This document shows, in pieces, positions 1 to 64,000 of a stretch of 64,000 nt of DNA; within the stretch, counting starts at the first letter, position 1, and the number at the start of each line of letters is the position of its first letter. The translations under genes were made by a program, and so were the position numbers. Source of the DNA: an uncultured Oribacterium sp. (GTDB taxonomy: Bacteria > Bacillota > Clostridia > Lachnospirales > Lachnospiraceae). The stretch covers positions 1 to 64,000 of the forward strand of contig CAMKKZ010000002.1 of assembly GCA_946413525.1 (NCBI GenBank), given 5' to 3'. The notes under the pieces were generated by a model. It was not told the DNA's origin and did no database searches. It worked only from the letters and a program-made list of their open reading frames with translations.

Positions 1-1
1 T

Positions 2-172
2 CAGGATTCAGAGAACAGGAAGTTCTTTGTCGATGACTACGCCCCCGATTCGTATTATGACCTGGACAAATATGTCTGCCTGCCTGTTTACATAAAGCCG
101 TATTTAAAAAAGAACGGCGAACCGTCCTTCAATTTCAACGTCCAGAAAAGGCAGAGCGGACGCGGCGAGTGA
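2..172 (+). CDS. C-terminal fragment of an unrecognised protein, cut by the window edge
   Basis: An open frame runs from the window edge to a TGA at 170-172 and encodes about 56 residues, ending in a polar tail (KRQSGRGE). The start lies outside the window. I do not recognise the family. The codon content (Tyr, Asp, Lys rich, no low complexity) looks like real protein, and a perfect 10-bp hairpin follows directly. A degenerate relative of this same 3' end occurs at 18240-18378, where NRKLLVGD matches NRKFFVDD here, so the two are paralogous gene ends on either side of most of the polysaccharide locus. It could be an intact gene or a remnant; only the upstream sequence would tell. Confidence 0.45.
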   Translation, partial: QDSENRKFFVDDYAPDSYYDLDKYVCLPVYIKPYLKKNGEPSFNFNVQKRQSGRGE

Positions 173-182
173 TTTGCAATTT

Positions 183-214
183 AAACGCCTGCAGATTCTT
201 TTCCGCAGGCGTTT
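183..214. terminator. Hairpin, probable bidirectional terminator between convergent genes
   Basis: A perfect 10-bp inverted repeat (aaacgcctgc / gcaggcgttt) with a 12-nt loop. It sits between the rightward fragment ending at 172 and the leftward polysaccharide operon ending at 323. The T tracts are short (three), so termination strength is uncertain. Confidence 0.5.
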
Positions 215-322
215 CCGAATTCCATATCCGTGATCACTTTCTTCTGGCGGGGATTGCGCGCGGCAACGTGCCAAGGTTGCTGACATAGCGAACCGCCCAA
301 TGGATGTTCAAATCAGCTCAAT

Positions 323-1492
323 TTAAATCAACCCCTCTTGTTTAAAGCAGCCACTACCCAGGCCAGAGCCTTTTTTTTTTGGTTTTTTCAGACAGTACAT
401 TCTGATGGACAACATGTCTGTCTTCATTTCATCTGTCTGCTCATAATTGTCATTTACAAAAGAATTGTATAAAAAATCCGGGTCTTCAATGCTCAGAATA
501 GTATTTGTCCCATATTCCATGTAGTTCACATAAAAGATTTTTTCAGGCACCTCTTGTCTTCTGACGTATAGCCTGTACAATTTGTCCGGATTATTCATAT
601 GATAGGCATACTGCATGCAGTCCCACGTCCTCACATCACATATCTGTCCGTTTGCCAGAAGATATCCGGATGGAACATTGTCCCGGAATGCTATAAATTC
701 CTCATCTGATGTATTATTCCGCAGGTAATTTTCATATGAAATAATCCCTGCCGCCCGCCCAGACGTTGTATATATTCCCTTATACACGCCATTCTCTACT
801 TTTGTATCCAGGAAGCACAGCGGTTCATCTCTATAAATATAAGTATAAAACGAAATCAACGAACATGATATCACCAGCAGCGCAAACGTTGAAATTGCCA
901 GCCTGCATATCCTTTTCAGTCTTGCATTATCTATTACCGATTCGAACTGACCTAAATATAGTATAAACGGAACCACCGCAGGGTACAAAAAAAGAGATCT
1001 GGAAGCAGGGGATGTCGTTCCCACAACAAAGATTTCAAACAGGAAAAAGAAGAACTCCGGCAGAACCAGAAACACGGTCAATGGATTCTTTGTATGAAAA
1101 AGAATAAAATATAACCCGATGACCAGACCCACGGTCCCGCCAACCACCCTCACTGCGCTGCCTCCTTTTAATGCATATCGCACAAAATAAAGCAGCGGAA
1201 AGGCAAAGCTAAACAAAAGGCATAAGGAAATGATTTCCTTATGCCTCAATATAATTCGACTTTTCATTTTCAAAAATACTGCGACAAACATCAGAGCAGA
1301 ACCCACAAAAATAATGCCGCAGTGTATTCCATACGAATACCATAGCTGTCTCAGAACCCATCCCAACGTAGGCATCATTATTTCGTCTTCGTTTAAATAG
1401 AAGGTGTCAAGCAACCCGTCCGCAAGCTTCGCCACGCCCGATTGCATCAGGATTGGAACGAATACCACTGTCACCTGCATTAGCCCCCCCAC
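323..1492 (-). CDS. C-terminal half of a frameshifted GT-C type membrane glycosyltransferase
   Basis: This frame encodes several hydrophobic segments and then a soluble C-terminal region of about 170 residues, as in ArnT/GT39-like glycosyltransferases that use polyprenyl-phosphate sugars. It overlaps the N-terminal half (1407-2153) in another frame. Joining the two at the G7 run (1484-1490, minus strand) restores a continuous protein of about 600 residues, LLLYIGG leading into LMQVTVVF. If translated alone it would have to start at GTG 1492 or ATG 1480, with no convincing ribosome site. The 3' end contains an A10 run (371-380) coding a Lys-rich tail. Last gene of the leftward locus. It is either a broken gene, a phase-variable gene or a sequencing error in the homopolymer. 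Confidence 0.7.
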   Translation of the reverse strand: MGGLMQVTVVFVPILMQSGVAKLADGLLDTFYLNEDEIMMPTLGWVLRQLWYSYGIHCGIIFVGSALMFVAVFLKMKSRIILRHKEIISLCLLFSFAFPLLYFVRYALKGGSAVRVVGGTVGLVIGLYFILFHTKNPLTVFLVLPEFFFFLFEIFVVGTTSPASRSLFLYPAVVPFILYLGQFESVIDNARLKRICRLAISTFALLVISCSLISFYTYIYRDEPLCFLDTKVENGVYKGIYTTSGRAAGIISYENYLRNNTSDEEFIAFRDNVPSGYLLANGQICDVRTWDCMQYAYHMNNPDKLYRLYVRRQEVPEKIFYVNYMEYGTNTILSIEDPDFLYNSFVNDNYEQTDEMKTDMLSIRMYCLKKPKKKGSGLGSGCFKQEGLI

Positions 1493-2153
1493 CGATATAG
1501 AGCAGAAGATCCCTCATGGAGAATGAGAACGCAATGATGCCCATCAGAAATATAATCACTTCAATCGATGCCACAGGATGCGCAAAAACAGCCAACGCCG
1601 AACATATGCCTGCAACGAACAGGAGCATGTTCTTTTCAGGCGAACTGCATGTATTTTCATAACGTAGCAAAACGCATCCAACCAGATAAATCAAATATAA
1701 TGAAATCGTATTATAATTAAAATCAGGTATCGACATATAATGGTAAGACAGCATCATCAATGTAGCCAGGCTGACAGCCAGTCGGTTTTTATATTTTTTT
1801 TGAAGAAAATATGCGGCCAAAAGAACGATCAGCGTCCTGACTGCCACAAAAACAAAACGCATAAAAAGAAATACGCCTTCTTCTCCTGGCACGAACAACG
1901 TGTAAAGCCAATAAAACGGGATTGTGAAAAAGGTCATTCCCACAGCCATGCCTGTATTGTACACATAAGGAATATTCCCTTTTAGAACCGTCTTTGTCTC
2001 TGCCAAATGATATGCCTCATCTGTTATTTCTACACCGAGCCGTATCCGATATAGACTGATAATTGTAATTCCTATGACCAATATCCAAAATAAGATATTA
2101 GATCTCACGCCCTCTTTTATCCGCTTAGGCATCACAATGGCATTCCTCCTCAC
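1407..2153 (-). CDS. N-terminal half of a frameshifted GT-C type membrane glycosyltransferase
   Basis: About 220 genuine residues: an N-terminal membrane segment, then an extracytoplasmic loop with ITDEAYHLAE, whose acidic pair matches the catalytic Asp/Glu motif of GT39/GT83-like GT-C enzymes, followed by further membrane segments. After the G7 run at 1484-1490 the frame continues into about 25 out-of-frame residues (ANAGDSGIRS...), which are not membrane-like and mark the shift. The family normally has 450-700 residues, so neither half is complete. It lies 47 bp downstream of the flippase gene and was probably co-transcribed to add a side sugar or modify the lipid-linked unit. Confidence 0.7.
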   Translation of the reverse strand: MRRNAIVMPKRIKEGVRSNILFWILVIGITIISLYRIRLGVEITDEAYHLAETKTVLKGNIPYVYNTGMAVGMTFFTIPFYWLYTLFVPGEEGVFLFMRFVFVAVRTLIVLLAAYFLQKKYKNRLAVSLATLMMLSYHYMSIPDFNYNTISLYLIYLVGCVLLRYENTCSSPEKNMLLFVAGICSALAVFAHPVASIEVIIFLMGIIAFSFSMRDLLLYIGGGANAGDSGIRSNPDAIGRGEACGRVA

Positions 2154-2200
2154 ATGACTTTCTGCAAAGCTTTATTTACTTCCCACAGCATTGCATCCCC

Positions 2201-3724
2201 CTATCTCTTTCCGAATATCGTTCCCAGGATGCTTTTATTCTTTATTATGAGGGGCAGGCATATCGCCCCATATATTATGGCAGATATCATCACTGTGACA
2301 GGAAACCGGGCACATGCATTCAGTCCGGGCATATGCGCCCTGATCCTCCATGATGAAATTATGCATACTATAATTCCGCTCACCCAAAAAGGAATATATT
2401 TTACGATGCCAGAAAACTTAATGTAGCGATTGTGTTTCCTGCATGACAATATATTCAGGACCGAGCAAATCACCATCGATATGCTGGATGCCAGCGTGAC
2501 CCCCAGAACCCCTATATATTTTGACAGCACGATGCTTAGCAGGATATTAAAGCCGATGCCTATCGAGGAATTGATCATTGGCCTTCTGGAGTCCTTGTAG
2601 CTGTAATGCAGGCGGCTAAATAAATCTCTATATGCGTAAAAAGCGCTCGAAACCCCGTACCCCATCAGAGCGGCAGCGGTATCCATGACCGCTTTATCAG
2701 AAAAGGATCCTCTTCCATATACGATCCTGACAATGTCCGCGGCGTTCATTATTATTAATACGGACACAGGCGCCAAAATTGTCGTGAAAAAAACAAAAAA
2801 TCTCATGACAAGCTCTGCCGCCCTCTTTTCATGTCCATTTGCCACGTCCTGGCTCACATAGGTAAAAACCACCGAGCAAACCGAACTGACCAGGGTTGAA
2901 ACAAGGTTGATTAATACTGCCGCATAACCCACAGATGTCACTATGCCATCACCGAGCCCGGATACGATTACCTTGTCCACCTGCTGATTCACAAAAACAA
3001 TGGAGTAACCAAGCAGCAATGGCAGGCTCATGGATATCATCTGTTGAATGTTACTGTCATAAAATGGCCTTTTTATAAGCATTTTCCATTCTTTTCTTGA
3101 GGCGACAGCAAGAAACAGAACGTCTGCCAGCGTATAGGCAAAGTAGCCGATAAGCAATATTATAACCCCAATGCTTTGCCCAAAGCATCGGATCAAGACT
3201 ATCATAACAACGCTTTGAATAATGCTTATGAATTCACCAGGTACAAATCTTTCATTAGCTTTGAGCAGGGCGTTAAGGATCGCGCAGACGATCATTATCG
3301 AGATTGTAGGCGCATATATCCTAAGATATCCTGTAAGCCTTAACTGCAGGATCTTTCCATAGCTAGGAGCAATTATATTGGATATAATAGGAGCTGATAA
3401 TTCCAATCCTAAAACAATCACAGCGGATATAAACAGCCAGATAATCAGGGAATTGCTCACAAACCTGTCCGCATCTTCTTTATTTCGGCTTTTAATCCCA
3501 ACATAAATCGGAACAAACGCCGTCAAAAAGACCTGGACTAAAAGATAATCAATGTCACCAATGACATTCTGCGAGAGCGATATTAAGTCCGTTTCAATCG
3601 TTGCGCCAAATTCTCCTGCTGTCACCATCTGCTTCGCAAATCCAAGCAGCTTGGAAAGTACCACGACGCCTGTAACGGAGAACATCTTTTTCAGAATCAA
3701 AATATTTTTTTCGCCGCTTCTCAT
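2201..3724 (-). CDS. MurJ/MviN-like (MOP superfamily) lipid-linked oligosaccharide flippase
   Basis: 507 residues, overwhelmingly hydrophobic with about 13-14 predicted membrane spans and the N-terminal pattern of the MurJ/MviN family (SKLLGFAKQMVTAGEFGA...D). Such proteins flip undecaprenyl-linked saccharides outward. Inside a polysaccharide locus this copy most likely acts as the Wzx of the pathway rather than as the housekeeping lipid II flippase. The ATG overlaps the stop codon of the AsnB-like gene (ATGA, 3721-3724), so translation is coupled. No second flippase gene is visible in the locus, which supports the role. MurJ versus Wzx cannot be separated by eye. Confidence 0.85.
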   Translation of the reverse strand: MRSGEKNILILKKMFSVTGVVVLSKLLGFAKQMVTAGEFGATIETDLISLSQNVIGDIDYLLVQVFLTAFVPIYVGIKSRNKEDADRFVSNSLIIWLFISAVIVLGLELSAPIISNIIAPSYGKILQLRLTGYLRIYAPTISIMIVCAILNALLKANERFVPGEFISIIQSVVMIVLIRCFGQSIGVIILLIGYFAYTLADVLFLAVASRKEWKMLIKRPFYDSNIQQMISMSLPLLLGYSIVFVNQQVDKVIVSGLGDGIVTSVGYAAVLINLVSTLVSSVCSVVFTYVSQDVANGHEKRAAELVMRFFVFFTTILAPVSVLIIMNAADIVRIVYGRGSFSDKAVMDTAAALMGYGVSSAFYAYRDLFSRLHYSYKDSRRPMINSSIGIGFNILLSIVLSKYIGVLGVTLASSISMVICSVLNILSCRKHNRYIKFSGIVKYIPFWVSGIIVCIISSWRIRAHMPGLNACARFPVTVMISAIIYGAICLPLIIKNKSILGTIFGKR

Positions 3725-5661
3725 GCCGCTTCTACACCAAACAATCTCATAAATAACTCAGTGCTTAGAAAAACCTCTACAGCATATGCGTTTGGATTCT
3801 TCTTCCATAGCTTTTTCACCGCGTCTATATTGAAAAACTTACTGCTCCTTGCATCTATGAATAAATCTTCCACTCTTTCTTTGTCCAGTCGACTAATCCA
3901 CCGTTCGCGCGGAGAAGGCCAGCCCATTTTATTCCTGCGCCATACCACATCCTCAGGAAGCTTGTTCTCAATGTTTTTTCTTAACAAGTATTTTGTATAA
4001 CCATCTTTTATCTTCATGCTTTCTGGTATTCCCGTTGCTGCTTCAACATATTTATAATCAATAAATGGAACACGACTTTCCATGGAAAATGCCATATAGC
4101 AGCGATCGTCCATTCTTAAAATATGCGTTAATTGCGTACCTCGAATCTCATTATATTGCATTTCAGACAAGGATTGGAATTTTATGTACTTTTCAACATC
4201 CGTGTTATTTTTAAAAATGTTAGCAACCTTCTTTGTTATATATGGAGCCATTCGGCTTTGACATCTTTTTTTTCTGATATAAATATTGTTAAAATAAATC
4301 ACATATTGGAATAGTTCTATTATTGACAACCTGCTGTTTTTAGCAGCTTCAATAAACTCCTTGACAAATGCAAATATCCCCTTTCTTTTTAGGCAATCCA
4401 TCAGATACCATGTATAATATCTTTCATATCCAAACATTGTCTCGTCCGCGCCCTGTCCATTTATAATTACCTTGATGCCTCTTTTTCCCACCTCTTTCAA
4501 GGTCATAAAACTTCCCAATGTACTGAAATGTCCGAGACTTTCAACATGCCATATCATATCCTTAAAGGCGGAAAACGTGTCCTTTTCATCCGGATAAATA
4601 AGATTTTCTCTGGTTCCACAATATTTGTTTACTGCATGAGCATATTCCCGTTCATCTCCCTCATCAAATCCTTCATAGCAACTTGTAAATGTGTTGATAT
4701 CCTCTGCTTTTCTTCCTGTTTCCCTATAATATTCTGAAATCTCCGCAACCAGGGAAGAACTGTCCAATCCGCCAGACAATAAAATGGCTATGGGCACATC
4801 ACTTCTGGTACGAATCCTAACCGCATTTTCGTGAGCTTCAAATGCCTCCTTGATAAATGAGTTACTTTTTGTCTTTTCTGTATCTATATCCCAGTAACAG
4901 TAAACATGTATGCATTCAGAAACGTTCCTGTCTCGGGACGACATATCTACAATCATACTATGTCCCCCCTTCAGGCATCGGACTTTATTAATCAATGTTT
5001 CTTCTGAAAAATCAGAAATCCCCCACATCATTTGTGTAACGAGCATACTTTCATTAATTACACGAGGGACAATTGAATTCTGTATCAGTTGTTTGATTTC
5101 AGAAGAAAAAATCAAGTTATCATCATCCACATAGTAATAAAAGGGCTTTGCCCCCAGTCTGTCCCTGGAACAAAACAAACACTTCTTTTCATTATCCCAT
5201 ATGGCAAATCCCCACATTCCATTTAAATGAGATACACAATCCGTACCCCACTCTTTGTAGCTCAAAAGGAGTACCTCAGTATCCGAGTTTGATTTAAAAT
5301 CATAGCCTTTATTCTCAAGTTCATTACGAATCTCTACATAATTATAGATTTCCCCATTAAAAGTGACACATATCTTTTGATCGGGTGAATACATCGGCTG
5401 ATGGCCTTGCATAGACAAGTCTATGATGCTCAATCTGCGATGTCCCAGTGCCAAAAAGCCTGGCAATTCTTTGGTGGTATTGATATCCATATAAGGTAGC
5501 TTAACACTATCTTCGCCAACAAAAGGAGTTATCATATCATCGTCAATTACCATATAACCTTCATCGTCAGGACCGCGATGTTTTGCAGCCTGATTCATAG
5601 CTATAATCCTTTCCTTGTTCAAAGCTTTCTTTCTGTTGTACCATCCACATATTGCGCACAT
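3721..5661 (-). CDS. Asparagine synthetase B-like glutamine amidotransferase (possible uronic acid amidase)
   Basis: 646 residues. Met is followed by the nucleophile Cys2 (MCAICGWYNR) of the class II glutaminase domain (about 1-210), then the ATP pyrophosphatase PP-loop LSGGLDSS near residue 295 and a C-terminal AsnB fold. Length fits AsnB. An aggaga ribosome site precedes the ATG. In polysaccharide loci AsnB homologues such as WbpS amidate the C6 carboxylate of uronic acids; the same locus carries a UDP-sugar 6-dehydrogenase and a WlbA-like oxidase, so amidation of a diamino uronic acid is a reasonable inference. Ordinary asparagine synthesis cannot be excluded. Translationally coupled to the flippase. 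Confidence 0.88.
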   Translation of the reverse strand: MCAICGWYNRKKALNKERIIAMNQAAKHRGPDDEGYMVIDDDMITPFVGEDSVKLPYMDINTTKELPGFLALGHRRLSIIDLSMQGHQPMYSPDQKICVTFNGEIYNYVEIRNELENKGYDFKSNSDTEVLLLSYKEWGTDCVSHLNGMWGFAIWDNEKKCLFCSRDRLGAKPFYYYVDDDNLIFSSEIKQLIQNSIVPRVINESMLVTQMMWGISDFSEETLINKVRCLKGGHSMIVDMSSRDRNVSECIHVYCYWDIDTEKTKSNSFIKEAFEAHENAVRIRTRSDVPIAILLSGGLDSSSLVAEISEYYRETGRKAEDINTFTSCYEGFDEGDEREYAHAVNKYCGTRENLIYPDEKDTFSAFKDMIWHVESLGHFSTLGSFMTLKEVGKRGIKVIINGQGADETMFGYERYYTWYLMDCLKRKGIFAFVKEFIEAAKNSRLSIIELFQYVIYFNNIYIRKKRCQSRMAPYITKKVANIFKNNTDVEKYIKFQSLSEMQYNEIRGTQLTHILRMDDRCYMAFSMESRVPFIDYKYVEAATGIPESMKIKDGYTKYLLRKNIENKLPEDVVWRRNKMGWPSPRERWISRLDKERVEDLFIDARSSKFFNIDAVKKLWKKNPNAYAVEVFLSTELFMRLFGVEAA

Positions 5662-5680
5662 AAATAATCTATCTCCTGAT

Positions 5681-7054
5681 TCATGACAAACAATAATTTA
5701 TCCTCATTTCCTTTGGATTAGATCGTCTTATCATCATTCCCCTATTATATATGCCCATACATAACATCATCACAATCCCTCCGTGCGTCAATAGGACTGT
5801 GAATAAAAAAGAATTATCGAGCAGGACGGACAGGAAAAATGCCCAAACCGCAATGAGCGGTGATGGAATGTTTTTCGAAAAATAATCATAGATTTTTAGC
5901 ACGAACACCAATAGTATAGGAAACACTATCAGTCCAACATATCCCAGATTAACTATCGCATCCGATATTAGACCATTATTAGCTGAACCTTTAGGCATAT
6001 TTTGATATATTGTTGAAATTGTTCCTTTTAAATCCCCGTAGGGACTTACAAGTCCAAAATGCCTCAAAAAACTGCTCCGAAAAAAATCAGGTATTCTTCC
6101 ATGAAAATAATCAAAATATGCTGTCTCCAAAAAAGTTGGCACATAGAAAGTACGTCGAACCAGATACATAGCCAGATAATACGTAGAGAATATTTTATTT
6201 TCAAGTAATGACAAGAGCATTAACAATGATAAGCCAATCATAGAAAGGTAATTGATCAACTGTATTGATAACTTTCTAACAAAGAATACGCCTGTCGCCA
6301 GCAGCAAATTAAAAACAATGCTCTTTGTCCCATCAATCCCAAAACTTAATAATACGCAACCCGCAGCCATAAAATAGATTGATATATTTTTTTTATAAGC
6401 CCCGATAGAAGCGATCAGGATAAGCAGCATTCTATTCGCCGCATATAAATAGGCCAATGCCCTGGGGAGATTATAATCTGCCGCCTCGCCCCTTAAATCA
6501 TATACATTGTCAAATCTGAAATTCAGTCGGAAACGTGCATATTTCCAGGACACGTATATCGTCAGCAATATTCCCGAAAATATCATAATCAGAAGCAATA
6601 TCCTCGCAGTCGCCTTGTCAATTGTCCTGTTGATTTTACAGCCTCTAAACTTAACATAATTCAATACGACAACAAATACCATCCAATACGCAATATTACA
6701 TATGCCAAAAAGCCTTGTTACCATTCCGAACGCCATGAGGGATGTGAATGGTACAAATGCAATCAAAAACAAGATCCATAAGACTTCATATGAAAACCTG
6801 CCATCATTGTTACGCCAATCTTTATAAAACAATGCCGCGCCCAAAAGCAAAACAATATAGGACACAACCCTGGTAACTGGCGATTCATTATTTAAAAAAC
6901 CATAGATGCGAAAGATTGGTTGGATAATATGCTTATAATTCAAATCCAGAAGTACTCGGAAAATGATAAGCCATAGATAATAAGAAATATTAATTTTAAC
7001 ATTTCCTATCTTAATATGATTTTTCTCACATACTCTGTTTAACACGCCCACCAT
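5681..7054 (-). CDS. Polytopic membrane protein, probable Wzy-type polysaccharide polymerase
   Basis: 457 residues from the chosen ATG, with about 10-12 hydrophobic segments and one larger loop in the second half (containing FHGRIPDFFRSSFLRHFG), the topology of O-antigen/capsule polymerases. No catalytic motif is strictly conserved in the family, so the call rests on topology and context. The frame extends to a GTG at 7099, but that has no ribosome site, whereas ATG 7054 has gagg 8 nt upstream. It lies 19 bp upstream of the AsnB-like gene. A second Wzy/ligase-like protein at 23909-25195 means that one may be a ligase or that two linkages are made. Confidence 0.7.
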   Translation of the reverse strand: MVGVLNRVCEKNHIKIGNVKINISYYLWLIIFRVLLDLNYKHIIQPIFRIYGFLNNESPVTRVVSYIVLLLGAALFYKDWRNNDGRFSYEVLWILFLIAFVPFTSLMAFGMVTRLFGICNIAYWMVFVVVLNYVKFRGCKINRTIDKATARILLLIMIFSGILLTIYVSWKYARFRLNFRFDNVYDLRGEAADYNLPRALAYLYAANRMLLILIASIGAYKKNISIYFMAAGCVLLSFGIDGTKSIVFNLLLATGVFFVRKLSIQLINYLSMIGLSLLMLLSLLENKIFSTYYLAMYLVRRTFYVPTFLETAYFDYFHGRIPDFFRSSFLRHFGLVSPYGDLKGTISTIYQNMPKGSANNGLISDAIVNLGYVGLIVFPILLVFVLKIYDYFSKNIPSPLIAVWAFFLSVLLDNSFLFTVLLTHGGIVMMLCMGIYNRGMMIRRSNPKEMRINYCLS

Positions 7055-7182
7055 ATATATTGCCTCAAAATCATCAATGATATCACCATATAAAGTCACT
7101 TTATCATTAAGATAATATTAGTTTAAACCCATTACTCATTAATTCCCCCTACACGCTGTCATCAATCCACAAAAAAGTTTGT

Positions 7183-8307
7183 CTAAAAAGTTTCATATAA
7201 CATAATCAGCTCTTTCTCACATATACTCCAATTATATTCTTCCTCAAATGCTCTCCGTCCAATCCTTCCCATCCTTTTTGCCTCCTCAGGATGATTAATT
7301 AAATAATTAATTTTATCTGCTAATTCATCAGTATTCTCTGGATCAACTAAAAGGCCAGCTGGATATTTTTCAATAAAACTTCGATTAAATGAAAAATCAG
7401 AAATAATAAAAGGCATCCCCATTCCCATATACTCATAAACTTTTGTACTAAGGTTACCCATTTTATCGTATTGACCAATTGGAAGCAGGATGCACAACCC
7501 TATAGAACATTTCATATAAAACTCTCTCAAATCAGATTTGCCCAAATAGCCATGGTAAACAATAGAACCACTTTTTTCCATCGACATCACTCTGTTTTGC
7601 AGTTCATCATTTTCAAACACTCCTGCCAAATGGAGTGTGACTTTCGCCTTTTTTGCCGCTTCAGCCATCTGCAGCGTACCTCTAGCATAGGTGATTGCGC
7701 CGGCATAACATATATTTCTGTTATCTTCTGAATTTTCATAATCTATTTCCTGTACTTCTGATATTCTGGGATAGTTGTTAATATATATTAATTTATTTGA
7801 TCTGTTTATAAAAGAATACTTGGGATCTGACTCAGAAACGGCTATTACCGCATCAATTCTATTTGTTATGTAGCTTTCATATTTGAAATAAAAGAAGGCA
7901 ATGAGTTTAGACAAAACTCTAGATAAATATTTTTTTTCCTTGATTTGCAGCGGATAGCATTCATGACTGTCGAATATAACAGTCTTTCCTCTTTTTTTTA
8001 ATTTCAAAGCAATACTTAACAATTCTGGATCGTGCAACTGATAAACATCAGCATCAATCATTAGCCCTGCCTTATATACATCATTTACGCCGGAAATCAT
8101 TCGAATAAAACGATTTCCCCTGTATGAATGTCCGGTAGATTTAATAGTGACTCCCTCGTAAACTTCATCCGGTTTGTCGTCATTTACAACGAACCAAACT
8201 TCATACCCATTGTTTGCCAATGAGACACATTGACGTCTAAGAATCCTGGTATCATATCTGGGATGCACACTTGAAAGGTGACAAACCCTAACTTTTTTAT
8301 TGCCCAT
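7183..8307 (-). CDS. GT4-family glycosyltransferase
   Basis: 374 residues with a GT-B layout. The N-terminal Rossmann half opens with VRVCHLSSVHPRYDTRI and has QLHDPELL and FDSHE; the C-terminal half carries the donor-binding region (NLSTKVYEYMGMGMPFI), typical of GT4 enzymes. It probably adds one sugar to the undecaprenyl-linked repeat on the cytoplasmic face. ggagg lies 7 nt before the ATG. Downstream comes the polymerase-like gene; upstream is about 550 bp without genes, so transcription must either read through or start there. Donor and acceptor cannot be read from sequence. Confidence 0.85.
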   Translation of the reverse strand: MGNKKVRVCHLSSVHPRYDTRILRRQCVSLANNGYEVWFVVNDDKPDEVYEGVTIKSTGHSYRGNRFIRMISGVNDVYKAGLMIDADVYQLHDPELLSIALKLKKRGKTVIFDSHECYPLQIKEKKYLSRVLSKLIAFFYFKYESYITNRIDAVIAVSESDPKYSFINRSNKLIYINNYPRISEVQEIDYENSEDNRNICYAGAITYARGTLQMAEAAKKAKVTLHLAGVFENDELQNRVMSMEKSGSIVYHGYLGKSDLREFYMKCSIGLCILLPIGQYDKMGNLSTKVYEYMGMGMPFIISDFSFNRSFIEKYPAGLLVDPENTDELADKINYLINHPEEAKRMGRIGRRAFEEEYNWSICEKELIMLYETF

Positions 8308-8443
8308 AGTATGGCCTCCAACAACCCGTGATTAGTAAATATATATATTCATGTGCTTCGCAGACATTAGGATAAAATGAATCCTTCCTCTCATTTGATT
8401 CTTATGATTAAAAAATCTTTAAACATACTAGATGATTCAACCA

Positions 8444-8518
8444 TCATCTCTCATATGATTCGAAAATAAGCATCGTATCATTATTGCGCACTCTTATTTT
8501 CTTCACTCTTACGAACAT
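8444..8518 (-). pseudogene. Possible 5' remnant of an IS1634-like transposase gene
   Basis: The minus strand reads MFVRVKKIRVRN from ATG 8518 and stops after 24 codons. This resembles, from memory of the family, the usual opening of IS1634-type transposases (MFVRVK followed by IVESY; here IFESYE). No further transposase sequence and no clear inverted repeats were found. It suggests that an insertion sequence once occupied this spacer. Weak because it is short. Confidence 0.3.
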
Positions 8519-8742
8519 ATTGCGGTTCTTTCTTGCAACTCCGCAATGATTTAATAATTCCTAGATGGCTGCATTACACTAATCTGCGTTTCATTAGGTT
8601 TCCAATGACAAATAGTGCCCGCACTACACAAAAATGGATAGATGTTTTCTACTACCCATCCTAATGTCATCAGGCATCAATCGAACCATATTTTATAGAC
8701 TGCTGTGATTTCAATTACTTTGAAGCCCTCATACAAATAAGC

Positions 8743-8790
8743 CCTCCATACATGTATGAAACTGTTGTATTAGTTCAATGTATGGAGGAT
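8743..8790 (-). terminator. Hairpin related to that at 18445, possible intra-operon terminator
   Basis: An 11-bp inverted repeat, cctccatacat (8743-8753) and atgtatggagg (8778-8788), with a 24-nt spacer. On the plus strand it is followed by attttacac; on the minus strand by a weaker run. It lies between two operon segments and its sequence is shared with 18445-18496. It could be a terminator overcome by the LoaP-like protein, or the footprint of a mobile element. Confidence 0.4.
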
Positions 8791-8861
8791 TTTACACTAT
8801 TTCACAAATATTATTCTAATGTACTATGCAAATTTGTCATCTGAAAACATTTTATTCAGAA

Positions 8862-10184
8862 TTATAATCTCCACCATTGCAGTCCTGAGGATTTCAAATC
8901 TTCAACCTTGTATAACCCTTTAACATCAATAAGGACTTTCCCATCATCTACCCCATCCCTATACATTTTCTTGATATCTTCCAGAGAGAGCTCTTTAAAT
9001 TCTTTGTGCGCTACAGCAACAATGATGCAGTCGGCATTATTAACATCCTCAAGCCTGGTGAGTTCTACGCCGTACTCATTCATTGCGTCTTTTTCATTTG
9101 CCCAGGGATCAACAATTATGGGTATAATTCCAAAACGAGCTAATTCATTAATAATGTCATCAACTTTGCTATTTCTAGTATCAGGGCAATTTTCTTTGAA
9201 AGTGAGGCCAAGAATCACAACCTTGCTCTTTTTCGGTGCCTGACCTGCTTCGATCATCTTGTGAACAGCCTTATCCGCCACATATGCGCCCATACTATCA
9301 TTTACTATACGACCATTGAGAATTATCTGACTATGGTAACCAAGCTTCTCTGCCTCATAGGTAAAGTAGTAAGGATCAACCCCAATACAATGACCTCCGA
9401 CCAAACCAGGCCTGAACCCAAGCGCATTCCACTTGGTGTTCATTCCATCCACAACTTCGTTAGTATCAATATTCATACGATCGAATACCATGGCAAGCTC
9501 ATTCATAAAAGCTATATTGATATCACGCTGACTGTTCTCTACAACCTTTACTGCTTCAGCTGTTCTAAGATTAGATACTGGATATGTACCAATCTCAATC
9601 ACGAGATCATACACAGCCTTAATCTCTCTAAGTGCCTCTTCATCAATACCAGAAACAATCTTGTGAATATTTTCAAGCCGATGTAGCTTATCACCGGGAT
9701 TAATTCGTTCCGGACTATAACCCACTTTGAAATCGACCCCACATTTCAATCCACTCTGTTTCTCCAAAATTGGAATGCAGACATCTTCTGTACATCCGGG
9801 ATATACAGTTGACTCATAAACCACAATTGACCCTGGAACAAGGTAACGACCTACAATCTCTGAAGCACTAATCACCGGTGTCAAATCTGGAGTGTGATCT
9901 GTGTTCACAGGAGTCGGAACTGCAACAATATGGAACTTTGCTTTTTGAAGATCCTCCTCATCAGACGTAAATCGCACAGATGTTCCTGATATAACCTCGT
10001 TGCCAACCTCCCTGGTCGGATCTACGCCAGATTTATAAAGTTCAATCTTCTCTTTATTCAAATCAAAACCAATAACAGTAATGCCCTTTTTCGCAAAGGC
10101 CACAGCAATGGGCATTCCAACGTAGCCAAGGCCAACGACAGCAAGATTTTCTTCGTGTTTTAGCAGTTTATTGTAAAGTTCCAA
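8862..10184 (-). CDS. UDP-N-acetylhexosamine 6-dehydrogenase (WbpA/WbpO/TviB type)
   Basis: 440 residues of the UDP-glucose/GDP-mannose dehydrogenase family: N-terminal NAD-binding GLGYVG (18-23), central dimer domain, active-site Cys266 in GGHCIGVDPYYF, and a C-terminal UDP-binding domain. It oxidises the C6 of a UDP-HexNAc to the uronic acid in two NAD-dependent steps. The surrounding WNALGFRPGLVGGHC resembles TviB/WbpO/WbpA-type enzymes more than UDP-glucose dehydrogenase. The start is TTG 10184, with aaggagag 8 nt upstream; no ATG fits. It should give the uronic acid substrate for the WlbA-, WbpE- and acyltransferase-like products encoded just upstream. Confidence 0.9.
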   Translation of the reverse strand: MELYNKLLKHEENLAVVGLGYVGMPIAVAFAKKGITVIGFDLNKEKIELYKSGVDPTREVGNEVISGTSVRFTSDEEDLQKAKFHIVAVPTPVNTDHTPDLTPVISASEIVGRYLVPGSIVVYESTVYPGCTEDVCIPILEKQSGLKCGVDFKVGYSPERINPGDKLHRLENIHKIVSGIDEEALREIKAVYDLVIEIGTYPVSNLRTAEAVKVVENSQRDINIAFMNELAMVFDRMNIDTNEVVDGMNTKWNALGFRPGLVGGHCIGVDPYYFTYEAEKLGYHSQIILNGRIVNDSMGAYVADKAVHKMIEAGQAPKKSKVVILGLTFKENCPDTRNSKVDDIINELARFGIIPIIVDPWANEKDAMNEYGVELTRLEDVNNADCIIVAVAHKEFKELSLEDIKKMYRDGVDDGKVLIDVKGLYKVEDLKSSGLQWWRL

Positions 10185-10205
10185 TTTGTTTCTCTCCTTT
10201 TTGTA

Positions 10206-11360
10206 TTACCAACATATTTCTTTTTTCAATTCTGATGCAACGAAATCCACATCCTTTTTTGTCATATATGGATCAATCGGAAGGCTAAGAACAGTGTCAC
10301 AAAGCAATTCCGTGACCGGACAATCAGCAATAGCCGAATCGGTTCCGGCAAATGCTCCCTGTTTATGCATTGGCTTTGCATAATAGACCATAGAAGGAAT
10401 GCCTTTCTTGCCCAATTTTTCCTGGATTACCTTACGATTTAATCCTTCTGGCAACCGAATCGTGTATTGTGCCCAGGAACTATAAAAAGAATCCGCAATA
10501 TGTGGTAACTCAAGTCCTGTTCCCCTTAATCCATCTGTATACCAGGCCGCAATCTGATTAATGTCCCTCAACTCATAATCCACAAAAGCTTTGAATTTTG
10601 GAAGAAGAATTGCTGCCTGCAATGTATCCAAACGGCTGTTCTTTCCCAGCCTTACATTATTATATTTCGCCTCTGAATCATTTGGATTACTTGTATCTTT
10701 GCCATGTACACAAATGGAACGGATCAAATCAGCCCACTCATCATTATTTGTAAAGATGGCACCACCATCTCCATAACAACCAAGAGGCTTCGCTGGAAAA
10801 AATGATGTAGTAGAAATATCTCCAAAACTACATGCCATTTTACCCTTAATACTTCCTCCAAAGCCCTGAGCACCATCTTCTAAGAGTAGTAGATTGTACT
10901 TTTTACAAAGCAACTTGATAGTTTCATAATCTGCAGGAAGTCCAAAGAGATCAACCGCAATAACTGCTTTTGCCGTATACTTTCCTTCATTAATAACCCT
11001 TTTTATCGTTTTTTCCAGCTTGGATGGGTCAATGTTATATGTAAACGGATTAACATCAACAAAAATCGGTGTTGCGCCTTCATCGGCAGGGCATTCACCA
11101 GATGAGAAAAATGTGAAATCCGGAACAAATACGGCATCTCCGTGGCCAATCCCCCACGTTTTCATAGCTATAGAAATAGCATCGGTTCCATTAGCGCAGG
11201 TAATGCAGTGTTTGACACCAACATATTCAGATAATGCCTTTTCAAGTTTATGAACCTCAGGACCATTAATAAAATGTGAAGTTGAAGCTACGCCTACCAT
11301 GGCAACATCAATCTGTTCTTTTAACGCCACATACTGTTTACGTAAATCCCTGAATTGCAC
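10206..11360 (-). CDS. DegT/DnrJ/EryC1 sugar aminotransferase, WbpE/WlbC-like
   Basis: 384 residues, PLP-dependent fold type I. The Schiff-base lysine is K191 (SFFPAKPLGCYGDGG) and the PLP-ring aspartate D162 (LLLEDGAQ). FFPAKPLG matches the WbpE/WlbC group, which aminates C3 of UDP-2-acetamido-3-keto-uronic acid using glutamate. The WlbA-like oxidase (14353-15441) would make that 3-keto substrate. Start is GTG 11360 behind a G-rich ribosome site, 14 bp after the 3-hydroxyacyl-CoA dehydrogenase gene. In this setting the amine it makes would be the acceptor for the LpxD-like acyltransferase encoded two genes further upstream (13395-14291). Confidence 0.88.
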   Translation of the reverse strand: MQFRDLRKQYVALKEQIDVAMVGVASTSHFINGPEVHKLEKALSEYVGVKHCITCANGTDAISIAMKTWGIGHGDAVFVPDFTFFSSGECPADEGATPIFVDVNPFTYNIDPSKLEKTIKRVINEGKYTAKAVIAVDLFGLPADYETIKLLCKKYNLLLLEDGAQGFGGSIKGKMACSFGDISTTSFFPAKPLGCYGDGGAIFTNNDEWADLIRSICVHGKDTSNPNDSEAKYNNVRLGKNSRLDTLQAAILLPKFKAFVDYELRDINQIAAWYTDGLRGTGLELPHIADSFYSSWAQYTIRLPEGLNRKVIQEKLGKKGIPSMVYYAKPMHKQGAFAGTDSAIADCPVTELLCDTVLSLPIDPYMTKKDVDFVASELKKEICW

Positions 11361-11374
11361 CCTTGCCCCCCACT

Positions 11375-12208
11375 CTAATATTTATAAAATCCTTCCCCTG
11401 TCTTACGTCCAAGCTTTCTTTCTCTTACCATTTTCTTAAGCATCGGCTGAGGAAGATACCTGTTATCTCCTGTTTCCCTCAACATTACGTTAAGAATTGC
11501 AAGGACAACATCCAAACCAATTAAATCACCGAGTGCCAAAGGACCCATTGGCTGATTTGCGCCAAGCTTCATTGCAATATCTATATCTTCAACACTGGCA
11601 ATCCCCTCTGCATAGATACTGATTGCTTCATTAATCATAGGAATGAGCACTCTGTTAACAACAAAACCTGGTGCTTCCTTGACCACTATAGGCGTCTTTC
11701 CTATATCCTTTGCAATAGAAACCACAAACTCTGTAATCCCCGGAGGAGTTGTTGCCGAGATAATTACCTCTACAAGTTTCATCACAGGTGCTGGATTAAA
11801 AAAATGCATTCCAATAAGAGGTCTTTTCATGCCATCAGCAATCTCCTTGATCGGTAGGGACGACGTATTTGTCGCAAAAATGCATTCTTTCTTGCAAATA
11901 CTTTCAAGCCCCTTAAACACCATTCGTTTAATATCCAGATCTTCAGCAACAGCTTCAATCACGAAATCTACATCTGCGGCATTGTCAAGATCACCATCAT
12001 AAATCTTTTCAAGATATCCATCTGCAGCTTGCCTTTCCATTTTCTTCCTGTCAACCAATATGTCAAGTGCTCTGGCAACGATCTCCTTTCCTTCACGGGA
12101 ACTCTGACGTCCTTTGCATATATATACTCGACCTATACGGTCACACTGGGAAAAAACCTGAGCAATCGTCGTCCCTAATGTTCCTGTTCCAATAACGGCA
12201 ACTTTCAC
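11375..12208 (-). CDS. 3-hydroxybutyryl-CoA dehydrogenase (3-hydroxyacyl-CoA dehydrogenase family)
   Basis: 277 residues from GTG 12208, which overlaps the TGA of the thiolase gene (GTGA) and has gaggagg upstream. The longer frame to 12259 runs into the thiolase gene and is not needed. NAD-binding GTGTLG is at residues 7-12; NTSSLP, the catalytic-His stretch MHFFNPAPVMKLVEV and EAPGFVVNR follow, and the C-terminal helical domain ends with GRKTGEGFYKY, all typical of Hbd. It reduces acetoacetyl-CoA to (S)-3-hydroxybutyryl-CoA. No crotonase, bcd or etf genes are nearby, so the complete butyrate pathway is not here. The product probably feeds the acyltransferase at 13395-14291. Confidence 0.9.
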   Translation of the reverse strand: MKVAVIGTGTLGTTIAQVFSQCDRIGRVYICKGRQSSREGKEIVARALDILVDRKKMERQAADGYLEKIYDGDLDNAADVDFVIEAVAEDLDIKRMVFKGLESICKKECIFATNTSSLPIKEIADGMKRPLIGMHFFNPAPVMKLVEVIISATTPPGITEFVVSIAKDIGKTPIVVKEAPGFVVNRVLIPMINEAISIYAEGIASVEDIDIAMKLGANQPMGPLALGDLIGLDVVLAILNVMLRETGDNRYLPQPMLKKMVRERKLGRKTGEGFYKY

Positions 12209-13389
12209 TGCACGCACCTCCTCACGATTGTCGAACATCCCATTCCTCCTCCAATACATAGTGTTGCAAGACCCATTTGCGTTTCTCTCAACTCATGAAT
12301 CAAGGTAACGAGAATTCGACAACCTGATGCCCCAATAGGATGACCAAGCGCAATTGCACCGCCGTTGATATTCAATTTTCTATCCAATATATTCAACTCA
12401 CGCTGAACAACAATAGACTGAGCTGCAAAAGCTTCATTAACTTCAACAATATCAATATCATCCATATCCATATTTAGCTTTGCAAAAAGTTTTCTTGTGC
12501 TGTCTATTGGTCCTATTCCCATGATTGCAGGATCAACGCCGGCTATCGCCCCTCCAAGCCATTCAGCTTGCGGCAATATGTCAAGCTCTTTAACTTTGTC
12601 TTCTGATATCAGCACAACTACTGCTGCTCCATCATTTATTCCAGAGCTGTTTCCAGCAGTTACTTTTCCATCAGCCTTGAATGCAGGACGAAGCTTCTCC
12701 AATCCTTCTACTGTAGTGCCAGGCCTCGGCCCCTCATCTGTATTAACAACTATTTCGAGATTACGTTCTTTGACAATGACCGGGACTATTTCTTTCTTAA
12801 ACCGCCCTTCAGCTATGGCTGTTACAGCTTTTTCCTGGCTTGCTACCGAAAAGGCATCAAGTTCGTGACGCGTTATTCTATATCTCTCAGCAAGATTCTC
12901 CGCAGTTATCCCCATGTGATAATCATTTATAGCATCCCAAAGTCCATCGTTTACCATGGTGTCTATTAGTGGCGTGTTAATCATAGGGTTACCCATACGA
13001 TAGCCAAACCTCGCCTGTTTCAATGCAAATGGTGCGTTTGACATAGATTCAGTTCCACCAGCAATAACAACATCCGCATCACCTGTTTGAATAATTCGCG
13101 CGGCTGAGTTCACCGCATCCAATCCTGACCCACAGACAATGTTTAGAGTTTCAGCAGTAGTTGTGAATGGAAGCCCCGCCTTTATTGCGGCTTGTCTTGC
13201 AATATTTTGTCCAAGTGCGGACTGAAGAACACATCCCATACAAACATGATCTACCTTATCTACCCCCGCTCTTTTAACTGCTTCTTTTATAACCAGCGCA
13301 CCAAGATCTACCGCTGTGACAGATGCCAGCACTCCTCCCATTTTTCCAATAGGCGTTCGACATGCGCCAAGGATAAATACTTTCTTCAT
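12205..13389 (-). CDS. Acetyl-CoA C-acetyltransferase (thiolase)
   Basis: 394 residues, full thiolase length. The acyl-accepting Cys86 sits in NIVCGSGL, the catalytic His in GGAIALGHPIGASG, and the second Cys in the C-terminal IGGGMGCS. It condenses two acetyl-CoA to acetoacetyl-CoA. The stop overlaps the start of the hydroxyacyl-CoA dehydrogenase gene, so the two enzymes are made together, and it starts 5 bp after the LpxD-like gene. Embedding of this pair in a capsule locus is unusual and suggests local supply of 3-hydroxybutyryl-CoA. The ribosome site is weak (A/G-rich). Confidence 0.92.
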   Translation of the reverse strand: MKKVFILGACRTPIGKMGGVLASVTAVDLGALVIKEAVKRAGVDKVDHVCMGCVLQSALGQNIARQAAIKAGLPFTTTAETLNIVCGSGLDAVNSAARIIQTGDADVVIAGGTESMSNAPFALKQARFGYRMGNPMINTPLIDTMVNDGLWDAINDYHMGITAENLAERYRITRHELDAFSVASQEKAVTAIAEGRFKKEIVPVIVKERNLEIVVNTDEGPRPGTTVEGLEKLRPAFKADGKVTAGNSSGINDGAAVVVLISEDKVKELDILPQAEWLGGAIAGVDPAIMGIGPIDSTRKLFAKLNMDMDDIDIVEVNEAFAAQSIVVQRELNILDRKLNINGGAIALGHPIGASGCRILVTLIHELRETQMGLATLCIGGGMGCSTIVRRCVQ

Positions 13390-13394
13390 GCTTA

Positions 13395-14291
13395 TTATTT
13401 CTTTCTTTCAAAGCGTCTGGCAGGATTTCCCGCAACAGTGACATTTGCCTCCACAGATTTCGTCACAGTAGCCCCCATGCCAATAACTGCGTTATCACCA
13501 ACTATAATTCTATTGCGCAGAACAGCGTTTATACCCACATATGCATGATTGCCCAAAATATCAAAACCGCCAATAATACCGCCTGCAGTAATCTCGACAT
13601 TTCTGTGCAAATGAACATCATGACCAAGATGCACTAAAGCATCAATCTTGGTATTGTCCTCGATGATAGTATCACCTGCAGACCCGCATGAAACATTATC
13701 GTGAGCTCCAATCTCAACATTATTCCCTATAACTACTCTGCCTAATGTTGGAATGCGGAACTTATTGCCATATTCATCTTCAGTCATAGTGAAGCCATTT
13801 GTGCCAATTGCTGAATATTCATTGGCGATAAAATCATCGCCAATGGTTGCCCTTCGAATAACAGCCCCCGCCAGAATCCGGGCATTCTTACCTATCTGCA
13901 CATCCGGTCCAATGACACATCCGGGTTCTATATACGCATCTTCTGGAATAGAAATGTCAGAACTGCTATAGTATCCAGCAGGTTCAAGACTAAACTTTAG
14001 TTTTTTTTCTTCCTTAAATCGCTCTTCTGCAAATCGTGCAGCAAATCTTGCATACTCTAGCTGCGGTGACTTAGTGAAACGAAACACATGAGAAGACATC
14101 AGTTTTTCTGGTACTCTTATGCCATCTTCTGCAAAAATCAGGCACTCCTTCACAGCATCCAGAGTATTCAAAAGATGCTCAACCTTCTTTGTAATATACA
14201 TTGCTGTATTAGATTTCGGAGCGCCGATATATGAAATCCCTACAATATCAAAATACTTTTCAGCTTCAATGCTACTAAAATCCAGCCTCAT
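13395..14291 (-). CDS. LpxD-like left-handed beta-helix N-acyltransferase
   Basis: 298 residues from ATG 14291 (aggag 7 nt upstream; a GTG lies one codon earlier). About 110 N-terminal residues form an LpxD-like uridine-binding-type domain, followed by hexapeptide repeats of a left-handed beta-helix. TKIDALVHLGHDVHL aligns with the LpxD active-site signature; H224 corresponds to the catalytic His of LpxD. LpxD moves a 3-hydroxyacyl chain to an amino sugar, but lipid A does not fit the rest of this genome window. Its position directly before thiolase and 3-hydroxybutyryl-CoA dehydrogenase genes suggests it transfers a 3-hydroxybutyryl group to a UDP-amino sugar. Acetyl transfer is the alternative. 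Confidence 0.8.
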   Translation of the reverse strand: MRLDFSSIEAEKYFDIVGISYIGAPKSNTAMYITKKVEHLLNTLDAVKECLIFAEDGIRVPEKLMSSHVFRFTKSPQLEYARFAARFAEERFKEEKKLKFSLEPAGYYSSSDISIPEDAYIEPGCVIGPDVQIGKNARILAGAVIRRATIGDDFIANEYSAIGTNGFTMTEDEYGNKFRIPTLGRVVIGNNVEIGAHDNVSCGSAGDTIIEDNTKIDALVHLGHDVHLHRNVEITAGGIIGGFDILGNHAYVGINAVLRNRIIVGDNAVIGMGATVTKSVEANVTVAGNPARRFERKK

Positions 14292-14352
14292 CACGCTGCT
14301 CCTCTTCTCGACATTTTCATCAAAAACACTTGTTGGATGTATATATTCTTGT

Positions 14353-15441
14353 TCATTTCATAATTTTCCGTTCACCGAACCGTCCAGCGAAATCCAATGT
14401 TGAACAATCTGCAAGTGGCAGCTTCACTGGCAGCCCTTCCGCAGATGACTTATAAATAGCAAGAACCAATTCGAGAGCTCTTCTGCCATCTTCTGCGGTA
14501 ACATAAGGTTCCCTGTTCAGCTCAATTGCCTCAACTACATCTTTATAAAGCGGCGTATGTCCAAACCCATATACATTAGGGGGATTTTCATGGAACTGAC
14601 GCATTACCTCTTCAGGTTCATCCAATTGATCTGAAAAACGCCATTCCTCAATACGGTTTACACTTGTTCCACCTGCTTTAATAGTTCCTTTCTCACCAAA
14701 CAAATACAATGTTTCCTCGAGATTCTTCGGATAAATATCTGTAGTGCCCTCAAGGATTCCATAACTTCCGTTCTTGAACTTGATGAGTGCAATGCCAAGA
14801 TCTTCTGCTTCAATATAATCATGATTAAGTTTATCTGTCATACCCATGACTGTATCAATTTCATTACCTAGCATCCATCGTAAGAGATCGGCGTTGTGAA
14901 TGCACTGATTCATAAGGGCACCGCCATCCTGTTCCCATGTTCCGCGCCAATCAGCTCTCGAATAATACTCCCAATCACGGCACCATCGGATATGAGCTGC
15001 TCCATAAAACATTTTCCCAAAACGGCCTTTATCTACAGCATCACGGATTTTTTGAATTGATTTATTGAAACGATTTTGATGATTAGCACAAACCTTTACA
15101 CCCTTTTCATGTCCTCTCCGAATGATTTCATCGGCATCCTTTAATGATAGTGCAATGGGTTTCTCAACAATCACATTACATCCCGCATCAATACAATCAA
15201 GAGCAATTGCTGCATGTTTACCTGATTCCGTACAGATTGCAACAAGATCCGGTTTTTCTTTCTCCAGCATTTCCAAATAATTCGTATATGTGTGAATCGG
15301 ATCCAATTCAAATTTTAGTATCTTATCATGCATATTTGTCGGATTAATGTCACAAATGCCAACAAACTCCAAATGATTAGCTTTCGCTGCCGCAATATGG
15401 TTTGGACTGATACGTCCACATCCAATAAGAGAATATTTCAT
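14353..15441 (-). CDS. Gfo/Idh/MocA oxidoreductase, WlbA/WbpB-like UDP-GlcNAcA 3-oxidase
   Basis: 362 residues. An N-terminal Rossmann domain (GCGRISPNHI, residues 7-16), the family lysine in EKP (93-95), and a C-terminal substrate domain with RGTWEQDGGALMNQ followed by His, as in WbpB/WlbA. These oxidise the 3-hydroxyl of UDP-GlcNAc-uronic acid with tightly bound NAD. Upstream lies a doubled ribosome site (caaaggagg repeated in tandem just before the ATG). Downstream follow the LpxD-like gene, thiolase, Hbd, aminotransferase and dehydrogenase genes, so all enzymes for a 2,3-diamino uronic acid are in one run. Confidence 0.9.
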   Translation of the reverse strand: MKYSLIGCGRISPNHIAAAKANHLEFVGICDINPTNMHDKILKFELDPIHTYTNYLEMLEKEKPDLVAICTESGKHAAIALDCIDAGCNVIVEKPIALSLKDADEIIRRGHEKGVKVCANHQNRFNKSIQKIRDAVDKGRFGKMFYGAAHIRWCRDWEYYSRADWRGTWEQDGGALMNQCIHNADLLRWMLGNEIDTVMGMTDKLNHDYIEAEDLGIALIKFKNGSYGILEGTTDIYPKNLEETLYLFGEKGTIKAGGTSVNRIEEWRFSDQLDEPEEVMRQFHENPPNVYGFGHTPLYKDVVEAIELNREPYVTAEDGRRALELVLAIYKSSAEGLPVKLPLADCSTLDFAGRFGERKIMK

Positions 15442-16054
15442 TGCCTCCTTTGCCTCCTTTGCCTGTAAGCGTCCAAGATAGCCCTATGTTTTATGAAACA
15501 AATAATATTTTTGCTTTTTCCCATCTGTGACAAATAAAAAAAGGTCTTGAAAAAGAACGGAAACGTCTATTTCCAGTCTTTCTCAATCCCTTTTGAGTTA
15601 AATTTCTCGTTTTTGGTTTCAGGCCACGCCCCCACGTACAGAGACGGCACGGAGTGCATCCGGCGACTCGCCTTTGAACCTTATTTTCACGTTTCCGGAC
15701 GACATCTCAGATTCTGCCACACATTCATTCACATGGTAAGCCTTCTGCTTCTGCTCCTATTCAATGTGTATTGATGATCAGGGCATCCTCTCGGCAAACC
15801 ATCCATTCCTGTCCCCAACGACCTTCTACTCTAGCTTCACATATTCCTCGACGATGAATTATATGTAGCAGTAGTTACCTGACCTATTTTCAATCAATAT
15901 TTGAAACTTCTCGTTGATCAAATTTCCTTATATCAAATCACACTATTGCTCGACAATCTATCACCATACGAGTGATTGAGTGGGCTCATTGGATATCTAT
16001 ACGTTGAATCAAATCCTTTGCTAATAATGAAAAGTCAGTGAAATAGAGATTTTA
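15442..16054. other. 613-bp gene-free spacer with a terminator
   Basis: Apart from the hairpin terminator at 15536-15594, no gene was found. Short open stretches on both strands carry no recognisable motif. The DNA is AT-rich towards 16054. It separates the diamino-sugar gene run from the WbpD-RES fusion gene. Confidence 0.5.
15536..15594 (-). terminator. Rho-independent terminator after the WbpD-RES fusion gene
   Basis: Read on the minus strand, a long imperfect stem (aaaagg...gagaaaga...ggaaa pairing with tttcc...tctttttc...cctttt) ends in an uninterrupted T run. It would stop transcription coming from the fusion gene. For one transcript to cover the whole locus, it must be read through. 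Confidence 0.65.
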
Positions 16055-18046
16055 TCACAAGGTTTCTCGCTTCTGTGAACACAAATAATTATCAAATCTC
16101 GAAAATTCGGTATCACCGTAGAAAACATCTACATTATCTAATTTTATTTTACAGCTAAAACAATTTCGGTCATCGTAAATCTTATTAATAAAACTTCTTT
16201 CTGTCCGCTCATCCTGCTTATCAAATTTAACTGGCTTTGTTATATGAAACTTACTACAGTACTTACTAAACTGGTTGTTTTCATCTATATCAAAAGCAGG
16301 AATAGCCAGGTTCACCCCATGCGGATATTGGAATTCGTCATCACCCTGCGCTGATAGGTAGGCTATGCCGTCAATTCCTACTCTTTGAATAACATCCATA
16401 AGACACTGGGATATGAGGTACTCATACTTCTTTTCTAGGCTCGTATTCTTGATTCTATATGACATTGCAAGCACCAATGGATAGAGTTTTAGCATTGCGC
16501 GCTGTAAATCTATGCAATTCCCTTTTTCCTTTTCTGTACCCCTCCACCCGATACCATCAATGAGATATTGTGATATGGCAAGGTTAAGGACTTTCAACCT
16601 TTTCCCATCCTCAGTCGGCATAAAGGCAGAACCGTAGAGTTCCTGCGTATCTTCATTCCACCTACACTCTTTCGCACAAATCCACGAAGTTACAGCCAAG
16701 TACAAACACGGGTTCCCCTTTCTGCTATACCTCATATCACAGGCTTTTGAAGCCAATTTATACGGCAAATGGACGATGTCTTCAAGTTTTGATATAGTAG
16801 TAAGATTATCATTTATACTTTTCGTCCTCACCCTAAAGAACGTAAGGCTTGTAGTTAGGCTCTTCCTATACGTACTATCAAAACCGGGGACTCTCAAACA
16901 CTGATACGGTGCTAGCCCCCTAAATGCGTATGACTCATCAAGATTACTCACTAAAAATCCCTCGTCAATGAAAGGTTTCAAGAAATCACCTAGCAATCTT
17001 TCCGCTGCACATCTATTTTCATCCTTTAGTTGCATGAAGATAGTCTTGATGCTTTCACAGTTATTTTGAACGGATGTAATCAAGTCCTTGTCATATGCAA
17101 AGGCTGGCTTGTCCAATGCATCAAGAAACTCATCCAGCTTTGCCCTTAAATCGTTCTCATAGTCTTGATTGCTCTCTACCTCGATAGGTAATCCTGCAAC
17201 ATTTATATTCCTATCTTTATATGCTTGAGACCAAGTGTCGAAATTATACTCATTCAGTGAAAAGAGTTGTTTGTGACACTCGTTACCTTTTAACTTATAC
17301 TTCTTTATCTCCCCTTCAACCGAGTAAATCCGAGCGTCTTTCCAGCCACATATGGCCATCGTCTCCCTCGCCTCTTCTAACGAGTATCCCACGGGATTAC
17401 AATCTTTTTTAGGAATCCACGCTTCATTGTCATGCACAATAATTAGATTATTTGGAATGTTATTTGGTGAAAGCTGCTTTAATGCATCATCAATAACCAC
17501 ATATTGCTTTCTACATTCCGAACAGCTAAAAAAACATGAAACGGTAGATTTCAGTACCTCTCCACACTCGCAGACCCAGCTTGTCTGCTTTGCCGGGACA
17601 CCAGCAAATAATGCGTGCGGCGGTACATCAGAAGTTACCACTGCTCCATCTGCAATTGTGGCGTAAGCCCCCACTTCATGACCACAGACGATGGTAGCGT
17701 TTGCACCTATAGTAGCGTCATGGCAAATCAAAATTGGTTTATGCTTATGGTTCTTTGGATATTTAGCGCGACGGGTCAAATCATTCGTAAACACACAGCC
17801 GGAACCACAAAATACATAATCTTCTAAAGTCACTCCTTCGCAAACTGATACGTTATTCTGAATTTTAACGTGAGAACCTATCATAACATTGTTTGAAATA
17901 TTCACATTCTGCCCTAACGAACAGGCTTCCCCAATCACCGTGCCAGATTGGACGTGGCAAAATTGCCTGATTATGGTATCCTTTCCAATTGTGACATGAT
18001 CATCTATTATTGCTGATTCGTGTTTAATAAAACCTTTATCTTCCAA
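16055..18046 (-). CDS. Fusion of WbpD/WlbB-type sugar N-acetyltransferase with a RES-domain (NAD-degrading toxin-like) protein
   Basis: 663 residues in one uninterrupted frame. Residues 1-155 are a left-handed beta-helix acetyltransferase of the WbpD/WlbB type (VFCGSGCVFTND at 78-89; IADGAVVTSDVPPHALFAGVPA). Residues 159-178 form a zinc-ribbon-like CxCG...CSEC. At about residue 200 the sugar enzyme would normally end, but the frame continues. Residues 400-570 carry the marks of a RES domain: FFRVR (Arg405/407), RYSRKGNPCLYLA (439-451), Glu460 in AKECR, and DGIAYLS (Ser565). RES enzymes in RES-Xre systems destroy NAD. No Xre-type antitoxin gene is next to it. Start is TTG 18046 with ggaga upstream. 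It has its own candidate promoter and terminator, like an independent cassette. Confidence 0.75.
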   Translation of the reverse strand: MEDKGFIKHESAIIDDHVTIGKDTIIRQFCHVQSGTVIGEACSLGQNVNISNNVMIGSHVKIQNNVSVCEGVTLEDYVFCGSGCVFTNDLTRRAKYPKNHKHKPILICHDATIGANATIVCGHEVGAYATIADGAVVTSDVPPHALFAGVPAKQTSWVCECGEVLKSTVSCFFSCSECRKQYVVIDDALKQLSPNNIPNNLIIVHDNEAWIPKKDCNPVGYSLEEARETMAICGWKDARIYSVEGEIKKYKLKGNECHKQLFSLNEYNFDTWSQAYKDRNINVAGLPIEVESNQDYENDLRAKLDEFLDALDKPAFAYDKDLITSVQNNCESIKTIFMQLKDENRCAAERLLGDFLKPFIDEGFLVSNLDESYAFRGLAPYQCLRVPGFDSTYRKSLTTSLTFFRVRTKSINDNLTTISKLEDIVHLPYKLASKACDMRYSRKGNPCLYLAVTSWICAKECRWNEDTQELYGSAFMPTEDGKRLKVLNLAISQYLIDGIGWRGTEKEKGNCIDLQRAMLKLYPLVLAMSYRIKNTSLEKKYEYLISQCLMDVIQRVGIDGIAYLSAQGDDEFQYPHGVNLAIPAFDIDENNQFSKYCSKFHITKPVKFDKQDERTERSFINKIYDDRNCFSCKIKLDNVDVFYGDTEFSRFDNYLCSQKRETL

Positions 18047-18087
18047 TTCTGTATCTCCATTTCGTAATACTACATATTTTTTAGGAA

Positions 18088-18116
18088 TTTAAACTACTTT
18101 AAACCTAAATAGTCAA
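18088..18116 (-). promoter_or_regulatory. Candidate promoter of the WbpD-RES fusion gene
   Basis: Minus strand: TTGACT (18116-18111), 17-bp spacer, TTTAAA (18093-18088), about 42 bp before the TTG start. The -35 is good, the -10 only 4 of 6. Together with the terminator at 15536-15594 it would make this gene a self-contained unit. Confidence 0.35.
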
Positions 18117-18171
18117 ACTTATTGTGGTAAAACCATGGTAATAAACGATTCAAATTCATCATTCCAGTGCC

Positions 18172-18378
18172 TTGGTGTTAAAGTATGCTGTACATCTACC
18201 AATAATAGACCGTATGCGCCGAAGAATCCTGGCTAACAATCCGACCTTTGAGATTAGCACTTATACGAACCAGAATCCAGGGAACAGGAAGCTCCTTGTG
18301 GGCGATAACACGCCCCCGATTCCTAAACTGAACACATTTGCTTGCCCGTTTGCACAGCCCGAGACGGGAGGTCCATGA
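18172..18378 (+). pseudogene. Degenerate 3' remnant paralogous to the fragment at 2-172
   Basis: A 68-codon frame whose last 45 codons align with the gene end at 2-172 (QNPGNRKLLVGD against QDSENRKFFVDD, then CP followed by a short polar tail). At DNA level the match includes acgcccccgattc. No ribosome site precedes it, and the upstream part resembles no family I know. It looks like a leftover of a gene whose other copy stands at the far end of the locus. Confidence 0.4.
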
Positions 18379-18444
18379 TCATCACAATAAGACCAAATGA
18401 ATAAATTATTTTCTATAGTTCCATCCTTAATCCATTATGCAAAA

Positions 18445-18497
18445 AGCCCTCCATACATGGATCCAACTGTCATATCAGCTCCATGTATGGAGGGCTC
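18445..18497. terminator. Perfect 17-bp inverted repeat hairpin within the locus
   Basis: agccctccatacatgga (18445-18461) and its exact reverse complement (18480-18496) with an 18-nt loop, then cttaatg. The same core recurs at 8743-8788, and both are followed by ttatttcacaaat-like sequence. It may terminate transcription between the GT4 and the fusion gene; the T tract is poor, so a mobile-element or protein-binding role is also possible. The rest of the 18047-18770 spacer holds the remnant above and no other gene. Confidence 0.5.
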
Positions 18498-18770
18498 TTA
18501 ATGTTATTTCACAAATTATCATGTATTCTTCGTCTATTTTATTATGAAATACCACAGTGTTCCAAAATCTCCCATCACCGCTGATCCATATATGTGATTA
18601 TTCATCAAAAGTACAAGAGGCCGATTCCTTCACTGTTTATAGTATATAGGAGTTCTAATGTGCCGTAGAATGAAAATATTTCGCTACATTTCGAAGTAAT
18701 GATATGTTTCGCAAAGCTCAAATATTGGATATATATTTGAGTGATCTACAATTGCATTGCATCACATGAA

Positions 18771-20072
18771 TCATCTTGTTTTGCTACTCTTTTCCAAATG
18801 TTTCTCACTTATATATTTTCTTCTCATTGAAATCAAATAATCCTCAAACTGCTTATTTACAATCACGGAATCAAACATTTCTCTGAAACAATGCAGGCCA
18901 TTTCTACCCAAAGCTTTGCGTTTGTCCTCATCCTCATATAGCTCCAGGATTTTTCTCATACAATCATGAACATCATCAGATTCATACGTAAGCCCCATAT
19001 CCCTTTCAGAAATAAAGGTCTTTGCAAATCCAGATAAAGAATTTAATATTGGCAATTCCTCTGATATGTATTGAATGGCCTTATTGCCAAAAGCGTCCTT
19101 GAAATCAAAAGTATTCTTATAACTTAACGCTCCACACTTTGCCACTTTCATCAGGGACACCATCTGATAATTGTTAAGCCAGCCAGCAAACACTATATTA
19201 TTGCAATCCCCTGCAATATCTCTTAGCTCTTTTTCTCTATCTCCTCCACCGCCAAGAACCAGTCTTATGTCTGGATGGCTCGCTGACAAAGCCATAACAG
19301 CTTTGATAAGAATATCTACTGCAACAACAGAGCTAAATGTACCAAAAAAACATATAATCCAGTCATTCGGCGTTATCCCCTTTTCTCGCCACCATTCTTC
19401 TTGAATTTTTAACAGCCCGACATCCAATTCTACCTTTCTGTTTCCTATATAAATTGTCTTATCATTATCACCTGGCTCTCGTCCGGCATAAAGGCAAGCC
19501 CACCGTGTTATGGACTCTATCATCCCTGTTATGCCATAAGCCTCACTAAACAACCTTCTGGCAACCCCCTTCAAAGGAGAAATTATGATATTCCCGATCC
19601 CCCACAAAGGCTTCGGCAAGGCCCTTATAAAAAGATCCGGCCATTGATCCCGCGCATCCAAAATTACAGGAACACCGTATCTCTTGCCGTAATCGAGAGC
19701 GGCTTTTGGAAATTCCATGTTTGGATAAGAGCAAAGAATGATGTCAGGCTTTGTGAATTTTTTTGCCAACCTGCGAAATTGCCTTGACAGGAGCTTATGG
19801 TAGATGATTCGACTGACTGAGATATTTTTTTGATACGAAATCGGTGAATGGAGCAAAACAAGTCTCTCATTCTCACTAATAATTTTAAGCTCGTTACGCT
19901 TCGTTACGTATTTCTTTCCCTGATGTACAAAAGATGACGACCACCAGGTAACCTTGTGACCCTGACGGGCCAGATATTCCGCCAGCGCACCTGTCCTCAT
20001 CAAACGTGCATCACTATTTACAGGAAGAGTCTCCCCTTCCTTAATCAACCATATCCTCAGCTTTTCTGTCAT
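18771..20072 (-). CDS. GT4-family (WbuB-like) glycosyltransferase
   Basis: 433 residues with the GT-B arrangement. The N-terminal half has RTGALAEYLARQGHKVTWWSSSF and ILDARDQWPDLF, as in WbuB-like GT4 enzymes that transfer N-acetylated amino sugars in O-antigen synthesis. The C-terminal half has FFGTFSSVVAVD and LGGGGDREKELR, a donor-binding loop, and GNKAIQYISEELPIL. It starts 3 bp after the E1-beta stop. It is the last gene before a 724-bp spacer. The sugar it transfers is unknown; an amino-deoxy sugar would fit its relatives. Confidence 0.85.
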   Translation of the reverse strand: MTEKLRIWLIKEGETLPVNSDARLMRTGALAEYLARQGHKVTWWSSSFVHQGKKYVTKRNELKIISENERLVLLHSPISYQKNISVSRIIYHKLLSRQFRRLAKKFTKPDIILCSYPNMEFPKAALDYGKRYGVPVILDARDQWPDLFIRALPKPLWGIGNIIISPLKGVARRLFSEAYGITGMIESITRWACLYAGREPGDNDKTIYIGNRKVELDVGLLKIQEEWWREKGITPNDWIICFFGTFSSVVAVDILIKAVMALSASHPDIRLVLGGGGDREKELRDIAGDCNNIVFAGWLNNYQMVSLMKVAKCGALSYKNTFDFKDAFGNKAIQYISEELPILNSLSGFAKTFISERDMGLTYESDDVHDCMRKILELYEDEDKRKALGRNGLHCFREMFDSVIVNKQFEDYLISMRRKYISEKHLEKSSKTR

Positions 20073-20075
20073 TTT

Positions 20076-21059
20076 TTACCCGTATTGCATTACATATTTT
20101 GACGCATTAATGATTGTCTTTCTATCTGGATAGTACGCCTCCTCCAGCGATTGACTTGCAGGTGCCGGTGCATCTGGAAGGGTTACAAGCTCCACCGGTG
20201 AGTGCAATTCCTTATAATGCTCTTTATATACACCTTCAGCAATGGACGCAGCTACACTTGAAAAATACCATTCCGCTATGGCAATCACTACCCTTTTCGT
20301 CTTTTTGACGCTATTGTTCACTGTTTCCATATCTACGGGCTTGATTGTGCGGAGGTCTACCACTTCAGTTGAAATGCCTTCTTTAGCGAGTTCATCCGCT
20401 GCCTCTATCGCCTCCTTCACCATAAACGATGCTGCAACAATACTAAGGTCTGATCCTTCTCGAAGTATATTCGCCCTGCCGATTGGTGTTTCGTAATCCC
20501 CTTCTGGTACATCATCTTCAACTTCGTACAACCAGCGGTCATCAATATATATCACAGGATCCGGATCCCTCAGTGCCGCAAGCAAAAGCCCCTTTGCGTC
20601 TTTTGCCGTTGCTGGTGTCACAACTTTGAGGCCGGGAATATTTGCGTATATTCCAAAAGGGCTCTGTGAATGCTGGGCTCCCTGTTCCCCTCCCCTGTTA
20701 ACGATTCCGCGGATTACAATCGGCACATTTATTTTCCCATTGAACATATAGTTCCATGAGGCACAATGATTAATGATCTGATCCAGCGTAAGATACATGA
20801 AATCCATGCGCGGATGAAATACAACCGGATGCGCGCCGGCCATTGCGGCGCCGATACATGCCCCTGTCATTGCAGCCTCACTCACCGGTGAATCCATTAC
20901 GCGCTCTGCGCCAAACTCATCCGCCAATCCCGTAGTTGTCCGACCTACAAACCAGGGATTATTCACTCCTTGCCCTATCAGGAAGCACTTTGGATCTTTT
21001 TCCAGCGCAATCCGATGTGCTTCATTGATTGCGTCACCATAACTCAACAACCTGCTCAT
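20076..21059 (-). CDS. ThDP-dependent 2-oxoacid dehydrogenase E1 component, beta subunit (orphan)
   Basis: 327 residues, full E1-beta length with a transketolase-type pyrimidine-binding domain (DSPVSEAAMTGACIGAAMAG; GAQHSQSPF) and a C-terminal transketolase domain (VDLRTIKPVD). The ATG overlaps the E1-alpha stop by 4 bp, so the two subunits are coupled. No E2 acyltransferase, lipoyl domain or E3 gene occurs in the locus, so it is unlikely to form a classical dehydrogenase complex. PDH-E1-like pairs of this kind are reported for two-carbon branched sugars in macrolide deoxysugar pathways (from memory, aldgarose), and a sugar-modifying carboligase is a plausible role. Confidence 0.88.
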   Translation of the reverse strand: MSRLLSYGDAINEAHRIALEKDPKCFLIGQGVNNPWFVGRTTTGLADEFGAERVMDSPVSEAAMTGACIGAAMAGAHPVVFHPRMDFMYLTLDQIINHCASWNYMFNGKINVPIVIRGIVNRGGEQGAQHSQSPFGIYANIPGLKVVTPATAKDAKGLLLAALRDPDPVIYIDDRWLYEVEDDVPEGDYETPIGRANILREGSDLSIVAASFMVKEAIEAADELAKEGISTEVVDLRTIKPVDMETVNNSVKKTKRVVIAIAEWYFSSVAASIAEGVYKEHYKELHSPVELVTLPDAPAPASQSLEEAYYPDRKTIINASKYVMQYG

Positions 21060-22087
21060 ACTGGCATAACCTCTTTGCTGTAAACATGACGAAGAAGCGT
21101 GTCCGGCGATGGTTTCGGATCCTTCAGTGCCTTGTCCTCTGCAATGTCAACCTTTTCCTGAATCTTTTTATGTATCATCTCCAACTCTTTCTCAGAAACG
21201 GTTCCCTCGCCTTTCAGCTTATTCTCCAGGTTTGCAATAGGATCTCTTCTCTTCCAGTAATCCAGTTCTTCCCGGCTCCTTAATCCAACGTCAATATCAT
21301 CACGATTTCCAACGTGTCCAAGCCAACGATAAGTTCTGGTTTCAATGTATTGCGGTCCCTCTCCGTTCCTTAACCGTTCCACTGCATCCATTGCTGCCGA
21401 ATTCACTGCGAATAAATCATTTCCGTCAACGATTTCTGTATGAAGCCCATGTGCTCTTGCCACTTCATATATATTGTCGTTCACTCTTCTGTCCTTTAGT
21501 GCTGCCGATGCCGCATACAAATTATTTTCGCAAATATATAATACAGGTAATTTTTTTACCGCTGCAAAATTTAAAGATTCATGCCATATTCCCTCTTCTG
21601 GCACACAGTCCCCATGAAATATGCAGCTGATATTATCTTCATGGAAAATCTTGCTTTTGAACGCCGGCCCAAGTCCGATGCCTACCGTCCCTGCCACTAT
21701 CGAGGATGAACCCAGCAATCCAACAGAAGGGTCGCATAAATGCATGGATCCGCCTCTTCCTCCGGAACACCCTGTCTCCCGGCAGTATATTTCAGCAAAC
21801 AGTTCATTCACATCGCCTCCTTTTGCAAGGAAATGTCCATGAGATCTGTGCGTGCTGAACACATAATCAGTATCCCTAAGCGCAAAGCATACCCCGACTG
21901 CGTCGGCCTCCTGGCCTATGTAAAGATGACATGGAGTAAAAACCTTCTTCTCCTCCACCCTTTTTGCGATTCTTTGTTCTGTAAGCCGAATAAGCAGCAT
22001 TCTCTCAAGCATGGAAAGAATCGTTTCTTTTTTTATGCCTTTTTTGTTTTCTAATACTGGAAGTTCTGGCACTGTAAACTGAACCAT
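21056..22087 (-). CDS. ThDP-dependent 2-oxoacid dehydrogenase E1 component, alpha subunit (orphan)
   Basis: 343 residues of the AcoA/PdhA type. GQEADAVG, then the ThDP/Mg motif that starts at HGDC (158-161) and ends at ENN (187-189). The usual GDG is GDC here (Cys161), a noticeable variation in the cofactor site. Coupled to the beta subunit. It lies next to the aldo/keto reductase gene (30 bp gap). The pair should decarboxylate a 2-oxoacid such as pyruvate and pass the two-carbon unit to an unknown acceptor. Function in polymer synthesis is inferred from place only. Confidence 0.87.
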   Translation of the reverse strand: MVQFTVPELPVLENKKGIKKETILSMLERMLLIRLTEQRIAKRVEEKKVFTPCHLYIGQEADAVGVCFALRDTDYVFSTHRSHGHFLAKGGDVNELFAEIYCRETGCSGGRGGSMHLCDPSVGLLGSSSIVAGTVGIGLGPAFKSKIFHEDNISCIFHGDCVPEEGIWHESLNFAAVKKLPVLYICENNLYAASAALKDRRVNDNIYEVARAHGLHTEIVDGNDLFAVNSAAMDAVERLRNGEGPQYIETRTYRWLGHVGNRDDIDVGLRSREELDYWKRRDPIANLENKLKGEGTVSEKELEMIHKKIQEKVDIAEDKALKDPKPSPDTLLRHVYSKEVMPV

Positions 22088-22117
22088 CTCTTTACCCCTG
22101 TATGTAATACTCTTGAT

Positions 22118-23059
22118 TCATCCTGATTTATCCAAAAGTGCTGCAATATCTTCTTCCAGGAGATTCCAATCCGATGATTTGCATATCTCCTCAACCTGAT
22201 TTCGTCTCTTCATACCCACGAGGGCAACTGAATCCCTTAAATAGTCTAGAATGAAACGAATCGCAATGGCTGTAGGTTCTTTTCCATATTTACTGCCAAG
22301 CTTTCTCAATTCATCAACTATATCCAGGTTTTTTTGCAGCTTTTCACCATGAAAATTCGGATATGTTGCTCGTGATCTTCTGTCATTTTTTTCAAAAACA
22401 ACATCCCGTCCATATTTTCCGGTAAGGATGCCCTGTCCCAAACTGCCCCACGTAAAAGGAGTAACATCTATGTCTTCAGCAATCCTAATGATATCTCCTT
22501 CATAATCCCTGAAAGCCAGACTGTACTGATCCTGAAAGGAAACAAATCTTCCTTTAAAAGGGAGTAGCGTTTCTATATCCCTTTCAAGGACATTCGAAAG
22601 CCCGTAATATCGAATCTTCCCTTCCTTTTTCAGTTGTTCCAATACTCCGATGACATCAACTATTGGAGTGATCCCATCAAGATTATGGATCTGATATATA
22701 TCTATATAGTCCGTCTGCAGCCTTGTCAGACTTCCTTCTATTGCCTTCCGGATCCACTTCGGTGAATTATCATAATATGTCCTTGTGTTGTCCTCTGTTC
22801 TTCTTACTCCAAATTTAGAAGCAATAAAAACCTTGTCACGTCTTCCTTTAAGAGCCTTCCCCAGAATTGTCTCGGCTGTACCAAGTCCATATACATCCGC
22901 CGTATCAAAAAAATTAATTCCCTTATCTATACCGCTATGTACGGCATCTATGAGCTCCGCTTCGTTTGTTTCGCCCCATGCGTGACCGCCCATGGGATCA
23001 CCGCCCAGGCATATCCTCGAAACACTCAAATCTGAATTTCGCAATGTCAGATATTCCAT
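22118..23059 (-). CDS. Aldo/keto reductase
   Basis: 313 residues. A TIM-barrel aldo/keto reductase with the catalytic tetrad in view: FFDTADVYG (Asp, Tyr), SKFG (Lys) and YQIHNLD (His), and a C-terminal NADP-binding segment. ATG 23059 is chosen because ggagaag sits 6 nt before GTG-ATG; a GTG start one codon earlier (23062) is equally possible. The stop of the sugar transferase gene touches it. Between the E1 pair and the sugar transferase it probably reduces a keto-sugar or a carboligation product; the substrate is not evident. Confidence 0.87.
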   Translation of the reverse strand: MEYLTLRNSDLSVSRICLGGDPMGGHAWGETNEAELIDAVHSGIDKGINFFDTADVYGLGTAETILGKALKGRRDKVFIASKFGVRRTEDNTRTYYDNSPKWIRKAIEGSLTRLQTDYIDIYQIHNLDGITPIVDVIGVLEQLKKEGKIRYYGLSNVLERDIETLLPFKGRFVSFQDQYSLAFRDYEGDIIRIAEDIDVTPFTWGSLGQGILTGKYGRDVVFEKNDRRSRATYPNFHGEKLQKNLDIVDELRKLGSKYGKEPTAIAIRFILDYLRDSVALVGMKRRNQVEEICKSSDWNLLEEDIAALLDKSG

Positions 23060-23062
23060 CAC

Positions 23063-23734
23063 TTACTTCTCCAATATACGCTCTAGAACTCCAATTATTG
23101 TTTTCAAAAATATCCTGACATCAGTAAGAAATGAGATTTCAGACACATACCTTACCCGTAGTTTATTCTTCTCACCAAGTATCTCCCTTTGGAAATATTC
23201 ATCCACATTTTCATCTCCAACCAGCTCATCCATATTTATGAATTTAAGAGAGCTGTAGTCTGTAATTCCCGGCCGTACTTCAAGTATGTATTTTTCCAAC
23301 CCTTTAAAACGTCTGACATATTCAAGCACTTCCGGCCTTGGGCCAACAAAGCTCATCTCACCTCTGATAATATTTATTAATTGCGGTATTTCATCTAGCT
23401 TTGTCTTTCTTAACAAGGCTCCTACTTTTGTCACTCTCGGATCATGAAACGCAGTGGTATAACCACCAATCTTATCAGCATTTTTTACCATTGACCGAAA
23501 CTTATAAATCCGAAATGTTTTGTTATGATATCCCCCTCTGTCGGCCTTATAGAGAACAGGAAGCCCATCCTCAAGCATTATTAATATAGATACTACAGCA
23601 TAAACCGGCAGCAGTACAAAGAATGCCGGTACAGCAATCAGAAGATCAATCAGATGCTTTATTTTGCGGTTATATATTCCATTGACACGTCTTCTAATCT
23701 TCCTTTCAAGCTCAAGTCTCTTTCCTTCTGTCAT
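23063..23734 (-). CDS. Undecaprenyl-phosphate sugar phosphotransferase (initiating transferase)
   Basis: 223 residues, the short PglC/WcaJ-catalytic-domain type: one N-terminal hydrophobic re-entrant helix (about 25-50), then KADRGGYHNKTFRIYKFRSM, TKVGALLRKTKLDEIPQLINI and the invariant FVGPRPE. It loads the first sugar phosphate onto undecaprenyl phosphate and so starts repeat-unit assembly. Lack of the extra N-terminal membrane domain places it in the monotopic group. It lies between the polymerase-like gene (upstream) and the aldo/keto reductase gene. Confidence 0.92.
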   Translation of the reverse strand: MTEGKRLELERKIRRRVNGIYNRKIKHLIDLLIAVPAFFVLLPVYAVVSILIMLEDGLPVLYKADRGGYHNKTFRIYKFRSMVKNADKIGGYTTAFHDPRVTKVGALLRKTKLDEIPQLINIIRGEMSFVGPRPEVLEYVRRFKGLEKYILEVRPGITDYSSLKFINMDELVGDENVDEYFQREILGEKNKLRVRYVSEISFLTDVRIFLKTIIGVLERILEK

Positions 23735-23908
23735 TCCGTGCTTGCTCCCATTCGTTACAATATGCCGCTACAGACCGGCCACGATTACATATAACAATGA
23801 CACAAAATTCGTGCATGCATCAAAATACGGATGGCAAAAGCATCTTTGCTATGTTCGTTCACAAATACGGATGATCTTACCCGTCCTACTGTTCTGACAT
23901 TCATATTT

Positions 23909-25195
23909 TTACCAAAAAGCAGCCTGCGCATCTGTTTCTGCCGACAATACCTTTTCTTTCTTTTGCCTGCACAAAAGCATACTGAAAGCCGAAACCAGCA
24001 CAAGGTACATCCAGACCCATTCCGAATAAAAATTCGAACTGGACGAAATGCTCACAATTGAAAAGCTCACGAAGCTTAATAATATTGTATTTTCAAGGCT
24101 GAATATCTGTTTGCTTTTCGTGCCAGCAGCAAGAATGCTGAAAAAAACCTTTAAATGAAAATAGACATAGAGCAGCATAAAGGGTATTCCAAAAGTAACC
24201 AATATTTCCGCATACCAATTGTGAATATAAGTCAACTGCCCAATATTGAAAATACTTCTGCTGCTCAGCCACTCATTGAGATTCCCCGCCCCAACACCAA
24301 AGCCATGAGTCACTACCAGAAAATGCAGTCCATTATTAATAAGATTGATCCTTGCTTTATCGCTTCCCGATTCCTCATTAATTGTATTCTGCTGAAAAAA
24401 CTCCGTCACAATCTGCCGCAAAGGGGCATACGACATATATAGAACAAGCAAAAAACCTACAACAGCCAGTAAAATCAGCTTTCTTTTGTTGGAATTCCTG
24501 CAAAAAACATGTAAATATGTAACCGCTAGAATCAGTAAAGTAAGCATGGCTGCCCTGGATCGGCTGCAAAGAATCATGTATATCGACAGCCCGAATAGTG
24601 CCGCGTAATAAATCCGGAATGGTGTCTTCTTTTCAGAGAAAAGCCTGTATACCGAAAAAGGCAGCATTGTCGTAACAAATGTGGCATAGTCATTCAGGTT
24701 ATGGAAAATCCCTATTGCGGCTTTCCCGTAATCATACGATGAGACATTTCCTGTTTCAAAAAGATATTTATCAACGCTTACTTCATACAATCCAATCAGA
24801 GAATGAATGAGAAGGGCATCGGCAGCCGCCCTCGCTGCCGCGTCAAAAGCCACCCGTCCATCGCATTTATATAAAATCTGCTGAAAAAGGATGGCGGTTG
24901 AAATCCAGACGAGGAAATACGCCCATGTGCCAATTTTCTCCGCCCTCCAGACGCTCCCGACAATCAAGATAAACCAGACATAAAAAAAGGAACTCTCAAC
25001 TTCCTGGTAAATCTTTATTTTCATCGAATACATCAGCCATACAAACAAAACGGCTATGGTGAACATTGAGATGTTAAGCCCTATGCGCAGTTTGAAAGCG
25101 GAAATATACCTTGGCACAAGGCACGCCAAAAGCACACAAATATACACTCCTGCAGCCAGATGGTCATGGAACCATGTTCTGTCTTCAGATATCAT
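23909..25195 (-). CDS. O-antigen ligase/polymerase-like (Wzy_C) membrane protein
   Basis: 428 residues, about 10-12 membrane spans with the family's large loop near residues 260-320 containing HGFGVGAGNLNEW and YIHNWYAEILVTFG, a pattern of Wzy/WaaL proteins (H...N...E). It may polymerise the repeat or ligate it to a carrier. With another polytopic protein at 5681-7054, the division of labour is unclear. It is followed by a 174-bp spacer before the sugar transferase gene. Confidence 0.8.
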   Translation of the reverse strand: MISEDRTWFHDHLAAGVYICVLLACLVPRYISAFKLRIGLNISMFTIAVLFVWLMYSMKIKIYQEVESSFFYVWFILIVGSVWRAEKIGTWAYFLVWISTAILFQQILYKCDGRVAFDAAARAAADALLIHSLIGLYEVSVDKYLFETGNVSSYDYGKAAIGIFHNLNDYATFVTTMLPFSVYRLFSEKKTPFRIYYAALFGLSIYMILCSRSRAAMLTLLILAVTYLHVFCRNSNKRKLILLAVVGFLLVLYMSYAPLRQIVTEFFQQNTINEESGSDKARINLINNGLHFLVVTHGFGVGAGNLNEWLSSRSIFNIGQLTYIHNWYAEILVTFGIPFMLLYVYFHLKVFFSILAAGTKSKQIFSLENTILLSFVSFSIVSISSSSNFYSEWVWMYLVLVSAFSMLLCRQKKEKVLSAETDAQAAFW

Positions 25196-25283
25196 TTTTT
25201 CTTACCATCTTTCATTTTTCAAAGCTGATCTTAGCCGCTATGATTCTCAGGATTAAGTGACTTTCCATATGCAAAACCGCGTA

Positions 25284-26651
25284 CTAGCGAAAACATCTTT
25301 TGATGATCTCAATCACAGTATCCTGTTGCGATTCTGTCATTTTGATATCTGAAGGCAGGCACAATCCCCTTTCAAAAATATCCGTACTCACGGATATTTC
25401 TTCACCACCGGAAATATAAGCATTAGTACGCGCCCTGCCGTTGCCATTTTGGGTGACAAAGACGTTACTCATGAAAAACGGCTGCATATGCATAGGCTTC
25501 CAGATTGGACGACCCTCAGCGTTAAAAGCCGCCATTGCCTCCAGAATCTCTGTTGGACAGGTTTTTCCAGGAACCGTAAGATAAATGGCCATTCTTTCCG
25601 ATCGAGTTGACTCGCACATAGCCTCCCTGTCGATAAGCACACAGGAAAGCCAATAGTTGGAACGGATTTCCTGCCCATCTGCCACACCACCTCCGGTTCG
25701 GGAGTCATCCATTGACGTGCCGTCCGGGTTCATTTTCATTGGCATGCCGAGAAAAGCGTCCCGATACCTCCTGTAAATGCCCTGTTTCTGCATTAGATGC
25801 TTTTCAATATAATTCCACTGCCCACGAATAACGCCGGCAATGACATTGGAAATACGGTAGTTGTACCCAAGCTCCTCATGCTCGTACCAGGGTGCGGCCT
25901 CCCTGCTCTGGGTAGACCATTTCCTGGCCTTATTGGCACTGTATTCATCACGTGTGAGAAGAACCCCGCCTGCGGAGCCTGTGATAATCTTATTTCCGTT
26001 AAAACTCAGCACCCCGTAATCGCCATAGCTTCCGGTTTGCTTTCCGCCTATGGATGCGCCCAGACTTTCTGCCGCATCCTCGATGAGCAGCGCGTTATGC
26101 CGCTCGCAGATTTCCTTGATTTCACGGATTTTTCCAGGCATGCCGTACAAATGAACAAAGACGACCAGTCTGACATCCGGATATAGCTTGAAGGCCTTTT
26201 CCAGCGACTCCGGATCCATATTCCAGGTTTCATATTCGGAATCTATAAAAACAGGCTCACCTCCCTCATAGACTACAGGATTGACTGTTGCCCCAAATGT
26301 CAGATCTGAACAAAATATTTTTTTTCCGAGCAGTGCTCCTCCATAACCGCGGCCGGATGGGGTGCTTATCCCCGTTGAGGATCCATAAAGCACTTCCGCC
26401 GCCAGCTTTACCGCCAGATGAAGGGCTGCGGTGCCGCAGGATAGTGCTACAGCATAAGGCATGTTTGTGAAATCCGCGGTCAGCCTTTCTATTTCATTAA
26501 TATTTTCACCCATCGTTGTCATCCAATTGGAATCATAGGCTTCGCGCATATACTCCATTTCTTCCCCATGCATTGTCGGCGAAGAAAGCAGCGCCCTAGA
26601 TGAAAGTGGTGAAAGATCTGCAAACCTTGAATCTTTCCTGAAATCATGCAT
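25284..26651 (-). CDS. DegT/DnrJ sugar aminotransferase, PglE-like (with catalytic Lys)
   Basis: 455 residues from ATG 26651 (aaaaagg upstream; a TTG at 26687 gives 467). The PLP-ring Asp192 (LLIEDAAESLGA) and the Schiff-base Lys221 (LSFNGNKIITGSAGG) are present. The opening SNWMTTMGENINE and the NGNKIITGSAGG stretch resemble PglE/LegC-type enzymes that aminate C4 of UDP-4-keto-6-deoxy-GlcNAc. No 4,6-dehydratase gene is in the locus, so the keto substrate would have to come from elsewhere. The protein is longer than usual because of inserts near residues 88-106 and 320-345. Its upstream neighbour is a diverged tandem paralog lacking the lysine. Confidence 0.87.
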   Translation of the reverse strand: MHDFRKDSRFADLSPLSSRALLSSPTMHGEEMEYMREAYDSNWMTTMGENINEIERLTADFTNMPYAVALSCGTAALHLAVKLAAEVLYGSSTGISTPSGRGYGGALLGKKIFCSDLTFGATVNPVVYEGGEPVFIDSEYETWNMDPESLEKAFKLYPDVRLVVFVHLYGMPGKIREIKEICERHNALLIEDAAESLGASIGGKQTGSYGDYGVLSFNGNKIITGSAGGVLLTRDEYSANKARKWSTQSREAAPWYEHEELGYNYRISNVIAGVIRGQWNYIEKHLMQKQGIYRRYRDAFLGMPMKMNPDGTSMDDSRTGGGVADGQEIRSNYWLSCVLIDREAMCESTRSERMAIYLTVPGKTCPTEILEAMAAFNAEGRPIWKPMHMQPFFMSNVFVTQNGNGRARTNAYISGGEEISVSTDIFERGLCLPSDIKMTESQQDTVIEIIKRCFR

Positions 26652-26757
26652 ATTATTACCTTTTTCCCGTGACCTTCCCTGCTTCAAACGCCCTCATCCG
26701 TCCTAGGTTGTTCCGGCGCGACACTTCCATAATGCATTTCCCTCGCTTGCTCCCATG

Positions 26758-28257
26758 CTATCCCTGCCTGACCCAGTCCTTTTCATCAAAACAGGCGTGA
26801 ATGATTTCAACGATCCTCTCCTGTTCCTGTTCGGTCATACCCGAGGCTGAAGGTAGGCACAGACCGCAGCGAAATATCTCGCTGCTCACTATGCTTCTAT
26901 CTGTCCCTTCAGAATAGAATATCTCTTTTTCTTTTTCGCTTTCATTTATTACCCATGAATTCCCATTTGAGGCAACGCATACTTGCGATTCTTTAGGCAC
27001 ACTGCAGAAATCTGATGTTGCCAGTGAATACCTTCTGAACGCCGGTTCGCTGTGCAACGGTCTGTATACAGGCGCTGCGTCAGCTCCGAATGCCTTTAAT
27101 GCGTCATAAATCTCCATGGGAGCCGCCGCGCCATGAATGCCGTTATACGAATAGCCATCCTCAATGCGGTCTTCCTGAAAATCAATACCACCTTCAACCG
27201 TCATGCAGGACATTTGGAATGCAGGTTCAGCTCCGTACTGATAAGGCATCATCACGCATAGGCTGTCGTCCAGCGTCTCAAGATATCGATCATATATGGC
27301 TTTTCTTCTCTCAATACAAGATTCCCCATTTTGAAGCTCGTCCAATGCCAAAACTGCCGCAAGCATTCCAGGCCTGTATTCCCGCTCCAGCCATTCATTC
27401 TTATACCATGAAATAGGAGTCGAATCAGAATTAGAATTGGACTGGGAAATAGAGTTGAAATTGGGATTAGAATTAGATTTAAAAACAGGATAGGAATTTG
27501 TTCCCAAAGTTTTTTGCGGCTCTTTTGAAAGAAGGATTACGGCATCGGACATGCCGCCGCCTTGAAATCCCAGGACGCTATAGTCTCCAAAGCTCCCACA
27601 GGGTCGGCCATTCAGCCTGGCTCCCAGACTTTCCGATGCGTCTTCGATGAGAAGTGCTCCATGCGTGCTGCAAATACTCCTGATGTTTTCCGCCTGACAG
27701 GGAAATCCATACGGATGATGCATTATGACAATCTTTGTATCCGGAAAATTCTCAAACGCCTTTTCCAATGCTTCGGGATCCATTCCCCAGTCATCCCAGG
27801 AGGCATCGATAAAGACAGGCTCACCACCCTCATACAATACCGGGTTCACCGTGGAGATCGGCGCAAAATCTGAGACAAACACTTTTCTCCCGAAGAGCTC
27901 TCTGCCTGAAATGCATTCCAAGCTGCCGGAATACATACGATCTTTTCCATTCCCATAAATTTCTGCGGCAGCAAGACGCAGAGCTGTCTGAAGCCCCAAT
28001 GTGGAAGATTTCAGAGCCAGGCCACAATCCATCCCAGCGTAATCAGCAGCTCTCCTCTCCACTTCTTTAATAACGGCAAAATATGATTCTGTCGTCTCGT
28101 CCCACTTATAGCCTCCCAAACATTCCTGTGCTTTTCCGATTTTTCCCCATCCGTGATTCAGGAGGTACGGAGAACAAAGGGATACCTTCCTTTCAAATGG
28201 CTCAATGCCCCTGAATCTCGATTCCTCCTTGATGGAATTCATCGCTGCCTCCGTCAC
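26758..28257 (-). CDS. DegT-family paralog lacking the PLP lysine
   Basis: 499 residues, clearly homologous to the 25284-26651 product along its length (FVSDFAPISTVNPVLYEGGEPVFID; LLIEDASESLGARLNG, GSFGDYSVLGFQ). At the position of the Schiff-base lysine it has Gly235 (GFQGGGMSDA), so normal transaminase chemistry should be impossible. ColD-type dehydratases have His there; this has none. An Asn/Ser-rich low-complexity insert (about 259-281) follows. It may be a regulatory or structural partner of the active paralog or a decaying duplicate, although the frame is fully open. First structural gene of the locus, after a 460-bp leader. Confidence 0.8.
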   Translation of the reverse strand: MTEAAMNSIKEESRFRGIEPFERKVSLCSPYLLNHGWGKIGKAQECLGGYKWDETTESYFAVIKEVERRAADYAGMDCGLALKSSTLGLQTALRLAAAEIYGNGKDRMYSGSLECISGRELFGRKVFVSDFAPISTVNPVLYEGGEPVFIDASWDDWGMDPEALEKAFENFPDTKIVIMHHPYGFPCQAENIRSICSTHGALLIEDASESLGARLNGRPCGSFGDYSVLGFQGGGMSDAVILLSKEPQKTLGTNSYPVFKSNSNPNFNSISQSNSNSDSTPISWYKNEWLEREYRPGMLAAVLALDELQNGESCIERRKAIYDRYLETLDDSLCVMMPYQYGAEPAFQMSCMTVEGGIDFQEDRIEDGYSYNGIHGAAAPMEIYDALKAFGADAAPVYRPLHSEPAFRRYSLATSDFCSVPKESQVCVASNGNSWVINESEKEKEIFYSEGTDRSIVSSEIFRCGLCLPSASGMTEQEQERIVEIIHACFDEKDWVRQG

Positions 28258-28719
28258 TTTCTGTACGTCCTCTCTTAAATATATTTAATTTGTTTTCTGC
28301 TTTCGGGAAGTCACCGCTTATGACATCAGGCATTAGGGCATACCTTCCCCACCCAGGAGAAAGCGGAACTCTCCCCTGATTCCCACAACAATCTGTCCGC
28401 TCCTTTCAACGTCACGAATTCCTCAGCATCCGTCTTCCGGAACTTCTTGTAATCTTTTCGAAAATCCTTGCAAATCCATAAATAGGAAGTCATGCACATT
28501 TGGCGGGCCTGGCCTGTTCAGCTAGTTCCTTCATTGCAGTTCAGGTAATTCCATCCAGACAGTTTTATTCTTTCAATATCTTGCAAAAATTTTCTCCGGA
28601 TAATTTCCTTGAGGCAGTTCTATAGTTCTATAAAAAATTTCCTCCTGGCAATTCATCCTTGTTTTCATGTATTTCAATTAAGTTTATTTCAATAAGCGGA
28701 ATCAAAGCGCCCATGACAA
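28258..28719 (-). promoter_or_regulatory. 462-bp leader between the LoaP-like gene and the first structural gene
   Basis: No gene is visible. Known LoaP-regulated operons have an RNA hairpin in the 5' leader that recruits the protein to RNA polymerase, and such an element would be expected here or just upstream. I could not assign one with confidence by eye. The sequence changes from the GC-richer surroundings of loaP to the AT-rich body of the locus across this stretch. Confidence 0.35.
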
Positions 28720-29250
28720 TCACATTGAATTATTTTCCATCTGGGCGCGCTTTACAAATTCCACTCCCATCCTCACTATGGTTTCCTGCCCCATCAAAGA
28801 AACAGCCACCCCCACCACGCGCTGACGACGGTTCGACCACTTCACCAGGCCTTCCATCCCCTTCATTGGCCCCTCCGTGATAATCAGCTTCTCGCCCAGC
28901 ATATAGCCTTCCGAAGCGCGAATCACATGTTCAGGGCCTCCAAGACGCTTGAGAAAAGCCTCCTCCTCAGGCAGGATCGGTGCAACCTCCTCCCCCACCT
29001 TCAGCACCTTGGCCAGCTCATCGACCTGGCGGAGCCGTATCCTGAAATCATCTACCAGCCCTTCAATAAGCTCGGCAAAAACGTATTTCTGAAACGCAGG
29101 CTCCTCGCCCCGCTCCCATTTTCTACCTTTTCGGAGCAGGCGTTCCACCATCATGACAAAAACATCCTCTCCTGGAATCAGCACGTCCCGGCGGCACTTT
29201 TCAGCTACGGCAAGCTCCCTCAGAGCCTGCACCTGTATCACGTACCACAA
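28720..29250 (-). CDS. loaP: LoaP-type NusG paralog, processive antiterminator of the polysaccharide locus
   Basis: 176 residues. The N-terminal NGN domain starts WYVIQVQALRE, followed by EEAFLKRLGGPEHVIRASEGYMLGEK and the KOW segment ITEGPMKGMEGLVKW, the layout of LoaP/UpxY proteins rather than housekeeping NusG. These travel with RNA polymerase and suppress terminators across long biosynthetic operons. Start is TTG 29250, because ggagg lies 9 nt upstream and the nearby ATG is out of frame. It is the first gene of a leftward run of about 29 kb that contains several internal hairpins, exactly the situation in which LoaP acts. Confidence 0.85.
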   Translation of the reverse strand: MWYVIQVQALRELAVAEKCRRDVLIPGEDVFVMMVERLLRKGRKWERGEEPAFQKYVFAELIEGLVDDFRIRLRQVDELAKVLKVGEEVAPILPEEEAFLKRLGGPEHVIRASEGYMLGEKLIITEGPMKGMEGLVKWSNRRQRVVGVAVSLMGQETIVRMGVEFVKRAQMENNSM

Positions 29251-29576
29251 ATAGTCATGCCTCCTCCCCGCACCGCCCGTTCATCCTTACTCAACCGCCC
29301 TCGCTTTGAAACGACTGTGAGACAGTTTACGTACGCCAAAACATTCGCGGATTGCGGCATTCTGCGAAAGGTCATTTGAAATGTTGAAATGTGGGCTTTC
29401 CCCGGAGGGGTTACCACCTTATCGCACCACTTAAACGAGCAATTTTTCAGTCATTGGGGTATTGTCGTGGATACGCTTCCGAGGCTCCTCCATGGGGAAA
29501 AAGCCGGGTTCAGATGACATTTTAATTACAAATATCTTTCAATTTACTTGCGGCAAGGCATTGATGCATTGATGCG

Positions 29577-29605
29577 TTAATATAGACTTGATTGTCGGTT
29601 GTCAA
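29577..29605 (-). promoter_or_regulatory. Candidate promoter of loaP and the polysaccharide locus
   Basis: Minus strand: perfect TTGACA (29605-29600), then TATTAA (29582-29577) at 17 bp, or TATATT at 15 bp. It lies about 325 bp before the loaP start, so a long leader would be transcribed. This is the best sigma-70-like site in the spacer. Confidence 0.45.
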
Positions 29606-29654
29606 AACCATCACTGAGAAATGACGGACTTCTATCATCTTCGAACAGGTGATG

Positions 29655-29800
29655 ATATCTGACAAGCTGATTTGTTCCGCAAGCGGTTTGTTATGTCAGA
29701 CCTCAATGTAAAAAAAATCTGATCGATGATCCGATTTGTCTCACAAGCAGTTCGCTATGTCAGAATTCAGAGCGGCCAAAACCTACCCTGAAAGATGATC
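29655..29800 (-). repeat. Repeat family A, two tandem copies
   Basis: Two imperfect ~70-bp units, each reading gat(g/c)cGATTTG...CGCAAGCGGTTtG.TATGTCAGA..., followed by an inverted GCGG...CC.C pair. Same unit as at 31385-31515, 46680-46890, 57855-57925, 58040-58105 and within prmC. Confidence 0.6.
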
Positions 29801-29823
29801 TGTTAATTGCCTCCGGGTCAACC

Positions 29824-30966
29824 TTAAAACACGGTCATGATGTCCGAAAGCATATCCATGTATTTTTGCTTTGTCGCTTTTGTCGGATGAACATAGCGAT
29901 CCATGGTAATCCTGACGCTTGAATGACCAAGTATCTCGCTCAGGGTCTTGACGTCAAATCCAAGCTCAACGCATCGCGTGGCAAAAGTGTGCCGAAGGGC
30001 ATGGAAATTCACGTTTTTGATACCGGCTGCGTGAACTGCAGACTTGAAATGGTTTTCCATCGTCCTCGGTTCCACATATTTTTCTTTCTGCCCGGTCAGG
30101 AAATAGGTCTCCTGCGGGCCTTTCATGCTGCACAGAATGGCATGCATTTTTTTCGGTATCTGAATTCTGCGCACAGAACAATCGCTTTTGGGCATTGTAA
30201 TCAGCACTTCCGTCTTGTGTCCTGAGGAATTGGGCGTCTGTATCCTGGCCATGGTTTTTCCAATGAACAATTCCCTTTCATCAAGGCGTATATCTTCCCA
30301 GCGAAGAGCGCAGAGTTCCCCCAGGCGGATGCCCGTGTAAAGGCAGAGGAGTATCCCTATGAGGTCGTTGTCAGTCGAGATATTTTCAATGAGATATTTT
30401 TCCAAAGCATGCTGCTCCTGGAGGCTGAGGACGCGGATTGGCTTGTTCTTATCCTTGATACCAAGCCCCCTGAAAGATGCGGTATGCGCATTTTTCCGAT
30501 CCCTCGCGTATTCCGCAATGCTCCGAAAGACAGAAAGAATGCTTTTCGCACTGCTTCCGGAGATGCCCTTGTTCTCTCGGCCGCCCGTCGTTGTCAGACG
30601 AATGAGCAGCCTTCCAAGATCATCCGTCGTAATTTCATCTATTTTTCTTTCCCCAAAGACGGGAATCAGATGAAGATTCAGGTTGTTACGGTATTTGCAA
30701 AGTGTTGTTTTCTTCAACCTGCTCTCCCTTTCTGCCAGCCATTCGGAAGCCAGAGATGAAAATAACAACGCATTGTCTGGCAAAGACTTTTCTTTTTGAG
30801 ATTCTTCAAGCTTTTTGATAGCCTCCTTCTTCTTTTCCAGGACTTCTTCATAGCTCGCCCCCGATACATAACCGTATCTAATCCGCCCATCTACCTTCTC
30901 CCTGGGATACTTCGCTTCCCATCTTCCATTTTTTCGCCTGTAAATATTATCTCCTTTTCTTGCCAT
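29824..30966 (-). CDS. Tyrosine recombinase / phage-type integrase
   Basis: 380 residues from ATG 30966, which follows a very strong ggggggag site. An N-terminal AP2-like DNA-binding region (KNGRWEAKYPREKVDGRIRYGY), a SAM-like core-binding domain (about 60-150) and the catalytic domain with TGIRLGELCALRW (Arg), HALRHTFATR (His-x-x-Arg) and GHSSVRITMDRYVH (His, Tyr nucleophile) are all present. The complete active site suggests a working enzyme. No excisionase, conjugation or phage genes flank it, so it is not an obvious ICE or prophage. Beside loaP it may invert or mobilise the polysaccharide promoter region. The direct repeats at 31080 and 31141 could be its binding sites. Confidence 0.9.
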   Translation of the reverse strand: MARKGDNIYRRKNGRWEAKYPREKVDGRIRYGYVSGASYEEVLEKKKEAIKKLEESQKEKSLPDNALLFSSLASEWLAERESRLKKTTLCKYRNNLNLHLIPVFGERKIDEITTDDLGRLLIRLTTTGGRENKGISGSSAKSILSVFRSIAEYARDRKNAHTASFRGLGIKDKNKPIRVLSLQEQHALEKYLIENISTDNDLIGILLCLYTGIRLGELCALRWEDIRLDERELFIGKTMARIQTPNSSGHKTEVLITMPKSDCSVRRIQIPKKMHAILCSMKGPQETYFLTGQKEKYVEPRTMENHFKSAVHAAGIKNVNFHALRHTFATRCVELGFDVKTLSEILGHSSVRITMDRYVHPTKATKQKYMDMLSDIMTVF

Positions 30967-31384
30967 TACAAACTCCCCCCTTAATTTTAGAAACAAACAA
31001 ATAATTTGCCGCTGCCCTGTCACAAATAGGACTTCAATGCCTGCAGCATCAAGTCAAAAAATGACAAACCACGCTGATATGTCAGAATGGAAATTCCTAT
31101 GATGTCCATAATTTTGCTTCTTTCAATTTCCACGTTGCCATGTCAGGATGGAAATTCCGACATGTCTGAATTTGACAGCTTATGGAATATAACAAAAGCA
31201 GTCTGTTGTTTGTATAACTGGGATTATCAGGAACGATTTGAATTTGAGCAATTTCAATACAATTGGGCATGGAAATTGGAATAATTGAGGATTTTTATGC
31301 CTTGAACTTCCTGCTGCCTTTGTCTGCGGGCCTGACTAATTGAGTTTTTATTTTCCCGAAAACAAGCAATTCGGATAAATGCTT

Positions 31385-31515
31385 AACTAGCGAACTTGCC
31401 CCGCAGGCGGTTTGCTATGTCAGAATGCAGAGCGGCTAAAAACCACTCTGATAGATGAGCCGATTTGCCCCGCAAGCGGTTCGTTATGTCAGAATTCAAA
31501 GCAGTAAAAAATCTC
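31385..31515 (-). repeat. Repeat family A, two tandem copies
   Basis: Units with cga(a/t)TTGCCCCGCA(g/a)GCGGTT(t/c)G(c/t)TATGTCAGAAT and an inverted CAGAGCGG...CCaCTCTG pair. Nearly the same spacing as the copies at 29655-29800. Confidence 0.65.
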
Positions 31516-31689
31516 TCTGATGGCTGACTGTAATGAATCCAAAATGAATCCGGTGTGCTTCAAAATATCAAAAGATTAGATTCAGAACTTTGAGACTGGA
31601 GTTGTTTTTCACACCTCCATATCCATGCTAAAGGAAGGGAGCTTTTACGTTTTCCCCAAATGAGTTAAATCAATCTTTATCGTTCATAA

Positions 31690-31800
31690 ATGTAGGGAAA
31701 TGCCTTGACACGCTCGCGGGTCGAGGCTAGCCTTCCGGCAACTGAGGGATTTGCGGGTTAAGGCTAGTCTTCCGATGTCTGAGGGACAGAGCCGCTCCAT
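31690..31800 (-). repeat. Diverged copies of repeat family C
   Basis: The complement of the 50-bp unit found at 44021-44216: gccttgac...cgcgggtcgaggctagccttccggcaactgagggA, then a second, more diverged unit (gcgggttaaggctagtcttccg). Shows that family C is dispersed and not only locally amplified. Confidence 0.5.
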
Positions 31801-31849
31801 CTCTCCGGCTGCCCGGATATTTGTCTAGCCCTCCGACGACTGAAGAACA

Positions 31850-32070
31850 GAGAAAAGGGCCGGAAAGAATGAAAGTGGTCGTTCTTTTGCTATGCGGAAG
31901 GCATTTTGGGACGGAGAAAAAGTTCAGAAAGAAGGAAAGTGGTCGTTCTCTTGCTATGCAGAAGGCACTTGGGGACAGAGAAAAAGGCTGGAATGACAGA
32001 ATATGGTTGCCCTTTTGCTGTGTGGTAGCTATCTAAAAACAGCGAAGAAGATCAAAAAGAGATAAAGTGG
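31850..32070 (+). repeat. Imperfect tandem purine-rich repeat of about 65 bp
   Basis: Three or four degenerate units share aagtggtcgttc(t/c)..ttgctatgc.gaaggca.tt.ggga(c)agagaaaaag. The apparent 71-codon frame through it is a by-product of the repeat. Confidence 0.45.
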
Positions 32071-32176
32071 TCGTCCCTTTGATGCACCGGGACTGCCGTT
32101 TAGGTCAAAACAAGCAATATAATGATTGAATAATTACAGACTGGCCTGACGCCAGGCTTTAGGCGAGATTTACTTA

Positions 32177-32205
32177 TTGACAAATTTGGCGGCATGGTGT
32201 AGCTT
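32177..32205 (+). promoter_or_regulatory. Promoter-like site, duplicate of the one before rpn
   Basis: TTGACA, 17 bp (ending ggcggcatggtg), TAGCTT. The spacer resembles that of the site at 32710 (tgcggcatgtgc). No gene follows within 750 bp, so it may be relic or drive a non-coding RNA. Confidence 0.3.
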
Positions 32206-32709
32206 ATAACCTGTTATTTTATGAGTTATTATGTTTTTCGCAGAATGCCGCAATCTGAGATAGCAAATCTAATAAATGTCACTTTTTATGATGATCAATC
32301 CAGATGGTCTCTGTCTCTCATCCACCAACCGCAAATCAAAAATCCTATTCATATTAAAATCCACTTTCAAGAAGATAAATCTCAAACAATGACAAATTAC
32401 AACAAACGCCAAAGTATATTCATCTCGTAACACTGTTATTGGCTGCACGAACATGACTTTATTTGAATTTGCATGACCGCATATGGCTTAACTAACTTCA
32501 TAGGGTCTCATATGCCTTTGCATGACTTCTTTTGTTCAAGGCAAAGCTTGTAATAATGTCGTATACTATAATAGCTATACAGATACCATGATTAAAAATC
32601 CCGTGCATACGAATTCGTCACAAGACTTAGTCAATATCCATTGATCTAATTGTCATGAAGATAAGATGAAAAATAGGATGAAAATTATTTTTGGGAGACT
32701 GAGTTTCAC

Positions 32710-32738
32710 TTGCCAGATTTTGCGGCATGTGCTATGCT
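32710..32738 (+). promoter_or_regulatory. Candidate promoter of the rpn gene
   Basis: TTGCCA (32710-32715), 17-bp spacer, TATGCT (32733-32738), about 230 bp before the rpn start. Confidence 0.4.
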
Positions 32739-32968
32739 TACTATAGCAAGTCGATATTCTTCGGCAGTTTTTCTGCCGTCTCATGCGGTATTCTCCGCTT
32801 TTCCCTTGCTGAAAACGATTTACAAAATGGACACAGCGGGGTACGGAGTTTTTAAGATTCAGTGCCTCCGCACTGCGGCACTTTTCATTACATCAGATTG
32901 CATTGCTTTTCATTACATTGTTTTGCATCACAGGATAATGAAAATGCCAGAACAACAAAAATAATCAC

Positions 32969-34075
32969 ATGACAAAATCGACACATAACACGCAAGAACA
33001 AAAACCAAGTTACGAAGAACTCGAAGCCCGCATCAGGGAACTGGAATGGCAGGCCAAAAACTCCGGCAACAGGGAATACAAATCCCGCCTCTTCTGCTTT
33101 CTTTTCGGCCGGGAAGAAAACAAAGCCTGGACTCTCTCGCTCTACAATGCAATTAATGGAACATCCTATACAGATCCTTCCGCCATCACGATTAACACCA
33201 TCGAAGACGTAGTCTACCTGGGCATGAAGAATGATCTCTCCATTCTCGTATCGGATAACGTAAGCCTGTACCGCACAATGAACGTATATGAACAGCAGTC
33301 TACTTTGAACCCGAACATGCCCATCCGCAGTCTCATGTATGCTGGAAGGTTGTATGACAAATATCTATATATTTCAAAGCGAAACCGATACGGCAAAAAG
33401 CTCATTCCTCTTCCTATTCCGAAACTGGTGACATTCTACAACGGCATAGAAAACCAGGATGACGAATCCGTATTTAATCTTTCCGATGCGTTCCGGGAAG
33501 AAATTCGATGCCGCGTTCTTGAAAAGAACAAGACACTCACCCCGGGAGAAACAGATGCGGAAGTTGACAGGCTTTACCGGGAGGCCGATCCAGATATCCA
33601 GGTAAGAGTGAAAATGGTTAACATAAATTTCGGTCGGAACTCAAAGCTACTGTCAGCTTGCAAGCCCCTTGAGGAATATTCCTGGTTCATTGCCCAAATA
33701 AGGGAGAACAGCATGCCGCCGCCAGACGGCACTCATCCGGATATAGGAGAGGCAATTGACAGCGCGATCCGTGAAATGCCAGACGATTTTCTTATCAAAA
33801 AATTCATTATAGCCAATCAAGCGGAGGTGAAAAACATGTGTCTCACAGAATATGACGAAGAAGAAGTAATGGAAATGTTCAAGGAGGAAGGCAGAGAGGA
33901 GGGCAGAGAGGAAGGCATAAAGGAAGGCATAAAGGAAGAAAAAGAGCGAAGCACAGTGAACCACCTCCGAATGATTATGAGTGCTTTTAAAATCAATTTA
34001 GAAAAAGCAATGGACGTATTGGATATCCCCGGCAATGAACGAAATCAATATAAGGTTCTCATCAATAGTCAATGA
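32969..34075 (+). CDS. Rpn family recombination-promoting nuclease (PD-(D/E)XK)
   Basis: 368 residues. An N-terminal PD-(D/E)XK nuclease domain (KSRLFCFLFGREENKAW; Asp in LGMKNDLSILV; Glu in VYEQQST), then RLYDKYLYISKRNRYGKKLIPLPIPKLVTFYNG as in Rpn proteins, and a charged C-terminal region with the family's repeated EGREEGREEGIKEG. Rpn proteins are DNA nucleases linked to recombination and, in E. coli, to phage defence; there the C-terminal domain is also made separately from an internal start and blocks the nuclease. Here an in-frame ATG at 33713 (residue 249, agggag 6 nt upstream) and another at 33836 (ggagg 8 nt upstream) could do this. A duplicated C-terminal domain gene follows. Confidence 0.85.
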   Translation: MTKSTHNTQEQKPSYEELEARIRELEWQAKNSGNREYKSRLFCFLFGREENKAWTLSLYNAINGTSYTDPSAITINTIEDVVYLGMKNDLSILVSDNVSLYRTMNVYEQQSTLNPNMPIRSLMYAGRLYDKYLYISKRNRYGKKLIPLPIPKLVTFYNGIENQDDESVFNLSDAFREEIRCRVLEKNKTLTPGETDAEVDRLYREADPDIQVRVKMVNINFGRNSKLLSACKPLEEYSWFIAQIRENSMPPPDGTHPDIGEAIDSAIREMPDDFLIKKFIIANQAEVKNMCLTEYDEEEVMEMFKEEGREEGREEGIKEGIKEEKERSTVNHLRMIMSAFKINLEKAMDVLDIPGNERNQYKVLINSQ

Positions 34076-34442
34076 TACGTTTCCTGATGCATATGACATG
34101 GGAAATAGCCTGTTGTCAGACGGCACTCAACATATAGGGGAGGCAATTGACAGCGCGATCCGTGAAATGCCAGACGATTTCCTTATCAAAAAATTCATTA
34201 TAGCCAATCAGGCGGAGGTAAAAAACATGTGTCTCACAGAATATGACGAAGAAGAAGTAATGGAAATGTTTAAGGAAGAAGGCAGAGAAGAGGGCAGAAA
34301 GGAAGCATGGATTGAAACCACGCTGGATCACCTCGGAAAGATCATGAATTATTGCGGAATCTCTCTTGACAAGGCAATGGACATTCTGGATATCCCAGGT
34401 AATGAACGAAACCGCTATAGAATTCTCATGGCAAAGCAATGA
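34035..34442 (+). CDS. Stand-alone copy of the Rpn C-terminal domain (RpnS-like), tandem partial duplication
   Basis: The frame encodes 135 residues; from about residue 30 it repeats the C-terminal domain of the preceding rpn gene almost exactly (IGEAIDSAIREMPDDFLIKK; NQAEVKNMCLTEYDEEEVME), then diverges after the EEGREEG stretch. The DNA duplication begins at gacggcactca (33725 and 34118). The nuclease domain is absent. Starts could be ATG 34035 (overlapping the rpn end), ATG 34098 or the internal ATG behind ggcggaggt. By analogy with E. coli RpnS, which is the small antitoxin of RpnL, it could be an antitoxin gene; it could also be a decaying duplicate. Confidence 0.6.
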   Translation: MNEINIRFSSIVNDTFPDAYDMGNSLLSDGTQHIGEAIDSAIREMPDDFLIKKFIIANQAEVKNMCLTEYDEEEVMEMFKEEGREEGRKEAWIETTLDHLGKIMNYCGISLDKAMDILDIPGNERNRYRILMAKQ

Positions 34443-34519
34443 CGCATATTCTGCTTCACGCAAGGTGAGACCGCCCGCCCTGCTGCCTTGCCAAATATGC
34501 AAAATCAATACAAAACTTT

Positions 34520-35230
34520 TTAAATCCCTTTTTTGGATGCCGCGTGCCTTGCCCTTGTTCCTTCAATCCGCTCTTGGTTCCCTCGGCTCGGGCATAAGTC
34601 AGCAAGGTAACATTCCTCGCATTTCGGACTCATGGAACTGCAGATTGACCTTCCAAGGGCAATGATATGCGTATTCCATCGAATCCAGAATTCCTGCGGC
34701 AGCGACTCCATAAGCTGGTACTCTGTCTTCACCGGGTCATTGGAGTCAGCCAGGCCCAAACGGTTCGAAACGCGGCGGACATGTGTATCCACAACGATGG
34801 AATCCTTGTGATAAACATTCCCCAGAATAAGATTCCCGGTCTTTCTTCCAACCCCGGGCAGCGCGGTCAGCTCTTCTATAGTATCAGGAACCGCCCCGTG
34901 ATGCCTTTCCAGGAGAGCTCTGGCACATGCTTTGATATTCCTCGCCTTATTATGATAAAAGCCGGTGGACTTGATATCCTCCTCCAGTTCGGAAAGCTCG
35001 CATTTCGCGAAATCTTCAAGACTCGTGTACTTTTTGAAAAGCCGCTTCGTAACCATGTTCACGCGCTGATCCGTGCACTGGGCACTGAGGATCGTGGCAA
35101 AGAGAAGCTGCCATGGCGTTTCATTTTCCAGAAAAATCATGGGGCTGTCGCCATAATGTTCGTCCAGACGCTTCATGATTTCACGCGCCCTGCGCTGCCT
35201 TTTCTCCTTATCCTCATTTTCGAGAAACAT
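34520..35230 (-). CDS. nth: Endonuclease III
   Basis: 236 residues from ATG 35230 (ggaggt 7 nt upstream; a GTG three codons earlier is less likely). It has the helix-hairpin-helix LPGVGRKTGN with the catalytic Lys, VDTHVRRVSNRLGL with the catalytic Asp, and a four-cysteine [4Fe-4S] motif CSSMSPKCEECYLADLC (C-x6-C-x2-C-x5-C). This is a bifunctional DNA glycosylase/AP lyase for oxidised pyrimidines. Downstream end of a leftward group of core genes. Confidence 0.96.
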   Translation of the reverse strand: MFLENEDKEKRQRRAREIMKRLDEHYGDSPMIFLENETPWQLLFATILSAQCTDQRVNMVTKRLFKKYTSLEDFAKCELSELEEDIKSTGFYHNKARNIKACARALLERHHGAVPDTIEELTALPGVGRKTGNLILGNVYHKDSIVVDTHVRRVSNRLGLADSNDPVKTEYQLMESLPQEFWIRWNTHIIALGRSICSSMSPKCEECYLADLCPSRGNQERIEGTRARHAASKKGI

Positions 35231-35246
35231 TCCAGCCACCTCCCTT

Positions 35247-35320
35247 CACAGGACGATCCCTTCCGAAATCATTCCAGCCCCCTCTTCAGGACGATCCCTT
35301 CTGAAATCATTCCACCTCCC
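35247..35320. repeat. Short direct repeat between nth and the dCMP deaminase gene
   Basis: Two copies of cAGGACGATCCCTTC(c/t)GAAATCATTCCA separated by about 36 bp fill most of the 90-bp spacer. Confidence 0.5.
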
Positions 35321-35321
35321 C

Positions 35322-35822
35322 CTACAGGACAAGCTCAATCTTCCGTCCGCTGGGCTTATACCGCCTGTATTCAACGCCCGCCGCGTCCAACATGCGACGG
35401 GAGGCCCTCACGGACGGCGTATCCGAATACTTGTCCTCCCGGTAAATCAACGTCCTGATTCCGGCCTGAATCAACGCCTTCGCGCAATCATTGCACGGAA
35501 AAAGAGTCACATAAATTTTTGCGCCTTCCAAAGACCCGCCCCTGTAGTTCAGAATCGCGTTAAGCTCCGCATGGGCTGCGTAAAAGTACTTCGCGTTGTA
35601 CGGATCCTCTTCCGCCCTTTCCCGTGACCATGGAAATTCATCGTCGGAACAACCTCTGGGAAACCCATTATAGCCCATGGAAAGAATTTTATTATCACTA
35701 GAGACAATACACGCCCCTACCTGCGTATTCGGATCCTTTGAACGGAGGGCGGACATCTCCGCCACTCCCATGAAATACTCATCCCAGCCAATGTAATCCT
35801 GCCTCTTCCCCGCCTCTTCCAT
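35322..35822 (-). CDS. Deoxycytidylate deaminase (dCMP deaminase, ComEB-like)
   Basis: 166 residues with the zinc-dependent cytidine/deoxycytidylate deaminase motifs HAELNAIL (His, catalytic Glu) and PCNDCAKALIQAG (two Cys ligands). The N-terminal NTQVGACIV and GYNGFPRGCSDDEFPW are typical of dCMP deaminases, which supply dUMP for dTMP synthesis. A good gggaaggg site precedes the ATG. It lies 23 bp from the Sua5 gene and is probably co-transcribed. Confidence 0.93.
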   Translation of the reverse strand: MEEAGKRQDYIGWDEYFMGVAEMSALRSKDPNTQVGACIVSSDNKILSMGYNGFPRGCSDDEFPWSRERAEEDPYNAKYFYAAHAELNAILNYRGGSLEGAKIYVTLFPCNDCAKALIQAGIRTLIYREDKYSDTPSVRASRRMLDAAGVEYRRYKPSGRKIELVL

Positions 35823-35845
35823 ACCGCATCCCCTTCCCTCTTTCC

Positions 35846-36952
35846 CTATACGATCATTTCCCTCATGCCTGCAGCCTTTCGAAGGCGGTTCATCAGCGGG
35901 AAAAACAAGCCTCTTTCGGAATAACTCTCCGAAAAGATTTCATCTACCGCTTCCGCGTCAAACTCCCGCAGCAGACGATAGAGGTTCCTCAGCATGGAGG
36001 GAGGATCCTTCCGGGAGCCCAGAACCTTGATCCGCACCTTGATATTGCCATAACCGGTCCGATACCGGCCCTTTGTCTCCTCACAGCAGAGGATCCCTAC
36101 GCGATTCCCCGCCTTGATGGAGATTTCAGCTTCCTTGTTAATGCTGTCAGCCACCTCCTCATCAGCCTCAGCCTGCTCGGCGGCATTCAGCAAATAATCT
36201 TTTTCCTTCATCACCCTTGCTGTAACAAGGGACATCTGAGCCTTCGGGGCGTAATGCTTGTACTTCATCCCCGGAGCCTTCGGCTGCGCCCCCTCTTCCA
36301 TATCGCCCTGAAGAATAGCGGGATCAATCTCCACCTCCCTCCCCAAAACCTCCTCAAGCTCCTCCTTTGTAACCGCTCCGGGCCGGAGCAGCACCGGACT
36401 CTCCCCCGTCAGATCGACAATCGTTGATTCTACGCCGATGCCCACCGGCCCGTCATCCAATATGAAATCGATCCTCCCATCCAGATCCTCCAGTACATGG
36501 GCCGCCTCCGTGGGCGAAGGACGGCCGGAGAGATTCGCGGACGGGGCGGCAATTGGCACCCCGCTCTCCTCAATCAGCCTGAGTGCCATCTTATGCTCCG
36601 GGCATCGAAGCGCAACCGTCTGGAGCCCCCCCGTCGTCCTCAGAGGAACCTTGGCGGATTTGAACAGCACAATCGTGAGCGGGCCTGGCCAGAAACGACG
36701 CATCAGCCTTGCCGCAGTGTCCGGAAATGAAGAAACAAGGGGCTCCACATCCTGTTCCGATGCAATATGTACGATCAACGGATTATCAGAAGGGCGGCCC
36801 TTCGCGGCATAAATCCTGTCGGCAGCAGCCGGATCCAGCGCGTTCGCCCCAAGTCCGTAAACAGTTTCCGTGGGAAATGCCACCAGCCCTCCCTGCCTGA
36901 TAATTTCAGCAGCTTCTAAAACCCCTTCAATTCCCTTGACAACCGTCTCCAT
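35846..36952 (-). CDS. L-threonylcarbamoyladenylate synthase (Sua5/YwlC type)
   Basis: 368 residues. The YrdC domain (about 1-210) has PTETVYGLGANA, KGRPSDNPLIVHI, and SANLSGRPSPTEA; the C-terminal Sua5 domain (about 245-368) has the linker GMKYKHYAPKAQM. It makes threonylcarbamoyl-AMP for the t6A37 modification of tRNAs. The C-terminal domain makes this the Sua5 rather than the short TsaC form. The segment 265-290 is rich in Glu/Ala. Part of the leftward run DUF1385-prmC-prfA-GH18-Sua5. Confidence 0.94.
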   Translation of the reverse strand: METVVKGIEGVLEAAEIIRQGGLVAFPTETVYGLGANALDPAAADRIYAAKGRPSDNPLIVHIASEQDVEPLVSSFPDTAARLMRRFWPGPLTIVLFKSAKVPLRTTGGLQTVALRCPEHKMALRLIEESGVPIAAPSANLSGRPSPTEAAHVLEDLDGRIDFILDDGPVGIGVESTIVDLTGESPVLLRPGAVTKEELEEVLGREVEIDPAILQGDMEEGAQPKAPGMKYKHYAPKAQMSLVTARVMKEKDYLLNAAEQAEADEEVADSINKEAEISIKAGNRVGILCCEETKGRYRTGYGNIKVRIKVLGSRKDPPSMLRNLYRLLREFDAEAVDEIFSESYSERGLFFPLMNRLRKAAGMREMIV

Positions 36953-37117
36953 AAGGCTTCCGCCTGCCCCCTTTCATCCATTTCCAAATAAATTCCAATT
37001 TTCTTTGCCATTATGTTTCCATATATTTCCGGATGATTCCATGCACATCCATATATTTCAATTTTCAGAAAAACATTTCCATAGATTTCCAACAGTCATC
37101 CCAATCGGCTCCCTCTG

Positions 37118-39262
37118 TCAGTCATTAAGCCTGAGGTTCTCCCAAAAGCCTTCGCTCTCCAGCCCAAGCTTCCAGGCCGCCACCCCGGCAACATCGGCCT
37201 CCCTGATGTGAGCGATCTTCAGCTTCATGGATTCCGATTCCTCCATCCAGATTTCCTTATGGCCGTCCTCGTCATCCAAAGACCCATAATATTGCCCGAC
37301 ACTGTCAAGCCACTCAAGCTTGACATTTTTTGACTGCACCCAGTCCCATGCGCCCCCGATGCCGAGAGACTGAGACCGCAGGCTTCCATCCGCCCTCGTA
37401 GTCCACAGCCTTGTATAGAAGGGCACAGCAATGATGATCCGTTCCTTCGGCATCATTTTCAGGGCTTCGTTAATGCCGCGGTCTGTATAGGAAATCGACG
37501 CAACGGAGCCGGGCTCCTCCGATCCGCTGTAATGCTCGTCATAACACATGATGACCACATAATCACAGTAGGTACCCAGCTCCTCCAGATCATAGTAGCT
37601 GTTATACGGATAAGGAACATAGCAGTCCACGGAAAGCACAAGACCCTCCTGCCTGCAGCGGATGGAGATCTCGCGCATGAACTGCACGTAATCCCTGGCC
37701 AGCCGTTCCGGGATAAGTTCGAAATCAATATTTAACCCATCGATCCCCTTACCCAAAGCTTCCGCTATAAGGCCCGCAATAAGCTTTGCGCGCACAACGG
37801 AATTCTTCAGGATCGCTGACATATCGATGCCCTCGATATCAAAATTATTGACCGTGGCCCAGACCTGATAGCCTTTCGCGTGGGCTTTCGCCGTATAGGA
37901 AGAATCGGCATAATTCACGAAATTCCCCTGTGAATCACTGAGCACGAACCAGGTCGGCGCGACTACGTTCATCCCTGAGGCATTCTGTACAAGGTTTTCG
38001 AAATAGGCATTTGCTTCCGGAAGAGTGACCTGATGGAAGCCGAGCTCCACCTTTTTCCCGTCCGCCATCGTCTTGTACGTGAATTCCGGAGCTGTGTATG
38101 TGCTTTCCAACTCCTCCTTATGGATATCCGAAAGCCTCTTGTTCCGCATGTAGCCGATAAAGCCATCGTCCGAAAGCACCCTCGTCCATCCCTCCCCCGC
38201 GTCCAGGATCGTCACTTCCATGCCCGGCCGAAGGGTCGTCAAGAGATTGGCGTGAATATCTTCAGCGACACGGACTGATTCCTTCCTCTTCACCTGGGCC
38301 CTTGTCCACTCCCGCAGTCCCTGCCAGATATAAATCCGCTTATGTCCATCATCCACATGCTGGCGGTAAGTCATATCCGTATATGTTGAAATCCAGTCCA
38401 CATTAAGGTACGTGGTCCTTCCGTCCTGGAAAAAATAGCTGCTCCCGTCGTCCATCTGATCCGACGCGGAAAACCTGAGCGTTTCACCGGGCAGGGAATA
38501 GAAATACTGGGACACGTCCTCTGCCCAGTAAAACCTCCTGTTCAGCTTGCCGGTCACCCAGTCTGCCGGAAGGTAAATATGCCCATCGGCATACCGCCCG
38601 ACCACGAGATATTCCTTTTCATTTTTCTGCTTCTCATAATTGAGATAAACCTGTACATTATCACCGGCCACATCAAAATAATTGTCCAGATCCTCCTGCA
38701 CGCTGGACGGCCTGTACTTTCGGTTATAAATGCTTACAGCAATTCCAATGGCAAGCCCGAGGAGCACCAGTGCCACCGCGCCAACAACCATCAGGATTGT
38801 CCTCCGGTCAAATTCCGTCTTCCTTCTCGACCTCTTCCTATAACTGCTGCCTTCAGGCCGTCTCCTCGTCCTTGACGCCCCGAGAGGCCGCCTTCTCCGC
38901 AAAGGATCCGTTTCATGCTCCGTTGCCCGTCCGGCCCCGCTCTCGTTATTATTGATCCCATCGGAAGCCCTGGCAGTTGCCCTGGACTCCACTGCCCTGG
39001 ATTCCGCCATTCTGGACTCTACCGCCCTGGATTCCGCCATTCTGGGCTCCACGGTTCTGGACTCCGCCATTCTGGACTCCGTTGCCCTGGGCTCCGCCAT
39101 TCTGGACTCCGTTGCCCTGGACTCCACCGTTCTGGATTCCGTTCCCCTGGGCTCCTCCGTTCTGGATTCCGCTCTCCCGGGCTCCGTTTCTCTGGATCCC
39201 GCTCCCCTTGCCGCCTGCTGCTGTTCCTGCCTGTCGTTCCCTGATCCCTCTTCGTTCATCAT
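37118..39262 (-). CDS. Membrane-anchored GH18 glycosidase with SH3 domain and N-terminal pentapeptide repeats
   Basis: 714 residues. A polar N-terminal region has about 13 tandem pentapeptides of the form E-(S/P)-R-x-x (residues 32-96), a basic stretch (122-153), one membrane helix (155-178), a bacterial SH3 domain (about 329-378), and a GH18 barrel with DGLNIDFE (508-515), whose Glu515 is the acid catalyst. This is the YaaH/YdhD-like arrangement of cell-wall hydrolases or lectins active outside the cell; the N-terminus is cytoplasmic. The repeat is encoded by a 15-bp GC-rich unit that is open in several frames on both strands. A short tandem array like this can vary in length. Confidence 0.88.
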   Translation of the reverse strand: MMNEEGSGNDRQEQQQAARGAGSRETEPGRAESRTEEPRGTESRTVESRATESRMAEPRATESRMAESRTVEPRMAESRAVESRMAESRAVESRATARASDGINNNESGAGRATEHETDPLRRRRPLGASRTRRRPEGSSYRKRSRRKTEFDRRTILMVVGAVALVLLGLAIGIAVSIYNRKYRPSSVQEDLDNYFDVAGDNVQVYLNYEKQKNEKEYLVVGRYADGHIYLPADWVTGKLNRRFYWAEDVSQYFYSLPGETLRFSASDQMDDGSSYFFQDGRTTYLNVDWISTYTDMTYRQHVDDGHKRIYIWQGLREWTRAQVKRKESVRVAEDIHANLLTTLRPGMEVTILDAGEGWTRVLSDDGFIGYMRNKRLSDIHKEELESTYTAPEFTYKTMADGKKVELGFHQVTLPEANAYFENLVQNASGMNVVAPTWFVLSDSQGNFVNYADSSYTAKAHAKGYQVWATVNNFDIEGIDMSAILKNSVVRAKLIAGLIAEALGKGIDGLNIDFELIPERLARDYVQFMREISIRCRQEGLVLSVDCYVPYPYNSYYDLEELGTYCDYVVIMCYDEHYSGSEEPGSVASISYTDRGINEALKMMPKERIIIAVPFYTRLWTTRADGSLRSQSLGIGGAWDWVQSKNVKLEWLDSVGQYYGSLDDEDGHKEIWMEESESMKLKIAHIREADVAGVAAWKLGLESEGFWENLRLND

Positions 39263-39447
39263 TCTTCACAAACCCTCAATTATTTGGATGATTGTAACTT
39301 GAAGAACTCCGTCCTTCATCCCCCGCCGGGCCGGCTCCAAGCCCTGCCCTCTTCCCATTCCCGGCTCCCCTTATCCCTTAGAAACTATTGCCTTTCCACG
39401 AGACTGCAAACAGGAAGCTTCCTTCTTTTCCTCACAAGTCTGATTCC

Positions 39448-40521
39448 TCACGGGTTTTCCATCTTGCTGAGCTTTGCCGCCTGGTCAGCAGTGATCAGGG
39501 GATCGATCACCAGGTCCAGATCCCCGTTCAACACCTGGTCGATAGAATAAAGCGTCAGCTTGATACGGTGATCCGTCACCCTGCCCTGCGGGAAATTATA
39601 CGTCCTGATTTTTTCAGAGCGATCCCCTGTACCAAGCTGGGAACGTTTCTCCGCTGATTCCCTGGCATGCTTTTTTTCCTGCTCTATTTCATAAAGCCTG
39701 GCCCTGAGAAGCCGCATCGCCTTCTCCCGGTTCTGCACCTGGGAACGTTCCTCCTGGCATTCCGCCACCATCCCTGTCGGCACATGGATAAGGCGGACCG
39801 CGGACGATGTCTTGTTAATGTGCTGCCCGCCCGCGCCGGAGGATCTGAACACCTCCATCTTGATGTCGGCAGGATTGATATCCACTTCCACATCCTCCGA
39901 CTCGGGCATGACGGCCACCGTCGCCGTGGAAGTATGGATCCTGCCTCCGCTTTCGGTTTCCGGAACCCTCTGGACCCGGTGCACGCCGGACTCGTATTTC
40001 AGCCGTGAATAGGCGCCCTGCCCGTCAACAATGAAAACAACCTCCTTAAGCCCTCCAAGCCCCGTGTCATGAAAAGAAACCAGCTCCGTGCGCCAGCCCC
40101 TTCTTTCCGCGTAAGCCTGGTACATCCTGTACAGCTCGGAGGCGAACAAAGCCGCCTCTTCCCCTCCTGCCCCTCCCCGTATTTCCATGATAATGTTTTT
40201 GTCATCATTTTCGTCCCGGGGCAAAAGCAGTAAGCGTATCTGTTCCTGAAGCTCCTGCTGCAGCTTCTTTGCCTCGGAAAGCTCCTCTTTCGCCATTTCC
40301 AGAAGATCCGGATCCCGCTCGGAATCCAAAAGTTCCAGGGCGTCCTTCTCCGCCTGCTCCGCGCCGCGGAAACGAAGATATGCCTTGTACAAAGGTTCGA
40401 GACTTGCCTGCTCCCGGATCAGCTTGCGATACCTTGCCATATCTCCCGCTACTTCCGGCATTGTCAGAGACAGCATGATTTCCTCATAATGCCTTCGCAT
40501 ATCCTCCAGATTCTCAAACAT
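39448..40521 (-). CDS. prfA: Peptide chain release factor 1
   Basis: 357 residues from ATG 40521, behind gggagga; the frame upstream to 40551 adds ten Arg-rich residues with no ribosome site. The peptidyl-hydrolysis motif GGQ is in GAGGQHINKTSSAVRL (about residue 225), and RVPETESGGRIHTS is typical of class I release factors for UAA/UAG. The glutamine of GGQ is the substrate of PrmC, which is encoded directly upstream. The spacer between them (40522-40924) is filled with repeat B. Confidence 0.97.
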   Translation of the reverse strand: MFENLEDMRRHYEEIMLSLTMPEVAGDMARYRKLIREQASLEPLYKAYLRFRGAEQAEKDALELLDSERDPDLLEMAKEELSEAKKLQQELQEQIRLLLLPRDENDDKNIIMEIRGGAGGEEAALFASELYRMYQAYAERRGWRTELVSFHDTGLGGLKEVVFIVDGQGAYSRLKYESGVHRVQRVPETESGGRIHTSTATVAVMPESEDVEVDINPADIKMEVFRSSGAGGQHINKTSSAVRLIHVPTGMVAECQEERSQVQNREKAMRLLRARLYEIEQEKKHARESAEKRSQLGTGDRSEKIRTYNFPQGRVTDHRIKLTLYSIDQVLNGDLDLVIDPLITADQAAKLSKMENP

Positions 40522-40576
40522 CCAGTTCCTCCCGAGCCTTCTACGCCCCAATGATATCTCTATACATCATTTATAT

Positions 40577-40832
40577 TTTGACTTGATGCCGCAGGCATCG
40601 ACATCCCATCATTTGCGACACGCCAACGACACAAACTTCATGCTTCATGCTGTATACTTCATCCTTTGACTTGATGCCGCAGGCATTGAGTCCCATTTGT
40701 TTCGCGTCAGCGGCACAAATGAAGTATGAAAAGCTTGCCTGTCATACTTTGACTTAATGCCGCAGGCGTTGAGTCCCATTTGTGTCGCGCCAGCGGCACA
40801 AATGAAGTATGAAAAGCTTGCTTTTCATACTT
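40577..40832 (+). repeat. Repeat family B, three tandem copies between prmC and prfA
   Basis: Units at about 40577-40660 (degenerate), 40665-40748 and 40748-40832. Each reads TTTGACTT(g/a)ATGCCGCAGGC.TTGAGTCCC..., then ATTTGT.TCGCG.CAGCGGCACAAATG, then AGTATGAAAAGCTTGC...TCATAC. These are three successive hairpins. Between units pairs change together or through G-U: GACTTGATGCC with GGCATTGAGTC in one, GACTTAATGCC with GGCGTTGAGTC in the next. Followed by two short copies of gccccgccccaca...atcatgaaag (40852-40922). Confidence 0.75.
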
Positions 40833-40924
40833 CCAGTCATGGAGCCCCGCCCCACAGAAGATCATGAAAGGTCCCTTTCGCACTTTCAGCCATGGGGCCC
40901 GCCCCACAAAAAATCATGAAAGAC

Positions 40925-42259
40925 TTAAACATCGGGCACCTTTTGCCCAATGGACACCCTATCCTTTCCGGAAAGGTCAGGAATGATCCGAAGCTCCCCG
41001 AAGCCATGCTCCTTAAGAAGCTTCAGCACATCATCCCCCTGCCCAAAACCGTTTTCCAGAAGAATCCATCCCCCCGGCCTTAGATACCGCGCGGCCTGAT
41101 CCGCAATTCTCCTGTAAAAGAGGAACCCGTCCTCCCCTCCGTCAAGGGCAATTCGAGGCTCAAAGTCCCTTACCTCCGGATCCAACGCTCGGATAGTGCC
41201 GCTTTCTATATAAGGAGGGTTGCACAAAATCATATCAAAGCCGCTTTCCGAAATCGCAGCGTCATAAGGAGGGATGTCTTCAAACAGATTCGATTGCAGC
41301 AGCCGGAAAAGTGCCCATCCACCATCCTGCCGACCACGCCTGCTGCCGACCTCCTTATCCCCTCCATCACCATTCTTATTATTATTTTTATCCTTATCCA
41401 GTTTTTTCCACTCAGAATTCTGGCATGACGAACCGCCCGTGGGGCAAGCCGGCTCATCTATTGGAGTGGTTTTTTTCCACTCCGAATTCTGGCTTGACGA
41501 ACCGCCTGTGGGGCAAACCGGCTCATCTATCGGAGTGGTTTTTTTCCACTCCGAGTTCTGACATGACGAACCGCCTGTGGGGCAAACCGGCTCATCTATC
41601 GGAGCGCATTCCCGTCGCCCCAACTCCCCATATAACGATCCACCTGTGGGGACAGCTCGCCCATCCAGTCCGGAGACAATTCGATAATGCTTCGGCAGAA
41701 GCTCCCTCGCGTTCCTCTCCGCGACAGCCAAAGCCTCCGATGAAACATCAGAAGCCCAAATCTCCAGAACATTCATGTAATCGAGGCCATAATCACTTGC
41801 CAGGCTAATACCGATACAACCACTGCCTGCGCATAGATCCAGTGCCTTCCTGCCTCCGCCACGCATGCTCTTTAGCAAACGCAAGGCCTCCTCCACCAGA
41901 ATTTCCGTATCCGCCCGGGGGCAAAGCACATGGCGGTTCACAAAAAAAGGAAGGCCATAAAACCAGCACTGTCCCAGAATCTGCTGCAAGGGTTCCCTGG
42001 ACTTCCGTCTCTCGATGTAGGAAAAAAACAGCGAAAGCCTTGCCGCCCTCTCCGCCCTCTCGGGAACAAGCTCCAAAAGCCCGCTCCCCCAATCAGAAAG
42101 CGCTTTTTCCCTGGAAAGATCAAAAGCTGCTTCAAACAGGCAACGGGCGTCATAGCCCGCGTCAGGGACGCCCGCAGACTCCAGCGTCCTCCCCGCCTCC
42201 CTCAAAAGCTCCCAAACCTTGCCACTGCCATCCACTTCCGGCATTTCTTTATCTTCCAT
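40925..42259 (-). CDS. prmC: Release factor glutamine methyltransferase with a repeat-derived insertion
   Basis: 444 residues against about 280 for the family. An N-terminal five-helix domain (1-110), SAM motif DLCAGSGCIG (141-150), and the substrate motif NPPY (347-350), which binds the release-factor glutamine, are all intact. Between the methyltransferase strands (residues about 197-314) lies an extra stretch of some 118 residues: three near-identical 23-residue units (IDEPVCPTGGSS, then QNSEWKKTTP), a diverged fourth, and a Lys/Asn/Gly-rich tail. At DNA level these are copies of the dispersed repeat family A read in frame. The enzyme methylates the GGQ glutamine of RF1, encoded next. Confidence 0.93.
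   Translation of the reverse strand: MEDKEMPEVDGSGKVWELLREAGRTLESAGVPDAGYDARCLFEAAFDLSREKALSDWGSGLLELVPERAERAARLSLFFSYIERRKSREPLQQILGQCWFYGLPFFVNRHVLCPRADTEILVEEALRLLKSMRGGGRKALDLCAGSGCIGISLASDYGLDYMNVLEIWASDVSSEALAVAERNARELLPKHYRIVSGLDGRAVPTGGSLYGELGRRECAPIDEPVCPTGGSSCQNSEWKKTTPIDEPVCPTGGSSSQNSEWKKTTPIDEPACPTGGSSCQNSEWKKLDKDKNNNKNGDGGDKEVGSRRGRQDGGWALFRLLQSNLFEDIPPYDAAISESGFDMILCNPPYIESGTIRALDPEVRDFEPRIALDGGEDGFLFYRRIADQAARYLRPGGWILLENGFGQGDDVLKLLKEHGFGELRIIPDLSGKDRVSIGQKVPDV
41405..41690 (+). repeat. Repeat family A, three 69-bp copies plus a diverged one inside prmC
   Basis: On the plus strand each unit reads CCACTC.GAATTCTGGC.TGACGAACCGCC.GTGGGGCAA.CCGGCTCATCTAT.GGAGTGG, followed by a T run. 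The 69-bp length keeps the frame. Intergenic relatives at 46680-46890 have the same order of blocks (GCGAACCGC.TGCGGGGCAAACCGGCTCATC). Confidence 0.85.
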
Positions 42260-42350
42260 GGCTCTTCATAACACATTTCTTAATGCGTCCCTCAATGCAT
42301 TTCTTAATGTGTCCCTTAATATATGCATTCAGCCTTCCGCATCCCACCAT

Positions 42351-43403
42351 CTATCCATGTCTGGATGCCGGTATTTCCAAACCAATCGGCACAGCAGATA
42401 CCCCTGCCTCTACGGAAGCATGGCCAAAGTGCTTTTCCTCAAACTCTTTCCAGTCAAACACCTTTTCCACTGCCTCAATAGCCACCTCGATTTCCTTTTC
42501 ATCCGGTTCCTTCGTAGTCAAGCCCTGCATCCACATGCCCGGCACAAAAAGCAGCCGGGTAAGCGCGTTGTCCTTTGTCCCCACAATGCGGAGCACCTCA
42601 TAGCTGACTCCCGCAATGACTGGAATCAGCACAAGCCTGGAAAGCAGCTTCGCCCATATATTCTCGAAACGGAACACCATGAAGAACAAAATAGAAATCA
42701 TCAGAACATACACTATGAAGCTCGTGCCGCAGCGCTTATGCTCCTTCGAAGAAGCCGCCACGTTCTCCACCGTCAGGGGAAGACCATGTTCTATACAGTT
42801 AATGCATTTATGCTCCGCGCCGTGATACTGAAATGTCCTGGCAATGTCCGGCATTCGGGAAACCAGAAGGATATACAGCACAAAAAGAGCTACCCTGAAA
42901 GCCCCCTCCAACAGGGAAAGAGCCAGTTCGGAACCAATAAATCTTTTGAGGAAGCTCATAACCCATGCGGGAAAAACCACAAACAAGAGCAAGGCCACCG
43001 CAAAGGAAAATACCATGACAACACCGCTGAGAATGCTTTCCGCCTTCTCCCCCATAAGCCCCTGCATCCGCTTCTCCAGGTTCGACGGCTCCTTCCCAGC
43101 CTCTTCCTCGTCATCCTCATAAAAAGAAGCGCTGTAATTCAGGCACCTCATGCCCAGCACCATGGAATCCGCAAAGGAAAAAATCCCCCTCAGGAAGGGC
43201 ACATTAAGGATCGGATGCTTGTCGGTCAGCGACAGGTACTCATCCTCCTTGACATCTATGCTCCCATCCGGCTTCCGCACGGAAACCGCGTACCTGGTCT
43301 TATTCTTCATCATAATGCCTTCCAGGACGGCCTGCCCTCCGATCCCGCTATATACCTGGCAACTCGCTCCCTCTCTTCCCTTCATCCCTTTCATTCCTCG
43401 CAT
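42351..43403 (-). CDS. DUF1385 (YqhQ-like) membrane protein
   Basis: 350 residues. GGQAVLEGIMMKNKTRYAVSVRKPDG at the N-terminus and YHGAEHKCINCIEHG with GTSFIVYVLMISI in the middle are diagnostic of DUF1385; about four to five membrane spans follow. The biochemical role is unknown. In Firmicutes it commonly stands between rpmE and prmC, as here. Divergent from rpmE. The spacer to prmC (42260-42350) carries a short tandem repeat (catttcttaatg(c/t)gtccct). Confidence 0.9.
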   Translation of the reverse strand: MRGMKGMKGREGASCQVYSGIGGQAVLEGIMMKNKTRYAVSVRKPDGSIDVKEDEYLSLTDKHPILNVPFLRGIFSFADSMVLGMRCLNYSASFYEDDEEEAGKEPSNLEKRMQGLMGEKAESILSGVVMVFSFAVALLLFVVFPAWVMSFLKRFIGSELALSLLEGAFRVALFVLYILLVSRMPDIARTFQYHGAEHKCINCIEHGLPLTVENVAASSKEHKRCGTSFIVYVLMISILFFMVFRFENIWAKLLSRLVLIPVIAGVSYEVLRIVGTKDNALTRLLFVPGMWMQGLTTKEPDEKEIEVAIEAVEKVFDWKEFEEKHFGHASVEAGVSAVPIGLEIPASRHG

Positions 43404-43558
43404 TAGCTTCCGCCTCCCTTCCTCTTCTTTCGTTCCTTTCCTTCCTTTTTCTCTTTCTTATTTATCCTTTTTTCTTTTCCTTTCTTCCTATCCTGCCCAA
43501 TTCACGCCCTCAACTATAACATAAAGTCATTGCTACGACAAGTTTTCTTATCACTCAC

Positions 43559-43587
43559 TTGATTTGCAGGTTTTTTTGTGTTATCCT
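43559..43587 (+). promoter_or_regulatory. Promoter of rpmE
   Basis: TTGATT (43559-43564), 17-bp spacer, TATCCT (43582-43587), followed 63 bp later by the rpmE start. The same TATCCT -10 is seen before nfnA. Confidence 0.6.
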
Positions 43588-43650
43588 AACCAAGCCTTGA
43601 AAACACCCATTATGTTAGCATGGTTGGAAATCATGCGGAAAGAGGAAAAG

Positions 43651-43851
43651 ATGAAAGAAGGAATCCATCCAAAATATTATCAGGCAACAGTGACATGCAA
43701 CTGCGGCAACACCTTCGTGACAGGCTCTACCAAGCCGGAGATTCACGTTGAAATATGCTCGAAATGCCATCCCTTCTACACCGGCGCGCAAAAGGCTGTA
43801 GCCGCGAAGGGACGTATTGACCGCTTCAACAAGAAGTTCGGCCTGTCCTGA
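43651..43851 (+). CDS. rpmE: 50S ribosomal protein L31 (zinc-binding type)
   Basis: 66 residues from ATG 43651 (aaagaggaaaag upstream). The longer frame from 43564 starts inside the promoter. [22 protein letters not shown], then [10 protein letters not shown] and RIDRFNKKF are characteristic; Cys16, Cys18, Cys37 and Cys40 make this the zinc-binding C+ form. Single gene with its own promoter and terminator. Confidence 0.97.
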
Positions 43852-43957
43852 CATTATCGACACCATTACAGGCCTGACCGTTTTGATCCATCAATTCAGA
43901 TTCATCAAATCAGACCTGTTCTGTCCTGATCGCAATTTATCACACATCGTTTCACAA

Positions 43958-44006
43958 AGGAGCTGCGGCACGGGGAACTTGTCCCCTGCCCCACAGCTCC
44001 TTTTTC
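43958..44006 (+). terminator. Terminator of rpmE
   Basis: aggagctg (43958-43965) pairs with cagctcct (43994-44001), with an inner ggggaacttgtcccc stem, followed by a T5 run (44001-44005). Confidence 0.85.
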
Positions 44007-44020
44007 AAATCATTTATTTT

Positions 44021-44216
44021 CCCTCATCGCCGGGTGGCTAGCCTCGACCCGCAAGCGGGTCAAGGCATTTCCCTCATTGCCGGGCGGCTAGCCTCGACCC
44101 GCAAGCGGGTCAAGGCATTTCCCTCATTGCCGGGCGGCTAGCCTCGACCCGCAAGCGGGTCAAGGCATTCCCCTCATCGCCAGATAACAGGTCCCGACCC
44201 GCAGGCGGGTCAAGGT
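44021..44216 (+). repeat. Repeat family C, four tandem 50-bp copies
   Basis: Unit ggcatttccctcattgccgg followed by gcggctagcctcgacccgcaagcgggtcaa, nearly identical in the first three copies and diverged in the last. Each contains the small hairpin gacccgcaagcgggtc. It lies between rpmE and the TraX-family gene. Diverged copies stand at 31690-31800. Confidence 0.85.
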
Positions 44217-44299
44217 CCCCCTCCATCGCAGGGCAAAGCGGTTTTCGGCGAGCATGTCCCAGATCGCGTTATACATCCCCCATCGCAGGGCAAAGCAGC

Positions 44300-45076
44300 T
44301 CACTGCATCATCGCGCCCACATAAATCATGATATACATGACCGCGAGGTGCAGGGGATAATACATATAGAAGAACCACCTGGAGTGAAAACGCCCCCGTT
44401 CCCCATTGTAAAAAAGAATCGGCAGAAAAGCCAGCGCAGACAGGCAGTGCACATCATAAGAATCCAGGGCGGAAATGGCGGCCCCGCTCACGATCCGAAG
44501 GGTGCTTTCATTTTTAAAATAATAGAAAAGAGCCATCATCAGGACGCCTAGGGCGCCATAATCAAAATTCAGAAATTCTGCCGCGGCGCAGCCCACCGCC
44601 ACCGAAATCAGCTTCCATTCCCCATACCTTCCGGCAAGCCTCATGCAGTACATCACCAGCAGCCCCACGGCCAGCGTAAAACCCACATTTTGTGCCTCAA
44701 AATTATAAGTGGAATTATAAAAAGCCAGGTCATATGGCAATTCCGAAGCAAGAGCCATAAAGAAAACCCTGCAAAAATAATGCCAGAAATCCGACGTATG
44801 GATAAAGCCCTCTACCAGCAGGAAGGCAAAAATGGGGAAGGCAATCCTGCCGCATAACACCAGCACTTCATATAACATATGCCACTGCTGCCCTTCCGCC
44901 GTGGAAAGCGCCATCTGATAATATTCCTCCGAAAACCCATACAGCTTTCCATTCTTGATGATGATCACCGCGAAATGATCCAGCGTCATAGAAAGCATCG
45001 CAATGACTTTCAGGACAGTTCCCGAAAGGCTGAACCCCTTCTTTGTTATTTTCAATACGCTCTGATAAGCTGCCAT
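44300..45076 (-). CDS. TraX-family membrane protein
   Basis: 258 residues, about seven membrane spans. MLSMTLDHFAVII near the N-terminus, GRIAFPIFAFLLVEGF and the C-terminal FFYMYYPLHLAVMYIMIYVG are typical of the TraX family, named after the F-pilin acetylase; in Firmicutes the members are thought to be acyltransferase-like but are not characterised. gggg(g)a precedes the ATG. It lies 21 bp downstream of the DHHW gene and may act with the O-acetylation genes there. Confidence 0.85.
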   Translation of the reverse strand: MAAYQSVLKITKKGFSLSGTVLKVIAMLSMTLDHFAVIIIKNGKLYGFSEEYYQMALSTAEGQQWHMLYEVLVLCGRIAFPIFAFLLVEGFIHTSDFWHYFCRVFFMALASELPYDLAFYNSTYNFEAQNVGFTLAVGLLVMYCMRLAGRYGEWKLISVAVGCAAAEFLNFDYGALGVLMMALFYYFKNESTLRIVSGAAISALDSYDVHCLSALAFLPILFYNGERGRFHSRWFFYMYYPLHLAVMYIMIYVGAMMQ

Positions 45077-45097
45077 GAAAGTCCCCCAAAATCTTCT

Positions 45098-46426
45098 TCA
45101 GAAAATGCCACCGATTCCCAGATCCGTATCAATTGTCCCCATATTGTACAGCACCAGCACGTCCTTCACATCCGCGTGCTCCCGAAGGAACGAGCTCGGC
45201 CCCTTCCTGTAATACCGGGTATCAAAAACATATATTTTCCGGAAATGTTCCGCAAGGAACGGGATAATGGAATTTGCGTAACTGTCCTTTATGACACAAA
45301 GCGCGGATTCGTCCCGGACGGCCTCGTTCGTAATCTCCACAAAAGGGTGGATATTATTAAGGAACAGCGAATATTTATCCCGTTTCTCAAGATACTCCAG
45401 ATTGTACAAGGAGTCGGCTGATTCACCGCTGTCGGGATATTCCACTCGGATAACATCCTCTTTTCCATAATAAAGCTCTATACTGTCCGGCCTGACTCTC
45501 ACGTCCTGCACCTTGCTGAAAACAGTTCCCCGGAAATCCTCCGTCACGGTTTCCGTCCGGAACGCGTCCCGCGGCACCGGCTCCAACCCGTTGCATCCGC
45601 ACCAGGCAGCGTAACCTGCGTATGCCCCCTTCGTCGTCCAATGGTGGTCCGTCCGATAATACAGTCCTTCTCCGCCCTCGAAAAGAGCCTCCGAGCAATC
45701 TATGATACGGAGATTTGGGTGAAGCGTGGAAGCCGCCTGCCCGTTGAGAAATCCCAGCCCATCCCAGATATCCCTCATCGTCTTCCGTTGATCTCCCGGA
45801 ACCGCTCCGGCCGGCAGCTTCCCACCATAGACCGTCACAGCCGTAGGCACGAGCATGATGGAAACCCTCCTGTCCGGAACCGCGTCCGCAAACTTCGCAA
45901 ACTGCCTTATGATTCTTTCAGTATTGCGCGGAGCTTCATAATCCTCGATCAGATAACCATCCCGGGAAAGATAAACCCCGTTGATCTTCCTCTTCCCCTT
46001 TAGAATCTCCGTCTCCGTCCAGAAGACCATCAACTGATCGCGGAAAGGAAAATGATCGCAAAGGAAAAGCTCCAGGCCTTTCATGAAGCTACCATCCCGC
46101 ACAGCATTAATCGTAAAACCGGGAAAGGATGCCAGGCCCCTGTTTTCCCCCTCGGAAAAGTCTTTCCGCGGCAGCAGCAGGAACAGCAAAAGAAATGTCA
46201 CCGCCAGGCCGCTGACGCAATAGCTTGTCAGCATAACGGCCCGTTTATTCACCCCTTCCCCCGTAACCGTAATGTAGGCTCCCTCTCCACTCCCGTCCAT
46301 ACCAGATTTCTCTTCACCCCTTACCATACCAGATTTCTCTTCACCCCTTACCATACCAGATTCCTTTTCGCTCCCGCCCATATTAAGATTCCGCTTCACA
46401 CCAGCCCATGCAGGTTTCCGATTCAT
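45098..46426 (-). CDS. DHHW/AlgX-like protein, partner of an MBOAT acetylation system
   Basis: 442 residues from ATG 46426. The open frame goes on to 46543 but only through repeat B, so that part is not counted. Residues about 65-85 are a membrane anchor (LTSYCVSGLAVTFLLLFLL); then a SGNH-hydrolase-like domain with GVYLSRDGYLIEDY and YYRTDHHWTTKGAYAGY (DHHW) and VIKDSYANSIIPFL. Such extracytoplasmic proteins pass acetyl groups to polysaccharides together with an MBOAT protein, encoded next (47020-48453). Two 27-bp repeats (residues about 25-42, MVRGEEKSG twice) offer alternative ATGs, so the real start may lie up to 60 codons further in. Confidence 0.82.
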   Translation of the reverse strand: MNRKPAWAGVKRNLNMGGSEKESGMVRGEEKSGMVRGEEKSGMDGSGEGAYITVTGEGVNKRAVMLTSYCVSGLAVTFLLLFLLLPRKDFSEGENRGLASFPGFTINAVRDGSFMKGLELFLCDHFPFRDQLMVFWTETEILKGKRKINGVYLSRDGYLIEDYEAPRNTERIIRQFAKFADAVPDRRVSIMLVPTAVTVYGGKLPAGAVPGDQRKTMRDIWDGLGFLNGQAASTLHPNLRIIDCSEALFEGGEGLYYRTDHHWTTKGAYAGYAAWCGCNGLEPVPRDAFRTETVTEDFRGTVFSKVQDVRVRPDSIELYYGKEDVIRVEYPDSGESADSLYNLEYLEKRDKYSLFLNNIHPFVEITNEAVRDESALCVIKDSYANSIIPFLAEHFRKIYVFDTRYYRKGPSSFLREHADVKDVLVLYNMGTIDTDLGIGGIF

Positions 46427-46427
46427 A

Positions 46428-46596
46428 CTTTGACTTAATGCCGTAGGCGTTGAGTCCCATTTGTGTCGCGCCAGCGGCACAAATGTAGCATGAAAGGCTT
46501 GCCTTTCATACTTTGACTTAATGCCGCAGGCGTTGAGTCCCATTTGTGTCGCGCCAGCGGCACAAATGAAGTATGAAAAGCTTGCTTTTCATACTT
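46428..46596 (+). repeat. Repeat family B, two tandem copies
   Basis: Units 46428-46511 and 46511-46596, again with three hairpins each; the first stem is GACTTAATGCC / GGCGTTGAGTC in both. They create a spurious N-terminal extension of the DHHW frame. Confidence 0.8.
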
Positions 46597-46679
46597 GCCG
46601 ATACCTGATTCCATCCCAAATATCGCCGCTCCACCCCTCTGCCCCATCTCTCATCTATCTTAATGAGTTTTCCACCCTT

Positions 46680-46890
46680 ATCCATCAGAGTGACTTTTTA
46701 CCGCTCTGAATTCCGACATCGCGACCGTCTGCCGGGCAAACCGGCTCATCCATCAGAGCAGCTTTTTGCCACCCTTAATTCTAACACAGCGAACCGCTTG
46801 CGGGGCAAACCGGCTCATCTATCAGAGCAGCTTTTTGCCACCCTTAATTCTAACACAGCGAACCGCCTGCGGGGCAAACCGGCTCACTCC
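46680..46890 (+). repeat. Repeat family A, three tandem copies
   Basis: Three ~70-bp units (ATCAGAGCAGCTTTTTGCC..., GAATTC/TAATTCTaACACAGCG, AACCGCTTGCGGGGCAAACC, GGCTC). The last two are almost identical. They fill the spacer between the MBOAT gene and the DHHW gene; no gene is seen in 46597-47019. Confidence 0.8.
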
Positions 46891-47019
46891 CCAATCTCAA
46901 TTATCCGGTCCTTAATGTGCCCTTTCCGATGGGGATTTTTTCCGTTACGGATTCTATGATGTCAGGTTCAATCGTCAGCAGAACCATTACGCAATCCACG
47001 GCAATTACAAAGCTTCGTT

Positions 47020-48453
47020 TCAAAAACGAAAATACAGGAACGGGTTGTACCCTTCATTCACCAATGAAGCCACAGAAAGCAGGAACAGGAAAATGTGGAT
47101 GGGCACCGCAAATGCCGCCCGGAACAAAGGCACGAACACAAGTGGGTTTTTCCGCAGCACAAGGAATGCTGCGGAAAGTGCCGGAACGACCGGAAAGGCA
47201 AAGATTATCCCAAAAAGCAAAAGGATCGCATTATCCCGAAGGTACCAAAATAGAATTGGCTCCACAAGGGGATTGCCGCCCAGCGGGAACATGCATCTAA
47301 TGTATGCGGATAATGCCGTCATATCGTCAAATACAAAAATGGCAAAGCCCAGGACCACAAGAACGACCGTATACAAATGCCGCGCAAATCCCGGGGCTTT
47401 CGCCAGTCTCCTGCCCCAGACATATTTCTCAAGCAGGAGGAGCATCCCGTAATACAGCCCCCAGAGCACGAAGTTCCAGGCGGCTCCATGCCAAAGCCCG
47501 GTCAGGAACCACACGATCAATATATTCCTTATGTGTTTCGCAGTACTCACCCTGTTGCCGCCCAACGGGATATAGACATAATCCCGGAACCATGTTCCAA
47601 GGGAAATATGCCAGCGCCGCCAGAAATCGCTTATCGAAACCGCGGCCAGGGGATAGCGGAAATTTTCCAGGAAATGGAAGCCAAGCATTTCACCAAGACC
47701 GATTGCCATGTCCGAATACGCGCTGAAGTCAAAGTATAACTGCAGCGTGAAGCAAAAAGCCCCGAACCAGGCCGTGACCAGCGCAAGCCCTCCCTGCGTT
47801 TCCATAAGCAGACGAATCTCTTCCCACAAAGCGCCAATGGAATTTGCCAGCAGCACCTTTTTATAAAGTCCAAACAGGAAACGGCGCAGCCCGGCCGCGT
47901 ATTTCCACCTGCTAATGCTTCGCTCATGCAGTTCCTTCTGCACCGTTGAAAATCGGACGATCGGGCCCGCGATAAGCTGCGGAAACATGGACACATACGT
48001 GAGATAGGTCAGATAATTCCTCTCCACGGGAACCTTTCGATGATAAAGATCAATGGAATAGCTCATGGTCTGGAACGTAAAGAAGCTGATCCCGATTGGA
48101 AGCGGTATTCCGGGCTTCGGAATCCCCAGCCGGAAAATATCATTCAGCGTCCCGGCAAGAAAATCGGCGTATTTAAAGAAAAGGAGCAGGGAAAGATTCA
48201 CGGCGATGGGAACGGCGAGGAAGATCTTCCTCCTCGCCGCGTCCTGCCCCCACCTATCCATGCAGATACCGCCCACAAAGTTCACGAAAGCCGAAAACAG
48301 CATGAGAAAAAGGTATACCGGCTCGCCCCACGCATAGAAAACCAGGCTGAAAAGAAGCAGCACATGGTTCTTCCACCGAAACGGGAGGGGATAATACAAC
48401 GCAAAGCAGGCCGGCAGAAAGAAAAAGAGAAAAGGTATGCTTGAAAAAACCAT
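47020..48453 (-). CDS. MBOAT-family O-acyltransferase (AlgI/DltB-like)
   Basis: 477 residues from ATG 48453 (a TTG start three codons earlier has no better site). Many membrane spans; FYAWGEPVYLFLML near the N-terminus, SDFWRRWHISLGTWFRDYVYIPLGGNR and LTGLWHGAAWNFVLWGLYYG, with the MBOAT catalytic His. These bring acetyl groups across the membrane to acylate alginate, teichoic acid or other polymers. With the DHHW protein downstream it forms the usual pair. The last residues overlap no repeat. 15 bp downstream of the DUF4358 lipoprotein gene. Confidence 0.93.
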   Translation of the reverse strand: MVFSSIPFLFFFLPACFALYYPLPFRWKNHVLLLFSLVFYAWGEPVYLFLMLFSAFVNFVGGICMDRWGQDAARRKIFLAVPIAVNLSLLLFFKYADFLAGTLNDIFRLGIPKPGIPLPIGISFFTFQTMSYSIDLYHRKVPVERNYLTYLTYVSMFPQLIAGPIVRFSTVQKELHERSISRWKYAAGLRRFLFGLYKKVLLANSIGALWEEIRLLMETQGGLALVTAWFGAFCFTLQLYFDFSAYSDMAIGLGEMLGFHFLENFRYPLAAVSISDFWRRWHISLGTWFRDYVYIPLGGNRVSTAKHIRNILIVWFLTGLWHGAAWNFVLWGLYYGMLLLLEKYVWGRRLAKAPGFARHLYTVVLVVLGFAIFVFDDMTALSAYIRCMFPLGGNPLVEPILFWYLRDNAILLLFGIIFAFPVVPALSAAFLVLRKNPLVFVPLFRAAFAVPIHIFLFLLSVASLVNEGYNPFLYFRF

Positions 48454-48468
48454 AACGGCCAAACCCCG

Positions 48469-49356
48469 TCAGCCTATACGCGATTCGATAAGCTCTGTGA
48501 TTTTCGCGACCTCCGGTGCCATCACAAGATAAACATAACGTCCCCTGCTGCCGACCTTTCCCGCTGCGGCCACTTCCCATGCCTCCGGCGCGTAATCCCT
48601 CATTTCCTCCTCCTTCATCTCCCTGATAAAGGACAGGCTTTCTTCAAGAGAAGCCGCCTCAGCGGAATCCTTCGCCCGAAGTATCGCAATCGTATCCGCT
48701 TCAATTGGTGATTCCGCCATTGCAAAAACAAAGCCATCCAGCTCGGAAATATTGATCCCATAATAATTTTCAATAAATTCCTCATCGACCAGCACCATGG
48801 GCGTCAGCTCCACGGCTTCCGAAACAGCTTCGTAAATGCTTTCCGGACTTTCCCCTTCGGAGCCGTCCTCATTTGCCGGACTTTCCCCTTCAGAAGCATC
48901 CGCATTTGCCGGACTTTCGCCCTCGGATTCGTCCTCAGTCGCCAGGCTTTCAGCTTCAGAACCGTCCTCTGTCGCCGGTCCTTTGCTTTCAGAGCCACCC
49001 TCAGCCGCCGATCCTTCGCCTTCAGACCCGCCCTCGGTCGCCTCGTTTTCCTTATCCTCGGCGTCTGACGCATTCACTTTGCCGGCCTCGGCAGCACTCG
49101 CCTTGTCTCCATCCGAAGCCTCCGTTCTGCTGCCTGTCCCGGTCTCATCTTTATCGTCAACCGCAGCATCCGCCTTGCTGCCGCCATTGTCCTTTCCGGC
49201 AGACTCATTGTTGCCGTTTGCCTCACCTGAGCTTTCAGCCGACGCTGCCCCCGCAGTCTCTCCCCCCTTTGAGCCATTGCAGCCAACCAATGAGACCGGC
49301 ATAGACAAGGACAACAGTATAGCCAATATAGCAACAAGAGTATTCCCTTTTCTCAT
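48469..49356 (-). CDS. DUF4358 lipoprotein with acidic repeat region
   Basis: 295 residues from ATG 49356, behind ggggagg; the frame upstream of it runs into metG in another frame. Signal peptide with lipobox SLVGC (cysteine near residue 25), a long Ser/Glu/Ala/Gly-rich region with about five 11-residue repeats (SEGESPANEDG type, about residues 110-165), and a C-terminal DUF4358 domain (VDEEFIENYYGINISELDG; YLVMAPEVAKITELI). Function unknown; DUF4358 proteins are common next to MBOAT/DHHW genes in Lachnospiraceae. Probably attached to the outer face of the membrane and co-transcribed with the acetylation genes. Confidence 0.85.
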   Translation of the reverse strand: MRKGNTLVAILAILLSLSMPVSLVGCNGSKGGETAGAASAESSGEANGNNESAGKDNGGSKADAAVDDKDETGTGSRTEASDGDKASAAEAGKVNASDAEDKENEATEGGSEGEGSAAEGGSESKGPATEDGSEAESLATEDESEGESPANADASEGESPANEDGSEGESPESIYEAVSEAVELTPMVLVDEEFIENYYGINISELDGFVFAMAESPIEADTIAILRAKDSAEAASLEESLSFIREMKEEEMRDYAPEAWEVAAAGKVGSRGRYVYLVMAPEVAKITELIESRIG

Positions 49357-49433
49357 CTTCAGCTTCCTCCCCTTCAAAGCGTTTTGACCCGCTCTGATTT
49401 TATATGGCATAGCGCTTTTGTTTCCATGACGTT

Positions 49434-51593
49434 TCAGGAAATGGGCGCGCCCGCGGGCATACTCCGAAGCGGACCCATCACGGACAGCCCGCCTTCCGCG
49501 TCTTCCGCGGACAAGATCATGCCCTGGGACTCGTAACCCGCGATCATACGGGGCTTCAGGTTGCAAAGCACCATGACCCGCTTCCCAACCAATTCCTCCG
49601 GCTTATAGGCCGATTTGATCCCGGAAAGGATCTGACGGACCTCAGTCCCGAGCTGCACCTTGAAGAGCAGAAGCTTCTTCGACTTTTTCACTTCCTCCGC
49701 ATGCAGGATCTTGCCCACCCTGAACTGAAGCTTTTCAAAATCCTCATAGGAAATTTCAGGCTTCGCCTCTTCATCCATGCCATCCCGATCCGCAGCCGCA
49801 TCGCCGGAAGCATCCTTCTCATCAGAAATGCCCTTGCCGCCTTCAGCCGCGCCGGCACCACTCCCGCCATTCTCTTCTGACTTTTTCGCCTGATTTTGCT
49901 CCGTGCTTCCCCGATCCGACTTTTCCTGCTCAGCTTTTTTCTGCCCTGCTTCAAACTCGGCAAGCTGCTTCTCTTCGATCAGCTCAACTTCCTTCAGCAC
50001 ATCCGCCATGACCTTCCTGTCGAAGAGCGTTTCCGGATTCTCCGTCACCTTGTTTCCGGACGGATACAGGCCGAAGCGATCCATCTCCGAAAGCTTTCTC
50101 CGCCCCGTATTCAGCTGCCGGAGAATCGCCTCGCAGGTTTCCGGCATGAAGCTTTCCAGGACGGAAGCCCCAATCGTTATGGATTCCGTCAGATTGTACA
50201 ATACCGTTGCCAGTCGGTCTTTCTTCGCCTCATCCTTTGCCAGCACCCACGGCTCTGTTTCGTCAATATACTTGTTGGATCTACGGAAAATCTCAAAGAC
50301 AGCCGTCAGCGCGTCGGCCACCCGAAGCTCACCCATCTTCTCAACTGCAGAGCGCACCCCGGCCAGCACCGTATTTTTCAGATCCTCATCCGGTCCCTCC
50401 GCTACGTTGCCGTCCCGGACCACGCCGCCAAAATACTTGTTGCTCATGGAAACAGTTCTCTTGACCAGGTTGCCCAGGATATTGGCCAGCAGTGAATTAT
50501 ACCGTTCCGCCATCAGCTCCCAGGATATGACGCCATCATTTTCAAAGGGCATCTCGTGAATGACGAAGAAACGGACCGCGTCCACTCCAAAAAGCCGCAC
50601 AAGGTCGTCCGCGTAAATCACGTTGCCCCTTGATTTGGACATCTTGACGCCCTCTCCCGCTTTTTCACCGGATTTGTCATCAGACTTGCCGGCCACGGTC
50701 AGGAGCCATGGATGCCCGAAGACCTGTTTCGGCAGCGGCTCGCCCATGCTCATCAGGAAGATCGGCCAGTACAGCGTGTGGAAACGGATAATGTCTTTTC
50801 CAATGAGATGCAGGTCAGCCGGCCAGTACTTTTTATAGAGCTCCCCATGCTCCCCGTCCGCGTCATAGCCTATGCCGGTAATATAGTTGGACAGGGCGTC
50901 AAGCCAGACATAGACCACATGTCCGGGATCGAAATCCACCGGTATGCCCCACTTGAACGAAGTCCGGGAAACACAAAGATCCTGCAGCCCCGGCTTAAGG
51001 AAATTATTAACCATCTCATTCTTCCTGGAAACAGGCTGGATGAATTCCGGATGCTCCTCGATATGGCGCATCAGACGATCCGCGTATTTGCTCATACGGA
51101 AGAAATAGGCCTCTTCCTTCGCCCTTTGCACAGGCCTGCCGCAGTCCGGGCATTTTCCGTCCACGAGCTGGGACTCTGTCCAGAAGGATTCGCAGGGAGT
51201 GCAGTACCACCCCTCATAGGAGCCCTTGTAAATATCGCCCTTATCATACATTTTGCGGAAAATTTTCTGCACCTGCTTCTCATGATCGTCGTCCGTAGTC
51301 CGGATGAATTTGTCATAAGACGTATTCATCAGGTCCCATATCCCCTTGATGACATCCGCCGTCCTGTCCACGTATTCCCTGGGACTTATTCCGGCTTCTT
51401 TTGCCTTCCCCTCAATCTTCTGCCCGTGTTCATCCGTCCCCGTCTGGAAAAAGACATCATATCCCTCAAATCTTTTGAATCGGGCGATCGCATCCGCCAG
51501 CACGATTTCATAAGTATTGCCAATATGGGGTTTCCCCGATGCATAAGCAATTGCCGTCGTTATATAATAAGGTTTTTTTCCGCTTTCTTCCAT
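49434..51593 (-). CDS. metG: Methionyl-tRNA synthetase with C-terminal tRNA-binding domain
   Basis: 719 residues from ATG 51593 (aaaggga upstream); the extension to 51695 is basic and unlike the family. HIGH-type HIGN in SGKPHIGNTYE, a zinc knuckle (CTPCES...CPDCGRP), KMSKSRGN, the anticodon-binding helical domain, and a C-terminal EMAP/Trbp111 domain (about 610-719; KLQFRVGKILHAEEVKKSKKL). The linker (about 545-605) is unusually long and rich in Glu, Lys, Gly and Ala. No T-box motif was found upstream. Confidence 0.96.
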   Translation of the reverse strand: MEESGKKPYYITTAIAYASGKPHIGNTYEIVLADAIARFKRFEGYDVFFQTGTDEHGQKIEGKAKEAGISPREYVDRTADVIKGIWDLMNTSYDKFIRTTDDDHEKQVQKIFRKMYDKGDIYKGSYEGWYCTPCESFWTESQLVDGKCPDCGRPVQRAKEEAYFFRMSKYADRLMRHIEEHPEFIQPVSRKNEMVNNFLKPGLQDLCVSRTSFKWGIPVDFDPGHVVYVWLDALSNYITGIGYDADGEHGELYKKYWPADLHLIGKDIIRFHTLYWPIFLMSMGEPLPKQVFGHPWLLTVAGKSDDKSGEKAGEGVKMSKSRGNVIYADDLVRLFGVDAVRFFVIHEMPFENDGVISWELMAERYNSLLANILGNLVKRTVSMSNKYFGGVVRDGNVAEGPDEDLKNTVLAGVRSAVEKMGELRVADALTAVFEIFRRSNKYIDETEPWVLAKDEAKKDRLATVLYNLTESITIGASVLESFMPETCEAILRQLNTGRRKLSEMDRFGLYPSGNKVTENPETLFDRKVMADVLKEVELIEEKQLAEFEAGQKKAEQEKSDRGSTEQNQAKKSEENGGSGAGAAEGGKGISDEKDASGDAAADRDGMDEEAKPEISYEDFEKLQFRVGKILHAEEVKKSKKLLLFKVQLGTEVRQILSGIKSAYKPEELVGKRVMVLCNLKPRMIAGYESQGMILSAEDAEGGLSVMGPLRSMPAGAPIS

Positions 51594-51743
51594 AATTTGC
51601 GTCCCTTTCCTTCTCTTATCTCTTCCTCTTCTTATTTTTATATGTCCCTGCCGCATACCCTTACGAATTGCGACAGGCATACAATCGTCAGCCAATTCAG
51701 CATTCTAGCATAATTTCAAAGCAAGCTCAAGCCTTAGCTTGAA

Positions 51744-51834
51744 ACGCCGTAATGGCACAGGGACACTTCAAAGAGAGGGCTGACCTCTATGCCCTTGAAA
51801 TGAGACGCCGTAATGGCACAGAGACACCTCAAAA
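51744..51834 (+). repeat. Direct repeat in the metG-thiN spacer
   Basis: acgccgtaatggcacag.gacac(t/c)tcaaa occurs at 51744 and 51805, 61 bp apart. Further right, ttgccaatgcaata and ttccaatgcaatatcgcattgg (51960-52065) form another repeat pair. The 51594-52139 spacer has no other feature I can support. Confidence 0.5.
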
Positions 51835-52139
51835 ACTGCCGCGGCAATGCCAGGAACCCCTGCCAATGAACAGCTTGAAAGCCATCGACATGATTAGTAT
51901 AATAGCAAGCAATTCGGCACGTCAGAATTCAATGAAGTCAACCCCTGACAGACACGCCTTGCCAATGCAATACCACATAGGCTTACAATAGAAACAGTAC
52001 GGCAAAAACCTCACCCAGCCAGTCAGATAGCTGCGCTTTTCCAATGCAATATCGCATTGGTATGTCATGGAATCAGGGCAACAAAAAACACTCTGCGATA
52101 AAAGAGAAATTAAGCAAAGATTTGAAACGGGGAATACCG

Positions 52140-52826
52140 ATGATTAATGCTATAACGGGCAATGCCCCTCAAGCTCAAGACAATGGTGAATTCAGCAAAA
52201 ATCAACGCTGCGTCATCATAGGCGGCGCGGAAATCCGACATTATGACAAAGCACGAGCCCGTTTGCGGGAAAGTGACTTTTTTATCTTTTGCGACAGCGG
52301 GCTCCGCCATGCCTCCGCCCTTGGCATGACGCCGGACCTGATCATCGGCGATTTCGATTCCCACGAGAATCCCGGTTCAGCCGTTGAGACCATCGTGCTG
52401 CCTCACGAAAAGGACGATACAGACAGCTTTTATGCCGCGAAGGAGGGCTTGAGACGGGGCTTCTCCGAATTCCTGCTTCTGGGCTGTGCCGGAGGACGGC
52501 TGGATCACACCCTGGGAAACCTCTCCATCCTGCTCATGCTGGACGAACTTGGAAAGCACGCGATGCTTCTGGACGACTATTCGGAAATGGAAATCATTTC
52601 CCATGATCCGGCATTCGTGGTTGACTCCTTTCCTTATTTTTCGCTCCTCAATATTTCAGGCACGGCAAAGGGTATCTGCGTGGAAAATGCCAAATTCCCC
52701 CTGGAAAACGCGGAAATCAATTGCAATTATGCCTATGGCATCAGCAACGAGGTACTTCCGGGCATGACAGCCTGTATCAGCGTCCGGGAAGGGAGCCTGC
52801 TCCTTATCCGGGTATTCAAAGAGTAA
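52140..52826 (+). CDS. thiN: Thiamine pyrophosphokinase
   Basis: 228 residues from ATG 52140 (ggggaa upstream). CDSGLRHASALGMTPDLIIGDFDS, ETIVLPHEKDDTDSFYAAKEGL and LGCAGGRLDHTLGNL are diagnostic of the thiamine pyrophosphokinase catalytic domain; the C-terminal thiamine-binding part has YFSLLNISGTAKGI and SNEV. It converts thiamine to thiamine pyrophosphate, the cofactor of the E1 pair in the polysaccharide locus among others. An imperfect copy of its last 30 bp stands just downstream (52862-52891). Confidence 0.93.
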   Translation: MINAITGNAPQAQDNGEFSKNQRCVIIGGAEIRHYDKARARLRESDFFIFCDSGLRHASALGMTPDLIIGDFDSHENPGSAVETIVLPHEKDDTDSFYAAKEGLRRGFSEFLLLGCAGGRLDHTLGNLSILLMLDELGKHAMLLDDYSEMEIISHDPAFVVDSFPYFSLLNISGTAKGICVENAKFPLENAEINCNYAYGISNEVLPGMTACISVREGSLLLIRVFKE

Positions 52827-52891
52827 CTATTTGTCGTGGCACTTCATGCGCTTTACGGCTCTGCTCCTCATCCGGGTATGCAGAGAGTAAC
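52798..52891 (+). repeat. Imperfect duplication of the thiN 3' end
   Basis: tgctccttatccgggtattc...gagtaac (52798-52827) recurs as tgctcctcatccgggtatgc...gagtaac (52862-52891), 64 bp apart. The second copy is non-coding. Confidence 0.5.
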
Positions 52892-52999
52892 ATTAGTGGC
52901 AGAATGAGAAAATAGAGGGGTCACGATCTTGCAATGCCAAAGCTGTTCGTCAGGAATTAAAACGGCCAGAAAACCATTTAATAAGAGAGGAAAAGAAAT

Positions 53000-54424
53000 A
53001 TGAATATGAATATGAATATGAATACGAATATGATAATAAAGGCAGGAAAAAGACTATCGCGGGAACTGACAGCATTCCGAGCAGCCGGTTCTATAGCCGC
53101 CCTTTTCCTTATCCTTACCGTTATCACCACAATCTCGACACTTTCCACATTTCGCATTACAGCCTTCGCGGAAACGACTGGCCGGAAATCGGCCTCCGCT
53201 TCCTACGGTCCTCAGGCCGATGGATCCGCCCTGGCCCAGGCCATCCGTTCCGCTTCCCTTGAACCCTTTGCGGGAGGGGAAGAACTCCGGGGCATGTGGT
53301 TCAGCTATCTTGACTGGGACAAAATGCCAAGGGAAGAGGCGGCTTTCCGCGAAAAGGCGGATCAGGTCATGGCCTCCATCCGCGCAAACGGCATGAACGC
53401 CATATTCTGTCACGTGCACAGCCATTCTGACAGCTATTACCTCGAGTCAAGCTATTTCCCGAAGTCAAAATTCATGGTAACGAAAGACAGCTCCCCGTCC
53501 TTTGACCCTGTACGATATATGATTGACGCAGCCCACAGGAACGGACTTCAATTCCATGCCTGGCTGAACCCCTACCGTGTCACCGGCTACCTGATGAAAT
53601 GGGACGATGTTCCGGAAGGCTCCATCGTCAGAATCTGGGAGTCCGACCCTTCCAGGGAAAGAAACGTTCTCCTGCATGACGGGCAGTATTACCTGAACCC
53701 TGCCCGCGAAGAGGTCAGGAATTTCCTCACAGGCGCGATACAAGAATTCCTTCAGCATTATGATGTTGAGGGGATTCAGTTCGATGACTACTTCTACCCC
53801 GTGGTAAGCTCCGAAAATGACGCGAAAGGCTTCGACTACCCTGAATACCTTCTCTCATCGCAGGCCTCCGGACAGGCATCAGGCCAGGCCTTAAGTATCC
53901 AGGATTTCCGTCGGAACAATGTTTCGGCTCTCGTGGCCGCGGTACACAAAACCGTTCACGAGACCAGACCCGGCACAGTATTCGGCATCAGCCCTGTGCC
54001 CCTCCTTTCCGAGCTCCGGGGCAGCCGTGCCTATTTTGTCGATATAGACCGCTGGATGGGAAGCACGGAATATATCGATTACATCATGCCCCAGATTTAT
54101 CACGGCTTCGAGGCGAAAACAGGCAGCGGAGAGGTTTCCCCAAGCGCCTTCATTCCCTGTCTCCAAAGCTGGATAGATTTGAAAACAAGCAAGAACAGCC
54201 CGGTTCGGCTCTGCGTCGGCCTTGCGTTATACAAGACCGGATCCTCCGTCTGGGACGGAAACGAGGTGCCGGAATGGTCCCGACGCAACGATATTTTATC
54301 ACGGGAGGTGCAGCACGCCCGAAGCACAGGGCAGGTTTCCGGATTCGGATTCTATGATTACGCAAACCTCGAAGAAGCCCAGTGCCAGCCGGAGCTCGCC
54401 AATCTGCGCGCCGTCCTTCAGTAG
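53000..54424 (+). CDS. GHL10-type (DUF187/UPF0748) glycoside hydrolase-like protein, secreted
   Basis: 474 residues. It opens with an MN repeat (a gaatat hexanucleotide run), then a signal peptide/membrane segment (about 28-55) and a barrel domain starting ELRGMWFSYLDWDKM, with NGMNAIFCHVHSHSD, HAWLNPYRV, YDVEGIQFDDYFYP and YIDYIMPQIYHG, the pattern of the YngK-like GHL10 family. Likely acts on cell-wall or exopolysaccharide glycans outside the cell. agagagg precedes the first ATG, but later Met codons in the MN repeat could serve as well. Confidence 0.88.
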   Translation: MNMNMNMNTNMIIKAGKRLSRELTAFRAAGSIAALFLILTVITTISTLSTFRITAFAETTGRKSASASYGPQADGSALAQAIRSASLEPFAGGEELRGMWFSYLDWDKMPREEAAFREKADQVMASIRANGMNAIFCHVHSHSDSYYLESSYFPKSKFMVTKDSSPSFDPVRYMIDAAHRNGLQFHAWLNPYRVTGYLMKWDDVPEGSIVRIWESDPSRERNVLLHDGQYYLNPAREEVRNFLTGAIQEFLQHYDVEGIQFDDYFYPVVSSENDAKGFDYPEYLLSSQASGQASGQALSIQDFRRNNVSALVAAVHKTVHETRPGTVFGISPVPLLSELRGSRAYFVDIDRWMGSTEYIDYIMPQIYHGFEAKTGSGEVSPSAFIPCLQSWIDLKTSKNSPVRLCVGLALYKTGSSVWDGNEVPEWSRRNDILSREVQHARSTGQVSGFGFYDYANLEEAQCQPELANLRAVLQ

Positions 54425-54522
54425 ACGTATTATCGCCATATTCTTTCATTCCGCCCTTTACTGTGGGGTCGTGAAAAGTGACGAATAATAGCCACATTTA
54501 TTCACCAAAAATTCAAAATTTA

Positions 54523-54551
54523 TTGACTAAATGCACAGTTTGTGCTATCGT
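54523..54551 (+). promoter_or_regulatory. Promoter of the sugar ABC transporter operon
   Basis: TTGACT (54523-54528), 17-bp spacer, TATCGT (54546-54551), about 98 bp before the binding-protein start. In the leader a ggggc...gcccc hairpin (54601-54625) lies close to the ribosome site. Confidence 0.55.
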
Positions 54552-54649
54552 TACAACCATATTATCGGTCAGATGCAACAGAAGCTGATCGAAAACAATG
54601 CGGGGCGGTATGGTTTGCTGCCCCATATATTTTTGAAGGGAGAAAATAT

Positions 54650-55945
54650 ATGAAAAAACACTCACGGGTACTTGCTGCTGCGCTTGCTTTGGCGCTTACT
54701 GCTGGCGTGCTGGCCGGATGCGGCAGCAGCGATACGCCGGCTGCCGGCGGCGGTTCATCTTCCGGAGGCACGGCCATTACCATCTTCAACTCCAAAATGG
54801 AGATCCAGGAACAGATGGAAGCCATGGCTGAGAAATATTCCCAGGAAAAAGGCGTAGATGTCGAGGTTTATTATTCCAGCGACACCGTGGCCGCCCATCT
54901 CGCGACGAAATACGCGTCCAACGATCCTTACACCATTTCCATGGTCGATGCGAAGGATGTCTATTCCCTCGCCGCGGAACATGCTCTTGACCTTTCCGGC
55001 GAAGATTGGGTGAAGGACACTACCCAGGCCATTTCCGTGGACGGCAAGGTTTACGGCTTCCCTGTCTGTATCGAAGCCCGCGGCATCATCTATAATGCCG
55101 ATGCCATCAAGAACATCACCGGCAAGGATTTCGATCCCTCGACCTGCAAAACGCTGGACGGCTTCAAGGCTCTGATTCAGGAACTCATTGATGGCGGTAT
55201 GGAAGCTCCGACCGGCGTCATGAAGGAAGACTGGTCTCTTGCGGCGCACTATCTGGCCGAGGTTTATGAGGAGCAGCCGGACGTGGATGCCTTCATCACC
55301 TCACTGCACGAGGGCAATGCGGATCTTGCGAACAATGACCGCTTCAATTCCTTGATGGATACCTTCGATGTCCTGAAGGACAACAGCTATTCCAAGGCTT
55401 CCGCCATCTCCGCGGAACGCGAGGTTACTGAGCAGAAGCTGGCGGAAGGCGAGATTGCCTTCATGTTCGGCGGCAACTGGGACTGGTCCGTGATCAATGC
55501 CTATGATTATTCCGAGAACATGGGCATGATGCCTGTGCCTCAGAACACAGACGACGGCATGAACGAGAAGCTGGTCGGCGGCGGATCCAAGTACTTCTTC
55601 ATCGACTCCTCTGACAATACCTCCGATGAGCAGAAGCAGGCCGCGAAGGATTTCCTGAACTGGCTTGTTTACGATGAGGCAGGACAGTCCTTCATCGTAG
55701 AAGATTGCGCTCTGGTTCCGGCTTATTCCAACATCACCCTTGATGTCAAGGATCCCCTTGGTGCCTCCGTCAAGAAGTATACGGATGACGGCGCGTTGAT
55801 TCCGAACTACAATTATTTCCCGGATGATCATTATTCCATCTGCGGCGCCGCATTCCAGAAATATCTGGCCAATCAGACAGACCGTGCAGGATTCGCCGGC
55901 GAGATTGAAGCTTATTGGAAAGGCATTACGCCGGTAGAGCATTAA
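54650..55945 (+). CDS. Extracellular solute-binding lipoprotein of a sugar ABC transporter
   Basis: 431 residues from ATG 54650 (aagggag upstream). Signal peptide with lipobox LAGC near residue 22, a Gly/Ser-rich tether, then a family 1 solute-binding fold (ITIFNSKMEIQEQMEAMAEKYSQEKG; GEIAFMFGGNWDW). It captures a sugar or oligosaccharide for the two permeases that follow. A terminator-like hairpin between this gene and the permeases should give excess binding protein, as is usual for such operons. The substrate cannot be told. Confidence 0.92.
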   Translation: MKKHSRVLAAALALALTAGVLAGCGSSDTPAAGGGSSSGGTAITIFNSKMEIQEQMEAMAEKYSQEKGVDVEVYYSSDTVAAHLATKYASNDPYTISMVDAKDVYSLAAEHALDLSGEDWVKDTTQAISVDGKVYGFPVCIEARGIIYNADAIKNITGKDFDPSTCKTLDGFKALIQELIDGGMEAPTGVMKEDWSLAAHYLAEVYEEQPDVDAFITSLHEGNADLANNDRFNSLMDTFDVLKDNSYSKASAISAEREVTEQKLAEGEIAFMFGGNWDWSVINAYDYSENMGMMPVPQNTDDGMNEKLVGGGSKYFFIDSSDNTSDEQKQAAKDFLNWLVYDEAGQSFIVEDCALVPAYSNITLDVKDPLGASVKKYTDDGALIPNYNYFPDDHYSICGAAFQKYLANQTDRAGFAGEIEAYWKGITPVEH

Positions 55946-56015
55946 TTGTCATTTTGACAATGCCTGACAAAATAAACAATAAATGATTTGACGGGCGAGT
56001 CAACAATCGGAAACT

Positions 56016-56058
56016 GGCCGGGCTTCCGCAGCGGAACATCGTGCGGCCCGGCCTTTTT
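56016..56058 (+). terminator. Partial terminator between binding protein and permease genes
   Basis: ggccgggc (56016-56023) pairs with gcccggcc (56046-56053), followed by T5. It lies 20 bp before the permease ATG, so read-through is needed for permease expression. Confidence 0.8.
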
Positions 56059-56077
56059 AAAAGGGGGACATTATTAG

Positions 56078-56956
56078 ATGGAACGAAATACATTTTCGTA
56101 CAAGCTTAAGCAATTTATGATGTTTGCGGGGCCTGCTTCCATCCTGTTTTTCGGGACGGTGCTCGTCCCCTTTGTCTACGGTTTTTACCTGACCTTCACA
56201 AGCTGGGACGGCATTTCAAAGGTCAAGCCTTTCGTCGGGCTTGAGAATTATACGGCCGCCATGCAGGACAGTGCTTATTGGGCCGCCATTGGAAGAACGG
56301 CAATTTATTCCTTATTCGCCGTCATCCTTGTTAACGCGCTGGCTTTCTTCCTGGCTTACTTCGTGACCAGCGGGATCAAGGGACAGAACTTTTTCCGCGC
56401 CGGCTTCTTCATTCCGAACCTGATCGGCGGCATCGTCCTCGGCTACGTCTGGAAATTCGTCTTCAACCGCGCTTTCGTGGCCGTTGCCCAGGCGATTACC
56501 GGCGGTACCGTCCCCTCCCTCCTGTCCACGACGGGCGGGGCCATGTTCTGCCTGATCCTTGTTTCAGTCTGGCAGTACGCTGGCTACATGATGCTGATCT
56601 ATGTAGCAGGCTTTATGGCCGTTTCCAATGACCTGAAGGAAGCCGCGCTCATCGATGGCTGCACCCCCTCTCAGGCGATGCAGAACGTCACAATCCCCTT
56701 GATGCGTTCTTCCTTTGTACAGTGCCTTTTCCTGAGCATTACCCGCTGCTTCGTTGTTTATGACGTGAACCTTTCCCTCACAAACGGCGAGCCCTTTAAT
56801 TCTTCGGTTATGGCTGCCATGCACGTGTACAATCAGGCATTTACATACAAAAACTATGGCTTGGGCCAGGCGGAGGCCGTGATCCTCTTCGTGATTTGCG
56901 CGGTCATCGGCGTCACGCAGGTCTATATTGGTAAGAAAGGCGAGGTGGATGCGTAA
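56078..56956 (+). CDS. Sugar ABC transporter permease, MalF/UgpA type
   Basis: 292 residues, six membrane spans; the ATPase-contacting EAA loop reads EAALIDGCTPSQAMQNVTIPL. The stop codon TAA ends at the A of the next ATG. Together with the following permease it forms the membrane channel. aaaaggggg precedes the start. Confidence 0.94.
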   Translation: MERNTFSYKLKQFMMFAGPASILFFGTVLVPFVYGFYLTFTSWDGISKVKPFVGLENYTAAMQDSAYWAAIGRTAIYSLFAVILVNALAFFLAYFVTSGIKGQNFFRAGFFIPNLIGGIVLGYVWKFVFNRAFVAVAQAITGGTVPSLLSTTGGAMFCLILVSVWQYAGYMMLIYVAGFMAVSNDLKEAALIDGCTPSQAMQNVTIPLMRSSFVQCLFLSITRCFVVYDVNLSLTNGEPFNSSVMAAMHVYNQAFTYKNYGLGQAEAVILFVICAVIGVTQVYIGKKGEVDA

Positions 56957-57819
56957 TGATTGATAATGAAAAAGCTGCGCAGAAAAAAAGAATGACGCAC
57001 CTGATTATGTGGATTGTTCTGCTTCTGTTGTTCATCATGTTTATCGCCCCCTTCCTCCTTGTCATCATCAACGTTTTCAAGACGAAGGGTGATATCACCT
57101 CCAACCCCCTTGCCTTTGTTGGCGCGCATGGCTTCACAACGAAGAATTTCCCCGAAGCCATGCGCAAGATGAATTTCTGGAATGTTTTTACAAATTCCGC
57201 CATTATTACTTTTAGCGCCACCGTTCTGACGATCCTGGTCTCGGCCATGGCCGCTTTCGTGATCGTCCGAAACAGCAAATGGATTGCGTGCACGCTGCTG
57301 TTCTCCGCCATGGTCGCCTCCATGGTCATTCCTTTCCAGGTGCTTATGGTTCCGCTGGTTTCCGTGTATGGCGGCACGCTGAACGTGCTGAACCATAGGA
57401 TCACGCTGATCCTGCTTCACGTGGGCTTCTCGGTATCCATGGCCACCTTCATGTTCCACGGCGCCATCCATACGACGATTCCGCTGGAACTGGAAGAGGC
57501 AGCCTACATTGATGGCTGCACCCGCTGGCAGACCTATTGGAAGATCGTCTTCCCGCTCCTGAAGCCGACCATCGCCACAGTGGCCATCATCGATGCCATG
57601 GCATTCTGGAACGACTACCTCCTTCCGAGCCTTGTACTGGGGCGGAAAGAGCTTTACACGATACCGATCGCGACGCAGGCCTTCTACGGCACCTACTCAA
57701 CGGACATCGGCCTCGTCATGGCGGCCCTGCTGCTTGCCATGCTGCCGATCCTCATCCTCTATGTCTTCCTGCAGCGCTATATTGTGGAAGGCGTCACCGC
57801 CGGAGCCGTGAAGGGATAA
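56956..57819 (+). CDS. Sugar ABC transporter permease, MalG/UgpE type
   Basis: 287 residues, six membrane spans, EAA loop EEAAYIDGCTRWQTYWKIVFPL. Overlaps the first permease gene by one base. No ATP-binding subunit gene is present here, so a shared MsmX-like ATPase from elsewhere is likely. A terminator follows at 57975-58012. Confidence 0.94.
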   Translation: MIDNEKAAQKKRMTHLIMWIVLLLLFIMFIAPFLLVIINVFKTKGDITSNPLAFVGAHGFTTKNFPEAMRKMNFWNVFTNSAIITFSATVLTILVSAMAAFVIVRNSKWIACTLLFSAMVASMVIPFQVLMVPLVSVYGGTLNVLNHRITLILLHVGFSVSMATFMFHGAIHTTIPLELEEAAYIDGCTRWQTYWKIVFPLLKPTIATVAIIDAMAFWNDYLLPSLVLGRKELYTIPIATQAFYGTYSTDIGLVMAALLLAMLPILILYVFLQRYIVEGVTAGAVKG

Positions 57820-57854
57820 ACTTCTCTCACCTATTGGAGCCGTCTTTGGCCAAT

Positions 57855-57925
57855 CCAGGTTCTGGTATAGCAAGCGAACCGCTTACGGAACAAAACGGCT
57901 CATTTATCAGAGCGGATTTTAACTG
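57855..57925 (+). repeat. Repeat family A, single copy
   Basis: caGGTTCTGG.ATAGCaaGCGAACCGCTTACGG.ACAAAACGGCTCATTTATCAGAGCGG, downstream of the permease gene. Confidence 0.65.
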
Positions 57926-57974
57926 TTCTGACGGTTTTGCTGATTAGGTGATGAATTATTAGATGAATTATTAG

Positions 57975-58012
57975 AAAGGATGGAATCCATTCCGGACTCC
58001 ATCCTTTCTTTG
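57975..58012 (+). terminator. Terminator of the ABC transporter operon
   Basis: aaaggatgga (57975-57984) and tccatccttt (57998-58007), then tctttg. A 10-bp perfect stem. Confidence 0.8.
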
Positions 58013-58039
58013 TTATTCAGCATCATGCTTTATTATTTC

Positions 58040-58105
58040 TCATTTATCAGAGTGGGTTTTCACTGCTCTGAATTCTGACATAGCGAATCGCCTGCATGGC
58101 AAGTC
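58040..58105 (+). repeat. Repeat family A, single copy
   Basis: ATTTATCAGAGTGGGTTTTCACTGCTCTGAATTCTGACATAGCGAATCGCCTGC, immediately left of the DnaA-box cluster. Confidence 0.65.
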
Positions 58106-58113
58106 GTCATTTC

Positions 58114-58223
58114 TGTGGATAACTATTCTTTTATTCCGTAATTTATTATGTATTCCTGACTTTTTAATAAGTTTATCCACAAAAAATTACACTTTTGCAC
58201 ATATCCAATATCATTTATCCACA
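58114..58223. promoter_or_regulatory. Cluster of three perfect DnaA boxes in AT-rich DNA
   Basis: TTATCCACA occurs exactly at 58173-58181 and 58215-58223 and in reverse (TGTGGATAA) at 58114-58122, in a 110-bp AT-rich stretch. An exact 9-mer is expected about 0.5 times on both strands of the whole 64-kb window. No dnaA/dnaN genes are near, so this is more likely a DnaA-binding regulatory or titration site than oriC. The nfnAB promoter lies 70 bp to the right. Confidence 0.6.
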
Positions 58224-58291
58224 GATACAGCCCTAAAAATGCTCTTTTTCTGACACCATCGTTCAGAGATTGCAAGCTTTATTACGTTTTA

Positions 58292-58320
58292 TTGACAATT
58301 CCTGATTCAATTGCTATCCT
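58292..58320 (+). promoter_or_regulatory. Promoter of nfnAB
   Basis: Perfect TTGACA (58292-58297), 17-bp spacer, TATCCT (58315-58320). The transcript leader would then contain the inverted repeat-B copy at 58326-58408. Confidence 0.7.
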
Positions 58321-58325
58321 TACAG

Positions 58326-58408
58326 GTATGAAAGGCAAGCCTTTCATACCTCATTTGTGCCGCTGGCGCGGCACAAATGGGACTCAACGCCTGCGGCATT
58401 AAGTCAAA
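58326..58408 (-). repeat. Repeat family B, single copy in the nfnAB leader
   Basis: tATGAAAGGCAAGCCTTTCAT, then ATTTGTGCCGCtggcGCGGCACAAAT (11-bp perfect stem), then GACTCAACGCCTGCGGCATTAAGTC. Same element as at 40577-40832 and 46428-46596 in the other orientation. Confidence 0.8.
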
Positions 58409-58470
58409 GTGTGCTTTTGGATTATAATAGCATAAACATCCGGCACGAAACCCAAGGAAGGAATGTAAAT

Positions 58471-59322
58471 ATGTACAAGATTGTTAGAAAAAGGGTGCTT
58501 AACCCCACCGTCACACAGATGGAGATTGCCGCGCCATTAGTTGCTAGAAAGGCAAAACCCGGCCAGTTTATCATTCTCCGGGCAGACAGCGAGGGCGAAA
58601 GGATTCCGCTGACTGTCGCGGGTACGAATCCCGAAGAAGGCACGGTCAAGATCATTTTCCAGATCGTAGGAGGGACGACCGAACTGCTGAACCACAAGGA
58701 GGAAGGCGGCTATATCGAGGACTTCGTAGGCCCCCTCGGTAAGCCCACCCATACAGACGGCATTAAGAAAGTCTGTATTGTGGGCGGCGGCGTTGGCTGT
58801 GCCATAGCCATGCCGGTCGCGCAGGAATTCCATCGCCTGGGAGCCGATGTCACCAGCATTATCGGCTTCCGCAGCAAGGACCTCCTTATCCTGGAGGACG
58901 AATTCAAGGAGTGTTCAAACACCCTTCACGTCATGACGGACGATGGCTCCTATGCCCACCAAGGCAATGTCACCGTGCCCTTGAAGGAAATGCTGGAGTC
59001 CGGAAAGGAATTCGACATGGTCATCACGATTGGTCCGCTGATCATGATGAAATTCGTTGTGGCGGCCGCGAAGCCTTTCAATGTCCCGGTCACGGTATCG
59101 ATGAACCCCATCATGATCGACGGCACGGGCATGTGCGGCTGCTGCCGCCTCACGCTTACCGAGGACGGCCAGCGCGTCACAAAATTTGCCTGTGTGGACG
59201 GCCCTGATTTCAATGGTTATGAAGTGGACTTTGACGAGGCGATGTCCCGGGGCAGGATGTATTTTGATTATGAACGGCACGCCCATGAGGAGACCTGCAA
59301 TTTGTTCAAGGGGGTGAAATAA
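58471..59322 (+). CDS. nfnA: NADH-dependent reduced ferredoxin:NADP+ oxidoreductase, subunit A
   Basis: 283 residues from ATG 58471 (aaggaagg upstream); the open frame back to 58357 is repeat B. A ferredoxin-NADP reductase-type FAD domain (PGQFIILRADSEGERIPLTVAG), an NAD-binding domain (VCIVGGGVGCAIAMPVAQEF) and a C-terminal [2Fe-2S] motif (MCGCC followed by a further Cys in KFACVDGP). With the next gene it forms the electron-bifurcating NfnAB (SudBA-like) complex of anaerobes, which couples ferredoxin and NADH to NADPH formation. Confidence 0.92.
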   Translation: MYKIVRKRVLNPTVTQMEIAAPLVARKAKPGQFIILRADSEGERIPLTVAGTNPEEGTVKIIFQIVGGTTELLNHKEEGGYIEDFVGPLGKPTHTDGIKKVCIVGGGVGCAIAMPVAQEFHRLGADVTSIIGFRSKDLLILEDEFKECSNTLHVMTDDGSYAHQGNVTVPLKEMLESGKEFDMVITIGPLIMMKFVVAAAKPFNVPVTVSMNPIMIDGTGMCGCCRLTLTEDGQRVTKFACVDGPDFNGYEVDFDEAMSRGRMYFDYERHAHEETCNLFKGVK

Positions 59323-59323
59323 G

Positions 59324-60739
59324 ATGGCAAAAGCAAATATGAGACTTGACAAGAATCCGATGCCCACGCAGGACCCTCTTGTCCGCGCCAGGAATTTCAA
59401 CGAGGTGGCCATGGGGTATTCCGAGGAGGCCGCCCTGGATGAAGCCGCCCGATGTCTGAATTGCAAGAACATGCCCTGCGTCAGTGGCTGCCCGGTAAAC
59501 ATCCACATCCCGGCTTTTATTGAAAAGGTAAAGGAGGGCGATTTTGAGGGAGCCTATCAGGTCATCGCGAAGACCTCCTCGCTGCCGGCCGTCTGCGGCC
59601 GCGTCTGTCCGCAGGAAACCCAATGTGAAATGCACTGCGTCCGGGGCAAGAAGGGCGAGCCGGTCGGCATTGGAAGGCTTGAACGTTTTGTCGCTGACTG
59701 GCATAATGAACATAATACCGATACGGTCACAAAGCCAGCGTCCAATGGCCACCGGGTCGCCATCGTCGGATCCGGCCCCTCCGGCCTTACCTGCGCCGGA
59801 GATCTGGCGAAAAACGGATGTCAGGTGACCGTTTATGAAGCCCTCCACACTGCCGGTGGCGTGCTGGTGTACGGCATACCTGAATTCCGTCTTCCCAAAT
59901 CCATTGTCGCCAAGGAAGTGGCTACACTCAAGGCCCTCGGCGTTGACATAGAAACCAATGTCATCATTGGCAGGACCCTTACCATTGACGAACTCTTTGA
60001 GATGGGCTTCGAGGCGGTATTTATCGGATCCGGCGCCGGCCTTCCGAATTTCATGAACATTCCCGGAGAATCCCTGAAGGGCGTCTACTCCGCAAATGAA
60101 TACCTTACCCGGAGCAATCTGATGAAGGCCTATCTTGATGACCCGAAGACCCCGATCATGAAGGGCGGGCGTGTTGCGGTGGTAGGCGGCGGCAATGTTG
60201 CCATGGACGCGGCCCGCACTGCCCTGCGTCTTGGAGCCGAGAAAGTCTATATTGTTTACCGTCGTTCCATGGAAGAGCTGCCCGCCCGGCGTGAAGAGGT
60301 GGAGCATGCGGAAGAAGAGGGAATCGATTTCCGCCTCCTCTGCAATCCCGTGGAAATCCTTGGCTACCATAATGCCGAGAACCCCAGGGATCCGAAAAAC
60401 GGATTTGTCACCGGCATACGCTGCGTGCGCATGGAGCTTGGTGAGCCTGATGCCAGCGGCAGGCGGCGGCCCGTCCCCATTGAGGGCAGCGAGTTCGAAC
60501 TCGAGGTAGATACCGTGGTCATGTCCATCGGCACCAGTCCTAACCCTCTAATCAAATCCACTACAAAAGGGCTGGAGGTCAACCGCCGCGGCGGCATCAT
60601 CGTGAATGAAAACGGCCTCAGCTCCCGGGAGAAGGTTTACGCCGGCGGCGATGCCGTTACCGGCGCGGCCACCGTAATCTCCGCCATGGGCGCCGGCAAG
60701 ACAGCCGCAAAAGCAATTCTTGAAGCCCTTTCAAAATAA
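59324..60739 (+). CDS. nfnB: NADH-dependent reduced ferredoxin:NADP+ oxidoreductase, subunit B (GltD-like)
   Basis: 471 residues. An N-terminal [4Fe-4S] domain (CLNCKNMPCVSGCPVNIHIPAF; CGRVCPQETQCEMHCVRG), FAD-binding GSGPSGLTCAGDLAKNG, NADP-binding VVGGGNVAMDAARTALRLGA and a C-terminal GGDAVTGAATVISAMGAGK. It is often annotated as glutamate synthase (NADPH) small subunit GltA/GltD, but no large glutamate synthase subunit is near, and pairing with the preceding gene (1 bp gap) marks it as NfnB. Confidence 0.92.
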   Translation: MAKANMRLDKNPMPTQDPLVRARNFNEVAMGYSEEAALDEAARCLNCKNMPCVSGCPVNIHIPAFIEKVKEGDFEGAYQVIAKTSSLPAVCGRVCPQETQCEMHCVRGKKGEPVGIGRLERFVADWHNEHNTDTVTKPASNGHRVAIVGSGPSGLTCAGDLAKNGCQVTVYEALHTAGGVLVYGIPEFRLPKSIVAKEVATLKALGVDIETNVIIGRTLTIDELFEMGFEAVFIGSGAGLPNFMNIPGESLKGVYSANEYLTRSNLMKAYLDDPKTPIMKGGRVAVVGGGNVAMDAARTALRLGAEKVYIVYRRSMEELPARREEVEHAEEEGIDFRLLCNPVEILGYHNAENPRDPKNGFVTGIRCVRMELGEPDASGRRRPVPIEGSEFELEVDTVVMSIGTSPNPLIKSTTKGLEVNRRGGIIVNENGLSSREKVYAGGDAVTGAATVISAMGAGKTAAKAILEALSK

Positions 60740-60756
60740 TAAACGCAAAAACAGAA

Positions 60757-60796
60757 AAGCCCCGATATGATATCAAAATATCATATCGGGGCTTAT
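60757..60796. terminator. Bidirectional terminator between nfnB and yfcE
   Basis: aagccccgatatgata (60757-60772) and its exact reverse complement (60779-60794), 6-nt loop, with A and T runs on the outer sides so that both converging transcripts can end here. Confidence 0.88.
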
Positions 60797-60820
60797 TTAA
60801 TTACGCCAACTCATCTTCTG

Positions 60821-61363
60821 CTACAAGCAATAGGTATCGTATGTCTTCCCATCCAGGTCTTTCCATGAGAACTTATCATCTTCCCAGATCATATACCCAT
60901 GATGGCTTCCTTCTTTTGGGATGGACACGGAGCCCGGATTCATATAGACATAGGTTCCAAACTCCTCGCACACCGGCACATGTGTATGCCCATGCAGCAA
61001 GATGTCCCCGTCATGAAGCATTGGCAGATTCTTCTTGTTGAAAACATGCCCATGCGTAGCGAAAACCAGCCGTTTCCCCGCCGGTATCAGCATATATTCC
61101 GCCATCACCGGAAATGAGAGCATCTTCTGATCAACCTCAGCCTCGCAGTTGCCCCTTACACAGTAAATATCCCGTGAAATGGCATTCAGCATTTCAGCCA
61201 CCTGCTTTGGCGCGTACTCCCTGGGAAGATCATTCCTCGGCCCATGGTAAAGGATATCCCCGAGAAGAATCATCCTGTCCGCCTTCTCCGCATTATATGC
61301 TTCCATCAACTTCCGGCAATAATGCGCTGAGCCATGAATATCCGACGCGATCAGCCACCTCAT
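60821..61363 (-). CDS. yfcE: YfcE-type metallophosphodiesterase
   Basis: 180 residues, calcineurin-like: SDIHGS, LLGDILYHG, VRGNCEAEVD, FATHGH and LLHGHTHVPV give all metal ligands. YfcE-like enzymes hydrolyse phosphodiesters; the biological substrate is not settled. The length and the MNPGSVSIPK motif are typical. It starts 6 bp after the trigger-factor-like gene and is probably co-transcribed. Confidence 0.9.
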   Translation of the reverse strand: MRWLIASDIHGSAHYCRKLMEAYNAEKADRMILLGDILYHGPRNDLPREYAPKQVAEMLNAISRDIYCVRGNCEAEVDQKMLSFPVMAEYMLIPAGKRLVFATHGHVFNKKNLPMLHDGDILLHGHTHVPVCEEFGTYVYMNPGSVSIPKEGSHHGYMIWEDDKFSWKDLDGKTYDTYCL

Positions 61364-61369
61364 CTATTC

Positions 61370-63268
61370 TTATCCCTTCTTCGTTTCTTTTGCCTCGGAC
61401 TTACTTTCTTTCGTTTCTTTAGATTCACTTTCTTTTATTTCTTCAGATTCACTTTCGTCCTCTGACTCTTTGTCCGTCTCAACTTCCGCCTCGTCCTCTG
61501 ACTCTTTGTCCGTCTCGGCTTCCGCCTCACTTTCTTCCTTCTTGTCGGCCCCAGTTTTTGCCTCGACGCTTTCTTTCTCCGTCTCCGATTCCGCTTCATC
61601 TACGGATTCTGCTTTCACTTTGGAATCCGCTTCCGTCTTCTCCTCTGCCTGGACTTTAGAATCAGTGTCCGCCTCAATTACAGAATCCACTTCCGCCTTC
61701 TCCCCTGCTTTCGTCTCAGTTTCAGAAGTCGCCTCTTCCTCGGTTTCAGAATCAGCTTCCGTCTCTTTTGCTTCCGCCTCGGTTTCAGAATCAACTTCTG
61801 CCTCTTCTGCCTCTGCCGCTTCCGCATCAGTTTCAGAAGCCGCCTCCGCCCCTTCTGTCGCTTCCGTATCCGTTTCGGAATCAGCCTTCACTGCCGCTTC
61901 CGCCCCTTCTGTCGTTTCTGTACCCTCTTCTTCCGTCGCGCCCGACTCGGTTTCAGCCTCCTCCGGGGCCTCGGTCACCTGAACCTGGCTCTCTATATAA
62001 TGCAATACCGCGTCGCGGAGAACCTCTTCATTCAGCATATTCTCGCCAAACATCTCCAGAAGCTTGATATGATTGTATTCCGTGCCTGTCATTGCGGAAA
62101 CGTCTTCCGCATACTTGTCAATAAGCTCGTTCGTGACCTTGATTCCCTGCTCATCGGCAATGGTATTGATAATGAAAAGCTGTCTCGCGTACTCATCAGA
62201 CATGGCAAGCAGCTCTTCCTTCAGCTCTTCCGGAGACATTCCATACATATTCATAATATCCGTGATGGAATAGCCATTATCCTCCACATTCTTAACGTAA
62301 TAATGAATCCGATACGCATCCGCATAGTTCTTCAAAGCATCGGAAACCGTAATCTCAGCTTCCTCCTGGATAATGCGCAGGGCCTCCTCCTGGATGTAGG
62401 AATGATAACTATATTCATACCCCTTCTCCATCATCTCCCGCCGCTGCTTCCGAAGCTCGTCCACAGTCTCGGCATCCAGACCCTCCGTCTGAGCCACAAG
62501 CTCATCCGAAAGCTCCGGCGAACGCTTTACCGCGTTGATCGTGACCGCGAAATCAGCGGGCTGCCCGGCCAGCTCTGCCTTGCCATAATCATCGGGGAAC
62601 GTGACATGTACGACTGTTTCTTCCCCGGCCTTCAGTCCCACCAGTTGATCCTCAAAGGTATCAATGAAGGAATGGGAGCCAAGAACCAAGTCGTAATTAT
62701 CTCCCGTCCCGCCTTCAAACTCCACCCCGTCAATGGAACCGACAAAATTAATATTCACTGTATCCCCAAGGACGGAAGCATCTTCGACCTCCACCTTCTC
62801 AGCCCCTACGAGGAGTTTGATATCCTCATCCACCATCTCGTCCGTGACTTCCTCCATTGGCATTGCCTCAACAACGATGCCGGAGAGGTCTGGAAGCTTT
62901 ATTTCCCCCATTTCCTTGAGCGAGGGCATGTTCGGAACGACCATTTCCCTGAGTTCCTTGACCGCGGGATCGTCTTCCGACACATGGAACATAGGCTCAT
63001 CCTGCCCGTCTGCCGCCTGAGTTCCTTCCGCCCCGCTGCTTTCCGCTGCCGCTCCGCTTTCTTCCGAAGAACTTTCCGCCTCACTTCCCTCAGAGGATCC
63101 GGCCACGGTTGTTTCTGAGGCAGACTCGGTAGCTTCCGGCTGCTTTGCCTGCTCGCCGCACCCGGTGGCCATGAGCGCCATCACCGTCCCCACGATAATA
63201 AGCCACTTTGCTCGCCCACGCATAAGTTCCTTATCTAAATTCCGCTCTGTTATCTTATTTTTTTTCAT
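61370..63268 (-). CDS. Lipoprotein with trigger-factor-like PPIase/chaperone domains and long acidic repeat tail
   Basis: 632 residues from ATG 63268 (gagga 5 nt upstream); ATG 63280 and ATG 63223 are alternatives, the last giving a more usual short signal peptide. A hydrophobic segment ends in lipobox MATGC (Cys37 from this start), so it should be anchored outside the membrane. A Ser/Glu/Ala tether, an FKBP-type PPIase domain (GDTVNINFVGSIDGVEFEGG; VTFPDDYGKAELAGQPADF) and a trigger-factor C-terminal helical region follow (to about 430). The last ~200 residues are Glu/Ser/Ala/Lys-rich repeats (ETEADSETE, DKESEDEAE types). Cytoplasmic trigger factor has neither a lipobox nor such a tail. Confidence 0.85.
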   Translation of the reverse strand: MKKNKITERNLDKELMRGRAKWLIIVGTVMALMATGCGEQAKQPEATESASETTVAGSSEGSEAESSSEESGAAAESSGAEGTQAADGQDEPMFHVSEDDPAVKELREMVVPNMPSLKEMGEIKLPDLSGIVVEAMPMEEVTDEMVDEDIKLLVGAEKVEVEDASVLGDTVNINFVGSIDGVEFEGGTGDNYDLVLGSHSFIDTFEDQLVGLKAGEETVVHVTFPDDYGKAELAGQPADFAVTINAVKRSPELSDELVAQTEGLDAETVDELRKQRREMMEKGYEYSYHSYIQEEALRIIQEEAEITVSDALKNYADAYRIHYYVKNVEDNGYSITDIMNMYGMSPEELKEELLAMSDEYARQLFIINTIADEQGIKVTNELIDKYAEDVSAMTGTEYNHIKLLEMFGENMLNEEVLRDAVLHYIESQVQVTEAPEEAETESGATEEEGTETTEGAEAAVKADSETDTEATEGAEAASETDAEAAEAEEAEVDSETEAEAKETEADSETEEEATSETETKAGEKAEVDSVIEADTDSKVQAEEKTEADSKVKAESVDEAESETEKESVEAKTGADKKEESEAEAETDKESEDEAEVETDKESEDESESEEIKESESKETKESKSEAKETKKG

Positions 63269-63312
63269 ATTATTCCTCATTTCAGTTTATGTATGCAGGA
63301 ACAAACTACACG

Positions 63313-63553
63313 TCATAACCTATGGGTTTTGACGCGCTTCAAGGAAAAGCGCGTCAAAATCCTCCCTTCGGTCGGACAAATCCCTGCGGGATTCGCCAAG
63401 TACGGACATGAATGTTCCTGAAGGAACATTCATATCCTATGGGTTTTGACGCGCTTCAAGGAAAAGCGCGTCATAATCCTCCCTTCGGTCGGACAAATCC
63501 CTTCGGGATTCGCCAAGTACCGACATGAAAAGCCTAGATGGCCTTTCATATCC
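63313..63553. repeat. Repeat family D, two tandem 117-bp units
   Basis: tcata(a/t)cctatgggttttga starts at 63313 and 63430. Each unit has hairpins gacgcgctt...aagcgcgtc, tcccttcggtcgga, aatccctgcgggatt and, at the junction, aatgttcctgaaggaacatt. It fills the spacer between the M18 peptidase gene and the lipoprotein gene; no gene is seen in 63281-63600. Confidence 0.8.
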
Positions 63554-63600
63554 TATAGTTTGTTCCGTATTCGGCGCCTCCTATCCGCCTCCTATCCGCT

Positions 63601-64000
63601 TTATCTGTTAAAAGCGCAGAAAGCCTTGTACGTATAATATACATCCAGCTTCGACGTAATCTCAAACGGCGCATGCATGGCAAGTACGGCCACGCCAAGA
63701 TCCACCGTATCCACATCCATGTCCGCAATGAACTGGGCGATTGTTCCGCCGCCGCCTTCATCCACCTTGCCCAGCTCTCCGATCTGCCAGATCACGCCGC
63801 CATCATCCATATATTTAATGATTTTCTGCATAGTTTCCGCAGACGCGTCGCTGGATCCCGACTTCCCGCGGCTTCCGGTATATTTTGTGAGCACCGGCCC
63901 ATGATTCAGGAAGGAGCTGTTATTTTTCTCAAACACATCTGCAAAGGTCGGGTCATAAGCGGCATTGACATCAGCAGAAAGGCAAAGCGAATTTCTCAGG
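63601..64000 (-). CDS. M18 family aminopeptidase, C-terminal part (start outside the window)
   Basis: About 132 residues to the TAA at 63601-63603. SLCLSADVNAAYDPTFADVFEKNNSSFLNHGPVL, TKYTGSRGKSGSSDAS, GELGKVDEGGGGTIAQF and VAVLAMHAPFEITSK (metal-ligand His near the end) are characteristic of M18 zinc aminopeptidases (ApeB/DAP-like), cytosolic enzymes that trim acidic N-terminal residues. The 5' part lies beyond position 64000. Confidence 0.92.
   Translation of the reverse strand, partial: LRNSLCLSADVNAAYDPTFADVFEKNNSSFLNHGPVLTKYTGSRGKSGSSDASAETMQKIIKYMDDGGVIWQIGELGKVDEGGGGTIAQFIADMDVDTVDLGVAVLAMHAPFEITSKLDVYYTYKAFCAFNR

Follow-up and report, generated by a model that had tools for sequence, protein, structure and literature searches.

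Three precedents come close to the locus analysed here: sugars that bear an N-(3-hydroxybutanoyl) group, a donor island of the ACP type, and a capsule region with an annotated hbd. In the FdhC/QdhC modules of E. coli O103, Hafnia and Acinetobacter, N-(3-hydroxybutanoyl)-Fuc3N or Qui3N arises through an acyltransferase encoded in the glycan locus (PMC4869667, PMC9676051). This N-acylation of a 3-amino sugar with a 3-hydroxybutanoyl group is what we predict, from gene context, for our locus. The modules differ in that the accessible parts of these papers name only the acyltransferase and no donor-making genes, and in that the acyl group there is mostly (R), one (S)-3-hydroxybutanoyl sugar being listed in PMC9676051. 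The Pseudomonas syringae viosamine island (vioS, vioR, acp, vioB) brings donor genes for an N-(3-hydroxy-1-oxobutyl) sugar together with a sugar acyltransferase (PMC3927599). According to the available text, however, that island combines KAS III, a 3-oxoacyl-ACP reductase and ACP, in contrast to the thiolase and 3-hydroxybutyryl-CoA dehydrogenase (HBD) found here, and it belongs to a Gram-negative bacterium and to a 4-amino sugar of flagellin. The capsule/O-antigen region of V. cholerae O31 resembles our locus in having a 3-hydroxybutyryl-CoA dehydrogenase among its capsule genes: Table 6 of PMC1847822 gives ORF14 this annotation, and a probable acetyl transferase lies two ORFs away. In contrast, a thiolase is missing from that table and the capsule residues reported in the available text bear acetyl groups only. 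The word "3-hydroxybutyryl" appears once in that text, in its table. PMC6371046 was a false lead as a precedent, the accessible part of it concerning PHB metabolism. The original prediction regarded a dedicated donor module joined to an LpxD-like enzyme in a Gram-positive as, to its author's knowledge, undescribed. For the general idea of a donor unit in a glycan locus, the P. syringae island is a Gram-negative precedent, of the ACP type. Apart from the precedents above, the literature, as far as its text was accessible, showed no glycan locus with a donor unit made of thiolase and HBD.

The window, which is the whole stretch of DNA analysed, comprises 64,000 nucleotides from an uncultured Oribacterium sp. 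Its relevant features are as follows.

16055 to 18046, minus strand: single reading frame joining a WlbB-like N-acetyltransferase domain (roughly residues 1-185) to a region of about 475 aa; the domain matches 3mqg, which we take to be WlbB (residues 9-187, E 8e-43)
14353 to 15441, minus strand: WlbA/WbpB-like UDP-GlcNAcA 3-dehydrogenase (Gfo/Idh/MocA; PF01408/PF02894); closest solved structures 3q2k/3q2i, presumably WlbA (best E 1e-74)
13395 to 14294, minus strand: LpxD-like acyltransferase, a hexapeptide protein of the left-handed beta-helix type, predicted to N-acylate a sugar (PF00132; NCBIfam LpxD models; structures 2iu8/3eh0; GHD motif)
12205 to 13389, minus strand: acetyl-CoA acetyltransferase (thiolase, thl), predicted to make acetoacetyl-CoA (PF00108/PF02803; motifs); closest structure acetyl-CoA acetyltransferase 4n44 (E 2e-139)
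11375 to 12208, minus strand: 3-hydroxybutyryl-CoA dehydrogenase (hbd), with an inferred GTG start (PF02737/PF00725); closest structure 3-hydroxybutyryl-CoA dehydrogenase 6aa8 (E 3e-81)
10206 to 11360, minus strand: DegT/WbpE-like aminotransferase (PF01041); top match 4qgr (E 1e-96), WbpE 3nu7 at E 5e-90
8862 to 10184, minus strand: UDP-GlcNAc 6-dehydrogenase of the WbpA/TviB type (NCBIfam TviB model, E 4e-135; TIGR03026); closest structure 4r16

The last six of these genes form a tight run in which every gene is full length, with intergenic gaps of 58, 5, -4, 14 and 21 bases from 15441 down to 8862. They are real, intact, close together, all on the minus strand and in the order originally claimed. 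The overlapping stop and start codons reported for thl and hbd likewise hold, with an overlap of 4 bases (GTGA), provided that hbd begins with the GTG at 12208, in front of which stands a GGAGG; the ORF list has an ATG at 12259, a start chosen mechanically that lengthens the frame. All searched motifs, whose residues we assume to be catalytic, were found in the thiolase and the HBD. The 6-dehydrogenase scores 450.8 bits against the NCBIfam TviB model, below its cut-off of 592, and lies above the cut-off for nucleotide sugar dehydrogenase TIGR03026. By sequence, the window holds all the enzymes of the Wlb/Wbp pathway to UDP-GlcNAc3NAcA (WbpA/WlbA/WbpE/WbpD), namely the 6-dehydrogenase, the WlbA-like, the WbpE-like and the WlbB-like proteins. 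It differs from that pathway in the addition of an LpxD-like acyltransferase and thl-hbd between the WlbA-like and WbpE-like genes. A viosamine-type island is a poor description of the run, as thiolase and HBD are found at 8862-15441 instead of KAS III, ACP and 3-oxoacyl-ACP reductase (among ORFs of at least 90 aa, an ACP being smaller).

The LpxD-like protein aligns with the LpxD structures 2iu8 and 3eh0 and, judged from the alignment alone, has the beta-helix and the His of the GHD motif at the catalytic place, which we assume to be the position of the LpxD catalytic His. Its score against the NCBIfam LpxD equivalog is 133.8 bits (E 1e-39), well under the cut-off of 242.5, a point that the original prediction does not mention, and we therefore dropped the identification as a true LpxD. 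An AlphaFold2 model built from 6 sequences had a pLDDT of 59, and although LpxD chains headed the Foldseek results obtained with it, the match was weak (E 6e-3, TM 0.23); because of its poor quality the model is left out of the evidence.

Our proposed explanation is that the thiolase would convert two acetyl-CoA to acetoacetyl-CoA, that the HBD would reduce this with NAD(P)H to (S)-3-hydroxybutyryl-CoA, and that the adjoining LpxD-like beta-helix enzyme would use it to N-acylate a nucleotide-activated amino sugar with a 3-hydroxybutyryl group. As acceptor we favour the 3-amino group of UDP-2-acetamido-3-amino-glucuronic acid, a compound that three products of the run could supply, namely the dehydrogenase, the WlbA-like and the WbpE-like enzyme. 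We consider this scheme as a whole probable, with the acyl group, its stereochemistry, the acceptor and the activities all predicted ones.

The genome itself argues for a dedicated donor unit. No match to crotonase (PF00378) or acyl-CoA dehydrogenase (PF00441) at E<=0.001 was found in the window's genome, which suggests that thl and hbd do not feed the usual butyrate pathway and sets them apart from a thl-crt-hbd-bcd cluster. The assembly is 93.5% complete, so these absences are not absolute; among 14 named control genomes PF00378 was matched in 13 and PF00441 in 9. A genome without a butyrate pathway to supply the thioester would have reason to carry the donor unit inside the glycan locus. 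Within this genome, all thl genes and all close hbd homologues are confined to two LpxD-like-thl-hbd cassettes, and one further lone, distant 3HCDH homologue (32%) lies on contig C19. Since the order recurs elsewhere in the same genome, it goes beyond chance. The second cassette is broken, with a TAG in the LpxD-like frame, a thl cut off where two contigs end and an interrupted hbd frame, and has no WlbA-like gene within the 6.6 kb and 12 kb of DNA read.

A sister unit occurs in another genus of the same family (genome G1124), where two thl-hbd pairs stand immediately behind a QdtC-like 3-amino-sugar N-acyltransferase. On contig C8 the order is FdtA/QdtA-like, QdtB-like (3frk, E 6e-160), flippase, QdtC-like (3fs8, E 1e-93), thl, hbd; contig C9 was assigned the same order from its near-identity. 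The locus thus shares the QdtA-QdtB-QdtC set of the dTDP-Qui3NAc pathway but differs in the thl-hbd that comes directly after it. QdtC acylates 3-amino sugars, and the position of thl-hbd directly behind the QdtC-like gene suggests that the product is a 3-hydroxybutyryl instead of an acetyl sugar. Besides those of the glycan loci, no HBD was found at E<=1e-60 in G1124, nor any in its congeners (7 of 7). The glycan-locus HBDs and thiolases of the two genomes form their own clades with support of 100/100 when compared with 16 other HBD and 33 other thiolase sequences. Our search of other genomes thus found the LpxD-like-thl-hbd adjacency in the window's genome only, but a sister thl-hbd beside a different acyltransferase. 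The objection that the neighbourhood might be peculiar to one genome and its genes devoted to general butyrate metabolism touches the three-gene order but not the thl-hbd unit. With no crotonase or acyl-CoA dehydrogenase match, two cassettes, the QdtC-linked pairs and the separate clades, thl-hbd is most likely a transferable unit that provides (S)-3-hydroxybutyryl-CoA for the N-acylation of sugars.

That the 3-amino group receives 3-hydroxybutyryl in place of acetyl, with the donor made in the locus, is plausible; the dedicated donor unit is the better supported part of the original prediction. The WlbB-like domain, just upstream of the six-gene run, is absent from that prediction (the fused region gave a weak RES-domain match, E 0.009, below the cut-off). 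Acetatifactor muris (DSM 23669), which also carries a thl-crt-hbd-bcd cluster, has the order WlbA-WlbB-LpxD-like-DegT-dehydrogenase. With a WlbB-like gene in the window and another beside the LpxD-like gene of A. muris, acetyl may be what the 3-amino group receives, and the LpxD-like enzyme may have a different target. The donor unit would then be correctly read, WlbB would give UDP-GlcNAc3NAcA, and 3-hydroxybutyryl would go to a hydroxyl or to a different sugar, such as a 4-amino sugar made with the LegC-type aminotransferases encoded at 25284-28257. The second cassette agrees with this, as does the most distant LpxD-like homologue (G364, 32% identity), which has no WlbA-like gene in the 19.9 kb read. 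Yet the LpxD-like homologues with 53-70% identity in 4 of 4 other genomes each have a WlbA-like gene no more than 2 kb away, and for three of them (L018, L019, L020) the 16-21 kb read contained no separate WlbB-like gene at E<=1e-5. L019 shows the plain run dehydrogenase-WlbA-LpxD-like-DegT. L018 fits the proposed acceptor less well, the 6-dehydrogenases near its LpxD-like gene being distant ones (about 25%) and the DegT there reaching 36%. In favour of that acceptor, the G1124 members of this thl-hbd lineage stand behind an enzyme of the 3-amino-sugar-acylating kind. We therefore regard another acceptor as rather unlikely, though it is the rival that we take most seriously.

Least probable of all is that thl and hbd are chance bystanders serving central metabolism (butyrate, mevalonate or fatty acid oxidation). 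Such thiolases are common, being found at E<=1e-60 in 205 of 397 family genomes, and among the best 29 thiolase loci outside the window a crotonase or acyl-CoA dehydrogenase lies near thl in 27. However, none of those 29 has an LpxD-like, QdtC-like or WlbB-like gene in its flanks of about 1.5 kb, and the lack of a crotonase or acyl-CoA dehydrogenase match, the repeated partner, the QdtC-linked pairs in a genus with no HBD at E<=1e-60 in 7 of 7 congeners and the separate clades all speak against it; a role in butyrate metabolism was accordingly set aside. It is also very unlikely that acetoacetyl is transferred and then reduced on the sugar, or that some other short 3-hydroxyacyl donor is the product of the unit. 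As an HBD, the reductase belongs to the 3HCDH family, whose substrates are CoA thioesters, and is not a 3-oxoacyl-ACP reductase. Reduction after transfer does have a parallel in the P. syringae vioR mutant, read by its authors as stopping at dTDP-N-acetoacetylviosamine (PMC3927599). Similarly improbable is a decaying, unexpressed locus, which the stretches without an ORF of at least 90 aa (8308-8861 and 15442-16054), the fused WlbB gene and the damaged second cassette might suggest, but against which stand six full-length, tightly spaced genes with thiolase, HBD and LpxD-like motifs present.

A broader possibility, which we advance tentatively and at somewhat less than even chances, is that thl-hbd is a mobile two-gene donor unit of surface-glycan loci. 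One thiolase/HBD lineage would have split from the butyrate-type enzymes and joined both LpxD-like (Wlb) and QdtC-like (Qdt) beta-helix N-acyltransferases where the host lacks a butyrate pathway, so that 3-amino sugars with an (S)-3-hydroxybutyryl group are formed; relatives that have the pathway would use the acyltransferase alone on the fermentation pool. The crotonase search behind this covers the window's genome. None of the four other genomes has thl or hbd beside its LpxD-like gene, and three carry thl-crt-hbd-bcd elsewhere. This complementarity is weak, given how widespread thiolases are in the family, and in L020 (G845, a MAG of 2.1 Mb) neither thl at E<=1e-40 nor hbd at E<=1e-30 turned up in the whole assembly. 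If the proposal is true, a fermentation-type acyl-CoA would be tied to cell-surface chemistry, and an uncommon (S)-3-hydroxybutyryl decoration would be predictable from sequence by a gene signature of sugar N-acyltransferase, thl and hbd with no crotonase. The presence of thl and hbd in a genome need not signal butyrate metabolism.

Wider searches gave few further relatives. Outside the window's own genome, no LpxD-like match at E<=1e-50 was found in the phylum set (398 genomes) or the relatives set (98 genomes, including 16 of the same genus besides our own), and a scan of viral contigs found no relative. Among E. coli, 270 genomes matched Qui3N/Fuc3N-type loci, and in none of the 4 loci read was a thiolase or HBD annotated or detected by tblastn. 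Plasmids yielded no QdtC relative at E<=1e-40, two records with partial LpxD-like matches of less than 35% identity, and HBD matches in 106 records, all below 60% identity.

The genome encoding this locus carries thiolase (thl) and 3-hydroxybutyryl-CoA dehydrogenase (HBD, gene hbd) genes within a run of six genes. The ORF list and family profile searches bore out their predicted places and families, all on the minus strand:

15441-14353, minus strand, WlbA-like oxidoreductase (nearest solved structures 3q2k/3q2i, which we take to be WlbA)
14294-13395, minus strand, LpxD-like beta-helix protein (nearest solved structure LpxD)
13389-12205, minus strand, thiolase (nearest solved structures acetyl-CoA acetyltransferases, e.g. 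4n44)
12208-11375, minus strand, HBD, if the GTG at 12208 is its start (nearest solved structure the 3-hydroxybutyryl-CoA dehydrogenase 6aa8)
11360-10206, minus strand, WbpE-like aminotransferase (nearest structure 4qgr, with WbpE 3nu7 a close second)
10184-8862, minus strand, UDP-GlcNAc-type 6-dehydrogenase, the most downstream of the six

Given that HBD start, the intergenic gaps from upstream to downstream are 58, 5, -4, 14 and 21 bases. In the proposed pathway the thiolase would condense two acetyl-CoA, HBD would then reduce the product to 3-hydroxybutyryl-CoA, and the LpxD-like enzyme would transfer the 3-hydroxybutyryl group to an amino sugar. Enzymes of the 3HCDH family yield the (S) form.

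The original prediction that thl-hbd acts as an acyl-donor unit for sugar acylation is well supported by comparison with other loci. The 29 best other thiolase loci in the 397 family genomes comprise 24 with both crotonase and HBD, one with crotonase only, two with HBD and acyl-CoA dehydrogenase, and two with neither (one of which, L033, is truncated where its contig ends); none has an LpxD-like, QdtC-like or WlbB-like gene within flanks of about 1.5 kb. At one control locus (L022) a glycosyltransferase-like ORF was seen by eye upstream and crotonase lies downstream. HBD matches at E<=1e-95 were found in 20 of the 392 order genomes searched, own genome counted, and these include G1124, a genome of another genus in the same family, with two HBDs of 63-64% identity. 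In the other 18 genomes, crotonase and/or acyl-CoA dehydrogenase was present at all ten loci examined (ten of the 18).

Both copies in G1124, on contigs C8 and C9, carry FdtA/QdtA-like, QdtB-like, flippase, QdtC-like, thl and hbd genes in that order. The families were checked on C8 (FdtA-like by PF05523 and 2pa7; QdtB-like by 3frk, E 6e-160; QdtC-like by 3fs8, E 1e-93), and the C9 copy is nearly identical (99.6% for the QdtC-like protein). QdtC is a known 3-amino-sugar N-acetyltransferase, and thus thl-hbd stands directly behind a second, different 3-amino-sugar acyltransferase. At E<=1e-60 there was no further HBD in G1124 beyond its two and none in any of seven congeners. A ThsB-TIR-like gene (L073:10462-10893) lies directly downstream of thl-hbd on C8.

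The own genome has thl at two places only, the window and a copy split across two contigs, C64 (at its end) and C60 (at its start). The latter belongs to a second cassette with an LpxD-like gene, thl and hbd in the same order as in the window, which is probably decayed because there is a TAG in the LpxD-like frame, thl is interrupted by the two contig ends, and the hbd frame is broken. By eye, non-thl sequence stands at both ends (C64 tail, L008; C60 head, L009), as if an element had inserted in thl, and C64 carries a transposase-like ORF. Beyond both cassettes the genome holds a single lone distant 3HCDH (32% identity), and neither crotonase (PF00378) nor acyl-CoA dehydrogenase (PF00441) gave a match at E<=0.001 in the assembly, which is 93.5% complete. 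In trees of the retrieved loci, from which duplicates and incomplete copies were removed, the HBDs of the window, the second cassette and G1124 group in a single clade (100/100 support, 16 other rows). The thiolases of the window and G1124 do likewise (100/100 support, 33 other rows), the second cassette's thl being left out because its pieces are too short.

The LpxD-like gene is rare, with matches at E<=1e-40 in 3 of 397 family genomes, own genome counted, and none at E<=1e-50 beyond the own genome in 398 phylum genomes or 98 relatives (overlapping draws, the latter including 16 other genomes of the window's genus). A contig scan with two peptide patterns, which gives a lower bound, found at least four relatives at 53-70% identity to the window protein: Acetatifactor muris (L017) and MAGs titled Lachnospiraceae (L018), Bacteroidales (L019) and Christensenellaceae (L020). 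The title of L019 is probably wrong, and its source probably belongs to the window's own family instead. In none of the four is thl or hbd near the LpxD-like gene (16-21 kb examined). A thl-crotonase-hbd-acyl-CoA dehydrogenase set is present elsewhere in the genomes of L017, L018 and L019, and the L020 genome gave neither a thl nor an hbd match. The argument from acyl-donor supply fits three of the four genomes, which is weak on its own because 205 of 397 family genomes carry thiolase.

ORF 18046-16055, absent from the original prediction, opens with a WlbB-like N-acetyltransferase domain (residues 9-187 matching 3mqg, presumably WlbB, E 8e-43); in the same frame some 475 further residues follow, which match RES weakly (E 0.009, below the curated cut-off). 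From its sequence, the WlbB-like domain is predicted to complete the UDP-GlcNAc3NAcA gene set of the window locus, which would make the LpxD-like enzyme an additional acyltransferase and not the sole one. The likeliest acceptor would be the 3-amino group of UDP-GlcNAc3NA, since the LpxD-like gene has a WlbA-like companion both in the window and in all four relatives above 50% identity (within 2 kb in each), and since the 16-21 kb examined revealed no separate WlbB-like gene, at E<=1e-5, in three of those four (L018, L019 and L020). L019 is a plain run of dehydrogenase-WlbA-LpxD-like-DegT, in which the WlbB query touches just the LpxD-like gene itself (22%); L018 has distant dehydrogenases only (about 25%) and a DegT at 36%. 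Around the most distant LpxD-like homologue (G364, 32%), 19.9 kb of sequence contained no WlbA-like gene.

That the LpxD-like enzyme acylates some other acceptor is a less likely alternative, which the WlbA linkage just described argues against. It is favored by WlbB-like sequences, present both in the window and in A. muris (gene order WlbA-WlbB-LpxD-like-DegT-dehydrogenase), by a second cassette that has no WlbA nearby, and by the LegC-type aminotransferases of the window. With the 3-amino group as the preferred acceptor, both the acceptor and the exact acylated product of the window locus are putative. Tandem LpxD-like genes, 31% and 53% identical to the window protein, occur in the WlbA-containing locus L020 (8974-10858).

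There are precedents for the proposed product in the literature. N-(3-hydroxybutanoyl) Fuc3N and Qui3N are known, with the transferases FdhC/QdhC (PMC4869667), and the sugar names also appear in PMC3726653; capsule typing of A. baumannii (PMC9676051) includes sugars with an (R)-3-hydroxybutanoyl group and a single one with the (S)-3-hydroxybutanoyl group. The viosamine island of P. syringae also has a donor-making set, but of the ACP kind (PMC3927599), and Table 6 of PMC1847822 gives a 3-hydroxybutyryl-CoA dehydrogenase annotation for the V. cholerae O31 capsule region. The open-licence literature, covered mostly at listing level, yielded no paper describing thiolase and HBD as a donor unit within a glycan locus. 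E. coli X14-3 has a Qui3N-type cluster in which QdtC-like N-acetyltransferase and DegT genes flank a gene for a MaoC family dehydratase (L076:8109-8525), which may serve as a donor enzyme for (R)-3-hydroxyacyl-CoA.

Elsewhere in the window are two tandem DegT/LegC-type aminotransferase ORFs (25284-28257), the second matching the family over part of its length only, and, in the polysaccharide locus, pyruvate-dehydrogenase-like E1 alpha/beta genes (20076-22087 and 22118-23062) with an aldo/keto reductase. No E2/E3 family was found among the window ORFs scanned with Pfam, and the E1 pair may perhaps catalyze a ThDP-dependent step on a sugar. The polysaccharide part of the window (1-34000) is likely to be acquired DNA, judging from its G+C of 0.34-0.48 versus 0.49-0.55 in 34000-64000 and from a phage-type integrase at 29824-31023.
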